A stretch of DNA of 64,000 nucleotides from Terriglobales bacterium. GTDB lineage: Bacteria > Acidobacteriota > Terriglobia > Terriglobales > Acidobacteriaceae. The notes below the pieces were generated by a model. That model was not told where the DNA came from. It did not search any database and saw nothing but the letters and a program-made list of their open reading frames with translations. The position numbers were made by a program, and so were the translations under genes. Numbering within the stretch: position 1 is the first letter of the stretch; each line of letters opens with the position of its first letter. The stretch covers positions 1 through 64,000 of the forward strand of contig JASHOU010000191.1 of NCBI GenBank assembly GCA_030038475.1. The letters are read 5' to 3'. Shown one piece after another: positions 1 through 64,000 of this stretch.

Positions 1-390
1 CGCCACGTGCCGATTTCTTCTTATTCGAAAGGCATGCGGCAGAAGATCCTACTCTCTGCCGCGCTGATGCATAATCCGGAACTGGTGCTGCTGGATGAGC
101 CGTTTTCCGGTCTCGACGTCGGCTCCGCGCTGGTGATCCGCAGTTTGATCCAGGAACTTGCAGCGCGCGGAAAGGTGGTCCTGTTCAGTTCGCACGAATT
201 GGAAACCGTGGAGCGGGTTTGCTCCCATATCGTGATTCTGCACCGCGGCAAAATCGTCGCAGACGATTCGATCGAGCGGCTGCGCACGCTGATGGCTCTG
301 CCGACGCTTGAAGACATTTTTTCGCAGCTAGCCGTGGAGCAGGATACGGCGGCGATTTCCCGCGAGATTGCGGATTTGATTCTGACCTGA
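1..390 (+). CDS. ABC transporter ATP-binding protein, C-terminal part (5' end outside the window)
   Basis: The reading frame is open from base 1, so this is the last roughly 129 residues of an ATP-binding cassette subunit whose Walker A lies upstream. Visible motifs are a signature-like YSKGMRQK, Walker B LVLLDEP with its catalytic Glu, the D-loop SGLD and the switch histidine in LFSSHELE. YSKGM in place of LSGGQ is usual for ABC-2-type exporter ATPases. The next two genes follow closely, and the second encodes a polytopic permease, so this is probably the energising subunit of an export or membrane-maintenance ABC system. The substrate cannot be read from the sequence. Confidence 0.9.
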   Translation, partial: RHVPISSYSKGMRQKILLSAALMHNPELVLLDEPFSGLDVGSALVIRSLIQELAARGKVVLFSSHELETVERVCSHIVILHRGKIVADDSIERLRTLMALPTLEDIFSQLAVEQDTAAISREIADLILT

Positions 391-399
391 GGGCGCCGC

Positions 400-714
400 A
401 TGAGTAAGCTCCAGTTTCAGGTGCTGTACCAACAGTTCCTTTTCCGCATGGTGGACCTGGAATTGGGTGTCTTGGTGTACGTGGGCACGGCATTTATCTT
501 GGGCGACGCCGTGCGATGGGAGGAGAGCGGGCTCACAGAGGATCCCGGAAGCCTCGCCGTCATTCTCGGTTATTTGGCGGGCGCCCTGCTGCTGCTGCGC
601 TGGCGCAATTTATCGCAGGCGGCGTCCACGCAAGATGCTCTGGAATTCGAGACAATCCAGCCTCCCGAAATCTTGCCCTTGGGATTGCATCGAGACGGAG
701 GGCCGCTTGCTTAA
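400..714 (+). CDS. Mini membrane protein matching both ends of the downstream ABC permease (104 aa)
   Basis: The ATG at 400 follows a GAGGG ribosome site. The first 22 residues (KLQFQVLYQQFLFRMVDLEL) are nearly the same as the permease N-terminus (KLQFKALYRQFLFRMVDLEL). The tail (PLGLHRDGGPLA) matches the permease tail (RLGLNRDGAPV). In between there is only about 60 residues with one or two hydrophobic segments, against about 520 residues in the permease. It therefore looks like an internally deleted paralogue that has kept an intact frame, its own ribosome site and tight operon spacing. It could be a regulatory or assembly partner of the permease, or a decaying duplicate. No function is known to me. 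Confidence 0.75.
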   Translation: MSKLQFQVLYQQFLFRMVDLELGVLVYVGTAFILGDAVRWEESGLTEDPGSLAVILGYLAGALLLLRWRNLSQAASTQDALEFETIQPPEILPLGLHRDGGPLA

Positions 715-2452
715 CGTTAATGAAAAACTTCAATTCAAAGCGTTGTACCGGCAGTTCTTGTTTCGCATGGTCGACCTGGAGTTGCTGTCGAGTTCCGCCC
801 AAGGCGATATCAGCAAACTGCTGGGACAAATCGCCGGGATGCTGATTTTCTTCAGCACGATGCTGAGCCTGGGCGGGATGCTCTTCGACGGGAGGGGAAT
901 GACACGCCTGGAGTTCCTCACAACGCTCTGGTCGATCCAACACTTCCTCATCTCGACCACGATGTTGGTGGTGGGGATGTTCGCGATTCTGAGCTGGGAC
1001 ACAACATTCCCGGACCGGCGCGACGTTCTGGTTCTCGCTCCGCTGCCGGTTCGCCCGCGGACGCTATTCTTCGCGAAGGTCGCTGCACTGGGGGCGGCTT
1101 TGGGCACGGGAGTGGCGAGCCTCAACGGTCTGGCGGGACTGGTCTGGCCGGCCCTGCACTTCGTGCCGCCAGACGGCAACGTGTTGCGAACGTTGCTGGC
1201 GTACTGGGTTTCGGTGAGCGCGGCCGGCATTTTCGTCATGTGTAGCGTGCTGAGCGTTCAAGGATTGGCCGCGGAACTCCTTCCTCGCCGTCATTTTCTG
1301 CGTGTCTCGGCGATTCTGCAACTCGGAGCGCTGTGCTTGTTTTTGGCTGGATATTTTTTGGAGCCGTCGCTCGAATCGCCGCCTTTGCTGCTTGATCCGG
1401 CGAATCAGCACCGGGTTCTTCAAGTGCCGACCTACTGGTTCTGGGGATTATTTCAGACGCTCAACGGCCCTTTGAACCTGCCGGGAGTTCCGGCGGCGCC
1501 CAGGGAACTCTGGAGCGGCCTGGCGGCGCGAGCTTTGCTGGCGCTGGCGATCTCGGTTACGGGGAGCGCGACCGCCTTCGTGCTCGCCTATTTCCGGACC
1601 ATCCGCAGGATTGTGGAAGAGCCGGATATCGTGCCGGGATCGCGAGCCTCCGCGCCTTTCGGTAGCCGGTGGCTGCCGCGATTCGGTAGTTCGCCCATGA
1701 CCGCCGTGGTGCAGTTCAGCATCCGGACGCTGCTGCGCAGCCGCCAGCACCGGCTTCTGCTGGTGTTTTTCCTGGGCATCGGGCTCAGTTTTCTGGTGTT
1801 ACTGGCGCACAGCCGTCCACCTGGCGACCAGCTCGGGCCGGAGGAGCTATACCAAGCCGCGCTTATCGTTTCGAGTCTGGTGATGATGTGTTGCATGGTG
1901 GTGGGAATGCGCGTGGTGTTTTCGCGGCCACTCGAGATTCGAGCCAACTGGATCTTTCGCATCGCGGGGCTCTCCGCTGCGGGGGATTGCCAGGCTGCGT
2001 GCCGCCGATCTCTGTTTGTATTGGCCGTGCTGCCGGCATGGGCGATCTCCGCGGCCGCTTTGCTGCCGGATTTTCCTTGGCGCATGTTCGCGACGCACCT
2101 GGTCGCTCTGGCTCTGCTGGCGTCGATCGCAGTCGAGGCCACGATTTACAATTTCCGCAAGATTCCGTTTACCTGCACCTACCTTCCCGGAAAATCCCGC
2201 GCGAACTTTCTGATTCTGGCCGGCTATGGATTCCTGACTGTAATCTTTCAGGCGGCACAATTCGAGATGACGCTGCTACCGAGCGCAGTTAAATCGGCGG
2301 AGCTGATTATGGCTCTGGCGGCCGCGGCAGCCCTGGCTTACCGGTATTCGCGGGAACAGGCCAAGCTCGATCCGGAGGGGGTGCAATTTGAGGATAAAGC
2401 TCCCGATGTGATTCTGCGGCTGGGCCTGAATCGCGACGGGGCGCCGGTCTAG
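707..2452 (+). CDS. ABC-type transporter permease, about 12 transmembrane segments (581 aa)
   Basis: I chose the TTG at 707 because GGAGG lies at 697-701, because it overlaps the end of the preceding gene, and because the protein then begins with the same KLQF...FRMVDLEL block as the 104-residue neighbour. The frame is open further upstream to 467, but that stretch only shadows the neighbour. The protein has roughly 12 hydrophobic segments and no ATPase motif. Together with the upstream ATPase it forms a one-ATPase, one-large-permease exporter. The cargo is unknown; ABC-2-like transporters of this layout can export lipids, drugs or polysaccharides. Confidence 0.8.
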   Translation: MLNVNEKLQFKALYRQFLFRMVDLELLSSSAQGDISKLLGQIAGMLIFFSTMLSLGGMLFDGRGMTRLEFLTTLWSIQHFLISTTMLVVGMFAILSWDTTFPDRRDVLVLAPLPVRPRTLFFAKVAALGAALGTGVASLNGLAGLVWPALHFVPPDGNVLRTLLAYWVSVSAAGIFVMCSVLSVQGLAAELLPRRHFLRVSAILQLGALCLFLAGYFLEPSLESPPLLLDPANQHRVLQVPTYWFWGLFQTLNGPLNLPGVPAAPRELWSGLAARALLALAISVTGSATAFVLAYFRTIRRIVEEPDIVPGSRASAPFGSRWLPRFGSSPMTAVVQFSIRTLLRSRQHRLLLVFFLGIGLSFLVLLAHSRPPGDQLGPEELYQAALIVSSLVMMCCMVVGMRVVFSRPLEIRANWIFRIAGLSAAGDCQAACRRSLFVLAVLPAWAISAAALLPDFPWRMFATHLVALALLASIAVEATIYNFRKIPFTCTYLPGKSRANFLILAGYGFLTVIFQAAQFEMTLLPSAVKSAELIMALAAAAALAYRYSREQAKLDPEGVQFEDKAPDVILRLGLNRDGAPV

Positions 2453-2471
2453 GCCGGGACCGCGGCGCCTG

Positions 2472-3116
2472 CTAATCGCGCGTGTGCTTGAGTTGATCCA
2501 GCGTGAAGGCATCGTAATCCAGCACCCAACTCGAGTGCTGGCCCGGCTGGTGGCTGAAAAAATCGATCAACGGGATGAGGCTGATGCCGGTCTGATTTAC
2601 GCTGCTGCCCAGAATGTTGCCCTCGCGCGCCGGGTCCTCGGCGAGGATTCTCAGCTCCGCCCATAGAGGCTCGCTGCCGGAAAGGCCGGTCGTGTCGAGC
2701 GACATCTGGCTGAGGCACCAGGCCTGCGCCTGCTTGGCGGTCAGGTGCGAAACCCGCTTGGCTGGCAACGCTGTTTTCACCACGGTGAAGGCATCGGAAC
2801 TGTCCGCAAAAATATCCATGCTGACCACGAAGCGGTCCGCGGCCCGGGCAAAGACGTGGTTCCGGTTGCCTGACCACAGTGTAGTCTGGATCAGAAACGG
2901 CACCTCCAGGGCGTTGCGGAGGCGCGTCATGGGCTTGCCCTCGAAGAAATCCGTGCGCGGAGCCGAAAACTCCAAGCGGTTGTTGCGATGCTCCAGAATC
3001 AGGTTTTCGGTGACCACCGCCACTGCCAGGCCGGAGACGAACGCCATCAGCGCCCACCATAGCCGGACGCCTAGGATGGATCGGGTGCGGCTCGGATTGT
3101 TGCCGGATCGAGTCAC
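2472..3116 (-). CDS. Membrane-anchored periplasmic protein of unknown function (214 aa)
   Basis: The GTG start at 3116 lies three bases beyond the stop of the upstream Omp85-like gene, so the two are probably one transcript. Residues about 17-38 form a single transmembrane helix. The rest should lie in the periplasm and includes LEFSAPRTDFFEGKPM, RFVVSMDIFAD and a C-terminal DYDAFTLDQL. The size and layout recall small periplasmic domain families such as DUF4390, but I cannot confirm that by eye. Pairing with an outer-membrane Omp85 protein suggests an envelope role. Confidence 0.7.
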   Translation of the reverse strand: MTRSGNNPSRTRSILGVRLWWALMAFVSGLAVAVVTENLILEHRNNRLEFSAPRTDFFEGKPMTRLRNALEVPFLIQTTLWSGNRNHVFARAADRFVVSMDIFADSSDAFTVVKTALPAKRVSHLTAKQAQAWCLSQMSLDTTGLSGSEPLWAELRILAEDPAREGNILGSSVNQTGISLIPLIDFFSHQPGQHSSWVLDYDAFTLDQLKHTRD

Positions 3117-3119
3117 GTG

Positions 3120-4364
3120 TTAGAAATTCATTCCCGCGAAGAAAATCGGAAGCGGATGCATGGCGTGCAGCGGATACGCCACCGCCAACTGAAAACCTTC
3201 CTTCTTGAAGCCTACACCAACCGACTGCCGTTGTTCGCGCTCCCGCGGTACGTCCCACACGGCGCCGGTATCATAGAACACCTGATACCAGCGATACGTA
3301 TATTGGACCGAACCGTAAATCACGTTCGAGCCGCCGGTAGGATCGAGGTCGAAGCGGTTCCAGCCTCGCAACATACCGGCGTTGCCCAGGACGAAGCGCT
3401 CATACAGCGGAGCCTGGCCCTGAATGCCACCGGCCAGGAAAGCGACCTCTACCGCATGGCGGTCGCGTTGGAACTTGTAACGCGCCCTTGCGGTGTGACG
3501 GGTGAAATCAGCGCCGGTACCGAACAAGGGTGTAGCGGCGTCGAGCGAATAGGATGCGTCCAGGTCCTGGTTCTGAAGGTCTTCAGCCGAACCCCAACGC
3601 TGGTGGTAGCGCAGAGTAGATACCACCGCGTTGGACGATTCGGTCTCCGCGCCCGGCGTGCTCGGCCGGTATCGCGCGAAACTGACGCCGAAGTCGAATT
3701 CGAGAGGAGCGATGATCGTCACCCTCAACTCCGGCGCGAAAACCTGGCGCGTGCGGTAAATCCCGGTGGGATCTTCCGCAATGGTCGTTGGATTCCACAT
3801 CTCGTGAAAATCGTCAAACTCAAAGTCGAAGCCCACGCGGTCCGTGAGGATGCTGTCGCGGTCGTACTTGACGCGAAAGCCGGCGTAGCGCTCCAGCAGC
3901 TCATCGCCGTCGCTGGCTAGCGCCACGGTGAAAACGTTGCCGCCCAGGTGTGTAGTGGCGCTGCCTTCGCCGCTCCAACCCTGCTCGGTGTCGTACAGGA
4001 ATTTGGCGACCTTCAAATCTACCGGCTTGCGGGCGACGTCGAAATTCACCAGCACGTGATCCGGCATGGTGCCGCGGGTGACGCGGACCCGGACCCGCGC
4101 CGCACGCAGCTCATTCTTCAGGCGCGAAGCCAGGCGGTCGAGCTTCTTCGAATCGAGGTTCGCTCCAACCACCTGATGAAGTTCGGCGCGCAGCGAACTG
4201 CTGAGCGTGGTGTTGATCGCCCGGCTCTCCACGCCGACCACGCTCACGCTTTCCACGATGTAGCGGGCGTTGACGTTGGCGGAATCGGGCGCGGCTTCTA
4301 CTTCGGTGTTGCCGCCCCACAAAGGCAGGCCGATCACCAGCGCAAACCAGACAGCGGATCGCAT
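3120..4364 (-). CDS. Omp85/BamA-family outer-membrane protein with a short periplasmic part (about 414 aa)
   Basis: The start is the ATG at 4364, which gives a clean signal peptide (MRSAVWFALVIGLPLWGG). A TTG at 4388 would add eight residues. After the signal lies one POTRA-like stretch (about residues 35-120), then a 16-strand-type barrel region ending in FFAGMNF, whose terminal Phe is the usual signal for outer-membrane insertion. MLRGWNRFDLDP resembles the conserved RGY/RGW-type segment of the Omp85 barrel. At about 414 residues it is much shorter than BamA (about 800), so it is more like a single-POTRA surface-antigen or TamA-like protein. It is co-transcribed with the periplasmic protein at 2472-3116. 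Confidence 0.8.
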   Translation of the reverse strand: MRSAVWFALVIGLPLWGGNTEVEAAPDSANVNARYIVESVSVVGVESRAINTTLSSSLRAELHQVVGANLDSKKLDRLASRLKNELRAARVRVRVTRGTMPDHVLVNFDVARKPVDLKVAKFLYDTEQGWSGEGSATTHLGGNVFTVALASDGDELLERYAGFRVKYDRDSILTDRVGFDFEFDDFHEMWNPTTIAEDPTGIYRTRQVFAPELRVTIIAPLEFDFGVSFARYRPSTPGAETESSNAVVSTLRYHQRWGSAEDLQNQDLDASYSLDAATPLFGTGADFTRHTARARYKFQRDRHAVEVAFLAGGIQGQAPLYERFVLGNAGMLRGWNRFDLDPTGGSNVIYGSVQYTYRWYQVFYDTGAVWDVPREREQRQSVGVGFKKEGFQLAVAYPLHAMHPLPIFFAGMNF

Positions 4365-4466
4365 TGCGGGTTTCCCAGCACGCCGCAATCCATAGCTTCG
4401 GCCCTTCCTTTCAAGGACTTGAGCCGGGCTGAGTGTGCCGAAGTTTCACAGGTGGGCGGGGCCTCG

Positions 4467-5126
4467 TTACCGGATCACACGCAGGTCGGTGTCGTTGAAC
4501 CCGAACAAGCGCGCCGGAGGGTAAACGGTTTCAACTGGCGAGCTGCAGCATCTCGCCTTGGAAAGTCCGGCGAGCGAAACGAACCTGCCATACAGGCCGA
4601 CCACCCGTTCCGGCCGCAGGGGCGCTTCCGGAGGCGCGCCGGAAAGGATCTCCTGGCGCTTTTTTTCGACTTGGTCGCGTAGCGCATCCGGAGCTTGCGC
4701 GGTGCGCGTCAGGCCGATCGAGGCGGGGAATCCGATTTCGCCCGAAGTCAACTCGAATGGGCAATCGAGCCGCAGCGTTTCGTCCATGCCGGACTTGAAG
4801 ATGCCGACGATGACGGCGGGCTGACCGATGAGAGCCTCCCGTTGGTCCAGCGCCTCGCAGACCGAAAGCACCGCCGTGGCGCGCTGCCCCTGAAGAATGA
4901 GGAGGCCACGGCTGAGTTCGATCTCCGCGGTCCCGGCAACGCGTACCGCCTTGACCGTTTCGCGGTATCCGAACATTGACAGGCACAGAATGTACCAGCC
5001 GTCTGCCAGGCTCGCGAAACTGAAATCGCCACGCCGGCCCGCAGCAGTGCTCAGGGGCGCGGAGCCGTCGGGGCGGAAAAGACGCACGCTGGAGCCGGCT
5101 GGCGCTTTGCCCTGAATGCTCGCCAT
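4467..5126 (-). CDS. Protein with an N-terminal carboxypeptidase-regulatory-like fold, function unknown (219 aa)
   Basis: The start is the ATG at 5126, 15 bases after tyrA. The first 75 residues (GSSVRLFRPDGS, GDFSFASLADGWYIL, and a beta-rich run up to IELSRG) look like a carboxypeptidase-regulatory-like beta sandwich, found in many extracellular and envelope proteins of this type of bacterium. The remainder has no family I recognise; it contains two adjacent cysteines near residue 193. No convincing signal peptide is present from this start. Its position behind the aromatic genes suggests co-transcription, not a role in that pathway. Confidence 0.6.
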   Translation of the reverse strand: MASIQGKAPAGSSVRLFRPDGSAPLSTAAGRRGDFSFASLADGWYILCLSMFGYRETVKAVRVAGTAEIELSRGLLILQGQRATAVLSVCEALDQREALIGQPAVIVGIFKSGMDETLRLDCPFELTSGEIGFPASIGLTRTAQAPDALRDQVEKKRQEILSGAPPEAPLRPERVVGLYGRFVSLAGLSKARCCSSPVETVYPPARLFGFNDTDLRVIR

Positions 5127-5141
5127 GGCCGCAGTATATCG

Positions 5142-5945
5142 CTAGCGCCGCAAAGCCTTCGCCGCCGCGGCGGCCTGATCGAAGGCCTGCTCCATCGTGG
5201 GGCTGTGCAGCGCGGCTCGCAATTCTTCTAGCTTCGCGATAAACGCCGCCAGCGCGGTATCAATGGGCTCCGCGTTGGTCGAAAAAATATCGCTCCAGAT
5301 TTCGTAGGGGCTCGCGGCGAGTCTGGTCAAATCCAGCGCCGCCGGCCCCGCCACTTGCGCCGCATCCGGCTCGGCCCCAATCACCGATGCGAGAGCCGTC
5401 GAGATCAACTGCGGCAGATGCGAGGTCACGGCGACCAGGCGGTCGTGCTCCTCGGGGGACAAGAAAACCAGCCGCGCTCCGATGCGCTCGATCCACGGCT
5501 CTAATTCCGCATCCCGGCTGGTGAGCACGTACGGCCGTCCACGAAACAAATCGGCATCCGCATGTTCGACGCCGCTCGACTCTTTCCCCGCCAGGGGATG
5601 GCCGCCAACGAAGCGCGCGCGATGAATCGCGGCAGCGGCGCGATCCACAATGGCCCGTTTGGTCGATCCCGCGTCCGTGATCAGAGCGCCGGGCTTCACA
5701 TGCGGGTCGAGCGCGTCCAGCGAGGCAAGGATCCCTCCAATGGGTCGCGCGAGATAAATCCAATCCGCCCCCGCCGCGGCCTCGTCGAGCGGCAGAGCCT
5801 CGTCGATCACCCCGCGAGCCAGCGCCGCCTCAATCGCCGCCGGCGAGCTCACGCCGGTGATGCGTCCGCGGAATCCAGCCTTGCGCAGAGCTAAGGCGAA
5901 GGAGCCTCCCATGAGGCCGACGCCGGCGATGCTGACACTGTTCAC
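5142..5945 (-). CDS. tyrA: Prephenate dehydrogenase
   Basis: This enzyme oxidatively decarboxylates prephenate to 4-hydroxyphenylpyruvate with NAD(P)+, the last committed step to tyrosine. The sequence shows an N-terminal Rossmann motif (GVGLMGGS), the prephenate-binding block GGHPLAGKESSG with its catalytic His, and EHDRLVAVTSHLPQ. At 267 residues it is a stand-alone dehydrogenase with no ACT or mutase domain. The GTG start at 5945 overlaps the stop of the DAHP synthase gene by four bases, so the two are translationally coupled. Confidence 0.93.
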   Translation of the reverse strand: MNSVSIAGVGLMGGSFALALRKAGFRGRITGVSSPAAIEAALARGVIDEALPLDEAAAGADWIYLARPIGGILASLDALDPHVKPGALITDAGSTKRAIVDRAAAAIHRARFVGGHPLAGKESSGVEHADADLFRGRPYVLTSRDAELEPWIERIGARLVFLSPEEHDRLVAVTSHLPQLISTALASVIGAEPDAAQVAGPAALDLTRLAASPYEIWSDIFSTNAEPIDTALAAFIAKLEELRAALHSPTMEQAFDQAAAAAKALRR

Positions 5946-6958
5946 GCGCTCCTTCCGACAGCCGCCGCTACTGCCCGCACCTGCTGCATCATTTCAGTGA
6001 ATTGCGGAGGCGTGAGCGTTTGGGCGCCGTCGCTCATGGCGTGGTCAGGATCGGGATGCACCTCCACGATCAATCCATCCGCCCCTGCGGCCACTGCTGC
6101 GCGAGCCATCGGCAACACCATGTCGCGGCGCCCTGTGCCGTGCGAAGGGTCGCCGATCATCGGCAGGTGCGAGAGCTTCTTCACCACCGGAATCGCGGAA
6201 ACGTCCATGGTGTTGCGCGTGGCGGTCTCAAACGTGCGAATGCCGCGCTCGCATAGCATCACGTCGAAGTTGCCGCCGCTCATGACGTATTCAGCGGCCA
6301 GCAGCAGTTCTTCTATCGTCGCCGCGATGCCGCGCTTGATCATCACCGGCGTCGTGAGTTTGCCGGCCTCGCGCAGCAGATTGAAGTTCTGCATGTTGCG
6401 CGCGCCCACCTGAAAAATGTCGACATAGGGCAACATCAGCTCGATCTGCGAAATTTCCATGACTTCGCTGATCACCAAAAGTTTGAAGCGGTCGCCCGCT
6501 TCCCGCAGCAGTTTGAGGCCGTCCAAGCCCAGACCCTGAAACGAATACGGAGAAGATCGTGGCTTGAACGCGCCCCCGCGCAGAACCCGCGCACCAGCCT
6601 TTGCGATCAGTTCGCTGACTGTGAAGAGTTGCTCTTTCGATTCCACCGAGCACGGCCCGGCCATGACGACAATCTTCTTGCCGCCAATTTCGATTCCGTT
6701 CGTAAATTTAACCACCGTGCCTTCCGGACGAAAATTCCGCCCCGCCAGCTTGTAAGGCGAAGTGATGCGGTGGACTTCCTGTACGCCCGGCATCATCTCG
6801 ACTTCGCGCGTGTCGAAGTCGTGAGGAACTCCCACTCCGCCAAGCACGGTTTGTCGCGCTCCCGTAGAACGGTGAACTTCGAAGCCAAGAGAAACCAGCC
6901 GGTCGATGACTAGCTGGATCTGCTCTTCCTTGGCCGATTCCTGCATTGCCACGATCAT
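5942..6958 (-). CDS. aroF: 3-deoxy-7-phosphoheptulonate (DAHP) synthase, type I-beta
   Basis: The enzyme condenses phosphoenolpyruvate with erythrose 4-phosphate as the first step of the shikimate pathway. The N-terminal 70 residues form a ferredoxin-like regulatory domain, followed by the barrel with AGPCSVES, KPRSSPYSFQG, GARNMQN and the metal-site region DPSHGTGRRD. The 338-residue length and the ferredoxin-like extension match the Thermotoga type, in which the extension allows feedback control by aromatic amino acids. Whether that holds here is inference. It sits between chorismate mutase and tyrA, so the operon carries three tyrosine-branch steps. Confidence 0.93.
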   Translation of the reverse strand: MIVAMQESAKEEQIQLVIDRLVSLGFEVHRSTGARQTVLGGVGVPHDFDTREVEMMPGVQEVHRITSPYKLAGRNFRPEGTVVKFTNGIEIGGKKIVVMAGPCSVESKEQLFTVSELIAKAGARVLRGGAFKPRSSPYSFQGLGLDGLKLLREAGDRFKLLVISEVMEISQIELMLPYVDIFQVGARNMQNFNLLREAGKLTTPVMIKRGIAATIEELLLAAEYVMSGGNFDVMLCERGIRTFETATRNTMDVSAIPVVKKLSHLPMIGDPSHGTGRRDMVLPMARAAVAAGADGLIVEVHPDPDHAMSDGAQTLTPPQFTEMMQQVRAVAAAVGRSA

Positions 6959-7126
6959 GCGTGCGCTCCGCCATCGTGCACTTGAGGTCTTGTCATCCTG
7001 AGCGAACCAGGGTTCCCGACACGCCCGCCTTTAGCACGACCGAGTGGTGAAGTGCAGGATCTCCTTCTAAACGGCTCTCCATGCGAGCACATGCGACTGT
7101 GCGTTAGACCCATAAGTAGTAAGTTT

Positions 7127-7447
7127 CTAGTTCTCAAGTTGCGCGTCAATCTCGATCTCGCAGTCGGTTACCGGCGAATCCGGAACGATTTCGTGTTTCT
7201 GAATGCTGCGCATTACATCCATAATGCGCTCGTAAATCTGCGCTAGGTCGCGCTCCGTCAATGGGCCCGTGCTGCTGCGCTGCACGTTCGCAATCACCTC
7301 GCGCTCGCGCTCCGGTTCGTAAACCGGCAGGCTGGTGTTGCGCTTCAATCGTCCGATTTCGACGGCTGCGGCCGCGCGCTCGTTGAGCAGGGCCGCCAGC
7401 TTGCGGTCCAGTTCGTCGATTTTTCTGCGCCAATCGGAAATGTCCAT
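7127..7447 (-). CDS. Chorismate mutase, AroQ class, monofunctional (106 aa)
   Basis: It rearranges chorismate to prephenate. The protein is all-helical and has the AroQ residues in the right order: Arg 7/8 in the first helix, Arg 24 in NERAAAA, Lys 35 in GRLKRN and Glu 44 in YEPERE. The length fits a single mutase domain with no fused dehydratase, dehydrogenase or DAHP synthase. It lies upstream of the DAHP synthase gene on the same strand with a 168-base gap that holds a degenerate intergenic repeat. Confidence 0.9.
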   Translation of the reverse strand: MDISDWRRKIDELDRKLAALLNERAAAAVEIGRLKRNTSLPVYEPEREREVIANVQRSSTGPLTERDLAQIYERIMDVMRSIQKHEIVPDSPVTDCEIEIDAQLEN

Positions 7448-7546
7448 AGAGGCTTTTAGCTCTGGGCTTTTGGCTCAATTCCCCGCTCCTATCGGAAAGC
7501 GCCCCCAAGAGCGAAGAACCAAGAGCTAACAGCTAACAGCCAAGAG

Positions 7547-8314
7547 CTAACGAGTGATGGCCGAGAGCTGGCTTATGAATTCTGCCACAGACGCCGCTTC
7601 ACGTCCCGGATTTTGTTCGATAACGTGAACGATGGCGCTGCCAACAACCGCACCTTCGGCAAATTTGCCCACTGCCGCAAATTGCTCCGGCGTCGAGATT
7701 CCGAAGCCGACCGCAACCGGCAGTTTGCTGAACCGTCGGATGCGCTTTACCAGCGTCTTCGCGTCCCCAGTCATCTCCCGGCGCGCGCCTGTCACGCCGG
7801 TTCGCGAGATGGCATAAATAAATCCGGTGGAAACTCCAGCAATCAATTTCAGGCGTTGGTCGGTCGAGGTTGGCGCGGCCAGAAAAATTGTCGCCAGCTC
7901 ATGCTTGCGAGCCTCGCGCACATATTCCGCCGATTCTTCCACCGGAAGATCGGTGATCAGTGTTCCATCAACTCCGGCCAGCCGCGCGACCTGGCAAAAC
8001 TTTCCGAGACCCATGCGCAGGATGGGATTCAAATACGAAAAGATCACCAGTCCCACAGATTGCGAATGCTCGCGGATTTCAGCGGCAAGCGTCAGCACGT
8101 CTTGTAGCGAAGTTCCCTGCTTCAGGGCGCGTTCGCTGGCGCGTTGAATTACCGGGCCATCGGCCAACGGATCGCTGAACGGCACGCCCAACTCGATCAC
8201 GCTCGCACCGGCGTCAATGGCGGCCAGGATCACCTCACGAGTGGTGGCGAGGTCGGGGTCGCCGCAGGTGACATAGGCGACGAGGGAAGGTTTGTGTTCG
8301 AAATGAAATGGCAT
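7547..8314 (-). CDS. trpA: Tryptophan synthase alpha chain
   Basis: The alpha chain cleaves indole-3-glycerol phosphate to indole and glyceraldehyde 3-phosphate. The active-site segment ELGVPFSDPLADGPVIQ has the catalytic Glu and Asp, ITDLPVEE follows, and a phosphate-binding loop lies near VGFGIST. The 255-residue length is normal. The gene is usually preceded by trpB, but here nearly 500 bases without a gene lie upstream and then a divergent membrane-protein gene. trpB must be elsewhere, and trpA has joined the tyrosine-branch operon. Confidence 0.95.
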   Translation of the reverse strand: MPFHFEHKPSLVAYVTCGDPDLATTREVILAAIDAGASVIELGVPFSDPLADGPVIQRASERALKQGTSLQDVLTLAAEIREHSQSVGLVIFSYLNPILRMGLGKFCQVARLAGVDGTLITDLPVEESAEYVREARKHELATIFLAAPTSTDQRLKLIAGVSTGFIYAISRTGVTGARREMTGDAKTLVKRIRRFSKLPVAVGFGISTPEQFAAVGKFAEGAVVGSAIVHVIEQNPGREAASVAEFISQLSAITR

Positions 8315-8804
8315 GAATGCGCAATAGAACTATCTCACAAACCGCAGTTCGCCGAGATGAAGCAAAGGCCTCGAAAAAGCTGATTTTGAGCGGCAGGGAA
8401 TTGCGCACCGCACTCGCTTGTTTCGGAAGCCCAGCCGGCAGCGACTGGAGGCTTGCGGCGACAAGGCCGCCGGAAGGTTAGTTCGGAGCCGCCGGAATTG
8501 CCTCACGCCAACGAGGCGGGTCTTTCGCCCCAGCAAGGCGCGTTTTACCCCCTTCGCCCGCTTGCCGCCCGTCCTCACCTTGATGTTCATCTCATTGTGC
8601 GGTTTATACTTAGCTCATATTTTAAAACGGTATTGCGATTGCCATTCCCTCACCCGGGGAGCCGGGCCCAAGCTATGGAATCAAAGGTCTTCAAAGCCAG
8701 AATCTTCAAAGCTGTGACTCTCGGCGCCAACCGGGGGAATTCGAGACCGGACTTCCAGTCATGAAACCGGCAAGCCCTAGCCTCCAGCTTCGGAGCGTTT
8801 CAGC
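8315..8804. other. Divergent intergenic region between trpA and a membrane-protein gene
   Basis: This 490-base stretch has no credible gene. It must hold the promoters of trpA (leftward) and of the 508-residue membrane protein (rightward). Near 8645-8690 a CCCGG-GGAG-CCGGG hairpin is enclosed by an ATTCC/GGAAT pairing, and further short CCGG-rich pairings follow up to 8785. That would suit a structured leader of the rightward gene, but it matches no riboswitch or leader I can name. A basic 86-codon frame on the minus strand (8330-8590) has no recognisable homology. Confidence 0.4.
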
Positions 8805-10331
8805 ATGAGTGCGGCCCAGGAACTACGCGGCCTTCTCAAGCTTCGCGGACTGCAACTGCTCGCCCTTTCGCTTCTATTGATTCTGCTGGCATCGGTTACC
8901 TTCCGCGCTAGGCTCGCAGTTCGCGATCCGGATATTTGGTGGCACCTCGAAACCGGCAATTGGATTCTTCAACACCACGCCGTCCCTTTCGTCGGCATCT
9001 TTTCGCGCACCGCCGCCGCGCATCCGTGGATTGCCTATAGCTGGGCCTACGAAGTCCTGATGTCGTGCGCCTATTCCTGGTTTGGCCTGGTCGGCTTCGC
9101 CATGTTCGGAATCCTGCTCACAACGGCCGTCGCCTTCATCCTCTTCTGGATGCTGCATCGTCTCTCCGGCAACTTCTGGCTGGCGTGGATCCTCGCCCTC
9201 ATCGGAAATTTCGTTTTTCTCTTCAGTCTCATGCCCCGGCCCGTGTTTGTCACCATGATCCTGTTTATGGTCACGCTCACTTTTCTGCTGGAATCCCAGC
9301 GCACCGGCTGCATGCGGTTGTTGTGGTGGCTGCCCCTGGTTTTTGCCCTGTGGGCCAACGTCCACATCCAGTTCATCTATGGCCTTGCCAGCGTTGGCCT
9401 GTTTGTGGGGATCAACCTGCTGCAGCGGCTGGCAAGCCGGTTTGGCGTCGAGCTCGGCTTCATCCAGCCTCCCACGCTTCCTCTGTCCGGCCTGATTGGA
9501 GTTACATTCGCCTGTTTCGCCGCTACTTTCATCGGTCCTTATACCTACCACCTGTATCCCGTGGTCGCAGAATATGCGACCCAGCCCGTGCCCTATTCCA
9601 TGATTCAGGAATTACAAGCTCTCACCTTCACCTCCATCGAACAGTTTGTGCTGGTGCTGTTGACCGCGTCCGCATTTTTCGCCGTAGGTTGGCAGCGCAA
9701 GCTGGATCTGTTCAAGCTTTCTTTGCTGATCGCCGCCACGATTATTGCTTTTCGCTCCGCGCGCGATGCCTGGTTTGTAGCGATTTGTGCGGTAATGTTT
9801 CTTGCCGATCTACGCGCTCGGCAAGACTCGACTAAACAAGCCTCGCCAAAACAAGACTTGCCAAAAGAAGTCCCGCGAAAACCAGTGCTCAACCTTCCTG
9901 AACTAGCCGGCGTCGCCGCCGTCCTCGCCATAGGGATGTTGCTGCTTGCGCGTGATACCGGTTTCAACACCCGCGACCTGGATCGGGCCATCAGCCGCGA
10001 GTATCCCGTCGACGCCGCGAACTTCGTGCGTCAGAACTCGTTTTCAGGACCGCTTTATAACAATCTCGACTGGGGCGGATTCCTGATCTGGTACCTGCCT
10101 CAGTACCCGGTGGCGATCGATGGACGCACCAATCTCTATGGCGATCAAATGAACATGCTCATGTATAAGAGCTCTGGAGGCGACGAATCTTACACGTCCG
10201 ACCCATATCTCAATGAGGCGGGATTGGTGCTGCTCCCGAAAAAGCTTCCGCTGGCACAACTGTTGACCATCGATCCGCGCTTCCGCCTCGTCTATCGGGA
10301 TCAGTTAGCGTTTGTCTTTGCCCGTAACTAA
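8805..10331 (+). CDS. Polytopic membrane protein, possible GT-C-type glycosyltransferase fold (508 aa)
   Basis: The protein has about ten transmembrane helices, an early DPDIWWHLETG block just after the first helix, WANVHIQF in the middle, and a C-terminal soluble part with GGFLIWYLPQYPVAIDGRTN. Acidic residues in the first periplasmic loop and many helices are the layout of GT-C glycosyltransferases, which use lipid-linked sugars, but I see no diagnostic motif beyond that. It is clearly paralogous to the gene at 10350-11870, which faces it; the two stops are 18 bases apart. Between helices and tail, residues about 343-360 form a Lys/Pro-rich linker containing several near-repeats of KQxxPK. 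Confidence 0.7.
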   Translation: MSAAQELRGLLKLRGLQLLALSLLLILLASVTFRARLAVRDPDIWWHLETGNWILQHHAVPFVGIFSRTAAAHPWIAYSWAYEVLMSCAYSWFGLVGFAMFGILLTTAVAFILFWMLHRLSGNFWLAWILALIGNFVFLFSLMPRPVFVTMILFMVTLTFLLESQRTGCMRLLWWLPLVFALWANVHIQFIYGLASVGLFVGINLLQRLASRFGVELGFIQPPTLPLSGLIGVTFACFAATFIGPYTYHLYPVVAEYATQPVPYSMIQELQALTFTSIEQFVLVLLTASAFFAVGWQRKLDLFKLSLLIAATIIAFRSARDAWFVAICAVMFLADLRARQDSTKQASPKQDLPKEVPRKPVLNLPELAGVAAVLAIGMLLLARDTGFNTRDLDRAISREYPVDAANFVRQNSFSGPLYNNLDWGGFLIWYLPQYPVAIDGRTNLYGDQMNMLMYKSSGGDESYTSDPYLNEAGLVLLPKKLPLAQLLTIDPRFRLVYRDQLAFVFARN

Positions 10332-10349
10332 GTCTACTGACTCGATTCG

Positions 10350-11870
10350 TTACTGCCGCACCAGAACCGCCGCCACATCGTCTTGATAAGCTACGCGGAA
10401 TTGTGCCTTTAATACCGGCAGCGTCGTCAGCGCTTTCATCAGACCGGATTTCGGCTCCAGCAGAATCGTGTTGGCGGCAACAAAACGAGGCTCCGTTTCC
10501 AGACGCTCGGTGCCTTCGGTCACTTTGAAATATCTCTCGCTGCTTTCGTCGCCGTACAAATTCAAACGCCCATCCATCGCGACCGGATATTCCGGCAGAT
10601 ACCAGATCAGGAAACCACCCCACGAATACGCGTTGAACAGCGGACCAGGAAGCCGGTTCGCCCGGATGAAATCGCAAGCCTTCACCGGAAAGGTTGGACT
10701 GACCTGGGTCATCAATACATCGCTGTTTGGGATGCGGAGAATCGCCCCCAGAAGCACCGCCAGAACGAGCACGGCAACCAGCGGCTTTTCCCATTTCCAT
10801 CCTATGCTGTTCTTCGCTGTGCGCGCTTCGGCTTCATGCTCTCCCTCTGTCACGGCGTCGGCGATCACGGCAATTGCTGGAAGCACCACGCACCACACAT
10901 CCCGTTGCACCCGGAATGCCAGCATAGCAAGGATGCCCAACACGCCGAATTTGAACAGATCGCGCGAGCGCCGCCGCCCCAGCGCAAAAAATGCGGCCAT
11001 CACCAGCAGCAACAAAACATAATGCTGCGGACGGCGGAATGCCATGGGGTGCATCTCCTGGAAATTCTCGAATAGCACTTTGCTGTAGGCGGTCTGGAAC
11101 GCGTTGGCGTAGAGCTGAAAAGAATAAGGAGTCAGCAGCGTCGCGACCACGCAAAGTCCGGCGGCCGCGCCAATCTTCGCCAAAGAATGCTTCGGCTCCG
11201 GAAACGCACTCGCGCCGGAAATGTGCAACAGAAATTCTGCTCCCTCGGCCGCCAGAAACACGCCCAGCAGCAGCAATCCGTTCAAAAACTGCTCGTGTAG
11301 GTTGGCCCAGAAAAAGAAGAGCAAGGGCAACCAGAATAAAGGACGCACATCGTTGCGCTCCCGGCTTTGCAGTAACAGGAGCAGCTCAATGCCAAAAAAC
11401 AAAATTGAAAAAAGCATGGGAGACAATAGCAGATCGACCATGACGTATTGCGCAGTGGCCGACAGCACAACGGCGCACCAGAAACTTCCGCGCCACCCCA
11501 GGAAAAAGGTGACTACGGCCAGCGCCACCTTGAAACCCATCAGCAGCGCGGGAATCGCTCTCAGACCGAGCACTTTGTAAGCCACGGCCATTAAAACGTC
11601 GAATCCCCAGCTGCACGCAACCCACGGTTTATCCGCATACTGAGAAAACAGGCCGTTGCGAGGGAAAGTGTGCTGTTGCAAGATCCAGAGCCCAGTGCGC
11701 AAATGCCACCAGACGTTATTGTTGAGGAAGGCTGTGATGTGGAAAGACTCGTAGATTGCAGCGGCGGTTAACAACAACGCCAATGCGGCAATCCGCACTG
11801 GAACGCGGTCAAGAACACGGTGTGCTCGGCGCGCTACAACAACATTCGCCGCAACGTTTGTGGTCGCCAT
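10350..11870 (-). CDS. Polytopic membrane protein, paralogue of the preceding gene (506 aa)
   Basis: It has the same layout as the convergent neighbour: NNVWWHLRTGLWILQQ after helix 1, WANLHEQF in the middle, a RDVWCVV helix, and a tail with GGFLIWYLPEYPVAMDGRLN. The two proteins align along their full length, yet are clearly divergent. This one lies head-to-tail with the 12-haem cytochrome gene (start 11870, cytochrome stop 11878) and so is probably the last gene of that transcript. An envelope-glycan role is possible; no substrate can be inferred. Confidence 0.7.
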   Translation of the reverse strand: MATTNVAANVVVARRAHRVLDRVPVRIAALALLLTAAAIYESFHITAFLNNNVWWHLRTGLWILQQHTFPRNGLFSQYADKPWVACSWGFDVLMAVAYKVLGLRAIPALLMGFKVALAVVTFFLGWRGSFWCAVVLSATAQYVMVDLLLSPMLFSILFFGIELLLLLQSRERNDVRPLFWLPLLFFFWANLHEQFLNGLLLLGVFLAAEGAEFLLHISGASAFPEPKHSLAKIGAAAGLCVVATLLTPYSFQLYANAFQTAYSKVLFENFQEMHPMAFRRPQHYVLLLLVMAAFFALGRRRSRDLFKFGVLGILAMLAFRVQRDVWCVVLPAIAVIADAVTEGEHEAEARTAKNSIGWKWEKPLVAVLVLAVLLGAILRIPNSDVLMTQVSPTFPVKACDFIRANRLPGPLFNAYSWGGFLIWYLPEYPVAMDGRLNLYGDESSERYFKVTEGTERLETEPRFVAANTILLEPKSGLMKALTTLPVLKAQFRVAYQDDVAAVLVRQ

Positions 11871-11877
11871 ACAGATG

Positions 11878-13938
11878 TTAGTGTTTGCCGGGCATAGGCG
11901 ATTTGGAATTCACGACCGCTGTGACCGTGCCGTCCGGATTGTGACTGTAATTGTGGCACGTGAGCGTACAGGTATTGCTGCCGCGATTGTAGGAAATCGG
12001 AGAACGGAAATACCCGGAACTGGAGGTGTTCGCGGCCACAACCTTCAAATCGAAATTGACCATGCGGTCGCCCGACACATTCGACGAGGTCGCTCCCATG
12101 CCATGAGCGGTGTGGCACACCGAGCAGGAGAACCCCGCCTTGATATGCAATCCGTGCTTGCTGAAGCTGGCATTGGAGAGAATGTTGCTCAGGTCGTGGC
12201 ACTTGGCACATAACGAGTAGGGCCCGCCGGCGCCGGGATCGGTGACGGCGGGAAGAAGATTCTGAATCGCGCTTCCCGGACCGGCAACGGGCGGAATTCC
12301 CGGCGCTACCTGGCTGAACTCGTAGCGCCGCTCCAGAATATGCGAGAACTGCGAACCGTGCGGTCCGTTCGGCCCGGTGCCGCCAAATTCACGATTGTCG
12401 TCGCTGTTGTGGCAATCCGTGCACAGAATGCGCCCCGTAATCAGCCGCCCCTGGGTGTGGCCATCCAGATTCAGCATGTATTTCAGCAGGCTGGGTTGTG
12501 GCAGCGAACTCTTGTTCTCATAGATTACGGGATGGCTCGACTTCGCCGTAACTCCGAACTGCGGGATCAGATTCAGCGCGTCGCCGCCGCTTGCGGCGCG
12601 CAGCGGCGCGTAGCCGAACACGGCCAGAGTCTGCTTACCGGTACTCGTGCCGTGACAACGTAAACAGGTTTCGTATTGGTTGACCGCCGGATCCACCTCC
12701 GTCACTCCATCGGTCGCGCTGACCCCGGCCGTGCCGTTTTGCGACCCGCGAATGGCGGTCGACGCGAAGGAACTCGTTTGCCGCGCCGCGTGGGCATCGT
12801 GGCAATCGACACACGTTGCGTGACGGTTATTCTCCAGCACCAGGCTTTCGTCCGCCGTGTGCTTGTTGCTTCCCGCCGGATAGGGATGGCCGTCTGTCTT
12901 GGCAAACTCGCCATACACATTGAGAATTGCGGGAGTAAGGTTGGAGCCGCCATTGTGGCACGAAATGCAATTCTGGGTTGCCGCGTCCATGCCCGGAACT
13001 GCGGGAATCGGTCCAACCAGCAAATCCGCGCCGCCCGGAGCATTGTGCGACGTGTGGCAGGACATGCAGGCCTCCTGACTCACGGTGCGATACGGTCCAA
13101 TCTTCGATCCCTTGGATAGCTCATGCGCGGCCGTTGCGTGGATGCTTTCCCGCCACGCAGTGAAGGGATTATATTGGCTGGCCGTGGTGCGGCTCGTTCC
13201 CGCGCTCGCATTAGTCGTACCTGCAGTCGCTGCGGCTGCGTTGGCCGCTCCGGGTCGAGTGGCGCCGATCGGTCCCGGCTGCGTAACGTGGCAGGCGAAG
13301 CACAGGGCCGAGTTCGCATTATTCATTACCAGAAAATTCTGCGCGACCGGGTCAATGTCGTAAACGTGTGGATTATGACAGGTGTTGCACTGTACATTAC
13401 CGTTCACCAGTTGCACTGCGGAGTTGCCTGTGCTGCCGCTGCACAGAATCTGCAGCAGGTTGTCGCTGCTCGTGCAATTCAACGGGAGCTTGAAATTAAA
13501 AGGGTGGATGCCTTGCAGCGTGCCGATAAACAGATCCTGGCTGTTCATACTGCCGGTCATCTTAAGATTGGTGTATGGCACGTTCGTTCCCGGCGCAACC
13601 GTGCCATCGTGGCAGCTAAGGCAGAGATTGCTGGCCGAACCGAGCGTCGGCTCCTGCTCCTGGTTCACCTCGGTCGGGCTGCTATAAAGAATGTAATTGT
13701 TTTCCGTCGACAGCACCTGGCTCCACAGCGGCAGGTTCGGCAGGCTGTTGCTGTTCAGGCCGGAGTGCGGAGCGTGGCAGAATTGACAGGCCGGCAACGG
13801 CCCGCTGACCGGCCCCGGCGTCGTCGGCCCCATATTGTGAATTCCCAGCACATCTTGCTGCGTCTGCGCTTCGAGCGCGGTCGCCGTCGCGAAAAGTGAT
13901 GCGCACAACAAAGCGCGAACTATGACCAACCTCTTCAC
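11878..13938 (-). CDS. Secreted multihaem cytochrome c, 11 CXXCH motifs plus one CX3CH (686 aa)
   Basis: The GTG at 13938 overlaps the stop of the NHL gene by four bases. A signal peptide (VRALLCASLFATATALEAQ) directs export. Eleven CXXCH sites follow (CQFCH, CLSCH, CNTCH, CFACH, CMSCH, CISCH, CVDCH, CLRCH, CTDCH, CAKCH, CSVCH). A twelfth, near the C-terminus, is CTLTCH with three residues between the cysteines. Several occur as CHxPH or CHDxH, the paired-CXXCH pattern in which a neighbouring His can ligate another haem. With the adjacent barrel and NHL proteins it is a candidate periplasmic or outer-surface electron carrier. There is no sign of a catalytic site for nitrite or other substrates. 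Confidence 0.92.
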   Translation of the reverse strand: MKRLVIVRALLCASLFATATALEAQTQQDVLGIHNMGPTTPGPVSGPLPACQFCHAPHSGLNSNSLPNLPLWSQVLSTENNYILYSSPTEVNQEQEPTLGSASNLCLSCHDGTVAPGTNVPYTNLKMTGSMNSQDLFIGTLQGIHPFNFKLPLNCTSSDNLLQILCSGSTGNSAVQLVNGNVQCNTCHNPHVYDIDPVAQNFLVMNNANSALCFACHVTQPGPIGATRPGAANAAAATAGTTNASAGTSRTTASQYNPFTAWRESIHATAAHELSKGSKIGPYRTVSQEACMSCHTSHNAPGGADLLVGPIPAVPGMDAATQNCISCHNGGSNLTPAILNVYGEFAKTDGHPYPAGSNKHTADESLVLENNRHATCVDCHDAHAARQTSSFASTAIRGSQNGTAGVSATDGVTEVDPAVNQYETCLRCHGTSTGKQTLAVFGYAPLRAASGGDALNLIPQFGVTAKSSHPVIYENKSSLPQPSLLKYMLNLDGHTQGRLITGRILCTDCHNSDDNREFGGTGPNGPHGSQFSHILERRYEFSQVAPGIPPVAGPGSAIQNLLPAVTDPGAGGPYSLCAKCHDLSNILSNASFSKHGLHIKAGFSCSVCHTAHGMGATSSNVSGDRMVNFDLKVVAANTSSSGYFRSPISYNRGSNTCTLTCHNYSHNPDGTVTAVVNSKSPMPGKH

Positions 13939-15035
13939 TGGCCTGCCCCTCGCGCCTGTTTTGGCAGCCCGTGATAATGAAACACCTGCACCCGCCGGTT
14001 GAAAGAATCCACCACATACACGCGATCGTCGTGATCAATAAACACGCCCGAAGGCAACTGAAACTCGCCCAGTTGCGCGCCTCGCTTGCCGAAGTAGTAC
14101 AACAGGCGCCCCCGTCGATCGAAAACCTGTACCATCCCCGACAGCCCATCCACAACATACAGGTGGTCTTCCGAATCCACGGCCACGCCCTTGGGACGGA
14201 ACATCTGCCCCGGAGCATCGCCAATCTGGCCCATCATCCCTTCCGCATTGCCGTTACGCCCAAACCATTGCACGCGAAAGTTCATGGCATCCACCACCAG
14301 CAGGTCGTTGCCGTCGATGTGCAATTCTGTGGGGTAGTAAAATTCGCCGCCGTCGCTGCCATGCTTGCCGATGGTCTGCATCACGTGGCCTTGCATATCC
14401 AGCATGAAGATCTGGTCGCGCAGCGTATCGGTCACATAGATGCGCTGCGCCCCCGAATCCACGGCAATTCCCGTCGGCCGTTTGAAGTATCCTTCGCCTC
14501 CTTTCAAACTGCCGATCGCGCGCCGGTATTTGCCGCCGGCATCGAAAACAAATATCTTTCCCGACTCCGAGTCGGTCACATAAATATTGTCCTGCGCATC
14601 CAACGCCACGCATTGCGGCGCCAGCATCGCGTCCTTTTCTTTATCCCTGCGCTCGAGGAATTTGTACTTGTGGTGTTCGAAATCGAAAATGTGCACCCCG
14701 GCCGCTCCGGGGTCGGTGACGATGGCGCGCCCGTGCGAATCGACCGCGATGCTATACGGACGAACCATCATCCGGTATTCCGGTTCGCCCACCATCACAT
14801 TCAGAACCCGGGTCCAGAATTTCTCCTTGCCCAGCACTTCTTTTTGCGAGCTGAAGACGCCTTCGAATGTCAGCTTCCTGCCACCCTCCAGAAGCAGGTC
14901 GGGAGGTGCGGGTACGCTGAAAGTTTCGGGTTTCTTTGCCGCCCAAGACGGAGTGAGCAAAACGAGGATGAAGAAGACAATTCCCCACGGGCCGGGGCTC
15001 GCGCGTGACATCCCAGCTAGAATCCCTTGAACCAT
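13935..15035 (-). CDS. Secreted six-bladed NHL-repeat beta-propeller protein (366 aa)
   Basis: An N-terminal hydrophobic signal ends near WAAKKPE; the start could be the ATG at 15035 or, with a shorter signal, the one at 15011. Six NHL repeats follow, each in the pattern P-x-(G/S)-(V/I)-(A/F)-(V/I)-D with a YVxD strand, for example PYSIAVDSHGRAIVTD and PKGVAVDSEDHLYVVD. That gives one complete propeller. NHL propellers are usually binding platforms. Genes of this type accompany outer-surface cytochromes in Geobacter, and here this one is overlapped by both the barrel gene and the 12-haem cytochrome gene. Confidence 0.88.
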   Translation of the reverse strand: MVQGILAGMSRASPGPWGIVFFILVLLTPSWAAKKPETFSVPAPPDLLLEGGRKLTFEGVFSSQKEVLGKEKFWTRVLNVMVGEPEYRMMVRPYSIAVDSHGRAIVTDPGAAGVHIFDFEHHKYKFLERRDKEKDAMLAPQCVALDAQDNIYVTDSESGKIFVFDAGGKYRRAIGSLKGGEGYFKRPTGIAVDSGAQRIYVTDTLRDQIFMLDMQGHVMQTIGKHGSDGGEFYYPTELHIDGNDLLVVDAMNFRVQWFGRNGNAEGMMGQIGDAPGQMFRPKGVAVDSEDHLYVVDGLSGMVQVFDRRGRLLYYFGKRGAQLGEFQLPSGVFIDHDDRVYVVDSFNRRVQVFHYHGLPKQARGAGQ

Positions 15036-16858
15036 CTGGTTATCCCGAATGTGTATGAAGTTAGCATACTGGGCGGGGTGCTGGAAGGGAAGATGTGCTG
15101 ATTGAACTTGGTCGCGCCCGCGGTGAAGATCACTTTTCGGAATTCGTATTGCAACAGGCCGGTGTACAAGGTCGAGCCGTTGTTCGATGACAGCAGGGGA
15201 CTTATGCTGTTGCTGCCCGTCCTCTCATAGGCCGTGCTGATCGCCATGTTATGCACGGGATTCACCTTGAACGTGCCCCCATAACTCACGCCGTTATACA
15301 GGGTCGCGTTCTCGGGCGAAAGCACCGATCCCGGCACCGGCGTCTGCACCAATCCGCTGGCGGTGAACACTGAGGTCCCCTTGGATTGCGAATAATTCGC
15401 CGACATGGTGGCCCGCGTCCACAACAGCATGCTGTTGAAACTCTCTGAACGGTTTTCGTCGCCGGACACTTGTTGAAAGACGCTGCGCGCGCAATTGGCT
15501 ATGGAGACCCAGCGCAAATCATGAGGCAATCTCACCTTGACCGTGCCACCGTAATTCAGCGACGACGTCGTGTAGATCACGAGCAGGGTTTGCGTGTTCT
15601 GGTCGTAGCGGACAAAACTTTGAATATCCCACCGTCCGTGTTGCCGATCGTAAAAGACGTTGCCCACAAGTCCCGCCCGCGTGTTGCCTTCCTGATCGGC
15701 GCTGTCTACCACCCCCGCCATGATCCTCAATCCCTTGAGCAATCGCGAGAAGCCGTAGCTTCCGGTAACGCCAAATTGCGTCAATCCGTAGTCTTGTCCA
15801 TCGAAATACTGCTCCGAGCGCGTCGCGTATCCGCCCACCATCGCACCCGGCATAACCGTATAGTAGGTGCTGGCGGTCACCGAAAGGGAGCGCGACTCGG
15901 GGCTGACGATGCCCGCCACCGGCGCTTGCCCGTTATTGACAAGTTGCTGCTCGTAGCTGCCAAAAATATTGTCGGTATAGTTGGTCACTACGCTCACCGG
16001 CAGCCTTGGGAACAACAGGTTTACATTGGCGGTGAGGTTATCCGTGGTGCCATTGCTCTGGCCCGCGATCGAGTCGTCGGTGTCATAGCTGCCCCGGTTG
16101 AATGCCACCGAAAAGCTGCTGCCACGATAGGGAATTGGGCGGGAAGCGATCGCGTAATATTCGTTCGACGAGGTCTCCGTGTTTTCCGTCTCCCCATCGA
16201 CCAGACCCGCCACGCCTGAATTCGCATTCACATGGATGAAGCCGCCGGTCAGTTGGAAACCGTCGACAAGATAGGCGCTTCTGACATCGAAATTCTTATT
16301 GGTGGCTGCGGTTGTAGTTGCGCTGCCCAGCAACGAACTCGAACTGCTCCCCTCGGCATAACCAATCGAAAGGCTCGGTTTTTCGGGAAACAGAAAGCTC
16401 CAACCCAGGCCGATTCCGTGCCCGTTGTTTTCCGTAGTCAATCCCGCCACACCCGGAATCCCGAACGTTCCCGAGCTGTTCCAGTTTTGGTGCACGCTGA
16501 AAAACCCCGGATAATGGCTGGCGTTGAAAATGTTGAGCGTCCCCGTGTAGCCGCTGGAGTCGGTGATGGATTGGGAATCGGAGTTGTCCTGCGACCGGCC
16601 GTAGTAAGGCAGCATGCTGAACGACACGAAATTTGGATTGTAGTAATAGCCGTTGATAGTGCCCGACCCGCCCAGGCCCAGCGAATGGTCCGAGCCTTGC
16701 AGATTGCCAAATTCCCCAGCGTAATCAGCCTCGATGTTCCCGTTCGCGGTCGCATGAAAGTCGCCCAGAGAAATCTGCGCCCACGCCCCGCCGCAGAACG
16801 CCAGTCCCCACAGCAGTACCACTCCGGCCCACTCTCGAGATGTCATTTTCCATGACAC
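15017..16858 (-). CDS. Outer-membrane beta-barrel protein of the cytochrome cluster (613 aa)
   Basis: The GTG at 16858 follows GGGAG at a good distance. A signal peptide ends at GGAWAQ. The rest is made of alternating hydrophobic strands rich in Tyr, Ser, Gly and Asn, and ends in GITRWFKGF with a terminal Phe, all typical of an outer-membrane barrel. No plug or TonB box is visible. Its size (about 590 mature residues) is in the range of the MtrB/PioB/OmbB barrels that sheath cytochromes, although I see no CXXC near the N-terminus. Position between a parvulin-type chaperone and two cytochrome-associated genes suggests the barrel of a porin-cytochrome conduit; this is inference. Confidence 0.8.
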   Translation of the reverse strand: MSWKMTSREWAGVVLLWGLAFCGGAWAQISLGDFHATANGNIEADYAGEFGNLQGSDHSLGLGGSGTINGYYYNPNFVSFSMLPYYGRSQDNSDSQSITDSSGYTGTLNIFNASHYPGFFSVHQNWNSSGTFGIPGVAGLTTENNGHGIGLGWSFLFPEKPSLSIGYAEGSSSSSLLGSATTTAATNKNFDVRSAYLVDGFQLTGGFIHVNANSGVAGLVDGETENTETSSNEYYAIASRPIPYRGSSFSVAFNRGSYDTDDSIAGQSNGTTDNLTANVNLLFPRLPVSVVTNYTDNIFGSYEQQLVNNGQAPVAGIVSPESRSLSVTASTYYTVMPGAMVGGYATRSEQYFDGQDYGLTQFGVTGSYGFSRLLKGLRIMAGVVDSADQEGNTRAGLVGNVFYDRQHGRWDIQSFVRYDQNTQTLLVIYTTSSLNYGGTVKVRLPHDLRWVSIANCARSVFQQVSGDENRSESFNSMLLWTRATMSANYSQSKGTSVFTASGLVQTPVPGSVLSPENATLYNGVSYGGTFKVNPVHNMAISTAYERTGSNSISPLLSSNNGSTLYTGLLQYEFRKVIFTAGATKFNQHIFPSSTPPSMLTSYTFGITRWFKGF

Positions 16859-16871
16859 ACCGTCAGCTCCC

Positions 16872-17936
16872 TTATAGCTCTTGCACCTTCGCGTTCTGTC
16901 GGAGCTTCTTGTCTAACCCGGCGCGCAGGCGCTCGTATTTTTCTTTCTGCAACTCCTGGCGCAGCGGATCTTTCACCAGCTCAAACGGCGCCTTGCCCGC
17001 CGGCGTATGCGCATTCAAGCGGAAGAAAGTGTAGAAGTTGCCCAGTTGCAGCAGATCGCTCACCTGTCCCGGCTTCATGGCCAGCGCCGCCTTCACAATC
17101 TCCGGCGGCAATTTGTCCCGGTCCACTGCCTTGTGGTCGCCCATGTTCACGTGAAAATCGTCTTCGGAAACTTTTTCCGCCAGCAGCCCAAACTCCTCGT
17201 AGTTCTTCGTGGCCTTGGCTTTCGTCCACGCATCCTCCGCCCGTTTCCGCGCGTCCTGCTTCACCGCATCGTTGGCTTTATCCGACGGCATGATCGAAAT
17301 CGTCTGGATCACAAAGTTTTCTTTGTAGCGAAAAGCCTCCGGGTGCTTGTCGTAGTAAGCGCGCTCTTCAGCCAGCGTTACCTTGGACTTATCCTCAATC
17401 TCCGCCTTCAGCATCGCGTCCACCAGCAGCGAACGCCGGATTTTCTTCCGCAACAACTGCCGCGAGCCCTGCATCTCTGTCTTCAGGTATTCGTCGAAGG
17501 CCTCTGGAGTGGGAAATTGCGACCGGAAAGCGGTTTCCGCGCTCTGCAGTTTCGCTGCGGGCACCGTCATCTTTCTCCGTTCCGCCTCCTGATACACCAA
17601 CTCTTCGAACTCGATCATCTTCAACGCGCCCGTGCGGATCTCTTCCTCTTCCGCTTTGGGGAAGCCATTGTGCTGGCGTGCGTAAGGGAAGATCGTAAGC
17701 ATCTCGCGCAGCAGATCGCGGTCCGTCAGTTCAGTCCCGTTGATCCGCACTACGGGCTTGTCGCTGACTTGCATCACCGGGCTCAGCCCCGGACTGGCCG
17801 CGGGCGCGGAGTTCGCCGCTACCATGTTCTTGATCGGCGTCGCCTCATGCGAGGCCACCTGCGCCTGAGCCAGATTTGCCGGCATGGCCGCGAGCGCCAG
17901 CATCACGATCTGCAATTTGTAATTGGTGGTTTTCAC
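16872..17936 (-). CDS. SurA/PpiC-like periplasmic peptidyl-prolyl isomerase or chaperone (about 354 aa)
   Basis: I favour the GTG at 17936, which starts directly at the signal peptide (MKTTNYKLQIVMLALAAMPANLAQA); an ATG at 17963 adds nine residues. Residues about 60-190 are the helical SurA-N-like segment (RDLLREMLTIFPYARQ, EYLKTEMQGSRQLLRK). A parvulin-like domain follows (KLPPEIVKAALAMKPGQVSD, FYTFFRL), with a basic C-terminal helix. Isomerases of this class fold outer-membrane barrels and extracellular cytochromes. It lies 13 bases upstream of the barrel gene, which fits a dedicated folding role. Confidence 0.82.
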   Translation of the reverse strand: MKTTNYKLQIVMLALAAMPANLAQAQVASHEATPIKNMVAANSAPAASPGLSPVMQVSDKPVVRINGTELTDRDLLREMLTIFPYARQHNGFPKAEEEEIRTGALKMIEFEELVYQEAERRKMTVPAAKLQSAETAFRSQFPTPEAFDEYLKTEMQGSRQLLRKKIRRSLLVDAMLKAEIEDKSKVTLAEERAYYDKHPEAFRYKENFVIQTISIMPSDKANDAVKQDARKRAEDAWTKAKATKNYEEFGLLAEKVSEDDFHVNMGDHKAVDRDKLPPEIVKAALAMKPGQVSDLLQLGNFYTFFRLNAHTPAGKAPFELVKDPLRQELQKEKYERLRAGLDKKLRQNAKVQEL

Positions 17937-18004
17937 TTTCCCTTCTCGCTTCCCGGGGCACACCCCTCGTGTTGCCCCTCCCCAATCGATAAACTTGGTG
18001 ATTT

Positions 18005-18020
18005 GGTTAGCTGGCTAACC
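18005..18020. repeat. Perfect inverted repeat GGTTAGC-TG-GCTAACC
   Basis: Seven-base arms are separated by two bases. The left arm and its flank also pair imperfectly with a segment at about 18040-18060 (CCAGTTAGCCAAACCACCAG), giving a larger nested stem. It lies between the tetrahaem cytochrome and the isomerase gene. It may be an operator, a processing hairpin or a repeat remnant. Confidence 0.6.
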
Positions 18021-18071
18021 TTGGCCATCGTCATACTTCGGACCAGTTAGCCAAACCACCAGGCGTACTCG

Positions 18072-18116
18072 GTTCCCGGTTCTCAGAAAACCCCGCTCTC
18101 ACTGAGAACCGGGAAC
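18072..18116. repeat. Perfect 15-base inverted repeat between the tetrahaem cytochrome and isomerase genes
   Basis: The arm GTTCCCGGTTCTCAG (18072-18086) is exactly complementary to CTGAGAACCGGGAAC (18102-18116), with a 15-base spacer. The core GTTCTCAG/CTGAGAAC recurs in another intergenic region near 44.0 kb. It lies downstream of the tetrahaem cytochrome and could attenuate or stabilise its transcript, but no T-run follows on the minus strand. Confidence 0.7.
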
Positions 18117-18175
18117 TGAGAACTTTTGAAAAGCTGAGGGGAGAGAAACTTTCTCCCCTCAGGCCAAGCAACAAC

Positions 18176-19195
18176 TTAGAAGGCAGTCGTAATTCCATTG
18201 GCGCCGAACGCTTCGTTCGCTACGCCAAAGTGGCACTGCCGGCAGAACTGCGTGGTCGAAGGAGCAGACGTCGGAGTCCAGGCTGCGCCCGGGTTGTAAG
18301 GAGCATTGATGAAGAAGTACGTCGCATAGCTGCCAGCCGCGTTGCCCGCGATCGGCGAGTTGGCGCTGGACAGATAGACGTTCATCTGGTGCTGGTTGTG
18401 GCAGGTGGTGCAAACCACATACGGAATCTGGTTCGCAACATCCACTACCAACCCCTGGATTGCCGGATAGCCATAGTTCGTTACGAAATTGGAATACGGG
18501 CTCCCAGGGGCGATGGTATAGGTCACGGACGCCGAATTGTTGACCACGGTGGTCTGGAACGACAATCCGTAGTTTTGCAGCGATTGCGGGTAATTCAGGC
18601 CGTTGAAGTTCGCCAGATTGCCCACCGGGTGATCGTTGAGGTAATCGCCCACCGCTCCGCCGTCGTTGCCGAGCAGCGTCGGGATCACATTCGGGCCATA
18701 GATTGCACCCTTGGTTGCGCCCTGGCCATCGCCATTCGGCAGCAGAGCGTTGTTATATTCATACGATTGATTCAACATCATGGCGCCTTCGGAAACGTTG
18801 CCATCATGGCAGCTCAAGCAAACTGCAATGCCAGCAACCATGTTGTTCGAGGAGCTGAACCACTGGGTTTCGCCGCCAAAGTTGACCGTGTAGCCGAAGC
18901 CACCCGTGTCATAGCCGCCGCCAAACGAAAGGGTTTCCTGGGTGATCAGGGAGACATCTTGTCCCCACAGGTGCCAGTCACCTTCCTTGCCGCCGCCGCT
19001 CGTCAGGCCGGCCGGAGAGAGTGTGCCGCCGTTGCCGCGTGCGCCGCTGTGCGGAGCATGGCAGCCCGCGCAGCCGCGCCCGCCGTTGTTGTGTGCGCCC
19101 AGGACGTCGGTTTGTGGGATAAAGTTGCCGCTGCCCGCGGCCGCCATGCCCACGACGAGCAACGCAAACAGAACAATTAACATTACTTTCTTCAT
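18176..19195 (-). CDS. Secreted tetrahaem cytochrome c (339 aa)
   Basis: The ATG at 19195 has GGAGG at the right distance and begins a signal peptide (MKKVMLIVLFALLVVGMAAA). The frame stays open upstream to 19564, but that part has no coding character. Four CXXCH sites are present: CAGCH, CLSCH, CTTCH and CRQCH. Additional histidines (AHNNG, HAPH, DWHLW, NDHPVG, CHNQH) could supply the distal ligands. Four haems in a mostly haem-sparse Gly/Asn/Ser-rich chain is the size class of OmcE-type extracellular cytochromes. The gene has its own upstream region and is followed by the isomerase and barrel genes. Confidence 0.9.
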   Translation of the reverse strand: MKKVMLIVLFALLVVGMAAAGSGNFIPQTDVLGAHNNGGRGCAGCHAPHSGARGNGGTLSPAGLTSGGGKEGDWHLWGQDVSLITQETLSFGGGYDTGGFGYTVNFGGETQWFSSSNNMVAGIAVCLSCHDGNVSEGAMMLNQSYEYNNALLPNGDGQGATKGAIYGPNVIPTLLGNDGGAVGDYLNDHPVGNLANFNGLNYPQSLQNYGLSFQTTVVNNSASVTYTIAPGSPYSNFVTNYGYPAIQGLVVDVANQIPYVVCTTCHNQHQMNVYLSSANSPIAGNAAGSYATYFFINAPYNPGAAWTPTSAPSTTQFCRQCHFGVANEAFGANGITTAF

Positions 19196-19671
19196 AGTGT
19201 GAATCCTCCAATAAGGACTTTCGTTTTCAGTTGCACCTCTACTGCTGAAACACCGGTTTGAGATCTCGTCGTGAACTTCCCCTTGATTCAGAACCGGCCG
19301 GGATGGAAACTCTTGGACCATATCCAACCGTGTCATGTGCACGAGCCGCGCCTTATGGGCGATAAAGGCTGTCATTGCCGCACGACTGTAAATTATTGTT
19401 ACAGCGTGAGTTTTGGGATTAACTGTCGGTGTGGCAAATTTACACAGTGCCCCAATCCCTCTGGAAATGGGCTTTCTCCCACACCCATTTGGTGAAATGA
19501 CCCAACAGAAAAGCCAGAAGCATCCAGCGTTTTCACTCAGTTGGTGACGAAAAGTCAGGGACATCTAACTCGGTGGTAGAACTCGCATAGGGACAGTCGC
19601 CCTCGGCTGTCCGCAGGGCAAAGTCCTGTACTGGCAGGGTAAGAAAAGAGGAAGGCAGGTCTCAGGCAGCC
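19196..19671. other. Intergenic region upstream of the tetrahaem cytochrome
   Basis: No gene is visible. It should hold the leftward promoter of the tetrahaem cytochrome and the end of the NHL gene transcript. Features are a 6-base inverted repeat CTGTAA-N7-TTACAG at 19386-19404, a weaker GTGT/ACAC pairing at about 19430-19446, and a small stem GGACAG/CTGTCC at 19591-19612 that may help end transcription from either side. I found no GTGA-N6-TCAC site here. Confidence 0.5.
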
Positions 19672-20979
19672 CTATTGCGGTTTGCCGCTTGCTTCCGGCG
19701 CCTTTGCCGCAGCTTGCGGAGGCGGCGCAGCCGTGCTCGGGGGTGGCTGCACAGCCGGCTTCTTGTCATCCGTCTGCGCCGGTTTCTGGCCCGTTTTCTT
19801 CTCCATCTCAGCCTTGCGGCGATCGTATTCGGCTTGCGCCTCGGCGTTGGTGATGTAGCGGAACATCTGCACCCGTCCCTCGAATTGTTCACTGGTAAAG
19901 ACGCGATTCTTCTTGTCGATGGTGACCGCGGCCAGATCCTTGAACTCGCCGGGCAGGGAACCGAATCCGCCCATCACCAGGCGCAGATCGCCCTCAGGGG
20001 TAAACACCTGGAGCCGATTCGTCATCGCGTCCGCGACCCAGACATGGCCGTCGCAATCTACGGCAATCCCTTTGGGACGCGCGAAATCGCCCGGACCATC
20101 GCCATTTTTCCCGAAAGCGCGGATAAAGACGCCGTCGGCGTCAAATTCTTCGACCCGGTCATTTAATGTATCGGTGACGTACAGGTTGCCGTCTTTATCC
20201 ACTGCGACATTCGTCGGCTTCGAGAAATCGCCCGGCGTGGTCAGGGTGTGGTTCTTGCCCGCGGTCCCGATTTTACGCAGTAGCTTGAAATTGTCGGCAT
20301 CATAAACCAGCACCTGGTCCGATCCTGTATTGGCCACATAAAGAAAACGGTTTTCCTCGTCTATGGCAAGTCCCGCCGGATCGTCCATCACGCCCTCGCC
20401 GAACTGGCCTTGCAATTTGTGCTGGGCATTGAACACCAGCACGTGATTGTATTTGCCGTCGGTGACGAAAAGCCGGTCTGCGTCATCGATCGCCAGGCCG
20501 AAAATGCGGCCAAATTTGGCATCCACGCCGTGCTTGATGAACCCCGTGTCGTGGCTCTCCGGATCGAAAATAAACACCGCTCCCACCTTGGTGTCCGCCA
20601 CATACACCATGCCCTTGGAATCCACCGCCAGTCCGTAGGGAGTACCAAGCTGGAAGCGCGGTTTGCTGCCCGCTTTCTTGGCTGCGTCCTCGGGGCTGAT
20701 GCCCGCCACCCGGTCCATCCAGGATTTCTTTGGCTGGGCTTTCACCTCCACCTTCACCGGCTTCTCCGCCGAGAAATAATCCAGATACCTGACCCGCGCG
20801 ATGTTGGGCGGTTGCGGCCATACGATATTGGAGATGTCGAGCTTCGGCGCATCGGGCGGCTTCGCAGGAACTGGCTTGTTCTTGTCGGCGAAAACCGGGA
20901 AAGCCCAGATGGCAACCAGCAGCGTCAGCACCGCTGTGCAGAAGCTTCTACGCATCGTCTTTTGAATAATCTCACGCAT
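19672..20979 (-). CDS. Secreted NHL-repeat beta-propeller with a Pro/Ala-rich tail (435 aa)
   Basis: The ATG at 20979 follows AAGGAG. A signal peptide runs to FPVFAD. After a linker (residues 30-95), six NHL blades are visible, such as PYGLAVDSKGMVYVAD, PTNVAVDKDGNLYVTD and PKGIAVDCDGHVWVAD. The last about 60 residues are Lys/Pro/Ala/Gln-rich and look disordered. It starts two bases after the 16-haem cytochrome stop, so the two are one translation-coupled unit, as for the other NHL-cytochrome pair in this cluster. Likely a structural or binding partner of that cytochrome. Confidence 0.88.
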   Translation of the reverse strand: MREIIQKTMRRSFCTAVLTLLVAIWAFPVFADKNKPVPAKPPDAPKLDISNIVWPQPPNIARVRYLDYFSAEKPVKVEVKAQPKKSWMDRVAGISPEDAAKKAGSKPRFQLGTPYGLAVDSKGMVYVADTKVGAVFIFDPESHDTGFIKHGVDAKFGRIFGLAIDDADRLFVTDGKYNHVLVFNAQHKLQGQFGEGVMDDPAGLAIDEENRFLYVANTGSDQVLVYDADNFKLLRKIGTAGKNHTLTTPGDFSKPTNVAVDKDGNLYVTDTLNDRVEEFDADGVFIRAFGKNGDGPGDFARPKGIAVDCDGHVWVADAMTNRLQVFTPEGDLRLVMGGFGSLPGEFKDLAAVTIDKKNRVFTSEQFEGRVQMFRYITNAEAQAEYDRRKAEMEKKTGQKPAQTDDKKPAVQPPPSTAAPPPQAAAKAPEASGKPQ

Positions 20980-20980
20980 A

Positions 20981-22504
20981 TCAGCGCACTCCTTTTGTAG
21001 GACCTCCTTGCGCGGGAGGAGTTCCTTGTTTCGGACCTATCATACCCGTGTGACAGGTGTGGCAAAAATCCATGTTGGCGGCCTGATCCTTGACCAGCAG
21101 ATCGGGCTGCGCCGAAGCGTGCGGCTGATGGCACGTCAGGCAATTCAACGCGACCACGACCTTGGTCAGATCCTTCGGATCCACCAGGTCCGACACCGGA
21201 TGGCGTTCCACCGGATGTCCTAAGCCATACTCCAGCGGCAGAACTGGCACCTTGGCAAAATAGTTTTCCGGCAATTTCACTTTGCCGTCGAAGATGGCAA
21301 CTAGGTGTTCGCTCTCCAGCTTCTGCGGCCTGGCATTGGGACCGTGGCACTCCAGGCAAAGCGGATTCGGCGTCTTCGCCCGCAGCAGATGCTCGTTGTC
21401 ATTGCCGTGCGGATCGTGGCAGATGCCGCATCCCTGTTCGAACGCCGGCTGGTGCACATGTGCCTTCTTGCCTTGCTCAGCTTGGTCGCTGTGGCAGCCG
21501 AGACAAATCTCCACCGGCCCGGACTTCGGCAGTCCCGGCGAGTTGCTGGCGTGCGGATTGTGGCAATCCGTGCAGTCGCCCGCCGCGCCCGGATGCTGCA
21601 CCTTCGCTTTTTCAATCTGCTCGGCTTTATCCGAGTGGCACGTTACGCACAGCGATTTCACATCCGCCTGCGTCAATACCACTTTTCCATTCTTAGCCGG
21701 CGCGTGGCACACGTCACACTGCTTGTCGGCAAACGGAGGATGGGTGAACTTCGCCATCAATTTCGGAGCGGCCGACTGGTGCGGATCGTGACAGGTCAGG
21801 CAGTCGGCCGTTGCAAATGGTTGTCCCTGATGTGTCTTCACCAGATTGGCGTCCTTGACATCGTGACAATCTATGCACAGCGCGGGAGCGTCCTTGGTCA
21901 GGTGGAAATCGAATTCCCGTTTGCCCCGTTCCCCGGTCTTGTGAGTCGTATGGCACGCGTCGCAACCCATGTCCAGCGCCGGGTGGCGGCTGCCTTTCTC
22001 CGGAACATTCGTTCCCTGCGTGTGGCACGTCAGGCAAAGATTATCTTTTTTCTCTCCCGACGTGGCCTTCAGCAACTGATTCTTGTTGTCCGAAGTATGC
22101 GGATCATGGCAGGTCAGGCAATCTCGCACGGCGGGCGGGTGCACCTTTCCCTTAATTTGCGTCGCGTCTTTATCGCTGTGGCAGGTCAGGCAGATCTTAT
22201 ATGGAACAGTCGTGATCAGCTTGACTCGCGTGATATCCCTGTTCACGCGGATCTCGTGGCAGCTCATGCAGCCCATCGCAATCGCCGAATGCACAAACTT
22301 GCCCTTGGATTTATCTTCGTGGCATTCTAGGCACTTCTTGGGATCGGTGTTCGGCTCTAGCGGAACCGGATGAACCGCAGCCGCAGCCCGCAAAACCAGC
22401 AGCGCCATGCCCACAAAGAAGATAAGAATATTTGCGGTATGAGTGCGGACGCGAGCGTTCGGAACTTTCTTGCGCAACCACATCGGGTACAGGAGCAGAC
22501 TCAC
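20981..22504 (-). CDS. 16-haem paired-CXXCH cytochrome c (about 507 aa)
   Basis: I chose the GTG at 22504 because GGAGG lies four bases upstream; the ATG at 22483 is the alternative. An N-terminal hydrophobic helix (ILIFFVGMALLVLRAAAA) is a signal peptide or anchor. Sixteen CXXCH motifs follow at fairly even spacing, among them CLECH, CMSCH, CLTCH (five times), CDACH, CIDCH, CGICH and CHTCH. Many are followed by DPH or NPH, the paired-CXXCH signature. Such cytochromes act as periplasmic or outer-surface electron wires. Two Crp-like palindromes lie 325-395 bases upstream, in the region shared with the divergent resB. Confidence 0.92.
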   Translation of the reverse strand: MSLLLYPMWLRKKVPNARVRTHTANILIFFVGMALLVLRAAAAVHPVPLEPNTDPKKCLECHEDKSKGKFVHSAIAMGCMSCHEIRVNRDITRVKLITTVPYKICLTCHSDKDATQIKGKVHPPAVRDCLTCHDPHTSDNKNQLLKATSGEKKDNLCLTCHTQGTNVPEKGSRHPALDMGCDACHTTHKTGERGKREFDFHLTKDAPALCIDCHDVKDANLVKTHQGQPFATADCLTCHDPHQSAAPKLMAKFTHPPFADKQCDVCHAPAKNGKVVLTQADVKSLCVTCHSDKAEQIEKAKVQHPGAAGDCTDCHNPHASNSPGLPKSGPVEICLGCHSDQAEQGKKAHVHQPAFEQGCGICHDPHGNDNEHLLRAKTPNPLCLECHGPNARPQKLESEHLVAIFDGKVKLPENYFAKVPVLPLEYGLGHPVERHPVSDLVDPKDLTKVVVALNCLTCHQPHASAQPDLLVKDQAANMDFCHTCHTGMIGPKQGTPPAQGGPTKGVR

Positions 22505-22827
22505 GCGGCCTCCAAAGAGTGCGTGTGCACGAACGTCACCGTATCGCCAAAAAACTGTTGCAGATTGCAATAGCTGTGCAACCGACTGAACCAAAGAGAA
22601 TTAAGACATATCACTTGATCTGGGCTAAAAAGCTCTGAACATAATACTAAAGTGTCGAATGGGCAATCTGCCACAGCCTCGCTGGTGAAAATACCCAAAG
22701 CTAAACACGCGCAGAGTAATCTCCTGAAAACACATTCCTTCCCACTCCATCATTAGCCGACGCCCGCATGGCTAAGCCATTGAACCTCAGCAGGGAAGCG
22801 CCCGAAATATGCCCCATCACGGCAATC

Positions 22828-22843
22828 CGTGACGCCAGTCACA
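22828..22843. promoter_or_regulatory. Predicted Crp/Fnr-type operator CGTGA-N6-TCACA
   Basis: GTGA (22829-22832) and TCAC (22839-22842) form a perfect palindrome with six bases between. It lies in the divergent region between the 16-haem cytochrome and resB. A leftward ATATTT at 22805-22810 is a possible -10 element about 26 bases from the site centre. Confidence 0.65.
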
Positions 22844-22883
22844 TTCCACCATGGCTGTGCGCTGCCACCATAACCAATGGGAA

Positions 22884-22897
22884 GTGAGCGGCGTCAC
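22884..22897. promoter_or_regulatory. Predicted Crp/Fnr-type operator GTGA-GCGGCG-TCAC
   Basis: This is the second perfect palindrome in the divergent region, 177 bases before the resB start. The two copies are centred 55 bases apart, so a bound pair would be near the same face of the helix. Confidence 0.65.
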
Positions 22898-23073
22898 GAA
22901 CTGCGTGTGATGTGTGAAATGCCGGTCGAACAAGATACGACTGAGTGATTTAGCCCAAGACAAACTGAACGCTCTTCCGATTCTGTTTGTTAAGCCTTGC
23001 CGTATCTTGAGTTTGCAATTATGAAAGCATCTGGCGCAGAACTTGCACTTCGGCTCTGGGGAATGGGGAAAAT

Positions 23074-24591
23074 ATGGAGTTAAATAAAAAAGGTTTCACG
23101 CACAAACTCTGGCGCACTATCGCTTCCATCCAGACGGGCGTGGTTCTGCTGATCCTGGTAGTCATCTTTGCAGCAGTTGGAACCATCGTTCTCCAGCGCC
23201 CCGCAACCGACCCTGACGAGATGCAAACCGCATACTCCCCTCAGGTGCTCTCGATTCTCGACGCACTGCGCCTTACTGACGTCTTTCATTCCTGGTGGTT
23301 CCTGGGATTGGTCGTGCTGGTCAGTCTGAGCATCATCGCCGCTTCCATCGACCGTTTTCCCAACGCCTGGCGTTACTTCTCACGCCCATACAAATATCCC
23401 GATCCCACTTTTCGCCGCGCCTTGCATCCGCAGAGAACTATCGCCATCTCCAATTCGGACGAGGAGAGTGGCCTGGTCGCCGCCGAGCGCGCACTCCACT
23501 CCATCGGTCTGAAACCGGAGCGCGTAATTCGTGAAGATCACTTTGGAATTTTCGCCGAGCGGCACCGCATCTCGGAAATGGCCGTCTACATCGTTCATGC
23601 CAGTCTGCTGCTCATCTTCTCTGGATGGATCATCGACGGCGTCTATGGCTGGCGCGGAACGCTGACCCTGAATGAAGGTCAGAGCTCAAACGTAGTCGAA
23701 TTGCGCGACGGCAAAACCCGAACCCTCCCCTATGCTATCCGCTGCGATTCCGCCGGCCAGGAGAATTACAAAGACGGTACTCCGAAAAAGTGGTGGTCGA
23801 AGCTGGCCGTCGTCGAAGGCGGCCGCGATGTGAAGAGCAAAGAAATCGTGGTCAATGATCCCTTGCTTTATCGCGGCGTGCGCTTCTATCAATCGAGCTT
23901 CGGCGAGACCGCCAAGGTGCAAAAACTGGTCATCTCGGCGACCCCGAATCCGGCTTTCAAGAGCAGTTCTACTCTAGCGGCCCTTAATTCATCCCGCCAA
24001 AACCCCAATTCTGATCCCGATAACATAAAGGAGATCGCCTTCACCGTCGGCGATACCGCCGATCTCGACACCGATACCAGCTTGCGTTTCGCCGAATTCA
24101 TCCCCGATTACGCCGTCCGCGACGGCCAGGTCTATAAGCGCTCGAACGAAATCGGCAGTCCGGCCGCTCATCTGGTCGTGACCTCAAAAAGGGCGGGAAA
24201 GAGCTTCGACGTGTGGTTCCCGAAGCTCGAAGAGATAGCCGATAACTCCCAGGCTCCCTATCTGCTGGAACCGAAAAATCTTCAACTCGCCCACTTCACC
24301 GGCCTCCAGGTTTCGCACGAGCCAGGCCAGTGGGGCATCTGGTCGGGCGTCGTGCTGATGGGAATTGGACTGACATTCGTGTTTTACGTCGTTCATGTGC
24401 GCTTCTGGGCGCTGCCGGTGCGCGACGCGAAAACCGGCGCGCTCTCCCTGTGGATCGGCGGAAGCGCCAACCGCAACCGCGATGCCTTTGAACAACGCTT
24501 CAACGATCTCGCCGCATCGGTCGAGGAAGAACTCAAAACCAATTCGTTGACTGCTCTGCGCGAGCAGGTCGTTACCGCTGCCGGCAACTGA
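23074..24591 (+). CDS. resB: Cytochrome c biogenesis protein ResB/Ccs1 (505 aa)
   Basis: ResB is the partner of CcsA in System II cytochrome c maturation; together they move haem to the outside of the membrane and attach it to apocytochromes. Three N-terminal helices ([53 protein letters not shown]) are followed by a large periplasmic domain with [14 protein letters not shown] and [12 protein letters not shown], then a fourth helix near residue 430. The length is normal for a bacterial ResB. It is immediately followed by ccsA, as expected, and faces the multihaem cytochromes whose maturation it would serve. Confidence 0.93.
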
Positions 24592-24614
24592 ACCGGCTTA
24601 TCGGAGGGATGTTA

Positions 24615-26018
24615 ATGTCACACGCAAAAGCAGAGCAACCGCAGCCGGCAACCGGCGCCACCCTGATCGTAGGCGTCGGATTGTCCGTCGCGTTCCTTCT
24701 GTTGATAGCACTCCTAAACGTGGTCAAGAGCGGGAATCTATTGAGCGAAACCAACCTGCTCTACACGACGCTCATCTTTTACGCCGGCGCTGGCGCGTTG
24801 TACCTGGGATTTGGCGTCACCGGCACCGAAGCGTACGTCAAGTTCGCATCCATCGCCACCTGGCTCGGATTGATCGCCAATACCGGCGCCATCGCCCACC
24901 GCTGGTACGAAGCCGGGCATCCGCCCTTCGCCAGCGTCTACGAAATGCTCCTCAGCTTCGTCTGGACGCTCGCCGTGCTTACCCTGGTGGCGGAAAAGAA
25001 ATATGACGTGAAAGTCATTGGCACGGTCACCATGCCGGTGGCGATTGTCGGCGTGGTGCTGATGCAGTTATTGCGAACCGACGTTCACCCGCTCGTGCCG
25101 GCCCTGCAATCCACCTGGCTGCATGTGCATGTCACCCTCGCCATGTTTGCCTACGCCGCCTGCGCGTTGAGTTTTGCTCTCGCCATGATGTTCCTCATCC
25201 AGGACAACATGAAGACCGAAACCTTCCTTGCCGTGACCAGCGCGACCACGGTGGCCATCTACGCTGGCGTCGTTCTTACTCGCTTCGAAAAATGGGGTGG
25301 GCTGAGCCTGACCGCGTGGAATCCGGAATCGAAGTCGGAAATTTTCATCTCCAAGGGCGTGCGTTTGTTCGTTACCGTTCCCGACCTCGGCTGGCTCATG
25401 CTGCTGGCCCTTCTGGTCGTCGCTTCGCCTCTGGTCTTCTACGGCCTAGCGCGCTTCAGAAACAATTATGGCTTCATTGCCCTTGCCAATCGCGCTGTCT
25501 TTCTCAGCATTCTTCTTCAGATCATGACGTTGATTATGTTTGTGCTGCGCGCGCGGGACGCAAGTTATCCCTCGCTTGACGCAGAAGGATTATTCCCGAC
25601 TAGTCTCGCCGCCAGTCCCTTCATACTGTCGGGTTTGGTCGGCGGCGTCTTTATCTCGCTGCTCTATCTCCTGCTGCTGTGGCGTCGTCCCGATCTGGAG
25701 CGCCTGCTGCCCACGACCGACAACCTCGACCGCATCACTTACAAAACCATCTGTCTCGCCTTCCCCCTGCTTACTCTGATGATTGCCTCCGGAGCCTACT
25801 GGGCCAACCAGACCTGGGGTTCGTATTGGAGCTGGGATCCAAAAGAAACTTGGGCGGCAATCACCTGGCTCGTCTACGCCGGTTATCTGCACATGCGCAT
25901 CACCCGCGGATGGCGTGGCCGTCGCGCCGCTTACTTCGCCATTCTCGGTTTTGCCGTCGTAATGTTCACCTTCTTCGGCGTAACTTATTTGTTGCCCGGA
26001 CTCCATGCTTATGCTTAG
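24615..26018 (+). CDS. ccsA: Cytochrome c assembly protein CcsA/ResC (467 aa)
   Basis: GGAGGG at 24603-24608 touches the ATG at 24609 but is seven bases from the ATG at 24615, so the second is chosen. The protein is a multi-helix membrane protein whose tryptophan-rich haem-handling loop is plain: [18 protein letters not shown]. Conserved histidines sit in flanking loops ([23 protein letters not shown]). With ResB it forms the System II haem lyase. The gene end overlaps the start of the histidine kinase, so the maturation genes and the two-component system share a transcript. Confidence 0.93.
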
Positions 26019-27243
26019 TAGTAAACAATCCGAGGCGATGTCCGGGCCGCCCTCCAAGGCGCTCCCGACGCCGGTTGTAGTTCATTGCTCTCCCAGTGGG
26101 GCGAAGAACAGCGAGCACGGCAACGTCAAGAGCATAATTCCCCCGGCTTTGCCGCCAGCGGAGGACATTCGCGTGAGTTCGGTGCGCTTCAATTGGCAGC
26201 TCAAGGCAATCTTGCCGGTCGTCTTCGTGCTGCTGGTAGGCCTGGTGATGTTCGTTCTCGCCACCGTATCGTTCCGCGACCCTGAACGCCACGCCGTGCT
26301 CATCGTCGCCGGCGCCGGCGCGATCGCCATCTGCGCCGCCTCGATCGGAGCGCTCGCTTTTTTTATTCAACGCCCCATGGTTGAACTGCAGGAAAAAATC
26401 GAGCAGGTCAGCGAAGGCAATCTCAACGTCGCGGTCAGCTTCGCCCGCCGCAACGACGAGATCGGAGACCTGGGCCGCAACTTTAATTTCATGATGCAGC
26501 AACTCCGCGAAAGTCGCGAAGAGATCGAGCGCTTGCATCGTACCCAGGTCTCCCGCGCCGAACACTTGGCCACGCTCGGCGAGTTGGCCACCGGACTCGC
26601 CCACGAAATTCGCAACCCGCTCGCCGGAATCGCCGGTGTCATCGAAATCATCGGACGCGATCTTCCCGTCACCAGTCCGGCCCGCGCCGTCGTAAAAGAC
26701 GTTCGCCTGGAAATCGCGCAGATCAACCGCATCCTCACCGATCTTCTGGAGACCGCGCGCCCGCACCCTCCCCGCATTTGCCTGAGCAACCTCAATACCA
26801 CCGTGGAACACGCCGTAATGCTTGCGCGCCAGCAGGTGTTTTCAAAACCCATCAAAATCGACCTGCAAAAAGCGCCCGATCTGCCCGAAGTCGAGCACGA
26901 CAGCGATCAGATCCATCAAGTCCTTCTCAACCTGCTCCTGAATGCCGTGCAAGCCATCGAAGGCGACGGCGCAGTCAATGTCGGAATCGGTCGTCGCGAC
27001 GATTTCGCCAGCGTCATCGTCACCGATAGCGGCCGCGGCATTCCCCCTCAGTACCTGCCCAACATTTTTCGTCCCTTCTACACCACCAAGGGCAACGGCA
27101 CCGGCCTTGGCCTTTCGCTCGCCCGCCGCATAGTGGAAGAACACCACGGTCGTATCGAAGTCAGCAGTGTAGTCGGCAAAGGCAGCCGCTTCGAAGTCCT
27201 GCTTCCATTTCGAATGCCCGCCGCCCAAGCCGTAAATTCGTGA
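26005..27243 (+). CDS. Membrane sensor histidine kinase, HAMP-HisKA-HATPase (412 aa)
   Basis: Two transmembrane helices ([20 protein letters not shown] and [20 protein letters not shown]) are separated by only about a dozen residues, so there is no real periplasmic sensor domain. A HAMP linker follows, then the phospho-acceptor block [16 protein letters not shown], the N box [12 protein letters not shown] and the G boxes DSGRGIPP and [13 protein letters not shown]. It overlaps ccsA and is followed about 200 bases later by an NtrC-type regulator, its likely partner. The signal is probably intramembrane. A start at 26038 is equally possible. Confidence 0.9.
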
Positions 27244-27297
27244 AGATCTGATTAAGCCCTCGCCCCGCGCACTAGCTCTCTCAGGAGTGGCTCCTTT

Positions 27298-27331
27298 GGG
27301 TAGTGGGCTACTTTGAAGTAGCCCACTACCC
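27298..27331. terminator. Strong 15-base hairpin downstream of the histidine kinase
   Basis: GGGTAGTGGGCTACT pairs perfectly with AGTAGCCCACTACCC across a TTGA loop. It lies 55 bases after the kinase stop. No clear T-run follows, so it may be a transcript-stabilising or processing hairpin and not a classic terminator. A run of degenerate AGACCTG repeats follows at 27358-27400. Confidence 0.5.
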
Positions 27332-27357
27332 TCCTTTGGATTCGGGTTTCGCTCATC

Positions 27358-27400
27358 CTAAGACCTGAGACCTGACACCTAAGACCTGGAACCTCAGACC
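27358..27400. repeat. Degenerate AGACCTG-type tandem repeat
   Basis: The segment reads as six or so imperfect copies of a 6-8-base unit around AGACCT (CCTAAGACCTGAGACCTG and similar). Comparable low-complexity words sit at three other gene junctions in this window. It precedes the regulator gene at 27447. Confidence 0.6.
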
Positions 27401-27446
27401 CCGAACCCCTGCCTTCCCCCGCCCATTCGTAGTAAATTAAAAACCG

Positions 27447-28910
27447 ATGCCCGCGCAGAAAATCATGATCGTCGACGACGAGCGCCTCGTCCGCTGGTCC
27501 CTTCGCCAGAAGTGCGAAGAGTGGGGATACCACGTCATCGAAGCCGATTCCGGTGAACCCGGCCTCAAGCTGGCGCAGCGCGAATCGCCCGATCTCGTCC
27601 TCCTCGATGTCCGCATGCCCGACCTCACCGGCATCGAAGTGCTCGATCAGCTCCGCAAAAACGGCGACGCCCGCGCCGTCATCATGATCACCGCCGATCC
27701 CCAGCTCGACGACGTCAAAGCCGCCATCAAGCTCGGCGCCTACGACTTCGTCGGCAAGCCCATCGATTTTGACGAGCTCCAGGTCACCATTAAAAACGCC
27801 CTCGAAGCCACCAGCCTGCGCAGCGAAGTGCAGGCCCTGCGTGGCGAGGTCCGCCGCGCCGCGGGCTACGAAAGCGTGGTCGGCATCTCCCCCAAGATGA
27901 CCGAGCTCATGAACTTCGTCCGCAAAGTCGCCTCCAGCGAAGCCACCACCATCCTCATCCAGGGCGAAAGCGGCACCGGCAAAGATCTCATCGCCAAAGC
28001 CATCCACTACGAAAGTTCGCGCCAGGAGAAGCCCTTCGTCGCCATCAACTGCTCTGCCATTCCCGAAACCCTCATGGAAGCCGAGCTTTTCGGCCACGAA
28101 AAAGGCGCCTTCACCGACGCCAAGCAGATGAAGAAAGGTCTGTTCGAAGCGGCCGACGGCGGTACGCTCTTTCTCGATGAAATCGGCGAACTCTCGCCCC
28201 TGCTCCAGGCCAAGCTCCTGCGCGTGCTCGAAGATCAGGTCATCCGCCGCGTCGGCGGTATTCGCGACATGCAGGTCGATGTGCGCGTCATCGCCGCTTC
28301 CAACCGCGATCTCGAAAAAGCCGTGCGCGACGGCCAGTTTCGCCAGGATCTCTACTACCGCCTCGCCATCATCGCCATCTTCATCCCGCCCTTGCGCGAG
28401 CGCAAAGATGACATTCTTCCCCTCGTTGACTTTTTCATCGACCGCTACAACCGCCGCTTCAAAAAGTCAGTGCGCGGCATCACCGAAGAGACTCGCCGCC
28501 TCATCCTCGGGCACAACTGGCCGGGCAACGTCCGCGAACTCAAGAACACTATCGAGCGCGGCATGATCCTCGAAGACGAGCCTTACCTGCGCCCCGACTA
28601 TCTCCCGTTCTCCGTCGGCGAATCGGGTGGCCGCACTCTGTTTGAACGCACCTCGCCCGCCGACGGCGGACAGGTCTTGCCCAACGGACGCACCCTTCCC
28701 CGCCTTTATATTCCCGAAGGTGGGACTTCGCTCGAAGAGGTCGAACACGCCATGGTCGAGTTAGCCATGCGTCAGGCCAACGGCAACCAGACCCACGCCG
28801 CCAAATTACTGGATATCAGCCGCGACGCCCTGCGTTACAAGCTGAAGAAATTCGGCCTCATCCGCGGCGACGAAGAACCGTCTCAGACTTCGACCGCCGA
28901 AGAGCAATGA
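27447..28910 (+). CDS. NtrC-family sigma-54 response regulator with a GAFTDA loop (487 aa)
   Basis: The receiver domain has the acidic pair D10/D11, the phospho-acceptor D54 and Lys 104. The AAA+ domain follows with Walker A GESGTGKD (173-180), Walker B LFLDEI (241-246) and an arginine finger region. The C-terminus (about 425-470) is a Fis-type helix-turn-helix (NQTHAAKLLDISRDALRYK). The sigma-54 contact loop reads GAFTDA (220-225) instead of GAFTGA. It pairs with the kinase at 26005 and sits behind the cytochrome c maturation genes, so it may control cytochrome or envelope genes through sigma-54 promoters. Confidence 0.92.
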   Translation: MPAQKIMIVDDERLVRWSLRQKCEEWGYHVIEADSGEPGLKLAQRESPDLVLLDVRMPDLTGIEVLDQLRKNGDARAVIMITADPQLDDVKAAIKLGAYDFVGKPIDFDELQVTIKNALEATSLRSEVQALRGEVRRAAGYESVVGISPKMTELMNFVRKVASSEATTILIQGESGTGKDLIAKAIHYESSRQEKPFVAINCSAIPETLMEAELFGHEKGAFTDAKQMKKGLFEAADGGTLFLDEIGELSPLLQAKLLRVLEDQVIRRVGGIRDMQVDVRVIAASNRDLEKAVRDGQFRQDLYYRLAIIAIFIPPLRERKDDILPLVDFFIDRYNRRFKKSVRGITEETRRLILGHNWPGNVRELKNTIERGMILEDEPYLRPDYLPFSVGESGGRTLFERTSPADGGQVLPNGRTLPRLYIPEGGTSLEEVEHAMVELAMRQANGNQTHAAKLLDISRDALRYKLKKFGLIRGDEEPSQTSTAEEQ

Positions 28911-29797
28911 TCGTAACGATCGCAACGATCGTCCTCGCTTTTTCCTTTGCATCCCCAATCGCCGCACAAACCACCGCATCGCAGTTCAGCCTCATCTCCG
29001 ACGTTCAATTCTGCACCGGCGGAGGAACTCCTCTGCTGATGGATATTTTTATTCCCAAGCAGCGCATCCGCACGCCCACACCGGCGCTGCTCTGGATTCA
29101 CGGCGGCGGTTGGAAGCAAGGCGACAAGAACCACCACGTCAATGCGGCTCTGCTCGCGGATGCGGGCTTCGTGGCCGCAACGCTCTCCTATCGTCTCAGC
29201 GGCAATTCCCCATTTCCGGCGGCCATCGAGGACTGCAAGTGCGCCATTCGCTTCCTCCGCGCCAACGCGGCCAAATACGGTATCGATCCCGACCACATCG
29301 GCGTGGCCGGCTCTTCTTCCGGCGGACACCTCGCCGAACTGGTTGCGACCGCCGATCAAAGCGCAGGGTTAGAAGGCAATGGAGGTTGGCCAAACGTCTC
29401 CAGCAAAGTGCAGGCAGCGGCGTCTTACTTTGGACTGTCGGATCTTACCGCGCCGTTCCCGCCGGATATCTTTCAAGAAATGGCGCAGTTTTTTCGCGGC
29501 ACCGAGAAACAGAAGCCCGACTTATATCGCAAGGCGAGTCCTATTTTCTACGTGTCAAAAGACAATCCTCCGCTGTTGCTGGTTCACGGTGAAAAGGACG
29601 ATGGAGTTCCCTTTGAGCAGTCCGTCCGCATGGCTGACGCCTGCCGCCGATTTGGCGTGCCCGTCGAGTTCATCGCCGTAAAAAATGCCGGCCACGATTT
29701 CGAGCGCATCGGAGACGCTCCCATATCGCCCTCGATCGAGAGCATCCGCCAAAGCACCATCGATTTCTTCAAGCAGTATTTGGTTTCCCGCCCTTGA
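28907..29797 (+). CDS. Secreted alpha/beta-hydrolase, esterase/lipase type (296 aa)
   Basis: The ATG overlaps the stop of the regulator gene (ATGA). A signal peptide ends near SPIAAQ. The oxyanion motif HGGGW and the nucleophile elbow GSSSGGH are clear. The C-terminal HGEKDDGVPFEQS contributes the acid, and NAGHDF the catalytic His. The family includes feruloyl and acetyl xylan esterases and carboxylesterases acting on plant or microbial esters. The likely place of action is the periplasm or outside the cell. Coupling to the regulator gene suggests co-expression. Confidence 0.87.
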   Translation: MIVTIATIVLAFSFASPIAAQTTASQFSLISDVQFCTGGGTPLLMDIFIPKQRIRTPTPALLWIHGGGWKQGDKNHHVNAALLADAGFVAATLSYRLSGNSPFPAAIEDCKCAIRFLRANAAKYGIDPDHIGVAGSSSGGHLAELVATADQSAGLEGNGGWPNVSSKVQAAASYFGLSDLTAPFPPDIFQEMAQFFRGTEKQKPDLYRKASPIFYVSKDNPPLLLVHGEKDDGVPFEQSVRMADACRRFGVPVEFIAVKNAGHDFERIGDAPISPSIESIRQSTIDFFKQYLVSRP

Positions 29798-29869
29798 CCA
29801 GAATTCTGTGTAGGGCGGGCGCCCTCGCTTTTGACCCTGGATGGCGCGCTTTCAGCCCGGCCCGATTCT

Positions 29870-32170
29870 CTACTTTGCTCCAGCCTTTCTGAGGGCGGCC
29901 TGGGCCTGCGCCAGGTCGGCTTCCAACTCCGCTACGCGGCGCTCGGCGTCTTGAAGTCGTTCCTCAGTGGCGGTCCCTTGGGCCATGCCTCGCAGCGCCT
30001 CCGCGATTACCTTGGCGGAGCTCTCCGGAGAGACGCCGCTGGAAATCGCCGCCCGAAGCTGCTTGTCGGCAACGCCGAGTTTCTGCGCTTCTCGGTGGAT
30101 CGCAGCACTGAGCTGGTCCTTCAACGCATCCCGATCCGCCCAAGGTAGGTCGTAGGCACCGCTGGAGCGAATAATTCTCAGCGCCCGACGTTCGGAGTCG
30201 TTCAGTCGTGCGCCTTTGCCGAACTCGAAAAGCGACCGTCGCAGCGTATCCGCGCTGAGACGCGCGTCGCCAACCATCGAAAGGAGATATGCGAAGCCCG
30301 CCCTCGACAGGACGAGAGCTCCTTTGCCAAGACGGTCCTTAAAGCTCATCTCCGCCTTTTGCAGGATACGGGACGAGGATAATAGGAGCACGCCGTGGGC
30401 ACCCACAAGCCCCACGCTAGCGCCTCTGGCCGCGGCAACGGATGCCAAAAGGCGACCATCCCTTTGAAGCTTGTGCCGCGTATCCTCCTCCAGTTCCTCG
30501 ACGTCAACAATCTTGTCCCTCGCGGACTCTCTCAAGGCGTAAGCTGTGATGTCTTTGGCCAACGCCTCGTCGTAGTTGTCCGGTAAAGTCGCTGCGGAAA
30601 GTTTCACGTGAAGGCGATTCTTAACTTTTGAGTAGTCAGTCTGCGAGTTGCCCCTGAACTGGGTGATGTAGGGCTCCCAGTGAAGGGCATTCTTAGAAAC
30701 CGCATGAAAGGCCCGTACGAATGCGTTACGAATAAATCGGCGTAACTCGTAGCGTTGGAGTTTTCCGAAGAGGTGTTCAGTCTGCGAAAAGTCAACGTCG
30801 CTAATCCAAGCGTGATAGGCGACCTCTTCAAGCACAACGGGGGCAAGCAAGACATGGCCCCCAACCCTTCGCCAACGGCCTAACAGGTCTGCGGTCGCCT
30901 TATGGTCCGGCTCACCCTCGCAGAGGTAGTTGAGTATAACGTCGCTATCAAGGACCACGTCGTGGGCGACCAGAGAATTCCGTATCTCCTCTGACGACCT
31001 CATCTCAAGTCCGAGACAGCACAAAACCACAAACCGTTCACAGGTGCGCGTAAGCCATTCGAACGCTGGCCCCGAGCGTTCGGTTAATGTGTCGACAATT
31101 GCGTTTTGTAACCGCCGGCACGTCTCTGGCGTTGACGCGCACAAAGCGGCACACTTTCGCGCCCCGTCCGACAAGAGGGCCTTCAGATCCGGGGTGTCGG
31201 CGGGCTCACTTCTCGACAAGAAGGCGTCTATCGCTTGGATGACAGACAGGCCATTTTGATAGAAGAGAATGCTGAGGAAATCCAGGAGCGCAGTCCATAC
31301 CAGCTCGTACTGGGTCTCCGTAAAACGGATTCCGACAAGCGACTCCAGCTTCTCCCTAATCGCCAGACGCCCCTTGAGGAGATGATCGGTGGCCTCAACC
31401 GGGACCTCGGCCAGTCGCTTCTCACCGTAGGCAGTGAGTGTCCACCTGCCGTCAACCAAAATCACCGTCCGTTCTCTTAACTCTCGCTTTAAAACCCCGT
31501 CGACCACGTTAATCGGGAGAGCCCGCGGCAGCTTGAGATCGCTGGAGAACCCCTGCGCCAGCATGGCCGAGGTCTGCGGTCCATTGAGCTTGAGAAGCTC
31601 CAGAACTGTCCTTTGCAGGATTGCCGCACGCAGCGCCGGGCCCTCCTCGGCCCCAATCGTTATGAACGCAAGACGCAGTCCCATACGATCCTCGTCTTCG
31701 GGCCGATCAACCAAACTTGCGCGGATGCTTTGCAGCTCGCCAGGATAGTACTTCTCAAAAACCATACTGTGTTTCGCAGCTAGGTGAGCAAGTTGGAGCG
31801 AGCCGTATACGGTTATGCTTCCCGATGGAACGTGCGTTCGTATGTACTTATCTATGTTGTCGATCGCCTGCTCGGACAGTGGCTGCGAGCAGCAGTAGAT
31901 CAGATGTCCGGGGCTGGAAGTGGCGGTAAGGCGGAGCACATCAGCTGCGACCTTGCCGTCTATTTCCTTATTGAGGGTCGCACATAGGAGATTCGCGAAG
32001 CCAGAGGCCGCCGAGCCCGTGGTTCTCCCGTCCCTGCCCCGGTCCCAAGTTTTTGACGTCGGCAGAAACTCGACGCCGTGTTCTACGCTGCACAGAGCGC
32101 GGGCAAAGTCCTCGAAGCGATAATCGCTTCTGTCAGTATTGATGATTATTTCTGCTATCGCTGCATTCAT
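29870..32170 (-). CDS. Large putative nuclease: restriction-like N-domain, winged helix, PIN-like domain, coiled-coil tail (766 aa)
   Basis: I do not recognise the full-length family. Residues 15-130 (DYRFEDFARAL, TWDRGRDGR, HLIYCCSQPLSEQ, YGSLQLAHLA) look like a PD-(D/E)XK restriction-type fold, though the usual catalytic Gln-x-Lys is not clear. Residues 175-260 resemble a winged helix. Residues about 404-605 look like a PIN ribonuclease: VVLDSDVILNYL (D408, D410), PVVLEEVAYH (E448/E449), D571 in QRDGRLLA, then GLVGAHGVLLL. The last expected Asp is missing. Residues 735-766 form a coiled coil. It is a lone gene in a patch with a hairpin and a long non-coding flank, a setting typical of defence or mobile cargo. 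Abortive-infection-type defence is a hypothesis only. Confidence 0.75.
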   Translation of the reverse strand: MNAAIAEIIINTDRSDYRFEDFARALCSVEHGVEFLPTSKTWDRGRDGRTTGSAASGFANLLCATLNKEIDGKVAADVLRLTATSSPGHLIYCCSQPLSEQAIDNIDKYIRTHVPSGSITVYGSLQLAHLAAKHSMVFEKYYPGELQSIRASLVDRPEDEDRMGLRLAFITIGAEEGPALRAAILQRTVLELLKLNGPQTSAMLAQGFSSDLKLPRALPINVVDGVLKRELRERTVILVDGRWTLTAYGEKRLAEVPVEATDHLLKGRLAIREKLESLVGIRFTETQYELVWTALLDFLSILFYQNGLSVIQAIDAFLSRSEPADTPDLKALLSDGARKCAALCASTPETCRRLQNAIVDTLTERSGPAFEWLTRTCERFVVLCCLGLEMRSSEEIRNSLVAHDVVLDSDVILNYLCEGEPDHKATADLLGRWRRVGGHVLLAPVVLEEVAYHAWISDVDFSQTEHLFGKLQRYELRRFIRNAFVRAFHAVSKNALHWEPYITQFRGNSQTDYSKVKNRLHVKLSAATLPDNYDEALAKDITAYALRESARDKIVDVEELEEDTRHKLQRDGRLLASVAAARGASVGLVGAHGVLLLSSSRILQKAEMSFKDRLGKGALVLSRAGFAYLLSMVGDARLSADTLRRSLFEFGKGARLNDSERRALRIIRSSGAYDLPWADRDALKDQLSAAIHREAQKLGVADKQLRAAISSGVSPESSAKVIAEALRGMAQGTATEERLQDAERRVAELEADLAQAQAALRKAGAK

Positions 32171-32245
32171 TGGGCGCCACCACAGAAAGCGTGCACAATA
32201 TTCTACGCGAAGGCCGAGGGTACGCGGACAACGCGCAACTTCCGA

Positions 32246-32275
32246 TAGTGTCCTAAACGCAAGTTTAGGACACTA
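32246..32275. repeat. Perfect 13-base hairpin TAGTGTCCTAAAC-GCAA-GTTTAGGACACTA
   Basis: Two 13-base arms are fully complementary around a GCAA loop. It lies 76 bases upstream of the 766-residue protein start. It could be an operator or a transcription terminator for rightward RNA; TGTCC-type ends also occur on small mobile elements, so a miniature element remnant is possible. Confidence 0.7.
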
Positions 32276-32658
32276 CCCAACTTCCCGCGCCGCGAGCGCC
32301 CACGAGCCCGCTGGAGGCGGGGCCGTTGACCCCTTTTCATCACAACCACCCCATGACCGCCATCACAGACTTTCACCCGCCTCGTCGTCGAAAATGGAGA
32401 TCGATCTGTGAATGCTCCGACCACAACTCCGGCGACTGGCCGTCCAGTGACGGTCCTCGAATCCGCCCAGCCGAATCTCACTATTTACTGCTCGATAAAC
32501 TTCCGCGACTCGAGGATCAGAACCTCATTTCACTCGCTAGAATGCCCAAAAGCGGAAATTCAGGCGGAATGTCCAAAAAGAACCAACTTAAGTCATTTTC
32601 TATCTATTAATTGGAGATAAGTTTACTTCCCCGTCAACGTCTTGGCCCCAAACTGAAG

Positions 32659-32677
32659 GAGGGGGAGGGGGGGTGGG
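32659..32677 (+). other. G-quadruplex-forming motif
   Basis: The plus strand carries a 19-base block with four G-runs of at least three separated by single bases (GGGGG-A-GGGGGGG-T-GGG). Such spacing forms very stable G-quadruplexes in vitro. It lies in the long non-coding stretch after the putative nuclease gene. No function can be assigned from the sequence. Confidence 0.6.
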
Positions 32678-32996
32678 TCATGCACAGCTAAAGTTAGCAC
32701 ATAGTAAACGTTCGCAAAATCCAAAAGCAAGATTTTTCAGGCATTGATATCTCCTTGAATGCAATCGCCGCGCATTGTCGTTCTAGTAAGCGAGAAGGGA
32801 ATTAAGCGAAGTAAGTAATCGAAGCAAGCCGATTCAACTTCGGATCCAAGGTCGCGTAGCTTTCATGGCCAAAATTCAAACCAGATGCGAATGAAACGTT
32901 CCCTCGTCGCAGTTCACCATTCTCTCGACGGCATTTTATGAGTCACCTCCGCATCCACATCGAACTGCCGCCTAGCAGAGATTGGAAAGATTAGCG

Positions 32997-33764
32997 ATGG
33001 GCACTTTGCTCAAGGGCAAATACTATCTGGGCCTGTTGCTGGCTGCGATGGCCACGTTTCTGCTCGTCCGCGCCGAGCAAAGCCAGGACTGGCTTACGGC
33101 ACAGGCCAGCCTGGTAGTGATTCTGCTGCTGTTTGCGCTGATGGTTTGGGATTGGTGGAAGGCGAATCGTGAAGCGCCTCCGTGGTCGCCCGATGCGTGT
33201 GTTTATTATCGAGCCGCCAACCGCGTACTGGCATGCGTTGCCATCGGATTCGCCGCCGTCATACTGAACGCCAATCGCTGGGACCGCTGGAAATATGGAG
33301 CCGTTGCCAGGGCAATTGGTTACGGTGCGCTGGTCGCGGGCGCGTTCTTCATCGGAGGAGTGCTGTTAGGTTACCTCTTCGGTCTGCGTCCAGCCGGCAC
33401 TTCGCAGGGAGATTCGTCGGGAACGCCGCTGCAACCGCGTACCAATCTCGAAGAAATTGCCGATTGGCTGACCAAGCTGATTCTCGGCGCCGGTCTGGTC
33501 GAGCTCACTCACCTGCGCGTTCCGATCGGAGAGTTTGCGGCTTTCATGGCGACCGGAGTCAACCCTCCCTATATGTCGAAAGGCGAAAAGTATGAGGATC
33601 CAGGCAGCCCCGCCATCGCATTGGCGATCATGAGTTTTTTCTCTGCCAGCGGCCTCCTCTATGGCTATCTTTGGACGCGATATCAGCAGGCGCTCAAGGA
33701 ATCTCCGCCTGCATTGAACGCCGCGAGTTCCGCTCAACAGACGCCACGCGATCACGCTGCCTAG
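32997..33764 (+). CDS. Membrane protein of unknown function, about five transmembrane segments (255 aa)
   Basis: The ATG at 32997 is preceded by GGAAAG; a TTG at 32982 is in frame but less likely. Hydrophobic segments lie at about residues 8-25, 34-52, 82-97, 108-132 and 203-223. A loop near residue 193 reads YMSKGEKYEDPGSPAIA. The C-terminus is Ala/Ser-rich and cytoplasmic or periplasmic. I recognise no family. It converges with the GlutR-like gene, whose stop is 10 bases away. Confidence 0.65.
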   Translation: MGTLLKGKYYLGLLLAAMATFLLVRAEQSQDWLTAQASLVVILLLFALMVWDWWKANREAPPWSPDACVYYRAANRVLACVAIGFAAVILNANRWDRWKYGAVARAIGYGALVAGAFFIGGVLLGYLFGLRPAGTSQGDSSGTPLQPRTNLEEIADWLTKLILGAGLVELTHLRVPIGEFAAFMATGVNPPYMSKGEKYEDPGSPAIALAIMSFFSASGLLYGYLWTRYQQALKESPPALNAASSAQQTPRDHAA

Positions 33765-33774
33765 CGCCACGCAT

Positions 33775-34656
33775 TCACGCAGATTTGGTGTCGGCAATCG
33801 CCTGTTCGGCGATCGGCAGATGGAACAAGCGCTGCAATGCAGTCATCATTTGTTCCTGTTCTACCTTCTCGGGAAGCTCTTTGAGTTCACGGGCCAGCGA
33901 TCCAGCGATGCGCTGCGTCGTCCTGGAGAGGATCGCATGCAGCATTTCATCCTGGTCCCGTGAAAACGGTCCGTTCTCGTTCCGAAAAGCCTCCAGTTCT
34001 TGCCGGCAAAACTCGTCGAGCCGCTGGCGCAGCGCCACAATCGTAGGTACCGCGTGCTCTGCCATCAGCTTGTAGCGGAAGCCTTGCGCTTCCGCCTGCA
34101 GAATCTTGTGCGCCTCAGCCGCAGCCTTGCGCTGGTCGATCTTGCGCTCGCTTGCAGTGTCGCCGAGCGTTGCGCCGGCGATGGCCGACCTGCCGCGCAG
34201 GCGGTCGGAGACGTCGAGGGCCTTCTCGACGACGACATCGAGGAATCGTCCAGTGGTGCCCAGTTTCTGCGCCTGTTGCCAGGCTTCTTTTACCTGCTCG
34301 GCCACGTGCGGCTCATCGACTAGGGGAGAATCGAGGCCCGAGGCGACGCAGAAGATGTGCAGGAGAGACGCTTCATCCAGCAGATGGTAGAAATGGTTCC
34401 ACTCGCGCAGTTGCAGTCCATATTTCGCGCCGAGCAGGCGCATCACCGAGTTGGCCGCCAGCGTGACATCGGAGGCCCAGAGCCAGAACTCGGTGCGCGA
34501 TTGGGTGCATAATACGACAACCTCGTCGATGCCTTCGGCTTGGGATAATTGCGAAAGGGCTTCGCGGCGACCGTTTTCGTTCATCCAGAATCGCTCACGC
34601 ACGTCGATTGGAGCTGTGCGGTAGTTCAAACCCACGACGATGAGAGACGGTTCCAT
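33775..34656 (-). CDS. Glutamyl-tRNA reductase homologue lacking the NADPH-binding domain (293 aa)
   Basis: GlutR (HemA) makes glutamate-1-semialdehyde, the first step of C5 tetrapyrrole synthesis. Here the N-terminal catalytic domain is clear: VVGLNYRTAPIDVRERF, the nucleophile Cys 50 in VLCTQSRTE, and the conserved H100 in LLHIFCVASGLDS. A normal enzyme (about 420 residues) then has a Rossmann domain of about 150 residues with GAGxMG. That block is absent, and the chain passes at about residue 170 straight into the helical dimerisation domain (AAAEAHKILQAEAQGFRYK, PTIVALRQRLDEF). It could form a glutamyl-thioester but not reduce it. It may be regulatory. Its strand and neighbour, a haem-type radical SAM gene, suggest a tetrapyrrole role. 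Confidence 0.82.
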   Translation of the reverse strand: MEPSLIVVGLNYRTAPIDVRERFWMNENGRREALSQLSQAEGIDEVVVLCTQSRTEFWLWASDVTLAANSVMRLLGAKYGLQLREWNHFYHLLDEASLLHIFCVASGLDSPLVDEPHVAEQVKEAWQQAQKLGTTGRFLDVVVEKALDVSDRLRGRSAIAGATLGDTASERKIDQRKAAAEAHKILQAEAQGFRYKLMAEHAVPTIVALRQRLDEFCRQELEAFRNENGPFSRDQDEMLHAILSRTTQRIAGSLARELKELPEKVEQEQMMTALQRLFHLPIAEQAIADTKSA

Positions 34657-34916
34657 CCGGCTCCAGCGGATTACCAGTTGCTAGGGCAACCCGACTGCCA
34701 AAGGACACCCCCAGATAGCAGTTAGTAACTCTCAAGCTTTCAGTTAGTTAGCGATGGCCCGAAACAGAGTTGGAAAATTAGCAGGATTCGATTGCGGGAT
34801 ATGACGCTCAGCGGTGTCTTTTAGCTCCGCTCGAAAGGCAAGAAGCTTCCCATGAGTTCAACCTGGAACTCAGAATCTCGCGGCGATTGCGTCTTCGTGG
34901 ACGTTGTAGAAAATGC

Positions 34917-36209
34917 CTATTGAAATATGCCGGTTACAGCGAAACTCCGACCGGCGGTTTCTTTCTCCTTCTTCAGGCCTTTAGCCTGCGGCTGGTAAAC
35001 GCAGAACGGTTCCTCGTCGAGATAGTTGCCGGTTGCGGCGTAGGCGCGTGCGCGGCAGCCCATGCAAATGTTGCGAAACTCGCAGCAACCGCATTTGCCC
35101 TCCAGGTTTTTGGTGTCGCGCAGTTCGTTGAAGACGACCGAGTTTTCCCAGATTTCGGCGAAGGGCTGTTTTCTCAGATCGCCTGCCAAAGCCGGCAGGT
35201 ATCCGCAGGGATAGACTTCACCCTGATGAGAAATGAAGCACACCGCGGTTCCGGCCAGGCATCCTTTGGTCATAGCATTCATGTCATGAGGACGACTTCC
35301 CGGATGTCCCACGGCTTGGCCGATGCCGTGAGGCTTCAATTCAATGCCGGTGGAGCCGGGCATCGCCATCTCGGTTGGACCGATGCTGGGTGTGTTCTGC
35401 GCGGCTTCTGGTATTGGCTCGGCGTGAGCGGCCGCGGCGGCTGCGGCGGAACGATGTTCTGCGGCTCGTCGCTGGCGAACCACGCGGAAATAGTGTGGCG
35501 CGCAGGTTGCTTTCAACTCAATGCCGCCTTCGAGCGAGCGATCGTAGAACCAGTTCAACATGCGCTCGTACTCTTCCGGAGGAACCATCTGTTCGGCGGC
35601 GATATCGACTCCGCACCCAACCGGTACCAGCAGGAAGGTGTGCAATGCGTCGGCTCCGAGCGAGCGCGCCAGATCGAGCACACTCGGAAGCTGATGGGCA
35701 TTGTGGCGGGCGATGGTGGTATTGATCTGCACTGACATGCCGAGATTTTTCAGATTGCGAAAACCGGCAATGGCCGCATCGAACGCGCCGGGAATGCCGC
35801 GAAAAGTGTCATGAGTGAGCGCATCGGAGCCGTCAAGGCTGATGGCTACACGCTGCACGCCGCTATCGACGATCATGCGCGCGACATGCTTGGTTACCAG
35901 CGTGCCGTTCGTGGCCAACGCCACACGCAGACCCTTATCTGTGCCGTAGCGCGCTAACTCGAAAATATCGGAACGGAACAATGGTTCGCCGCCGCTCAGC
36001 ACCAGGATCGGCGTGGACACGGCAGCAATCTGGTCGATGATGTCCATTGCCGCAGCCGTCGGAAGATCGTTCGGCGAGGTTAATTCGGTCGCGGTTGCGC
36101 GGCAATGAATGCAGCGCAGATTGCAGCCTTTGGTCAGCTCCCAGAAAATCAATCGCGGCTTATTTTTGCCTGCTGGATTGGAATGGCCATTGCCGTTGGA
36201 TGACGCCAT
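34917..36209 (-). CDS. Radical SAM haem-biosynthesis protein, AhbD/NirJ type, with an Ala/Pro-rich insertion (430 aa)
   Basis: The radical SAM cluster motif is CNLRCIHC (C29, C33, C36), followed by LSGGEP and ISLDGSDALTHDTFRG. INTTIARHN, ELKATCAPHYFR and the C-terminal SPASM-like cysteines (GCLAG, PCGYLP, CGCCEFRNICMGCRARAY, EEPFC) fit the AhbC/AhbD/NirJ group. AhbD decarboxylates Fe-coproporphyrin to haem in the sirohaem pathway; NirJ acts in haem d1 synthesis. Between CAPHYFR and GCLAG lies an unusual insertion of about 70 residues rich in Ala, Pro and Gly. A Crp/Fnr-type palindrome lies 103-116 bases upstream. Confidence 0.87.
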   Translation of the reverse strand: MASSNGNGHSNPAGKNKPRLIFWELTKGCNLRCIHCRATATELTSPNDLPTAAAMDIIDQIAAVSTPILVLSGGEPLFRSDIFELARYGTDKGLRVALATNGTLVTKHVARMIVDSGVQRVAISLDGSDALTHDTFRGIPGAFDAAIAGFRNLKNLGMSVQINTTIARHNAHQLPSVLDLARSLGADALHTFLLVPVGCGVDIAAEQMVPPEEYERMLNWFYDRSLEGGIELKATCAPHYFRVVRQRRAAEHRSAAAAAAAHAEPIPEAAQNTPSIGPTEMAMPGSTGIELKPHGIGQAVGHPGSRPHDMNAMTKGCLAGTAVCFISHQGEVYPCGYLPALAGDLRKQPFAEIWENSVVFNELRDTKNLEGKCGCCEFRNICMGCRARAYAATGNYLDEEPFCVYQPQAKGLKKEKETAGRSFAVTGIFQ

Positions 36210-36514
36210 GCTCTGCCTCCCATAGTGAACCGGGTGCTCTCGAACCCCACCCCACGTGCTGAGAATAAGGGAGAATGAGCTGTAGAGCGGTGATAGTCAT
36301 CACCCGAAATTGTGATCCGTGTCACGAGCGGCAACTTGTTTGGATTGTTCGGGATTGTGGGATTTACTCTCGCCAGGGCGAGCCGCCCGCGTTGGTCACA
36401 TTTTGCCCGCGGGTTGCGGAAAACACTTGTTTTCGGTTCAGCCCCGGAAGGGCATCCAATGAGAAGCGCTTATGGTATCCCTAAAAGCGGTACCACGATA
36501 CGAACCGGAGCGCC
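36210..36514. other. Intergenic region between the Crp/Fnr gene and the radical SAM gene
   Basis: No gene is present in these 305 bases. They hold the leftward promoter of the radical SAM gene, with one Crp/Fnr-type palindrome at 36311-36326 and a possible leftward -10 element (TCTACA, 36281-36286) about 32 bases from the site centre. Confidence 0.5.
36311..36326. promoter_or_regulatory. Predicted Crp/Fnr-type operator TGTGA-N6-TCACG
   Basis: GTGA (36312-36315) and TCAC (36322-36325) are six bases apart. The preceding bases extend it to TTGTGA on the left. It is upstream of the AhbD/NirJ-type gene. Confidence 0.65.
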
Positions 36515-37237
36515 CTAATTTTGGCTGGCGATCCCGCGCAGCGCCATGGTGTTGCGAATTACCAGCGTCGAGCCCTTGGACTGCAGGATCTGACGCTTCT
36601 TCAAATCAGCAAACAAGCGGGTCACGGTCTCTCGCGAAGTCCCGATCATTTGCGCAATTTCCTCATGCGTCAAGCGCAGTTTCAGACGAGGCTCGGCTTT
36701 GGCGCCTTCTCCGTTTTTGCAGCTCCATTCCAGAAGCAGCTTGGCCAGTTTTTCCGCGGCCGAATGTGACAGCCCAAGCGATCCCGCTTCCTTGCAGGCA
36801 TTATGATACTTCTCGCTCAACTGTTCGGCCACTTTGAAACAGGCCTCGACATCGTCCTTCAGGAAGCGCAGGAAGTCTTCGCGCTTGACGAAATTAACCT
36901 GGCAGGGATCGAGGGTTTCCGCCGTCACTTCGTAAGGTTTGCCGGAAATCGTGGCGCTCAGCCCGAGCACTTCGCCGGGCTCGGCCAGCTTCACAATCAC
37001 CGTTCTGCCGCTCGGGGAGGTAATCGAGAGCTTTACACTACCCTTGCAGAGCACGAAGATGCCGCGCGGCATTTGCCCCTCGACAAACAGCACTGCCCCC
37101 TGAGGGTACGCGGCGGCGTACTTGATGCTTTCAAAAGCCCGCAGCGCGGTATCCGGAAGATCGCAGAAGATTCGATCTGTCCGCAGCTTGCAGGTGATGC
37201 AACTTTCTACAATCTCCATTCCGTAGGGCGAGAGCAT
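36515..37237 (-). CDS. Crp/Fnr-family transcriptional regulator with N-terminal cysteines (240 aa)
   Basis: The ATG at 37237 has GGAGG six bases upstream. An N-terminal Cys cluster (C13-x2-C16-x8-C25, in ESCITCKLRTDRIFC) precedes the cyclic-nucleotide-type beta roll, and further cysteines lie at 64, 112, 133 and 148. Clustered N-terminal cysteines in this family often hold an iron-sulfur cluster, so redox, O2 or NO sensing is plausible. The C-terminal winged helix has recognition helix SRETVTRLFADL; its R-E-x-x-x-R (202, 203, 207) matches that of CRP, which reads GTGA. Eight GTGA-N6-TCAC sites occur in the window, one of them upstream of this gene. Confidence 0.9.
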   Translation of the reverse strand: MLSPYGMEIVESCITCKLRTDRIFCDLPDTALRAFESIKYAAAYPQGAVLFVEGQMPRGIFVLCKGSVKLSITSPSGRTVIVKLAEPGEVLGLSATISGKPYEVTAETLDPCQVNFVKREDFLRFLKDDVEACFKVAEQLSEKYHNACKEAGSLGLSHSAAEKLAKLLLEWSCKNGEGAKAEPRLKLRLTHEEIAQMIGTSRETVTRLFADLKKRQILQSKGSTLVIRNTMALRGIASQN

Positions 37238-37626
37238 GAACCAGCCTCCTTTACAACCTCCGTCCGACTGACGTCAGAATCGCTTATAGCGCACTGTCCA
37301 TGAGACGCCTAAGCCAGACCTCTGCCAGTAGTCTCCGCCGGAATACAACACATAGCTGTGCTGCAAGATACACCGGGATGTGATCGGCCTCACATTCTCC
37401 GGGTAGAACGCACAGTAGCGCTCCCGTCCCCGGATACTCGCGTCGATGCGCGCTGCCAGGGCGAGACGTAGCGATGCGGGCGCTGCATTTCACGAGGGGT
37501 TGGGCTTGCGCTGAATCCAGAAAATGTGCGGTAGAACAGTCGTAGGATAGCCGCGAAAGGAAACACAGCAGGAGAAATAAGTGGGGCACATGAGCGTGCC
37601 CCAGCGTCCTGTAGATGAGCGGATTT
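37238..37626. other. Intergenic region upstream of the Crp/Fnr gene
   Basis: These 389 bases lie between the end of a cytochrome c gene and the start of the Crp/Fnr gene, both leftward. They should carry the regulator's promoter. The one clear element is a fully symmetric operator at 37378-37395. A 134-codon open frame across this region has no protein-like features and is not called. Confidence 0.5.
37378..37395. promoter_or_regulatory. Predicted Crp/Fnr operator ATGTGA-N6-TCACAT (likely autoregulation)
   Basis: This is the most symmetric of the sites: six-base arms ATGTGA and TCACAT around TCGGCC. It lies 141 bases upstream of the Crp/Fnr regulator's start, on the side from which that gene is read. 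Autoregulation is inferred. Confidence 0.7.
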
Positions 37627-38076
37627 CTACTTCGCCTGCAAAGATTCGATGTAGCGGGTAAGGTTCGATACGCGTTGCTGCACTTCACTTTCGTGTCCGC
37701 TGCTCATGCTCCAAAACAATGCTCCCCAAACCGGCATTTCCTTGGAACCGTGCGCCGGTAGCGACGATTCTCCGCGGATCGCCGACTCCACTTTCAGCGC
37801 GGGGTATTTCCCTCCGTTGTTTTTGCTCAGCAGGGTAAGATCGGTGGGCGGCACTTTCAACGCGCTGGCCGCAGGACCTCCGCCTTTGCCATCGGTTCCA
37901 TGGCAAACGGCACAGTACGCCTTATACATCTCTGTACCCGACACCGGGGAAGTGTTCTTGATCGGCACATGCTTGATTGTCTTCTCGGGTTGAGACTGCG
38001 TTTGGTCCTGCGCGGCAACTACGCAGGCACCTATGATCAGGGCGGTAAATATCAAAATCAGTTTCCTCATCGACAT
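37627..38076 (-). CDS. Small secreted class I cytochrome c (149 aa)
   Basis: I chose the ATG at 38076 because AAGGAG lies seven bases upstream and a signal peptide starts there (MSMRKLILIFTALIIGACVVAAQ). One haem motif, CAVCHGTDGKGGGP, is followed by the usual loop and a distal Met candidate (EMPVWGALFWSM). The length fits a monohaem class I cytochrome of the cbb3/soluble type. It would carry single electrons in the periplasm. It is read in the same direction as the Crp/Fnr gene below it. Confidence 0.88.
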   Translation of the reverse strand: MSMRKLILIFTALIIGACVVAAQDQTQSQPEKTIKHVPIKNTSPVSGTEMYKAYCAVCHGTDGKGGGPAASALKVPPTDLTLLSKNNGGKYPALKVESAIRGESSLPAHGSKEMPVWGALFWSMSSGHESEVQQRVSNLTRYIESLQAK

Positions 38077-38173
38077 CGCAATTCTCCTTTCCAGTGAAGC
38101 TCGCATAACTGAAACCAGACGCGCTCCAAAAACAAAACCGGCCAAAACTGCCGCTTTGCGGCTTGTCGATCCG

Positions 38174-38848
38174 CTATTGCGCGGAGATCTTCCACTCGCC
38201 GCCGCTACGCACCAGGGTCAGCGTGGACTTGGTCGCGTTCGCGTGATAGAAGTCGGCTTCATATTTGTTGATCAATGTTTCCCGTTCCCAAAGATTGAAG
38301 CTCCTTACCAGCGGACCACCCGCATCAAACACGTCGCCAAATTGATTGGGCTGCCACTTCCAGGTGTATTCGACTGTCGCGTTGTTCACTCCGTTCATCT
38401 CTATGGCCGCTATGCCCACTAATTGCCGTTGCGCCAGGGGAATGTCATAGCCAATGGTGCCATCCTTTTCATTCGCTTTCTTGAGATCCGGCACCGTACT
38501 CAGCAGACGCGATCCATCGGGCGTGAGCGAGACAAGAACGGCGCCGTGCGGCGCTTTGGCCAACTTAACGATTCCCGCTTTTTCCAGTAATCGGTAGTTG
38601 ACATCCCCGAATTGTCCATCGGCACTGGGTTTCACCAGTCCAGTGCGGAAGTGGATGACCGCTGGACCGTGTCCCTGGAGAGCTGCGCTCACAATCGGCC
38701 TTGCCTGCTGCGCGCTGAGCGCCGTTCCTCCGCGGGCCTGAAATATGACATAGCCGGCTAACCCCACGATCACGGCCACCAAACACAGCATGAGCGTCAA
38801 AGGCAAAAACGATGAACGTCGTTCCATCTCAACTTCGGCTTCAAACAT
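38174..38848 (-). CDS. Membrane-anchored periplasmic protein of unknown function (224 aa)
   Basis: The ATG at 38848 has GGAG upstream. One helix (residues about 14-36, LPLTLMLCLVAVIVGLAGYV) anchors a periplasmic domain with WKWQPNQFGDVFD and NLWERETLINKYEADFYHAN. I recognise no family. It lies about 100 bases upstream of the cytochrome c gene in the same direction, so the two may be one transcript. The Crp/Fnr-type site at 39038-39053 lies in the region it shares with the divergent oxidoreductase operon. Confidence 0.65.
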   Translation of the reverse strand: MFEAEVEMERRSSFLPLTLMLCLVAVIVGLAGYVIFQARGGTALSAQQARPIVSAALQGHGPAVIHFRTGLVKPSADGQFGDVNYRLLEKAGIVKLAKAPHGAVLVSLTPDGSRLLSTVPDLKKANEKDGTIGYDIPLAQRQLVGIAAIEMNGVNNATVEYTWKWQPNQFGDVFDAGGPLVRSFNLWERETLINKYEADFYHANATKSTLTLVRSGGEWKISAQ

Positions 38849-39037
38849 GGCAGTCTCCTCTTGAGCGACTAGAGATCGTCCCTCCAACCTTTCATTGTGA
38901 GTCCACGTTGTTTCCCATTGCTGTGATGGGAAGCACAGGCGCTTGTGCATCGCCTCATCGAAGTAACAAGCAGAAGTAACACCAGGTGGTGCGCGGGAGC
39001 AGGGCAGTGGCGGAATGTGCTTGTCCTCACCTATATC

Positions 39038-39053
39038 CGTGACGACTGTCACA
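39038..39053. promoter_or_regulatory. Predicted Crp/Fnr-type operator CGTGA-N6-TCACA with a well-placed -10 element
   Basis: GTGA (39039-39042) and TCAC (39049-39052) surround CGACTG. A rightward CATAAT at 39076-39081 begins about 30 bases from the site centre, exactly where the -10 box sits when CRP binds over the -35 region (class II activation). The start codon of the ferredoxin subunit follows at 39132. Confidence 0.72.
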
Positions 39054-39131
39054 TCCGCGCGCCCACTCCAGACTTCATAATCGCGGACAGTTGTCGTGGT
39101 GATACTTTCTCACCTTGAGCGTGGAGATTAC

Positions 39132-39446
39132 ATGCCAAAAGGACGTGTTTCGATCGTTGTTGAGCGCTGCAAGGCTTGCGGATTCTGTGTGGAGTTCTGC
39201 CCCTCGCACGTGCTTGCGCTCTCTTCCGCCTTTAATTCCAAGGGGTACCATCCGCCGCATGTGGTGCATCCGGAAAAGTGCAGCGGCTGCGACTTGTGCG
39301 GGATGTATTGCCCCGACTTCGCCATTTGCGCCACCAAAGTCGATCCTGCGGGTCATCCTGCAGCTCGAACCGCGGCTCAACCCGCTGGTCAAGCTGCCGG
39401 TCAAACTATGAAGAAAGCCACTCCAGCCAAGGGAGGTAGCAAATGA
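39132..39446 (+). CDS. korD: 2-oxoacid:ferredoxin oxidoreductase, ferredoxin-like delta subunit (104 aa)
   Basis: The ATG at 39132 follows TGGAG; upstream in-frame codons back to 39096 are not needed. Two 4Fe-4S motifs are complete: CKACGFCVEFCPS and CSGCDLCGMYCPD. They pass electrons from the catalytic subunits to free ferredoxin. The last about 30 residues form an Ala/Pro/Gln-rich tail not found in most delta subunits. It overlaps korA by four bases and is the first gene of a D-A-B-C operon preceded by a Crp/Fnr-type site. Confidence 0.9.
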   Translation: MPKGRVSIVVERCKACGFCVEFCPSHVLALSSAFNSKGYHPPHVVHPEKCSGCDLCGMYCPDFAICATKVDPAGHPAARTAAQPAGQAAGQTMKKATPAKGGSK

Positions 39447-40615
39447 AAACCGGTCTTCAAAAAGCCGACCCTCGGGGCGTACTTACCGGCGTGCATTTCA
39501 TGGACGGCGACCACGCCTGCTGCGAGGGCGCGTTGGCCGCAGGCAGCCGGTTCGCTGCCGGATACCCGATCACTCCCTCGACTGAAGTGGTGGAGCGTTT
39601 CGCTTCCCGCGTTCCGACCGTGGGCGGAACGTTCATCCAGATGGAAGACGAACTCGCTGCGTCAATCACGCTGCAAGGCGCGGTTTGGGGCGGAGCCAAG
39701 GCGTTTACCGTTACCTCGGGCCCCGGTTTTTCCCTGATGATGGAACACATCGGCTACGCGGCCATGACCGAAACCCCGTGCGTGTTCGTCGATGTGCAGC
39801 GCGGCGGCCCTTCGACCGGGTTACCCACGCTTCCCGCGCAGGCCGATATGATGCAGGCAAAATGGGGTTCGCATGGCGATTACGAAATCATTGCGCTTTG
39901 CCCCAATTCTCCGCAGGAGTGTTTCGATCTCACCATCAAAGCCTTCAACCTGGCTGAAGAATTTCGCGTGCCTGTGATGTTCATGATGGATGAATGCGTA
40001 GGCCACATGAGCGAGAAGGTGGTGATTCCTCCCGCCGATCAGATCGAAGTCGTGCCGCGCCGACATACGCACAAATCGATCGAAGATTACTTACCATACG
40101 GCGCCAACGGCGACCAGGTTCCCGAAATGGCGCATGCCGGCGAGGGCTACAACTTTCATGTTACCGGCTTGACGCACGATGAGCGCGGGTATCCGAATAT
40201 GACGCTGCCGGTGCAGGACAAACTGGTTCGCCGTCTGCAAAGCAAGATTCGCGACGCTGCCGACCGCATCGCCATGTTCGAAGAAGAGCAACTCGACGGC
40301 GCGGACGTAATAGTTGTCTCCTATGGGATCACCTCTCGCGTCGCGCAACGCGCCATCGAAGCCGCGCGCGAACGTGGCCTGCGCGTCGGCAAACTGCGCC
40401 TCATCACCGCCTGGCCGTTCCCGGACAAGAAAATCCGTGAACTCGCCGCGAAGACGAAAGCCTTCGTCGTTCCCGAGCTCAACCTCGGCCAGATGGTCGG
40501 TGAAGTAGAGCGCGCCGCCGCCGGCCAGGCAAAAACATTCGCCGTTTCGCACGCGGGCGGCGGAGTGCACAATCCGGAAGACATCCTGAAAGTAATCGTG
40601 GAGGCCGCTCGATGA
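39443..40615 (+). CDS. korA: 2-oxoacid:ferredoxin oxidoreductase, alpha subunit (390 aa)
   Basis: This subunit, with korB, oxidatively decarboxylates a 2-oxoacid (2-oxoglutarate most likely) to acyl-CoA, reducing ferredoxin. GYPITPSTEVVERF near the start, TFIQMEDELAA and SGPGFSLMMEHIGYA are conserved pyruvate-binding and CoA-domain features of the family. The length (390) suits a single alpha subunit with no fused gamma domain. Overlapping start and stop codons on both sides show strict co-expression. Substrate preference cannot be settled by eye; 2-oxoisovalerate or pyruvate are possible. Confidence 0.9.
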   Translation: MKTGLQKADPRGVLTGVHFMDGDHACCEGALAAGSRFAAGYPITPSTEVVERFASRVPTVGGTFIQMEDELAASITLQGAVWGGAKAFTVTSGPGFSLMMEHIGYAAMTETPCVFVDVQRGGPSTGLPTLPAQADMMQAKWGSHGDYEIIALCPNSPQECFDLTIKAFNLAEEFRVPVMFMMDECVGHMSEKVVIPPADQIEVVPRRHTHKSIEDYLPYGANGDQVPEMAHAGEGYNFHVTGLTHDERGYPNMTLPVQDKLVRRLQSKIRDAADRIAMFEEEQLDGADVIVVSYGITSRVAQRAIEAARERGLRVGKLRLITAWPFPDKKIRELAAKTKAFVVPELNLGQMVGEVERAAAGQAKTFAVSHAGGGVHNPEDILKVIVEAAR

Positions 40616-41502
40616 GTGACATTTTGAACACCGATATCCTCGATACCGATATCGTTAACCCAGTCGAGCCCATTTTGCGCAGCGATCGCATTCCGCACAT
40701 CTGGTGTCCGGGATGCGGCATCGGCACCACCGTCAATTCTTTTGCCCGCGCCCTGGTCGATTCAAACATTGATCTCGGATCGCTGGCTCTGGTTTCCGGC
40801 ATCGGTTGTACCGGACGCGTGGCCGGTTACGTCAAGCTTGACTCATTCCATACCACGCACGGCCGCGCCATTCCATTTGCTACCGGTCTCAAGCTGGCAA
40901 ATCCCAAGCTCAATGTAGTCGTCTACTCCGGCGATGGCGATCTTTCGGCGATTGGCGGCAATCATCTCATTCACGCCGCACGCCGCAATATCGATCTGAA
41001 GGTCATCTGCGTGAACAATTTGATTTACGCCATGACTGGCGGACAAACTGCGCCGACCACACCCGACCATTCCACCACTTCAACGAATCCTTACGGAGTC
41101 TTCGAGCCCTCATTCAATCTGCCGCACCTGGTCGAAGCCGCCGGAGCAGTTTACGTCGCCCGCTGGACGACCTTCCACGTGCGCCAGTTGTCCCGCTCGA
41201 TCAGTGAGGCATTCAAGAAAAAAGGCTTCTCGTTTATCGAAGTCATCTCGCCCTGCCCCACGCTTTATCAGCGCCGCAACAAGATGGGCGACGGACTCGA
41301 CGCCATGAAGTACTACAAGGAAAAGAGCAAAGTCCGGCACGGAGCGCCCACGGGCGAAGTCGGCCTCACCATGACCGGCGAAATCATCGTCGGCAAATTT
41401 GTCGACCGTGACCGGCCCGATTACGAAACCATGATGCGATCGCAATTCCGCGAGTCGCTCGGCGAAAGATTCGTAGAACAAACGGAGATGGTATGCAGCT
41501 AA
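40612..41502 (+). CDS. korB: 2-oxoacid:ferredoxin oxidoreductase, beta (thiamine diphosphate) subunit (296 aa)
   Basis: The beta subunit binds thiamine diphosphate and one 4Fe-4S cluster. WCPGCGIGTTVNSFARAL, VSGIGCTGRVAGY and SPCPTLYQ supply cluster cysteines. The TPP fold is shown by SGDGDLSAIGGNHLIHAARR followed by NNLIYAMTGGQ. It starts within korA (ATGA overlap). Length and motif spacing fit the 2-oxoglutarate-type beta subunits. Confidence 0.92.
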   Translation: MSDILNTDILDTDIVNPVEPILRSDRIPHIWCPGCGIGTTVNSFARALVDSNIDLGSLALVSGIGCTGRVAGYVKLDSFHTTHGRAIPFATGLKLANPKLNVVVYSGDGDLSAIGGNHLIHAARRNIDLKVICVNNLIYAMTGGQTAPTTPDHSTTSTNPYGVFEPSFNLPHLVEAAGAVYVARWTTFHVRQLSRSISEAFKKKGFSFIEVISPCPTLYQRRNKMGDGLDAMKYYKEKSKVRHGAPTGEVGLTMTGEIIVGKFVDRDRPDYETMMRSQFRESLGERFVEQTEMVCS

Positions 41503-42089
41503 AGGAAATTCGTATCGCAGGTTTTGGCGGCCAGGGAGTGATTCTTTCGGCCATCGTTCTCGGCAAAGCGGCTTCAATCTATCAGGGCGCGTATGCGACC
41601 ATGACGCAAAACTTCGGCCCGGAAGCTCGCGGCGGCGCCTGCAGTGCGCAGCTGGTTGTTTCTGGTTCGCCAGTGCTGTACCCATACGTCACCAAGCCCG
41701 ACATCATGGTCGTTATGTCGCAGGAAGCCTTTGTACGCTTCGCCCCGGAGTTAAAAGATGGCGGCATCCTGATCGTCGAGCAGGATCTCGTGCGCGTTTC
41801 CGATCTTAAAAAGGAAGTCCAGGTTTACAGTGTCCCTGCCACACGGATCGCCGAAGAATTGGGAAAACGCATGGTGCTGAATTCGGTGATGGTAGGTTTC
41901 TTCACCGCAGTAACAAAACTGCTGAACGCCGACGCGGTGCGAAAGGCGGTAGCCGATTCCGTCCCAGCGAATTTCAGTGAGCTGAACCTGAAAGCATTTG
42001 AAAAAGGATTTGAGTACGGAACCGCCGCGCTGACCGCACCCGCCAACCGTGCCGATGCGGAACTGCAACTGCAATATTCACCCGAGTAA
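41493..42089 (+). CDS. korC: 2-oxoacid:ferredoxin oxidoreductase, gamma subunit (198 aa)
   Basis: The gamma subunit completes the complex. The nucleotide-like fold begins with IRIAGFGGQGVILSAIVLGKAA, followed by QNFGPEARGGACSAQLVVS, both diagnostic for the POR/KOR gamma family. It overlaps korB by ten bases. The same domain is found fused to a beta subunit in the second oxidoreductase of this window. Confidence 0.92.
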   Translation: MQLKEIRIAGFGGQGVILSAIVLGKAASIYQGAYATMTQNFGPEARGGACSAQLVVSGSPVLYPYVTKPDIMVVMSQEAFVRFAPELKDGGILIVEQDLVRVSDLKKEVQVYSVPATRIAEELGKRMVLNSVMVGFFTAVTKLLNADAVRKAVADSVPANFSELNLKAFEKGFEYGTAALTAPANRADAELQLQYSPE

Positions 42090-42492
42090 TCAAGGTAGTA
42101 GCATTCGTCATCCTGCGAAGCGAAAAATCTGTGAGTCTGAACCGCGCCGCTGGTGTTGTGTTCTGCAACGTTGCTGTTGCGGGATTCATCGATGTTGAAC
42201 TCTCGTTCTAAACTGCTGATCCGAAGACGTTATTTTGTTCATTTGCTAATCCACATCTGGCCAATGCAACCTTGTTCTGTTGCGATTCTTATCAACGCCG
42301 CGTTGCCAACCTACTCACCAAGAATCCAGTCATGAGATTGCCTCTCGTCTAACTGCCTTGTTCTATGCGAGATCGCGGCGCGCTTCGCCAATCTCAGCAA
42401 TCACGCCGCTTTTGGTCGAGCGATTGCCTCTAAAAAGTGCTGAGTGGCTCGAATAAAGCGGCTCTCCGACTCCAGTTCTGACGAGGTGACTT
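42090..42492. other. Intergenic region after the korDABC operon
   Basis: Four hundred bases without a gene. At 42106-42131 lies a short copy of an intergenic word (GTCATCCTGCGAAGCGAAAA) also found, in degenerate form, near 6996-7010 (GTCATCCTGAGCGAACC). Otherwise I see no hairpin, operator or coding signal until the ribosome site of the GcvH-like gene. Confidence 0.4.
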
Positions 42493-43167
42493 ATGACAGT
42501 CTTATTGGTTCTCTTCACATTCGCAGCGTTTTTACTCATAGACTACCTCCGCACCCGTAACACGATTGCAAAACCGACCGTACTCGCCACCGCGACTGAC
42601 GCTGAAGTCGCGCCACGCCTTCAGCCTGCGTTAGTCGCCGGCTTCGCCGTTCCGAACAATCTGCGCTATCACCCCGGTCATACCTGGGCTTTGAACGAGA
42701 GTCCCAATCTGGTGCGCGTCGGCATGGATGACTTCGCCTCCAAGCTGACCGGCAAGGTAGAGAGCGTCACGCTGCCGCGACGCGGCCAATGGATCCGACA
42801 GGGCCAGAAGGTGTGCACCATCCATCGTGACGGATGCACGGTTGACATGGTTTCGCCCATCGAGGGCACAGTGTCTGACATCAACGAAGCGGTGGCGAAG
42901 GATCCGAAGCTGGTGCTGAGCGATCCCTACGGCGAAGGCTGGCTCGTAACTGTCAACTCGCCCGACGCCAAAACCAGCTTCAAGAACCTGTTGGGTGGCG
43001 CGCTCGCCCGCTCTTGGATGAATGAAGCGGCAAGCCGCTTGCGCTACCGCATGCCGGTCGCGCTGGGCGCGCTGGCGCAGGATGGTGGAGTCGCGGTGGA
43101 CGATGTATCGGCCGAGCTTCCCGACCAGGATTGGCTGCCGCTGGCAAAAGAGTTCTTCCTGTCATAA
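42493..43167 (+). CDS. Membrane-anchored GcvH-like protein without the lipoyl lysine (224 aa)
   Basis: A transmembrane helix (TVLLVLFTFAAFLLIDYL) precedes a glycine-cleavage H-protein fold starting at about residue 55 (RYHPGHTWALNESPNLVRVG). GQKVCTIHRDGCTVDMVSP aligns with the lipoyl hairpin of GcvH, but the lipoylated Lys of ESVKA is Gly here (HRDGC). The following SPIEGTVSDINE and DPYGEGWL are conserved. A further 65 residues at the C-terminus are extra. It cannot be lipoylated in the usual way, so a role in the glycine cleavage system is unlikely. Membrane-anchored, lysine-free GcvH-like proteins have no function that I know. Confidence 0.82.
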   Translation: MTVLLVLFTFAAFLLIDYLRTRNTIAKPTVLATATDAEVAPRLQPALVAGFAVPNNLRYHPGHTWALNESPNLVRVGMDDFASKLTGKVESVTLPRRGQWIRQGQKVCTIHRDGCTVDMVSPIEGTVSDINEAVAKDPKLVLSDPYGEGWLVTVNSPDAKTSFKNLLGGALARSWMNEAASRLRYRMPVALGALAQDGGVAVDDVSAELPDQDWLPLAKEFFLS

Positions 43168-43263
43168 GGGAATCGCAGTCCCAAGCGGCTCCCTGCGAGA
43201 CGAGCCACCACGCAGGGCGCGGCAACCGGCCAAAGTAACCGGTTCTAGTAAAAGAGGACTGCA

Positions 43264-43326
43264 AAAACACCGGCCGCCCGGGTCCCAGGCCAAACAGCCA
43301 GGACCACTGGGCGGCCGGTGTTTTTT
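43264..43326. terminator. Strong bidirectional rho-independent terminator
   Basis: AAAACACCGGCCGCCC (43264-43279) pairs perfectly with GGGCGGCCGGTGTTTT (43309-43324), a 16-base stem with a 29-base loop. It is flanked by an A-run and a T-run, so it can end transcription from both the GcvH-like gene (rightward) and the metalloprotease gene (leftward). Confidence 0.88.
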
Positions 43327-43422
43327 GGCCTCGTAAGTTTCTGCTCGGTGTTCTTCCGAAAGCACGGACCGTGAACGCTGACAATTTTTGAGAGAGTGTC
43401 AATCGGTCATCTTAGTTAGATT

Positions 43423-43977
43423 TCAGAAGATTCGCACTGGCGACAACTGCGTCACGGGAGCGGCAACGGCCTGACAGGAGCTGCATAGCGTGCTTTTTTT
43501 GAGGTCAATCCACTCCACGGCGTGCGACGGAGCCATAGCGCAGCTGTAATCTTCGCAATGCGTCAGACTGAGCGTGTGGCCGAGTTCGTGAACCGCTTCC
43601 TTGATCACGCGCTGACGAAACAGCTCCGGGTCGGGGGGCAGACCATAGAACTCCTGCCGCAGTCGATGGGATGAAATCACGGCGCACGGACCTCCCATCT
43701 GCGCCTCGCCGAAAACAAAGGTGAGAATTGGGATGTAGAGATCGACAGCAACAATACCCAACACTCGCCAGGAGTCGGCTGTACGAAAACTCTGCATGCG
43801 ATGAAGAATTTCCGACGAATGATACTGCTGCCGTTCTCCATGGTAGGCGAATTCGGGATCCAGCCGCACCGGGAGCACCTCACAGGACACGCGAAAAGTC
43901 TTGGCGACGGCGGGACGCAGATCCTGAAGCAGCGCCTCATCCACATTCCCGATCGGCAACAGTTGCACCAGCTTCAT
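43423..43977 (-). CDS. amzA: Archaemetzincin-like zinc metalloprotease, peptidase M54 (184 aa)
   Basis: The metal-binding motif HELGHTLSLTHCEDYSCAM carries the metzincin HExxHxxGxxH pattern and the cysteines typical of archaemetzincins (Cys directly after the third His, then Cys in YSCAM and CSSC). The 184-residue length is normal for the family. Family members are predicted cytoplasmic peptidases with unknown targets in bacteria. There is no signal peptide. It ends near the shared terminator with the GcvH-like gene. Confidence 0.88.
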   Translation of the reverse strand: MKLVQLLPIGNVDEALLQDLRPAVAKTFRVSCEVLPVRLDPEFAYHGERQQYHSSEILHRMQSFRTADSWRVLGIVAVDLYIPILTFVFGEAQMGGPCAVISSHRLRQEFYGLPPDPELFRQRVIKEAVHELGHTLSLTHCEDYSCAMAPSHAVEWIDLKKSTLCSSCQAVAAPVTQLSPVRIF

Positions 43978-43983
43978 GGAGCG

Positions 43984-44092
43984 ACTCTCAGTTCTCGGTT
44001 CTCAGTTTTTTCAGTCCTGAGTTCTCAGTTTCAAGGGAGCCGAGTCGAATGATATTAAGAACTGAGAACTGACAATTGACAACTGAGCACTG
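43984..44092. repeat. Degenerate intergenic repeat with core GTTCTCAGTT/AACTGAGAAC
   Basis: The stretch is dense with imperfect copies of TCAGTTCTC and its complement. GTTCTCAGTT (44021-44030) pairs perfectly with AACTGAGAAC (44060-44069). The core also forms the arms of the repeat at 18072-18116. It lies between the regulator gene and the metalloprotease gene, both leftward. Confidence 0.65.
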
Positions 44093-44095
44093 GCC

Positions 44096-45451
44096 TTATC
44101 GCGTCTCCATCGGCGCGCGCGACCAGCCGTACTTTTTCAGCTTGTGATGGAGGGTCACGCGGTCGATGTCGAGGATCTCGGCGGCGTGGCTCTGATTGCC
44201 CCCGCATTCTTCCACCACGCGCAGAATGTGGGCGCGTTCCATATCCTCTAAGGTTTTGCCCGAGCCGTTGACGACGTGCTGCGGCTTGAAGACGAAGTCG
44301 CGTTCCTCGAGTTCCGGCTCCTGTCCCACAACCATGGCGCGCTCCACGGCATTCTCCAGTTCACGAACATTGCCGAGCCACGGTTGCTGCTGCAACTGGC
44401 TCATGGCCGCGGGAGAAACCCGAGTGATACGTTTGTTCATCGCCAGAGAGAATTTGCGCACGAAATGATTCACCAGAGCCGGAATATCCTCGCGGCGTTC
44501 GCGCAACGGCGGCAGTTCGATGCGAAAGACGTTCAGCCGATAGAAAAGATCGGGACGAAACTTGCCCTCTTCGATCAGTTTTTCCAGATCCTTGTTAGTC
44601 GCGGCGACGCAGCGGAAATCCACTTTGACGATCTGATTGCCGCCCACACGGGTGATTTCGCGTTCTTGCAAAACCCGCAGCAGGTCAGTCTGCGTCTTGA
44701 GGGTGATGTCCCCGATCTCATCGAGAAAAACCGTTCCACCTTCGGCAATTTCAAACTTGCCTTTCTTGCGGTATTGCGCACCGGTGAAGGCGCCCTTTTC
44801 GTGCCCGAAGAGTTCGCTTTCCAGCAGCGTTTCCGTCAGCGCGCCACAATGGACGGCCACCAACGGATGAAATCTCCGCGGACTGGCGTGATGAATGGCG
44901 CGCGCTACCAGTTCTTTCCCTGTGCCGCTTTCGCCGGTGATCAGCACCGTAGCATCGGTGGGGCCTACCGTCTCAATGGCGTCGAGAATTTTGCGCATGG
45001 GAGCGCTTTGGCCAATCATGTCTTCGGGACGCGCCATCTCGGCGACGGTCTCACGCAACAGCGCGTTTTCCTGGGTCGTCCGTTTATGTGCCAGCGCATT
45101 TTTTACCAAGTGCGCGATCTCGTCCGGGTCGAGCGGTTTGGTTACATAGTCGTACGCGCCATTCTTCAGCGCGGCCACCGCGGTTTCAACCGAGGCGTAG
45201 CCAGTCATGATGATCACCATCAGTTCAGGATCGACTTCGTGCATGCGGCGCTGCAATTCGATGCCGTCGGTGCCGTGCATTTTGATGTCTACCAGCGCCG
45301 CGTCCCAGCGCTGCTCCGCCAGCTTGGTGAGTGCATCGCTCGCATTTTCTACGGTTGCAACCTCGTAGCCTTCTTCGCGGAACCATTTGCCGAGCGAGTC
45401 GCGCACGCTTAGTTCGTCGTCTACGACCAGTAATCTTCCCTGTGTACTCAT
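44096..45451 (-). CDS. NtrC-family sigma-54 response regulator (451 aa)
   Basis: Receiver domain with D11/D12 and phospho-acceptor D55, AAA+ domain with Walker A GESGTGKE (173-180), a canonical GAFTGA loop (220-225) and Walker B VFLDEI, and a C-terminal Fis-type helix (NQSHAAEILDIDRVTLHHK). It acts by remodelling sigma-54 RNA polymerase. The start is three bases from the stop of the haem-motif kinase, so the two form a two-component system; the loop here is classic, unlike the GAFTDA of the regulator at 27447. Confidence 0.94.
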   Translation of the reverse strand: MSTQGRLLVVDDELSVRDSLGKWFREEGYEVATVENASDALTKLAEQRWDAALVDIKMHGTDGIELQRRMHEVDPELMVIIMTGYASVETAVAALKNGAYDYVTKPLDPDEIAHLVKNALAHKRTTQENALLRETVAEMARPEDMIGQSAPMRKILDAIETVGPTDATVLITGESGTGKELVARAIHHASPRRFHPLVAVHCGALTETLLESELFGHEKGAFTGAQYRKKGKFEIAEGGTVFLDEIGDITLKTQTDLLRVLQEREITRVGGNQIVKVDFRCVAATNKDLEKLIEEGKFRPDLFYRLNVFRIELPPLRERREDIPALVNHFVRKFSLAMNKRITRVSPAAMSQLQQQPWLGNVRELENAVERAMVVGQEPELEERDFVFKPQHVVNGSGKTLEDMERAHILRVVEECGGNQSHAAEILDIDRVTLHHKLKKYGWSRAPMETR

Positions 45452-45454
45452 TTG

Positions 45455-47134
45455 TTACCTCACCTTCATCGCGGCATTCTCGGCTCCGACGGCTATCAGA
45501 GAAGCCTCTCCCGCTTGAACTGGCAGACTTAGAGTGAAAGTCGTGCCCTTTCCCAACTCTGACATCACTGCAATGTCCCCCTTATGCCGCTCCATGATGC
45601 CTCGCGCGATCGCCAGACCCAACCCGACCCCATGCCCGCTTTCCTTGGTGGTTAGAAAGGGCTCAAAGATGTGTGGCAATACATCGGGAGCGATTCCAAT
45701 GCCGTCATCGCGTACCTTGATTTCGATTTCCTTCTCAGCGTGAGTCAGCCGGGTCTCGATCCAAAGAGTGCCGCCGCGCGGCATGGCGTCGATTGCATTC
45801 ATGATCAATGCCAGCAGCACCTGTTCGATCTGTGCGGGGTCGCAGGGTGCCAGCGGCAGGTTGGGCGCCAGCGTCAGTTGCAGCTCAACTCCGCTCAGTT
45901 CCAGTTGGTGCCGCACCAGCAGAAGGCAGCGATCGATCACCTCATGCAGATTGGTCATTTGCACATTCATGGGCGCGGTTCGCGAAAGGCTAAGCAGATT
46001 TCTGATCAGATCGCCGCAGCGTCGGCTTTCCGCGGCGATCAGCTCCAGGCATTCGATCGTTTCTTTGCGTTTTTCATCCTCGGCCTGCCCGGAACTTACC
46101 CACTTCCGCAGCAGTTTGGCGTAGGTAAGGATTCCGGAGAGCGGATTGTTCACCTCATGCGCTACCACCGCCGCCATCTTGCCGATCGACGCCATTCGCT
46201 CTACGTGCAGCAAGTGCTCATATGCATGCTTGAGTTCGGTGGTCTTCTGCTCGACGCGGTCTTCGAGCGTCTTCGTCCAGTTAAGGATTTCCTCATTCGC
46301 CCTGTGCAACTGCAGGCTCATGCTGTTGAAGGAGCGCGCCAGATCGCCCACTTCATCCGTGGATTGCGCTTCGATCTGGTAACCAAGCTCGCCCTGCGAA
46401 AGGTGTTCGGTGCCTCTCTTGAGCGCATTGATGGGGATGGCGACAACTTGCCATACGAACAGCCAGCTCAAGACCGCCACAATCAGCATGGCGCCGGCAG
46501 TATAAAAAAACATGTGAACGCTGCTGGCGGCAAGTTCAGTGTCGGCTTTAGCCAGAGAGAGATCGGTGTCCAGCACGCCCAGAACATGCTGGCTGGCGGG
46601 ATGCGCGTGGCAATCGGCATTGGAGCAACTGGGCTGATTTTCGATGGGAGTGATAATTCCCAGGATGTGTTGTCCGCCGGCGTTGTGATAAATCCGAAAG
46701 CGGTCGGGACGATTCAGGAGCGCCAAGGGCTGCGATTGCGTGTGGCAGCCATAGCACGCCTCCGCCTTCTTGTCGAGAACATGGCTGACTTCGGTGGCGT
46801 CGGTCGAATAGCCAATGCGCCCCTCCTGGTCAAAAATGCGCACCTTGACCATGCCGGGTTCGGCGGCGATGGCTTGAATAGAGTGGTAAAGCCCCTCGCG
46901 ATCGTTACGCAGCATGTAGTAAGCCGTGCTGCGGCTGATCACATCGCTGACCCGTTCCGCGCTCTCCAGCGTTGCCGTTTCCAGGTCCCGGCGATGCAAT
47001 TGAATATTGAAATACCCGAGGAGACCGAAGATGGCGACCATGACCACCAGCAGCGATCCGATCAATTTTGCGCTAATGCCGGGAGCCAGCCGCATCGATC
47101 GCTTATCGCCGCGGATTGGGTCAGTCTCCCGCAT
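45455..47134 (-). CDS. Sensor histidine kinase with a haem-binding (CXXCH) periplasmic domain (559 aa)
   Basis: Two transmembrane helices (about 24-44 and 207-232) bracket a periplasmic domain of about 160 residues. It contains CYGCH (127-131), a c-type haem site, and CSNADCH (170-176), a possible CX4CH second site. A HAMP linker follows, then the phospho-acceptor H326 in MAAVVAHEVNNPLSG, and an ATPase domain with DDGIGIAPDVLPHIFEPF and GVGLGLAIARGIM. Such kinases are thought to read periplasmic redox state. Its gene overlaps the NrfD-like gene and precedes the regulator it presumably phosphorylates. The whole operon looks dedicated to redox sensing and electron flow. Confidence 0.9.
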   Translation of the reverse strand: MRETDPIRGDKRSMRLAPGISAKLIGSLLVVMVAIFGLLGYFNIQLHRRDLETATLESAERVSDVISRSTAYYMLRNDREGLYHSIQAIAAEPGMVKVRIFDQEGRIGYSTDATEVSHVLDKKAEACYGCHTQSQPLALLNRPDRFRIYHNAGGQHILGIITPIENQPSCSNADCHAHPASQHVLGVLDTDLSLAKADTELAASSVHMFFYTAGAMLIVAVLSWLFVWQVVAIPINALKRGTEHLSQGELGYQIEAQSTDEVGDLARSFNSMSLQLHRANEEILNWTKTLEDRVEQKTTELKHAYEHLLHVERMASIGKMAAVVAHEVNNPLSGILTYAKLLRKWVSSGQAEDEKRKETIECLELIAAESRRCGDLIRNLLSLSRTAPMNVQMTNLHEVIDRCLLLVRHQLELSGVELQLTLAPNLPLAPCDPAQIEQVLLALIMNAIDAMPRGGTLWIETRLTHAEKEIEIKVRDDGIGIAPDVLPHIFEPFLTTKESGHGVGLGLAIARGIMERHKGDIAVMSELGKGTTFTLSLPVQAGEASLIAVGAENAAMKVR

Positions 47135-48317
47135 GCTCCAGTACCGGTGTAGCGGTTGCCGCGTGCCCGGTCTCGACGGCCGGTCTCAGATGTGCCTGAA
47201 CGCCAAGCCTTTCTTTCTGCTCACCAAAAATAGGCAGATACTTCGCCGCCACGCCAAACAAGGCAAAACCTAGGGCGACAATCATGAGCGTGATCGAAAA
47301 CTCGGTCCACTTCGGCACATAGTGATGTCCGACATAAGTCTCAAATCCGATGAGCGCAATGTTGAGGCGGTTCGTGATGAAACCGAGCACCGTCGAGATA
47401 GAGGCAAGATACAGCAGCTGTGGCGATAATCTCACTTTCTTGAAACTGAGCATGGCAATGGGAATTACATAGGTCAACACCAGCTCCAGCCAGAGAAAGT
47501 ACGCTTCGTAACTCGGCTTGAATATCTGCCGTACTAAGCCGCGATGGATGTAATCTTCCAGCCGCAGCAGAGCATTGACCCAGAGAGCTACCAGCAAAGC
47601 GCCGCCCAGGGTAACCAGAACCGGCAGTTCCAGATGACGGCCGAAGGCCTTCGCGCTCTGCGTGGATTCGAAGATGGTCATCGCCAAACCAACTGCGATC
47701 GCCGAGCCGAAGAAGAAGAAGGGCAACGCCGGTGTGTACCAGAATGGATGCAGCTTGCTCGGCATGATCAGGTAGAGCGATCCCAGCGAACTCTGGTGCA
47801 GGGTGGAGAGCAGAATGCCGGCCACGATCAGCACGGGATAGATCTTCTTAATCCATTTGATGGGAGCTTTCCAATTGACCGCTTCGAATACGTTGGGAAG
47901 AAACTCGAAGAACAATACGGTGGTGTAAGTCATCACGCACATACCCACCTCGAACATAACCGAGTGCGGGTTCATGTAGATGACCTGATGCCAGATGTAC
48001 CAGGGACGGCCCAGATCGAACAACAAGCCGACGATAAAAAGGATGTATCCCAGGAACGCGGTCAACACTGCGGGGCGCACAACCGCGTGCAACCGTTCGA
48101 CATTGAACAGGTACACCGCCCCAACCATGATGAAGCCGCCAGCTGCCAGCATTACGCCGCACAGGCAGTCGAAGCCGATCCACAATCCCCAGGGAAACTG
48201 GTCGGTCATGTTGGTGGCAGCTCCCAGGCCGTGGAAGTACCGAATATAGGAGGAATACAGCCCGAGCGCCATGATGACAATGAAGACAACTCTCCAGAAA
48301 GTCAGTTTGAATTTCAT
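47121..48317 (-). CDS. NrfD/HybB-like integral membrane subunit (398 aa)
   Basis: Nine or ten helices are evident, beginning FKLTFWRVVFIVIMALGLYS, with FPWGLWIGFDCLCGVML and GLLFDLGRPWYIWHQ in the first loops, characteristic of HybB/NrfD/PsrC membrane subunits that handle quinones and pair with four-cluster ferredoxin subunits. It overlaps the 4Fe-4S gene by four bases and the kinase by fourteen. No molybdopterin or hydrogenase large subunit is in the window, so electrons may pass between quinol and a cytochrome, or the catalytic subunit is encoded elsewhere. Confidence 0.87.
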   Translation of the reverse strand: MKFKLTFWRVVFIVIMALGLYSSYIRYFHGLGAATNMTDQFPWGLWIGFDCLCGVMLAAGGFIMVGAVYLFNVERLHAVVRPAVLTAFLGYILFIVGLLFDLGRPWYIWHQVIYMNPHSVMFEVGMCVMTYTTVLFFEFLPNVFEAVNWKAPIKWIKKIYPVLIVAGILLSTLHQSSLGSLYLIMPSKLHPFWYTPALPFFFFGSAIAVGLAMTIFESTQSAKAFGRHLELPVLVTLGGALLVALWVNALLRLEDYIHRGLVRQIFKPSYEAYFLWLELVLTYVIPIAMLSFKKVRLSPQLLYLASISTVLGFITNRLNIALIGFETYVGHHYVPKWTEFSITLMIVALGFALFGVAAKYLPIFGEQKERLGVQAHLRPAVETGHAATATPVLEHAGD

Positions 48318-49081
48318 TGCTTGCTCCCATTTTTTTCTGTTGCTTCAGCGGCGGCCACTTCGTCGCGGCGATGCGAAACCCAATAAATGCCGCCCAGCAC
48401 CAGCGTCCACACGGGGATGAAGTCCGGAATTTTTTCCATCACTCGGCCGGTGTATTCCGGCATCGGAGTGTCGCCGATCTTGGCCGATGCCGGGTAGCCG
48501 TAGTCCTCAACCTTGGCGCTGGCCAGAATCAATACCGACGTTCCGCCCACTTCGTTCAGACCGTAAATCCGTGGCAGATAGGTCGAGGGACTCTGACTGA
48601 TACGCGCTTGCGCCTCGCGAATAAGATCGTCGCGCTCGCCAAATTTGGTCGCCCCGGTTGGACAAATCTCGGCACACGCCGTTTGCTTGCCCACCGCTAA
48701 GCGGTCCGGGCACATAATGCACTTGCGCACCCGCGGATTCAGCGACTGCCATTCATACTTAGGCTGCCCGAATACGCAAGCTACCATGCAATAGCGGCAG
48801 CCAATACACTTCCAAACGTCATAGAGCACCGGGCCTTCCTTGGTCTTATGGAACGCGCCCACGGGACAGACCGACGCGCAAGCCGGCTTCTCACAGTGCA
48901 TGCACAGCCGGCGCATGAACTTGTCATCTTTGCTCAAGACCACCGTGTACTTATGTGCCGACTGCACAGATTCGGCGGCTATGTTGTCGTCATAGGGCAG
49001 CTTATTTTGTTGCGCACAAGCAACTTCACACTGTTTGCAGCCAATGCACATGGTTGCGTCGTACAGCAAGGCTTTACTCAT
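48314..49081 (-). CDS. Four-cluster 4Fe-4S protein, HybA/NrfC-like, with a C-terminal membrane helix (255 aa)
   Basis: The ATG at 49081 has AAGGAG upstream and begins at KALLYDATMCIGC; the longer frame to 49162 adds only noncoding-like sequence. Four Cys clusters are present: CIGCKQCEVAC, CMHCEKPACASVCP, CIGCRYCMVACVFGQP and CIMCPDRLAVGKQTACAEICP. A hydrophobic C-terminal segment (FIPVWTLVLGGIYWV) is a membrane anchor. No twin-arginine signal is visible, so the clusters probably face the cytoplasm, unlike HybA. It is the electron-transfer partner of the overlapping NrfD-like subunit. Confidence 0.87.
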   Translation of the reverse strand: MSKALLYDATMCIGCKQCEVACAQQNKLPYDDNIAAESVQSAHKYTVVLSKDDKFMRRLCMHCEKPACASVCPVGAFHKTKEGPVLYDVWKCIGCRYCMVACVFGQPKYEWQSLNPRVRKCIMCPDRLAVGKQTACAEICPTGATKFGERDDLIREAQARISQSPSTYLPRIYGLNEVGGTSVLILASAKVEDYGYPASAKIGDTPMPEYTGRVMEKIPDFIPVWTLVLGGIYWVSHRRDEVAAAEATEKNGSKQ

Positions 49082-49441
49082 GGAAATCGCTCCTTCTCGT
49101 TCCCAAGCATGATTTCCGTTGCCGCGGAATATATGAGGTAAGAGTGCGCTGTAAGGAAGCAAACTTGGGAATCGTAGAGAACGTTATTAAAGGTTCGGCC
49201 AACAAAGAAACCGGGTCCGGAGAGATTTTCATCCGGACCCCGGCGGGCTGTCCTCGAGGGACGGCGAGTGGAGAAAGAGACTTCCAGCTGGCGGGGAATT
49301 GGCCAGAATTCCGTTCCGTCGCAAATATGCTGGACATCTTCATCTTCGTCCTGACGCCTTCTCAGTCGCAGCCCGCCAATCTGGTGGCGCGGCAGAGCGC
49401 AAAGGAGACAGCCGATGACAACAAATGAATTACTTTCAACC
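49082..49441. other. Intergenic region between the small cytochrome c and the 4Fe-4S gene
   Basis: Three hundred and sixty bases without a supported gene. It carries a GGGTCCGGA/TCCGGACCC hairpin (see the terminator at 49213-49240) and the promoter of the 4Fe-4S/NrfD/kinase operon. No GTGA-N6-TCAC site was seen. Confidence 0.45.
49213..49240 (-). terminator. Candidate terminator of the small cytochrome c gene
   Basis: A nine-base perfect stem (GGGTCCGGA, 49213-49221; TCCGGACCC, 49232-49240), with the pairing extended by flanking CCGG, has a ten-base loop. Read leftward it is followed by GGTTTCTTTGTT, a moderately T-rich run. It is about 200 bases past the cytochrome stop. Confidence 0.55.
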
Positions 49442-49756
49442 CTACTTCTGCAACGTGCGAAGGTAAGTGACGATCGCTTTCGCGTCGTCGGCCGCCAGGC
49501 TTTTCACCGTGCCCGGATGCTTTGCGGTTCCGGTGATGGCTTTGGCCAGGTCGTCATCCGACAGCTTCTTTACGTCATCCGAAGTCAGGCTTGGAATTTT
49601 TGCCGCGGGCTTGCCGGCCGCATCCGCCCCGTGGCAGGCTGAGCACTTTGCTTTATACAGAGCGGCTCCATCCTCGGCCCAGGACAGATTGGGCATCACG
49701 ACGAATAGAGTCACCGCGATTGTCATTACCAGCAACAGCAGCTTTGTCGTCTTCAT
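49442..49756 (-). CDS. Small secreted monohaem cytochrome c (104 aa)
   Basis: I chose the ATG at 49756, which opens a signal peptide (MKTTKLLLLVMTIAVTLFV...SWAED). A single CSACHGADAAG follows. A class I cytochrome fold is suggested by the remaining length and by the terminal helix (DAKAIVTYLRTLQK). A distal Met candidate is not obvious; a His (TAKHPGT) might serve. It lies upstream of the 4Fe-4S/NrfD operon and downstream of a region with a Crp/Fnr-type site at 49993. It may be the soluble partner for that operon. Confidence 0.87.
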   Translation of the reverse strand: MKTTKLLLLVMTIAVTLFVVMPNLSWAEDGAALYKAKCSACHGADAAGKPAAKIPSLTSDDVKKLSDDDLAKAITGTAKHPGTVKSLAADDAKAIVTYLRTLQK

Positions 49757-50058
49757 GATTTCGTTTCTTCTCCTTGTGAAGTTTTGCAACCAGATGAAAT
49801 TGGTGGTTTTTCTCGCAGTCATAGGAACTGTTGCGAAAACATCCACCGAGAACAATCCTCCAGGAACTGGGTGTAACAGAACTCAGCAGCTATTGCGCTG
49901 CCTAATAGGAGTTTCAAGCCTTGAACAAACAGCCGCAGTGATCGTTGTCACCCTGAATAGTGAGGCCGACAAAGCCGTTGGTCACTCCGATTGGTGAGTA
50001 CGGTCACTGCGGCGCGCGAGGTTGGGCGGGAAAATAATTCCAACAGCGAGGTGAAGCT
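49757..50058. other. Regulatory region between the small cytochrome c and a 44-residue membrane protein
   Basis: This 302-base divergent region holds one Crp/Fnr-type palindrome (49993-50008) and extra TCAC/GTGA half-sites nearby. A rightward -10-like AAAATAAT lies at 50031-50038. Confidence 0.5.
49993..50008. promoter_or_regulatory. Predicted Crp/Fnr-type operator GGTGA-N6-TCACT with a -10 element
   Basis: GTGA (49994-49997) and TCAC (50004-50007) enclose GTACGG. AAAATAAT at 50031-50038 starts about 30 bases from the site centre, the class II spacing, and the small gene starts at 50059. The divergent cytochrome gene lies about 237 bases to the left. Confidence 0.7.
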
Positions 50059-50193
50059 ATGCCGATACTCTTGATGGCTCTGCTCGCATTGGTCGTCTTT
50101 GGCCTTATTGGAATTCTTCTTACAACCGCTGTGATCCTGGAGCATCCCAAGCATAAAAGATCTGCCAAAGACAGCGCCGCGCACACGCCGTGA
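50059..50193 (+). CDS. Small single-helix membrane protein, function unknown (44 aa)
   Basis: The ATG at 50059 is preceded by GAGGTG. The product starts MPILLMALLALVVFGLIGIL, a single membrane helix, and ends in a short basic tail (HPKHKRSAKDSAAHTP). The layout, one hydrophobic helix and a charged C-terminus, recalls small accessory subunits of membrane complexes such as oxidases. It sits at the end of a Crp/Fnr-type promoter with class II spacing. It is too short for most gene finders, but its ribosome site, promoter and codon run are consistent with a real gene. Confidence 0.6.
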   Translation: MPILLMALLALVVFGLIGILLTTAVILEHPKHKRSAKDSAAHTP

Positions 50194-50333
50194 GCGGACG
50201 CTGATCTCCGCCGATCTTAGAACCTTCGGAGACCCTATGGTGAGTTTTCCGGCGCGAGGCACTGAGCTTCTCGTGGAAGCGCACAAGATTTCGCGACGGG
50301 CATTCTCGCGGCTTCACCCGTAGAAGATAGCTT

Positions 50334-51635
50334 CTACACTCCGAGCGACGACTCCGATCGCATGTTAGTCGCCGCCAGCTGGCTCTTTACCGCAGCAGCT
50401 AAGCGTTGTATGCCTTCTCTTATCCGTTCCGGAGTGGCATTCGAAAAATTCAAACGCATGTGGCGAGAGCCTTCACGATGGGCGTTTCCGTGATCGCCGT
50501 TGTTGCAGCCGCTATGAGCAGCGGGAGCGTAGAAGGAATCGCCGGGAACGAACGCCACATTTTGTTCGAGCGCCGATTTGAAAACCGCCTGCATGTCCAA
50601 CCCTTCGGGCAGAGTTACCCAAAGAAATAGACCGCCCTGAGGATGAGTCCAGGTCACTTCGGCTGGAAAAAACTCCTCGAGAGCTGCGAGCATCACGTCA
50701 CGGCGCTCACGATAAATCTGGCGAATCAGTTTGACATGCTTATCCAGAAATCCATCGCGCGCGACTTCGTAGGCCACAAACTGAGTAAACGTCGAAGTGT
50801 GCAGATCGGCGCCCTGTTTCAGTTGCGTCAGCTTCGCAATGATCTCCGGCGGAGCGACAATCCATCCTAAACGCAAGCCTGGCGCGAGCGTCTTGGAGAA
50901 TGTGCTGAGGTAAATCACATTGCCGATGGAATAGCCGTTATCGCGGGCCACGTTCTTGCGGTCAAGCACAACCAGCGGCGTGAGGTGCTCGCCTTCATAG
51001 CGCAACTGACCGTAGGGGTCGTCCTCAATAATCGGAATGCCATATCGTTCCGCCAGCAACACCAGTTCGACCCGACGTTTCTCCGGCAATGTCGTTCCCG
51101 CCGGATTCTGGAAGTTCGGCAACACGTACATGAACTTCGGGCCCGAACGCAAAGGCTTTTCCAACAAATCGGTGCGAAGACCGTTATCGTCGATCGGCAC
51201 CGGGACATACTCCGCGCCATACACGTTGAATGCCTGGAGTGCGCCCAGATAAGTCGGCGCTTCGACCAGCACGCGGTCGCCGGCATTGATGAATAACTTG
51301 CCAATCAGGTCGAGTGCCTGTTGCGAACCCGAAGTGATCAGAACGTTTTCGACTTTGGCCTTGATCCCATAGCGCGCCATGTTGCTGGCAATCAGCTCGC
51401 GCAGCGGCGCGTAACCCTCGGTCTCCCCATACTGCAAAGCCAAAGCGGCGTGCTCGGCCAACACCTTTTGGCAAGCTTGCTCGAAACGTTCCACAGGGAA
51501 GACATCGGGAGCAGGCAAGCCGCCGCCAAATGAAATCATTCCCGGTTTTTGCGTGAATTTTAGTAATTCGCGGATTTGAGAACTGGTGATGCTCTTGGTG
51601 CGCAGCGCGTAACGAGCCGTCCATGCAGTCGACAC
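50334..51635 (-). CDS. PLP-dependent class I/II aminotransferase, LysN-like (433 aa)
   Basis: The GTG at 51635 has GGAGGG seven bases upstream; a TTG at 51641 is the alternative. The pattern MISFGGGLPAPDVFP, ITSGSQQALDLIGK, YVLPNFQNPAGTTL, EDDPYGQLRYEG and the pyridoxal Lys in LSTFSKTLAPGLRLGW fits 2-aminoadipate/kynurenine-type transaminases. Family members transaminate aromatic or branched amino acids, producing 2-oxoacids that the nearby oxidoreductases could use. An unusual His/Asn-rich insertion (HSGCNNGDHGNAHREGS) precedes the usual RLNFS segment. A substrate cannot be named. Confidence 0.9.
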   Translation of the reverse strand: MSTAWTARYALRTKSITSSQIRELLKFTQKPGMISFGGGLPAPDVFPVERFEQACQKVLAEHAALALQYGETEGYAPLRELIASNMARYGIKAKVENVLITSGSQQALDLIGKLFINAGDRVLVEAPTYLGALQAFNVYGAEYVPVPIDDNGLRTDLLEKPLRSGPKFMYVLPNFQNPAGTTLPEKRRVELVLLAERYGIPIIEDDPYGQLRYEGEHLTPLVVLDRKNVARDNGYSIGNVIYLSTFSKTLAPGLRLGWIVAPPEIIAKLTQLKQGADLHTSTFTQFVAYEVARDGFLDKHVKLIRQIYRERRDVMLAALEEFFPAEVTWTHPQGGLFLWVTLPEGLDMQAVFKSALEQNVAFVPGDSFYAPAAHSGCNNGDHGNAHREGSRHMRLNFSNATPERIREGIQRLAAAVKSQLAATNMRSESSLGV

Positions 51636-51731
51636 TGGCAAACCCTCCGCAAACCTAGTATAGCCCTAAGAATGCACTCCTAATTTGTAGCCAACGGCGG
51701 TAGACTGGTTGCAACGGATGAGGTTCGGAGC

Positions 51732-52070
51732 ATGGTTCTTGAGATTGCCAAGCTCGTCGCCTTGGTACTCTGCATGCTCTCTTTGTGGGCTGTATTCCAT
51801 ACTGCGTTCCTGGTTCCGGCGGCCGACTTTGAACAAAGAACCTACGACTCTCTTGCTATGCTGGCCCTCGCCGCCGGAATCTCGCTTGCCGGCGGATTGC
51901 TTTTTCGCGATGCGAAGCCCGAACCCCGCGCTGCAAACTCCCGGCTCGCGGCTACACTTCCCGTTCAAGTGTTCTTCTGGGTTGCGGGCCTCATTCTGAT
52001 TCTCTTCGTAGTTTCCTGGTATCTCGAAACCTACGTCATTTTCTACCGGGATATCCGCCCCTGGGCCTGA
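51732..52070 (+). CDS. Small membrane protein of unknown function, three helices (112 aa)
   Basis: The ATG at 51732 has GAG-rich sequence upstream. Three hydrophobic segments (KLVALVLCMLSLWAVFHTAF, DSLAMLALAAGISLAGGLLF, FFWVAGLILILFVVSWYL) are separated by short loops. The N-terminus is short and the C-terminus ends IRPWA. No family recognised. It stands alone between an aminotransferase (divergent) and the oxidoreductase operon (convergent). Confidence 0.6.
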   Translation: MVLEIAKLVALVLCMLSLWAVFHTAFLVPAADFEQRTYDSLAMLALAAGISLAGGLLFRDAKPEPRAANSRLAATLPVQVFFWVAGLILILFVVSWYLETYVIFYRDIRPWA

Positions 52071-52080
52071 GCATCGGCCG

Positions 52081-53655
52081 CTAAGCGAACCCGTCCGGCT
52101 GACTTACCGCGCCCACGTGCGCCTGTTCATCGATGAACAGCCGGCCCGCATCGAGGGCCTTGCGGTCAATCTCCAGCAGATCGACTTTCTTCACGACGTC
52201 TTCGAGCACCGTCACTGCTGTGCCCGGAGCCAGGCACTCCGTTTCTTCGAGCAGCGCGCCCATCATCACGACGTTTGCCGCCTTGGTCGAACCAAGCTTG
52301 TCGGCGATCTCCGCCGCCGGAATCGCGACCACTTTCGGCTCCGGCGCGACGAAGTCCGCGGGAACGCTGGAGCCGTTATAAAGAATGAGGCCTCCGCTCG
52401 GCACCTCGTTCGCGAATTTCCGCAGGGAAAATTCGTTCATCGCGATGAGCACATCCGGATGCGAAACCAGCGGCGACCCGATCCGTTCTTTCGACAGGCA
52501 AACATGGCAGTGCGCGCTGCCCGAACGCATTTCCGGACCATAGGACGGCAGCCAGCTCACCTGCAATCCTTCGCGCATTCCCATCTCGATGAGAAGCTGA
52601 CCCAACAGCAGCACGCCTTGTCCGCCAAAGCCCGCAATCTTGATCTTCACGTCTTTGAACCGAGACGGAAGACGGCGAGCAGGTTTTAACTTCGAAACAC
52701 CGCACACCGCGGCCTTTGGAGCGATGCCTAGCACATCGGCCACCGCGCGTTGCGGCGGGTCATTGCCGGACGGAATCTCCGGTTTGCGGTCGCGAAACAC
52801 ATTAAGCGGAAACTCTGGAATCATCTTTTCCGCGACCCAATGCCGCGCCTCTACCGGGTCCTTGCCCCAAATCGTCGGACACGGCGACAAGATTTCCACA
52901 AAGGAAAATCCCGTGCCATCACGCTGAATCTCGAGCGCTTTGCGAATCGCCCGCCGCGCTTTCATGATGTTCTTGTTGTCGGAGAGCGCCACCCGTTCAA
53001 CATAAGCCGGGGCATCGAGAGTGGCGATCAGTTCCGCCATGTGCATGGGGAAGCCTTCGTTTGCTGGCCGCCTTCCCCATGGAGACGTTGTGCTCTTCTG
53101 CCCGACGAGCGTCGTCGGCGCCATTTGTCCGCCCGTCATGCCGTAGATTCCATTGTTCACGAAGAAAACTGTGATCTTTTCCCCGCGATTGGCAGCATGT
53201 ACGATCTCAGCCGTACCGATGGCCGCCAGGTCGCCGTCTCCCTGATAGGAGATCACGATTTTGTCCGGGCCGGCTCGTTTGATTGCCGTGGCCGCAGCCG
53301 GCGCGCGCCCGTGCGCCACCTGAACGTTTCCTACATCGAAATAGTAATAAGCAAACACCGAGCAACCAACCGGACTTACAAAGATCGTCCTATCCTGCAG
53401 ACAAAGTTCCTGCAACGCTTCCGCAATCAGCTTGTGAACCACCCCGTGCCCGCAGCCCGGGCAATAATGAGTCTGCTTCTGCAACTCCGACTTGCGCTCA
53501 TACAGGTCAAAAAACAACGGCGATTTCGAATGCAGTAACTCGTATTCGTCGTGGTCGACACCGGTGTCGGACCTTGACTTATCCCCCAACTTACATTCCA
53601 TCTTGACCTCGTCGTCCACTACGCTAACTCCGGTCTCGTTTGCCATCTTCGTCAT
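52081..53655 (-). CDS. 2-oxoacid:ferredoxin oxidoreductase, beta and gamma subunits fused (524 aa)
   Basis: Residues about 40-320 are a beta subunit: HYCPGCGHGVVHKLIAEAL, PVGCSVFAYYYFD, SYQGDGDLAAIGTAEIVHAA and NNGIYGMTGGQ. After a linker, residues about 355-500 are a gamma subunit (IKIAGFGGQGVLLLGQLLI, YGPEMRSGSAHCHVCLS). In the first operon these are separate genes. The first 40 residues form an acidic extension. With the alpha and delta genes upstream it completes a second oxidoreductase; the beta sequence is closer to the 2-oxoisovalerate/2-oxoglutarate type. The start could be the ATG at 53655 or that at 53646. Confidence 0.9.
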   Translation of the reverse strand: MTKMANETGVSVVDDEVKMECKLGDKSRSDTGVDHDEYELLHSKSPLFFDLYERKSELQKQTHYCPGCGHGVVHKLIAEALQELCLQDRTIFVSPVGCSVFAYYYFDVGNVQVAHGRAPAAATAIKRAGPDKIVISYQGDGDLAAIGTAEIVHAANRGEKITVFFVNNGIYGMTGGQMAPTTLVGQKSTTSPWGRRPANEGFPMHMAELIATLDAPAYVERVALSDNKNIMKARRAIRKALEIQRDGTGFSFVEILSPCPTIWGKDPVEARHWVAEKMIPEFPLNVFRDRKPEIPSGNDPPQRAVADVLGIAPKAAVCGVSKLKPARRLPSRFKDVKIKIAGFGGQGVLLLGQLLIEMGMREGLQVSWLPSYGPEMRSGSAHCHVCLSKERIGSPLVSHPDVLIAMNEFSLRKFANEVPSGGLILYNGSSVPADFVAPEPKVVAIPAAEIADKLGSTKAANVVMMGALLEETECLAPGTAVTVLEDVVKKVDLLEIDRKALDAGRLFIDEQAHVGAVSQPDGFA

Positions 53656-53674
53656 CCTCTTCGGACAGAACTGC

Positions 53675-54727
53675 CTACACCGTCACGGCTATGCGTGCCA
53701 ACACCTGTTCCTGGATCTCCCCAACCGACGGCACATTGCCCCCAACCCGCCCGTAAAACTCTACCGGAACTTTCCCGTTCAGCGTCAGCCGCACATCTTC
53801 CACCATCTGTCCATTGCTCAATTCCACGACCAAAACTTTGTGCACCCTGGCCGCCGCCTTCACCAGTGCTTGTGCAGGGTAAGGCCACAACGTGATCGGA
53901 CGAAACAATCCTGCCTTCACGCCTTGCTTGCGTAGCGCCTCAACCGCCGACAGCAGCACGCGCGACACAATCCCATATCCCACAAGCAGCACCTCCGCGT
54001 CTTCGGTGTGGTAAAGTTCCCAGCGCTGCTCCGCGTGTTGTGCACGAATGTATTTTGCTTCCATTCTCCGCTGGTGTTCTTCTAATTCATTGGCCTCCAG
54101 ATAAATTGAGCTGATGACATTGGCCCGCGTCTCCGGCGTTCCCTTGACCGCCCACGGCTTCTCACGTGGCTGAATTTCCCGATCCTCCAGCTCGACCGGC
54201 TCCATCATTTGACCGACAAAGCCATCCGTAAGCACGACCGCTGGATTGCGATATTTGTCCGCCAACTCGAATGCCAGCATGGTCAGCTCGGCCATCTCCT
54301 GCACCGAGGCCGGAGCGAGCACGATGTTTCGGTAGTTGCCGTGCCCGCCGCCCTTCACCACGGCGAAATAGTCGCTTTGTTCCGGTGCGATGTTGCCCAG
54401 TCCCGGCCCGCCGCGATTCACATCCACAATCACGCACGGCAGTTCTGCTCCCGCCAGATACGAAATGCCTTCCTGCATCAGACTGAGACCGGGACCCGAC
54501 GAGCCACTCATCACGCGCACTCCCGCTGCGGCGGCGCCATACACCATGTTGATGGCCGCGACTTCACTCTCCGCCTGAATAAAGGTCCCGCCGACCTGAG
54601 GAAAGTAGAGCGCCGCCGCTTCGGCAATCTCGCTCGCGGGAGTGATCGGATACCCGTAGTATGCGCGGCACCCAGCCAGAATCGCGCCTTTCACCACCGC
54701 CACGTTTCCCTTACAGAGCTGGGGCAT
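53675..54727 (-). CDS. 2-oxoacid:ferredoxin oxidoreductase, alpha subunit, second set (350 aa)
   Basis: [20 protein letters not shown] with [34 protein letters not shown] and [20 protein letters not shown] are the family's signatures. At 350 residues it is 40 shorter than the alpha of the korDABC operon. The gene overlaps the delta gene (54711-54989) by 17 bases and is followed by the fused beta-gamma gene, giving D-A-BC order. Its resemblance to VorB-type alphas points to a branched-chain 2-oxoacid substrate, but this is not certain. Confidence 0.9.
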
Positions 54728-54989
54728 ATTTGCCTCCCAAGGTTGGCGCGTGGGCCTTTGCCTTAGCTTTTATGCGGTAGACCGTAATCGCGCCTGGCTC
54801 CGGACAACAATAAAAGCAGATTCCGCACCCGGTGCAATCCCGTCCCGTGTAGCGCGCCGGATGCGCGCCATAAGTATTCAACTCAGGCCCTAGTTCCAGG
54901 CACTTCGGAGGACAGGACTCCACGCATAGCCCACACCCTTTGCATTCTTCAGAGTCGACCGTGACCTTACCGCGCGCTTCGCCAGCCAT
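54711..54989 (-). CDS. 2-oxoacid:ferredoxin oxidoreductase, ferredoxin-like delta subunit, second set (92 aa)
   Basis: Two full 4Fe-4S motifs: [15 protein letters not shown] and [15 protein letters not shown]. The ATG at 54989 has GGAGGTAAC upstream. No disordered tail is present, unlike the first delta subunit. A Crp/Fnr-type palindrome lies 86-100 bases upstream of the start, so this operon is a likely member of the same regulon. Confidence 0.9.
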
Positions 54990-55074
54990 GATTTGCGTTA
55001 CCTCCGCGCACTCCGTCAGTTTTCATTACAAGCCCACGCAGCCGTGCGGGGCGGTGACATTAAGCACCATGCAT

Positions 55075-55090
55075 TGTGAGGTTGGTCACG
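55075..55090. promoter_or_regulatory. Predicted Crp/Fnr-type operator TGTGA-N6-TCACG
   Basis: GTGA (55076-55079) and TCAC (55086-55089) surround GGTTGG; the left side extends to TTGTGA. It is upstream of the second oxidoreductase operon. I see no convincing -10 element at the class II distance, so the binding mode is open. Confidence 0.62.
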
Positions 55091-55232
55091 CTGAGCTAAA
55101 CCGCGTCGATCCAATACTCTAGGATTCCGATAGATGAATGGGGTTAAGGTATGGTGAAAGCGGAGAGTATGATTGCGGCTCAAGCCCTGAAGCTGTTGAC
55201 CGATTCGGAGCGCGAGGCCCGAAGCAAAATTC

Positions 55233-56234
55233 TTACACCTGTACGTGATGCAGCCCCTTAACCGCTCGCATGTACTGCGCGCGTTCGAAGGCTGCGGGAT
55301 CGGAGCAGCGCAGTTGGCTCATACTGCCTTGCATCTGTTGCACAGATTCGTATTCGTGCTCTTCCATCCACTGCCGAATGCCTTTCTCGACCTGGGCGAG
55401 ATGGCTGACTCCGTGGAGCAGCAGAGCCGAGCACATCATGGTCACATCCGCGCCGACCATCAGCAGTTTGATCACGTCTTCCGAACCATGCACGCCGCTG
55501 GTCGCGGCCAGATTGGCGCGAATGCGGCCATAAAGAATTCCGATCCAGGTGAGCGGCAACCGCAGATCCTGCGGGCTGCTGAGCAAAACATTGGGAGTAA
55601 TTTCCAATTCCTCCAGGTCGATATCAGGCTGATAGAAGCGGTTAAAGAGCACCAAGCCGTCGGTTCCCATCAGATCCATGCGCCGCGCCGCGTTGGCCAG
55701 ATTGCTGAAAAATGGACTTAGCTTCGCGGCGACGGGAATATTAACCGAAGTTTTAACTTCGCGCAGAATATCGATGTAATTGTTCTCGATATCAGATCCC
55801 AAGATCTCCATGTTGGTAGGAATGAAATAAAGATTACATTCGATGGCGTCGGCTCCAGCTTGCTCGACTTGTTTGGCATATTTTGTCCAACCGCCAAGGG
55901 TCGCGCCATTGAGGCTGGCGATAATCGGAACATCAACCGCTTCTTTCGCTTTGCGAATGTGATTCAGATACTCTTCGGGCCCGGTCTGGAATTCACTGGA
56001 GTGAGGAAAGTAAGTCAACGATTCGGCAAAGCTTTCTGTTCCGGCATTGAGATGGAGTTCCAGTTCGAGCGCCTCTTTATGCAGTTGCTCTTCGAAGAGC
56101 GAATAGAGCACGACCGCCGAAGCGCCGGCATCTTCGAGGCTGCGGATTCCGCTCAGCGCGTGGGAGAGTGGAGATGCGGAAGCGACCAGCGGAGTGCGCA
56201 GCTGCATGCCGAGATATCTCGTGCTTAAATCCAT
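55233..56234 (-). CDS. Dihydroorotate-dehydrogenase-like FMN oxidoreductase (333 aa)
   Basis: A TIM-barrel flavoprotein with LGMQLRTPLVASASPLSHAL at the start, IIASLNGATLGGW, VAAKLSPFFSNLANAARRM and a phosphate-binding end (VGADVTMMCSALLLHG). The DHODH-type family includes pyrimidine enzymes and non-pyrimidine relatives; this copy is downstream of nifJ by 40 bases and so probably serves anaerobic pyruvate metabolism or ferredoxin reoxidation and not uracil synthesis. The usual catalytic Cys/Ser position is not clear by eye. The substrate is unknown. Confidence 0.8.
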   Translation of the reverse strand: MDLSTRYLGMQLRTPLVASASPLSHALSGIRSLEDAGASAVVLYSLFEEQLHKEALELELHLNAGTESFAESLTYFPHSSEFQTGPEEYLNHIRKAKEAVDVPIIASLNGATLGGWTKYAKQVEQAGADAIECNLYFIPTNMEILGSDIENNYIDILREVKTSVNIPVAAKLSPFFSNLANAARRMDLMGTDGLVLFNRFYQPDIDLEELEITPNVLLSSPQDLRLPLTWIGILYGRIRANLAATSGVHGSEDVIKLLMVGADVTMMCSALLLHGVSHLAQVEKGIRQWMEEHEYESVQQMQGSMSQLRCSDPAAFERAQYMRAVKGLHHVQV

Positions 56235-56274
56235 CGTGTTTCCTCTTCGAAAATGTGGTCTTCAAAAACTGCCG

Positions 56275-59200
56275 CTATTTCTTGCCAGTCGCAGGTACAG
56301 GCGAATCCTGACGTGCTTCCGCTGAAGATCCGCTCCCGTTCGTTTTGCGCTGCGCCAGATATTCGTAGAGGCGATAGCGTGTGTCGGCATCGTGCTGCGC
56401 CTCCTGCCAGAGCCGGCTGGCATCTTCCGGCTTGCTTTTTTGCAGCATCTTGAAGCGCGTCTGCTGCTGCAGATAATCTTTCACCTTGCGGCTGGGAGAA
56501 CGCGAATCGAGAAGCAGAGGGTTCTCGCCCGCCCGGCCACGCTCAGGATGATAGCGATACAGCAGCCACTGGCCCGAGTCCACCGCAACTTTCTGGTCTG
56601 ACATCGCTGTCATCATGTCGATGCCATGGGCGATGCAGTGCGAGTAAGCAATGATGAGGCTCGGACCATCGTACGCCTCGGCTTCGAGAAACGCTTTGAG
56701 CGTGTGTTCGTCCTTGGCTCCCATGGCGACGCTGGCGACATAAACACTTCCGTAGCTCATCGCCATTAGCCCAAGGTCCTTCTTCGGCGCCGGTTTGCCG
56801 CCTGCAGCGAACTTGGCGACTGCCGCGCGCGGCGTGGATTTCGAGGCTTGGCCTCCGGTGTTCGAGTAAACCTCGGTATCGAGCACCAGCACGTTGACGT
56901 TGTGTCCGCTGGCGAGCACGTGATCGAGACCGCCATAGCCAATGTCGTAAGCCCAGCCATCGCCGCCGACGATCCAAACGCTCTTCTTGACCAGCATGTC
57001 GGCGACAGCCAGCAATTGTTTCGCTTCCGGCGTGTTCAGGCTTTTCAGTTTTTCCTTCAGGAAATCGACGCGCTGGCGCTGTTCGAAAATATCCGCTTCG
57101 TCTTTCTGCGGTGACGTGAGCAGAGCAGTGGCAAGCTCTTGGCCAAGATTCGACGCCAGCCGCTGCACTAACTCCCGCGCGAACTCGGTTTGTTTGTCAA
57201 TCGAGAGCCTGAATCCCAGGCCAAATTCGGCATTGTCTTCAAACAAAGAGTTCGACCAGGCCGGCCCTCGGCCGTCGAGATTCTTGGCCCAAGGAGTGGT
57301 TGGCAGGTTCCCGCCGTAAATGGACGAGCATCCGGTAGCATTGGCGATTACAGAGCGATCGCCAAAGAGCTGCGAAACCAGCTTCAGATAGGGAGTTTCG
57401 CCGCATCCCGAACATGCGCCTGAGAATTCAAACAATGGCTCCTGTATCTGCTGCTGGCGAATGCTTGTGCTCTTGATCTTGCGGCGATCCAGTTCGGGGA
57501 TTTTGAGAAAGAACTCCCAGTTTTCGCGTTCCGGCGCGCGCAGCGGCGGCTGCGGAACCATGTTGATGGCTTTCAGGCGAGTTTCGCTTTTGTTTTTTGC
57601 TGGGCAAATGTCGACGCAGATGCCGCATCCGGTGCAGTCTTCGGGCGCAACCTGGATGGTGTACTTCTGGCCCTGCCAGTCTTTATCGCGGACATCGGTC
57701 GATTTGAAGGTGGCGGGCGCGCCCTCCAGTTGCTTCGAGTCGTAGACCTTGATGCGGATGACGGCGTGGGGACAAACCATAGCGCATTTGCCGCACTGAA
57801 TGCAGACTTTCGTGTCCCAGGCAGGAATTTCGAGGGCGATGTTGCGTTTCTCCCACTTGGCGGTGCCGGTGGGGAAGGTTCCATCGGCAGAGAATGCGCT
57901 CACGGGCAATGCGTCGCCGTGACCGGCGTAGATCACTCCGAGCACATCACGCTCAAATTTCGGCGCTCCAGCAGCGAACGCCTCCGGCATTTCGGTTTGG
58001 CTCGTGATCTTGTCGGGCACCGTGACCTCGAACAGATGCGCCAGCGTCTGGTCTACCGCGCTCAGGTTTTGCCGGACGATCTCTTCACCTTTTTTGCCGT
58101 AGGTTTGGCGAATGGATTCGCGAATCGCTTCGATGGCTTGTTCGCGAGGCAGCACCTTGGAAATGGCAAAGAAACAGGTTTGCAGAATGGTGTTCATGCG
58201 CGAGCCCATGCCGGTCTCGCGCGCGACCTGATACGCGTCGATGATGAAGAACCGGGCCTTCTTGGCGATCAACTGCTGCTGGACTTCGCGTGGGAGGTGG
58301 TCCCAAACCTCATCTTTACTAAAAGGGCTGTTGAGCAGGAAAACGCCACCGGAAACTAGCGGGCCGAGCATGTCGTAGCGCTCGAGGAAAATCCACTGAT
58401 GGCAGGCGACGAAGTTGGCTTTGGAGATCAGATAACTGGAACGAATCGGTTGCGGGCCGAAGCGCAGGTGAGAAACCGTCATCGCTCCCGATTTCTTGGA
58501 ATCGTAAACAAAATATCCCTGGCCGTAATTTTCCGTGTTTTCGCCGATGATCTTGATCGAGTTCTTATTCGCGCCCACCGTTCCATCGGCGCCCAGGCCG
58601 TAAAACATGGCGCGCACCACGCTATCGGATTCGATCGAGAAATCGGCATCGTAATCGAGGCTGGTATGGCTGACGTCATCTTGAATGCCGACCGTAAAGT
58701 GATCTTTGATCTTGGAGTCCGGCTGCGCGAGATTGTCATAAACGGCTTTGACCATCGCTGGTGTGAATTCTTTGGATGACAGACCGTAACGTCCGCCGAC
58801 GATCTCGGGCGCGGTCTTTAGCTTTCCATAGCCGAGCTTGATTCCTTCGTGAATGCCGTTGACGACGTCGAGATAGAGAGGTTCGCGCGCGGCGCCAGCT
58901 TCTTTGGTGCGATCAAGGACGGCAATCTTTTTCACCGTCGCCGGAAGCGCTTCGATGAATCGCCTGACGGAAAACGGCCGGTACAGCCTGACTTTCAGCA
59001 AGCCGACCTTCTCGCCTTTCTGGTTCAGATAATCCACGGTTTCATGCGCAGCTTCCGCGCCGGAGCCCATCATGACAATGACGCGCTCGGCATCGGCCGC
59101 TCCGACATAATCGAACAGGCGATAGGAACGCCCGACTAGCTGCGCGAACTTGTCCATCACCGCCTGGACCTTATCCGGGCAGGCATCGTAAAAGGGGTTT

Positions 59201-59895
59201 CCGGCTTCGCGCGCCTGGAAGTAAACATCGGGATTCTGCGCCGTGCCGCGCAACACGGGATGATCGGGTGACAGCGCGCGTTGACGGTGCTCGAAAACGC
59301 GATCCATGTCGATCAGAGCGCGCATGTCGTCTTCGGCCAACATTTCGATCTTGTTGACTTCATGCGAAGTGCGGAAGCCGTCAAAGAAATGCAGGAACGG
59401 TATGCGCGTCTCAAGCGTGGCCGCATGTGCGATCAGAGCGAGATCCATCGCCTCCTGCACGGAATTGGAGGAAAGCATGGCGAAGCCGGTGGTTCTGCAG
59501 AACATTACGTCCGAGTGATCGCCGAAAATCGAAAGCGCATGGGTTGCCACGGTGCGCGCGCTGACATGAAATGCCGTCGGCGTAAGCTCACCGGCGATCT
59601 TGTTCATGTTGGGGATCATCAACAGCAGGCCTTGCGAGGCGGTAAAGGTCGTCGATAACGCTCCGGTCTGGAGCGCGCCGTGGACCGCTCCGGCAGCGCC
59701 GCCTTCGCTTTGCATTTCAATGACGTGGGGCACCGTCCCCCAGGCGTTGGGGATACCCTCCGACGCCCATTGGTCGGCCCATTCGCCCATGTTCGACGAG
59801 GGTGTGATGGGATAAATAGCAATCACCTCGTTGAGGCGGTAGGCGACATAGGCCACTGCCTCGTTGCCGTCCATGGTCTTGAACTTACGCTTCAT
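56275..59895 (-). CDS. nifJ: Pyruvate:ferredoxin (flavodoxin) oxidoreductase, single-chain (1206 aa)
   Basis: The ATG at 59895 has a GAAGGGGA ribosome site; the frame is open to 59994, but a Crp/Fnr-type site then lies only eight bases before the start. All domains are present in order: pyruvate domain (AIYPITPSSNMGEWADQW), CoA-binding region, the 2x4Fe-4S domain (CIQCGKCAMVCPH, CTGCGICVDICPAKN), and the TPP domain (CSGCGETPYLKL, GDGWAYDIGYGGLDH, NTGGQASKSTPRAA). It converts pyruvate and CoA to acetyl-CoA, CO2 and reduced ferredoxin. It is followed by a DHODH-like gene. The normal length of about 1200 argues that the enzyme is intact. Confidence 0.95.
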   Translation of the reverse strand: MKRKFKTMDGNEAVAYVAYRLNEVIAIYPITPSSNMGEWADQWASEGIPNAWGTVPHVIEMQSEGGAAGAVHGALQTGALSTTFTASQGLLLMIPNMNKIAGELTPTAFHVSARTVATHALSIFGDHSDVMFCRTTGFAMLSSNSVQEAMDLALIAHAATLETRIPFLHFFDGFRTSHEVNKIEMLAEDDMRALIDMDRVFEHRQRALSPDHPVLRGTAQNPDVYFQAREAGNPFYDACPDKVQAVMDKFAQLVGRSYRLFDYVGAADAERVIVMMGSGAEAAHETVDYLNQKGEKVGLLKVRLYRPFSVRRFIEALPATVKKIAVLDRTKEAGAAREPLYLDVVNGIHEGIKLGYGKLKTAPEIVGGRYGLSSKEFTPAMVKAVYDNLAQPDSKIKDHFTVGIQDDVSHTSLDYDADFSIESDSVVRAMFYGLGADGTVGANKNSIKIIGENTENYGQGYFVYDSKKSGAMTVSHLRFGPQPIRSSYLISKANFVACHQWIFLERYDMLGPLVSGGVFLLNSPFSKDEVWDHLPREVQQQLIAKKARFFIIDAYQVARETGMGSRMNTILQTCFFAISKVLPREQAIEAIRESIRQTYGKKGEEIVRQNLSAVDQTLAHLFEVTVPDKITSQTEMPEAFAAGAPKFERDVLGVIYAGHGDALPVSAFSADGTFPTGTAKWEKRNIALEIPAWDTKVCIQCGKCAMVCPHAVIRIKVYDSKQLEGAPATFKSTDVRDKDWQGQKYTIQVAPEDCTGCGICVDICPAKNKSETRLKAINMVPQPPLRAPERENWEFFLKIPELDRRKIKSTSIRQQQIQEPLFEFSGACSGCGETPYLKLVSQLFGDRSVIANATGCSSIYGGNLPTTPWAKNLDGRGPAWSNSLFEDNAEFGLGFRLSIDKQTEFARELVQRLASNLGQELATALLTSPQKDEADIFEQRQRVDFLKEKLKSLNTPEAKQLLAVADMLVKKSVWIVGGDGWAYDIGYGGLDHVLASGHNVNVLVLDTEVYSNTGGQASKSTPRAAVAKFAAGGKPAPKKDLGLMAMSYGSVYVASVAMGAKDEHTLKAFLEAEAYDGPSLIIAYSHCIAHGIDMMTAMSDQKVAVDSGQWLLYRYHPERGRAGENPLLLDSRSPSRKVKDYLQQQTRFKMLQKSKPEDASRLWQEAQHDADTRYRLYEYLAQRKTNGSGSSAEARQDSPVPATGKK

Positions 59896-60001
59896 GAAAT
59901 CCCCTTCCCCATTTCTCAAAAACCCCTGCCGCTCTGAGGGAACGACATCCAAAGCATGAAGGAACAAGGCGATATTGTCGGGGATGCGGCTCACAGCGAG
60001 A

Positions 60002-60017
60002 TGTGATGTCCGTCACA
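60002..60017. promoter_or_regulatory. Predicted Crp/Fnr-type operator TGTGA-N6-TCACA
   Basis: A full CRP-consensus palindrome (TGTGA/TCACA around TGTCC G). Reading leftward, CAATAT at 59972-59977 begins about 32 bases from the site centre, a near class II distance. The nifJ start codon is at 59895. Confidence 0.7.
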
Positions 60018-60159
60018 GAGCAAAACCCGCTGCGGCTGCTGGCTAAGCTTGCAAGTGGAGCGCCGGCGTCCTCGCCCGGCTGGACTCTCGACTTCGGTCA
60101 GTGTGGACGGGCGAGACGCTCGTCCCTCCATCGTGAGGACTGATTACGCGGCTACAACG

Positions 60160-62922
60160 TTAGAGGTCCAGGAAGGCCCGAAGCGAAGTTAAGTCCTCGT
60201 CGGCACTAATGCGAAATCCCAGGCGCCGGAAGACGGCTTGCATCGATATGTTGTCCGGCAACATTTCCGCCGATACCTGGGCTAATTTTTCGTCGCGGGA
60301 AATCTCGACGATGCGGCGCAGCAGTTCATAGCCCAGCCCCTGGCGTTGATATCGATCGGTAACCAGCGCCGCCACTTCGGCTTCATTCCGCGCGTGCAGC
60401 TTGGTCATACGCCCGACCCCGATAATCTGCCGTTCTCCCGTGGCGGGATCGGTGAGCTCGGCGACCAGCACCATTTCGCGGTCATAATCCCCAAAACAGA
60501 TGCGCAACAGCCGCTCGTGCGCCACACGGCGGCTCAGGCTGAGGGAATTGAAGTAGCGAAGATAAACGCTGCGGTCGGAGAGCGTCTCGTGAAACTTGAC
60601 CATGAGCGGTTCGTCTTCAGGGCGAATGGGACGAATGGTTACCTTATTTCCATCGCGCATAGTCCACGCCGAAACGTATTGCAATGGATAAGGGCGGATT
60701 GCGGGTTTTGGCAACTGATCGAGGGTTAGGTTGGGTTCGTGCAACACGATTCTGGCATCGAGGGCTATCAGGCGTTCGGGCGAGGCCAGCAGAGGATTGA
60801 TGTCAATCTCCGCAATCCAACGTTGTTCGAGCACGAACTGGCTGAAGCGGATCAGCAGATTCTCCAGCGCTGCGATGTTTACCGGTTTTCGTCCGCGAAC
60901 TCCATGGAGAGCGTCGAAGATTCTGGTTTGCTCCATCATTCTTCGCGCCAGTGTAGTGTTCAGCGGTGGAAGCGCCAGGGCATCGTCTCGATAAACATCG
61001 ACCAGCAGGCCGCCAGAACCGAACAGGATTACAGGCCCGAACTGTGCGTCGATCTTGCTGCCGACAATCAAGTCGTAGCCATCGAACCTCACCATCGGTT
61101 GCACGGTTACTCCGGAGAACGTGATACCAGAGAATTGTTCGAGATTGGCTTTTTCCGCAACGGAAGACTGGATGGCGCGATAGGCGGCACGAACCGCCGC
61201 TTCATCCTGCAAGTTGAGTTTGACGCCGCCGACATCGGTTTTGTGGATGATGTTTGCAGAAAGAACTTTGAGCACCACGGGAAAGCCAAGCTGGGACGCA
61301 ATCGCGGCTGCCTCGTCCTCGCTGGTTGCGACGCGCGTTTCTACCGTGGGGATGCCGTAGAGCGACAACAAGCGCTTGGATTCGTACTCCGTGAGCAGAA
61401 CCCGGCCCTCGCTGCGCGCATTCTGAATGAATTGCTCAACCTGATGGCGGGATGCGCTCTCCACTTCAGATTGCTCCGCCAGGGCGGGCGTCTCGTAGAG
61501 ACCGCGCAGATTGTACGTATAGCGCCACATATACGTGAAAGCGCGCGCCGCCGTGTCGGGATAGGAGAATGTGGGGATGCCGGCTGCGTTCAGGGTCGCT
61601 TCGCCGGCGGCTACGCTGTTACCTCCCATCCAGCTGGCGAGCAGGGGCTTGCCGGATTTGGCGTAAGCCTTCAATCCTTCCGCAACCTGCAGAGGATCGG
61701 TCATGCCCTGCGGGGCGAGAATTACCAGCAAACCATCGCCGTTTGGATCCTTGGAAGCAATTTCGAGGGCGCGGGCGTAGCTCTCAGCACTGGCATCGCC
61801 GAGAATGTCGATGGGATTATTGCGGCTCCAGTGCGCTGGAAGAAATTCATCCAACTGCCGCAGGCTCTCGGGAGAAAGTTGGGCCGGTTCTCCTCCATTC
61901 GAGACCAGCGAATCGGTGGCCAATACTCCGGGTCCGCCTGCGTTGCTCACGATCATCAGCCGTGGACCCTTTGGTCGCGGCTGCCTGCCGAGCACTTCCG
62001 CCATATAAAAAAGATCCGCGATGCTGTGCACGCGCAGCACGCCGGAGCGCCGAAAGGCTGCTTCCAGGACATCGTCGCTGCCGGTGAGCGCACCCGTATG
62101 CGATGCCGCCGCGCGCGAAGCCGCTTGCGATCGTCCGGCTTTGATCACGATGATCGGTTTGGCGAGGCTGACTTCACGCGCCGCGGAGAGGAACGACCGC
62201 GCATCGCCCACCGATTCCATGTACAGCAGGATGCTCTTGGTGTGAGAGTCATCGCCAAAGTAATAGATCAAATCGCCCCAACCCACGTCGAGCATCGAAC
62301 CGCTGGAGACAATCGCGCTAAATCCCACCTTTTCGCGTTCGCTCCAGTCGAGGATAGAGGTCAAAAGCGCTCCGCTCTGGCTGAGGAATGCAACATTACC
62401 TATTTGTGGAGCATTTTTGGCGAAGGTTGCATTCAAGCTGATCACCGGGTTCATAATGCCGAGGCAGTTGGGACCGATCAGGCGCATGGAACTATGTCGC
62501 AGGCGCTCTTGAATCTCGCGTTCGAGGGCTGCGCCTTGCACGCCGTGTTCTCTGAATCCAGCCGAAATCACAACCGCCGATTTGGCGCCGGCATCGACGC
62601 ACTCGCCAATGATCTGTGGGACGGTCGCCGCGGGAGTGGCAACGATGGCCAAATCGACAGGTTCAGGAATCTCGCGAATGCTCGCATAGGTTTTGAGGCC
62701 CAGCACTTCCGGGCGGTTTGCGTTGACGGCGTAAACTTTCCCCCGAAAGCCGTGGCTCAGGTTTTCGACGACGGTTCGACCGACAGTCCCGGGACGACTG
62801 GTTGCGCCAATAACGGCTACCGAAGTGGGAGTAAAGATTGCGTCCAAGCCGTAGCTGTGAGGATGAACCCGTCTCTCTTCGTTCGGCAGTCGTCCCACAA
62901 GGCTGGTGTCAGGCGAACTCAT
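60160..62922 (-). CDS. Acyl-CoA synthetase (NDP-forming) fused to a GNAT acetyltransferase (920 aa)
   Basis: Residues 28-160 are the CoA-binding fold ([20 protein letters not shown]), followed by the ligase domains with the catalytic His candidate H275 in SHTGALTG. An ATP-grasp region follows (about 490-710: [25 protein letters not shown]). A GNAT fold (about 755-915) ends in [15 protein letters not shown]. This is the domain order of PatZ/Pat-type protein lysine acetyltransferases, but in those the synthetase part is usually inactive. Retention of the His suggests it could still make ATP from acetyl-CoA. The 265-base gap to nifJ contains the Crp/Fnr-type site. Confidence 0.88.
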
Positions 62923-63030
62923 AAGATCTCCTCGTTGGTATTTTCTTTGTTTCTGGATTCTATCGACACTTACTCACTTCAGGATAGACGATTGGCGAAA
63001 CGCTCGCAGTGCCGGCGCGCGATGCAGATT

Positions 63031-63981
63031 CTAATACGCCCGCGAAACAACGACCGCGTTCCAGCTAGGTTCGGACGCTCCACCACGCACGGTAAGCACC
63101 GGACAGGCGGCTTGCGTCAAGATGGCAGCTGTAGTGCTGGATAAGTGTGCAGTCAGGCCCGAGTTTCCATGTACGGGACGAACGCCGAGAACGACGAGGT
63201 CTGCCGCATGGCTCTTGGAAACTTCGAGAATGCGCTGCGCGGGCGGCGCGAACTGCTGTCCGAACTCAAGTAAGTATTCTGCACGACACCAGGGCAGAGC
63301 CTCGGCGGGGACCAACCTTTGAAGGCGGCGGGTTAACGAAGAGGTGACTTGCTGGAGGTCAGCAATGCCTGCGGCGGGTTGCTCGACGACGTGCAGTAAG
63401 ACAAGTTGCGCCTGATCTTCCTCAGCCAGCGAGATCGCATAGGGAAGCGCGGCCAGGGAGTGGTCGGTGAAATCCGTTGCGAACAAAACCCGCTGAAATT
63501 GAATCTCGCCCTGCGGCTTCGAGCAGATGTGTGGCCCTACAGTCAATACCGGGCACGGAACGCGCCGTAAAATTTCTTCGGCAACGGAACCGAGAAGCAG
63601 TTTCCCCACGCCGGCACGGCCATGGGTGCCGAGCACGAGCAAATCAATTCTGCGTTCTTCAACGACCTGCGTGAGTTGAAGCGCGACCTTACCAATCGGC
63701 ATCAGCACTTCGTGGGGAAATTCCTGCAACTGGCAATCCAGTTGTTTGAAGTGGGCCCGAACCTGTTTGTCTTGTTCCTCGATCAGAGTGGGCCAGGTTT
63801 CCGGCGACAGCAACACCATCTCAGCCTTAGTGGGCATGACGTGCGCTGCGTAGAGCATGGCCGCATAGCGGCGCGCAACTGCCAAGGCGTAGGGGAGTGC
63901 CGCGTCGGAGCATGGAGAGAAATCGGTGGCAAACAAAAGGCGCTTGAATGCGATCCGCTTACCCGCTTCCAATGTGTGCAC
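63031..63981 (-). CDS. Universal stress protein, two tandem UspA domains (316 aa)
   Basis: The GTG at 63981 has GGAGGT upstream. The first UspA domain (residues about 12-165) opens KRLLFATDFSPCSDAALPYA and ends with the ATP-binding GTHGRAGVGKLLLGS. The second (about 165-310) opens RVLFATDFTDHSLAALPYA, but its corresponding loop (GVRPVHGNSGLTAHLSS) departs from the G-x2-G-x9-G-S rule, so only the first probably binds ATP. Double-domain Usp proteins in anaerobes respond to energy or redox stress. It is just upstream of the synthetase-GNAT gene in the same direction. Confidence 0.92.
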   Translation of the reverse strand: MHTLEAGKRIAFKRLLFATDFSPCSDAALPYALAVARRYAAMLYAAHVMPTKAEMVLLSPETWPTLIEEQDKQVRAHFKQLDCQLQEFPHEVLMPIGKVALQLTQVVEERRIDLLVLGTHGRAGVGKLLLGSVAEEILRRVPCPVLTVGPHICSKPQGEIQFQRVLFATDFTDHSLAALPYAISLAEEDQAQLVLLHVVEQPAAGIADLQQVTSSLTRRLQRLVPAEALPWCRAEYLLEFGQQFAPPAQRILEVSKSHAADLVVLGVRPVHGNSGLTAHLSSTTAAILTQAACPVLTVRGGASEPSWNAVVVSRAY

Positions 63982-64000
63982 AACGCACCTCCAGAGGCAT

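Follow-up and report, generated by a model that had tools for sequence, protein, structure and literature searches.

The closest described systems to the locus reported here are the OmcE and OmcS cytochrome filaments of Geobacter and the MtrCAB porin-cytochrome complex. The respiratory role of the OmcE and OmcS filaments is disputed (PMC11077965), and the secretion and outer-membrane anchoring of cytochrome nanowires have been described as still speculative (PMC12307469). A predicted operon, gsu0615-0617, lies beside omcE (PMC1829397), and an eight-gene block, GSU2500-2493 (the Osc genes), has been linked to OmcS maturation and secretion (PMC12977616, citing Shen 2025). Here we describe a gene cluster in the 4.46-Mb draft genome of an uncultured soil Acidobacteriota bacterium, located in a 64,000-nucleotide stretch of contig C64 (the window). 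We consider it fairly probable that the products of this cluster are a porin-cytochrome conduit in the outer membrane and, attached to it, a cytochrome filament of the OmcE type.

The cluster comprises seven minus-strand genes (11878-22483) in the order MHC16, NHL2, TETRA, PPI, BARREL, NHL1, MHC12. MHC16 (20981..22483) encodes a putative MtrA/DmsE-related cytochrome with 16 CXXCH motifs and a Sec-type N-terminus, and is followed by NHL2 (19672..20979), a putatively exported NHL beta-propeller (PF01436, E 1e-27) whose position is kept in relatives. TETRA (18176..19195) encodes a 339-aa cytochrome with four CXXCH motifs, and PPI (16872..17963) a SurA/parvulin-type chaperone-isomerase matching PF13145, PF00639 and PF13624. 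BARREL (15017..16858) is a predicted outer-membrane beta barrel, based on an AlphaFold2 model, and a candidate conduit or exit pore. NHL1 (13935..15035), a second putatively exported propeller (PF01436, E 1e-23), overlaps by 4 bases the start of MHC12 (11878..13938), which encodes an OmcE-like tetrahaem domain (approximately residues 13-218) joined to a domain with seven CXXCH motifs and one CX3CH motif. Pfam matches to multihaem cytochromes, NHL repeats, Rotamase, SurA_N and ResB agree with these assignments, and all of the parts that an earlier, sequence-only reading had placed on one strand (three multihaem cytochromes, two NHL propellers, a SurA/parvulin-like protein and a barrel) are present.

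Across the three cytochromes we counted 31 CXXCH motifs and one CX3CH. The sequence-only reading had given 32 haem motifs, divided as 12, 4 and 16; the 4 and the 16 stand, but MHC12 has 11 CXXCH, and the counts of 12 and 32 are reached only if its CX3CH is included. This CX3CH (C657, C661, H662) is invariant in 13 homologues. At the DNA level, the block in the window holds 31 haem motifs, compared with 396 in the whole genome and 168 in the genome with a reversed-pattern control; their clustering in the block is not due to chance. Most of the gene coordinates proposed earlier were right, with two corrections. TETRA starts at 19195 and not at the open reading frame start of 19564, because relatives align from that methionine. 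For MHC16, a reading of the signal peptide makes the ATG at 22483 the more plausible start, and the divergent gap to ResB is therefore approximately 590 bp.

As CXXCH motifs inflate profile scores, we masked them before comparing families with hhalign. The MHC12 profile matched the OmcE structure (7tfs) with E 1e-22 over residues 9-212, and also 9yuq_N with E 5e-19. With haem motifs masked, OmcE and MHC12 aligned with E 1.3e-18 over 194 columns, compared to E 0.06-0.2 for MHC16 as a control. These profile comparisons firmly indicate that the N-terminal ~210 residues of MHC12 are homologous, beyond the haem motifs, to OmcE, the tetrahaem protein from which a Geobacter filament is built, and that this OmcE-like domain is fused to one with eight further haem sites. 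Alignment profiles were needed to detect this relationship, as single-sequence PDB searches with MHC12 and with TETRA returned nothing significant. In some Geobacteraceae, the OmcE-like and octahaem halves are encoded by two adjacent genes beside NHL and PPI genes, an arrangement that speaks for a functional link between them. In a tree of MHC12 proteins, the Acidobacteriota fall on one side of a fully supported branch, with the window protein within an Acidobacteriaceae-type clade.

TETRA has four c-type haem sites and exactly four conserved histidines outside CXXCH (H35, H49, H189 and H269), the number of further ligands needed for four bis-His haems; H49 is absent from one paralogue (L034:18752). 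The TETRA profile matched 9yuq_N, a chain present 16 times in its PDB entry, with E 1.6e-8, and the haem-masked alignment of TETRA to the MHC12 profile gave E 2e-7. All four haems also align colinearly, a further link to the family. The direct hhalign match to OmcE had E 3e-16 unmasked and E 1.4e-3 haem-masked; we did not accept the unmasked match as a basis for family membership, as most of its score came from the haem motifs. Because the direct masked match is weak, placement of TETRA in the OmcE superfamily depends on MHC12 and 9yuq as bridges; helped by the colinear haems and the four extra histidines, it has moderate support. The AlphaFold2 model of TETRA was poor (pLDDT 40), and we left it out of the fold search.

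These links make TETRA a candidate filament subunit. Alternatively, TETRA could be a non-polymerising soluble or surface reductase, or a shuttle, acting beside an MtrAB-type conduit in which MHC16 within the barrel reduces a surface-located MHC12. The resemblances of MHC16 and BARREL to MtrA and MtrB (see below) would suit such an arrangement, as would a report on four OmcS-like hexahaem paralogues in Geobacter (PMC12977616) and the differences between TETRA and OmcE in length and sequence. However, of two close family profiles with structures, OmcE (7tfs) is a filament and 9yuq is an assembly of 16 copies. TETRA also retains the complete set of ligands, and in relatives it occurs as tandem duplicates or repeats. 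We therefore regard a conduit lacking a filament as unlikely and favor the reading in which TETRA forms a filament attached to the conduit.

With respect to the conduit itself, MHC16 matched MtrA of the Mtr complex (6r2q_A) with E 6.6e-17, which indicates that MHC16 is MtrA-related in sequence, although it has 16 CXXCH motifs and not the ten haems of MtrA. BARREL had no Pfam or NCBIfam match, including to any curated Pfam porin family. Its AlphaFold2 model, built with 14 homologues, shows a barrel of 28 strands that lacks a plug (mean pLDDT 76). MtrB (6r2q_B) ranked second by E-value in a Foldseek search with this model and had the highest TM-score among the matches listed (0.45, query length), a likeness at the level of fold that lies near the scores of TonB-dependent receptors. 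BARREL is also homologous to the open reading frames in the barrel slot of related loci in other phyla (E 1.2e-18 after removal of direct hits; negative controls >0.01). Together, these data suggest that MHC16 and BARREL form an MtrA/MtrB-like pair alongside OmcE-like proteins. The sequence-only reading is partly supported: the MtrA match, the MtrB-like fold and the conserved co-occurrence of the genes favor the conduit parts that it envisaged, but it was incomplete, having missed the OmcE-like identity of the MHC12 N-terminal domain and the probable nanowire type of the locus.

The cytochromes also gave weak matches to NrfA-, NrfH- and DmsE-like models, as might be expected of a periplasmic respiratory or detoxifying system (for nitrite, sulfur or metal reduction) with catalytic multihaem proteins and an unrelated transporter as the barrel. 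These matches are short and below cut-off (for the DmsE-family model on MHC16, 181 bits against a cut-off of 192), no catalytic haem motif variant was seen, and the set of barrel, NHL and OmcE-like genes recurs across phyla. We consider such an enzyme system highly improbable.

Approximately 25 other Acidobacteriota share the gene order and the haem counts. In the relatives the order is complete, extending to ResB-CcsB if the contig is long enough, with haem counts of 16, 4 and 11. The sequence-only reading had named two outcomes that would count against a conduit, barrel homologues that are plain transporters and a cytochrome set lacking conserved co-occurrence; our analysis found neither. 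Within the genus, identity is highest for MHC16 (~68%; 64-70%), followed by NHL1 (65%), NHL2 and PPI (55%), MHC12 (50%), TETRA (45%) and BARREL (~34%). Divergence is thus fastest in TETRA and BARREL and slowest in MHC16, as expected if the former are surface parts and the latter internal. A search for TETRA was positive for 18 of the 24 genomes in the genus, counting the present one, and for none of 17 sampled elsewhere in the family, order and class. Matches of the MHC12 type, a count that includes lone OmcE-like tetrahaem proteins, occurred in 47/396 sampled Acidobacteriota genomes and 34/210 genera; the trait is therefore patchy in the phylum. The named strain Occallatibacter savannae AB23 is among the carriers.

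When genomes were scanned with the MHC12 profile, relatives turned up in Acidobacteriota, Verrucomicrobiota, Planctomycetota, Nitrospirota, Pseudomonadota, Desulfobacterota and Bacteroidota. Related modules in the other phyla contain an OmcE-like tetrahaem cytochrome, NHL, barrel, NHL and a fused 12-haem cytochrome, and, of 51 distant loci, 49 have an NHL gene immediately upstream of MHC12. Parts were counted in the 37 distant loci with >8 kb upstream: 35 have NHL directly upstream of MHC12, 34 have a large haemless open reading frame in the barrel slot, 35 have an OmcE-like tetrahaem cytochrome and 36 have at least two NHL genes. PPI is present in only 7 of the 37 and is therefore not essential to the module.

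Divergent from the cytochrome genes are ResB (23074..24591, plus strand; PF05140, E 3e-81) and CcsB (24609..26018, plus strand; TIGR03144, E 1e-74, above cut-off), as proposed by the earlier reading, which had System II cytochrome c maturation genes facing the cluster. ResB adjoins the cluster in relatives as well. A sigma-54-like site, TGGCGCAGAACTTGCA (23032..23047, plus strand), lies 27 bases 5' of the ResB ATG. Similar sites lie close to ResB in the majority of 20 regions, which are related and hence not independent, with 23 found versus 3.4 expected; over the whole window such matches are at chance level, and conservation supports only the ResB-proximal site. Downstream of CcsB, a sensor histidine kinase (26005..27243, plus strand) is 73-87% identical and in the same place in relatives, and an NtrC-family sigma-54 response regulator (27447..28910, plus strand) has a start 94% identical to that in relative L031; the pair is kept wherever the contig of a relative reaches it. 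On the other side of the cluster, a polytopic membrane protein with no Pfam family (10350..11870, minus strand) begins 8 bases after MHC12. It is directly 3' of MHC12 in only some relatives and appears to be an optional neighbor. We considered a glycosyltransferase-like role for two membrane proteins at 8805-11870 and left it out of the mechanism, given the absence of a family match and an inconsistent neighborhood.

Other parts of the genome encode a NapC/NirT-type cytochrome and, on contig C172, a multihaem-cytochrome b561 fusion that we take to resemble CbcL. Proteins of the NapC/NirT and multihaem-cytochrome b types could draw electrons from quinol and feed the cluster. Contig C86 of the same genome has a decahaem cytochrome adjoining an 804-aa barrel-like protein.

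Our preferred reading, a conduit with an attached filament, draws on the OmcE-like N-terminal domain of MHC12, the family links of TETRA, the match of MHC16 to MtrA, the MtrB-like fold of BARREL and cross-phylum synteny. From the gene content, homologies, synteny and ligand residues observed, and from the modelled barrel topology, we infer localisation, polymerisation, an adaptor, the path and direction of electron flow, and regulation, as follows. Electrons would pass from quinol through membrane cytochromes to MHC16, which would carry them across the periplasm into the barrel, then to the octahaem part of MHC12, its OmcE-like domain and a TETRA filament. At the outer face, the octahaem part of MHC12 would touch the conduit while its OmcE-like domain presents a filament-type subunit interface; exported TETRA would dock there and polymerise, with one haem taking a histidine ligand from the adjoining subunit, as happens in OmcE. 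PPI may fold the barrel, TETRA or both, NHL1 and NHL2 may be scaffold or assembly factors, and ResB-CcsB would be responsible for haem attachment. Expression of at least ResB-CcsB may be turned on via sigma-54 by the neighboring kinase and NtrC-type regulator.

MHC12 belongs to the same family as the candidate filament subunit, and almost all distant loci examined have its gene beside NHL1 and the open reading frame in the barrel slot. On these grounds we tentatively suggest that MHC12, which occurs in at least six phyla, might be a subunit dedicated to initiating or anchoring the filament, mimicking a filament subunit at one face and contacting the barrel conduit at the other; we hold this adaptor role to be possible rather than probable. 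The missing channel-to-wire anchor thereby gains a concrete candidate that is widely conserved. Because candidates for filament, adaptor and conduit are encoded next to genes for haem attachment and a conserved pair of regulators, the anchoring question is open to test. If the anchor reading is true, it would define a wire-on-porin architecture uniting conduits and nanowires. The cluster also singles out some soil Acidobacteriota, patchily distributed, as candidates for extracellular electron transfer.

We compared the cluster with orthologous loci in Geobacteraceae, the G. sulfurreducens genome itself being left out. OmcE orthologues (57-64% identical) lie in the order ResB-CcsB-10h-8h-NHL-OmcE, consistent with the operon predicted beside omcE. 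ResB and CcsB thus adjoin omcE too, and the System II linkage is common to both loci; full-length MHC12 and the barrel were not found at these OmcE loci within the stretch read. OmcS loci in Geobacteraceae contain hexahaem cytochromes, NHL, a 685-783 aa open reading frame in the barrel slot and two further open reading frames, together with a PPI of ~600 aa, 26-haem and 16-haem cytochromes and NHL, and fit the GSU2500-2493 block. The OmcS-locus PPI matches that of the window with E 5e-11, and the OmcS-locus barrel matches the cross-phylum barrels with E 7e-10 but is not matched directly to BARREL (E 0.03). The earlier statement that no described system has this set was therefore too strong, given ResB-CcsB beside omcE and a toolkit in common with the omcS block. 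With the OmcE-like domain of MHC12 and an OmcE-superfamily tetrahaem cytochrome added to these, the locus appears to be of nanowire type.

The same kinds of parts at the omcS locus, in a block linked to OmcS maturation and secretion (PMC12977616, citing Shen 2025), could alternatively mean that barrel, PPI and NHL proteins only export and fold cytochromes, with electrons crossing the outer membrane elsewhere, for example through the decahaem-barrel pair on C86. However, an MtrA-related MHC16 and the octahaem domain of MHC12 beside the barrel gene are dedicated multihaem proteins that pure assembly machinery hardly explains, and we think this quite unlikely. MtrCAB resembles the cluster in that MtrA is homologous to MHC16 and MtrB gives the best superposition of the BARREL model, but the cluster has 16 haems instead of 10, 28 predicted strands, and OmcE-like proteins in place of MtrC. 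The Osc block also has a barrel, PPI, NHL and a 16-haem cytochrome around its filament cytochrome; it differs in having hexahaem OmcS rather than a tetrahaem subunit, a 26-haem protein, two extra open reading frames and another order, and it lacks the OmcE-octahaem fusion of the window cluster. Conversely, the hexahaem OmcS-like subunit and the 26-haem protein of the Geobacteraceae loci are absent from the window. Chain N of 9YUQ, a 16-copy putative multihaem cytochrome c of 218 aa, is matched by both the TETRA and MHC12 profiles. OmcE (PDB 7TFS) has the same tetrahaem layout, with CXXCHxxH, CLSCHDG and NDHP motifs, although TETRA is longer (339 aa) and strongly diverged from it. The Geobacter OmcE locus similarly has an NHL protein, MtrA-like multihaem genes and adjoining ResB-CcsB, whereas in the window a single cluster also holds the OmcE-octahaem fusion, the barrel, the PPI and another propeller.

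Two further clusters are encoded in the same genome. Contig C86 (L272) carries, at 5469-8856, an 804-aa barrel-like protein adjoining a 329-aa decahaem-type MtrA/DmsE-like cytochrome, and these form an MtrAB-like pair separate from the window cluster. On contig C172 (L271), a NapC/NirT-type cytochrome is encoded together with a 713-aa multihaem protein, a protein like cytochrome b561, and a CbcL-like fusion of a multihaem cytochrome with cytochrome b561; this four-gene cluster (7251-13933) is a candidate quinol gateway.

Within the window, the genes at 8805-11870 encode a pair of related membrane proteins, both polytopic and 506-508 aa long, that matched no family; copies of them recur in some relatives close to the genes for the tetrahaem cytochrome TETRA or for MHC12. 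Downstream of the regulator genes, a 766-aa ORF (29870-32170, minus strand) reads as an unusual putative protein.

Additional or tandem TETRA copies adjoin the cluster in the relatives L034 (6694-8858), L053, L061 and L063, which suggests that the presumed filament subunit has been duplicated. Another copy, at L034:18752, is without the distal His of CXXCHxxH.

In the Geobacteraceae loci L239, L240 and L241, the OmcE-like half of MHC12 and its octahaem half are encoded by two neighbouring genes, a split form of the fusion, with NHL propeller and PPI (SurA/parvulin-type) genes close by. In other phyla (L093, L114, L122, L128 and others), the barrel slot is adjoined by an MHC16-like protein with five haems, whereas in the Acidobacteriota cluster this position is occupied by PPI.
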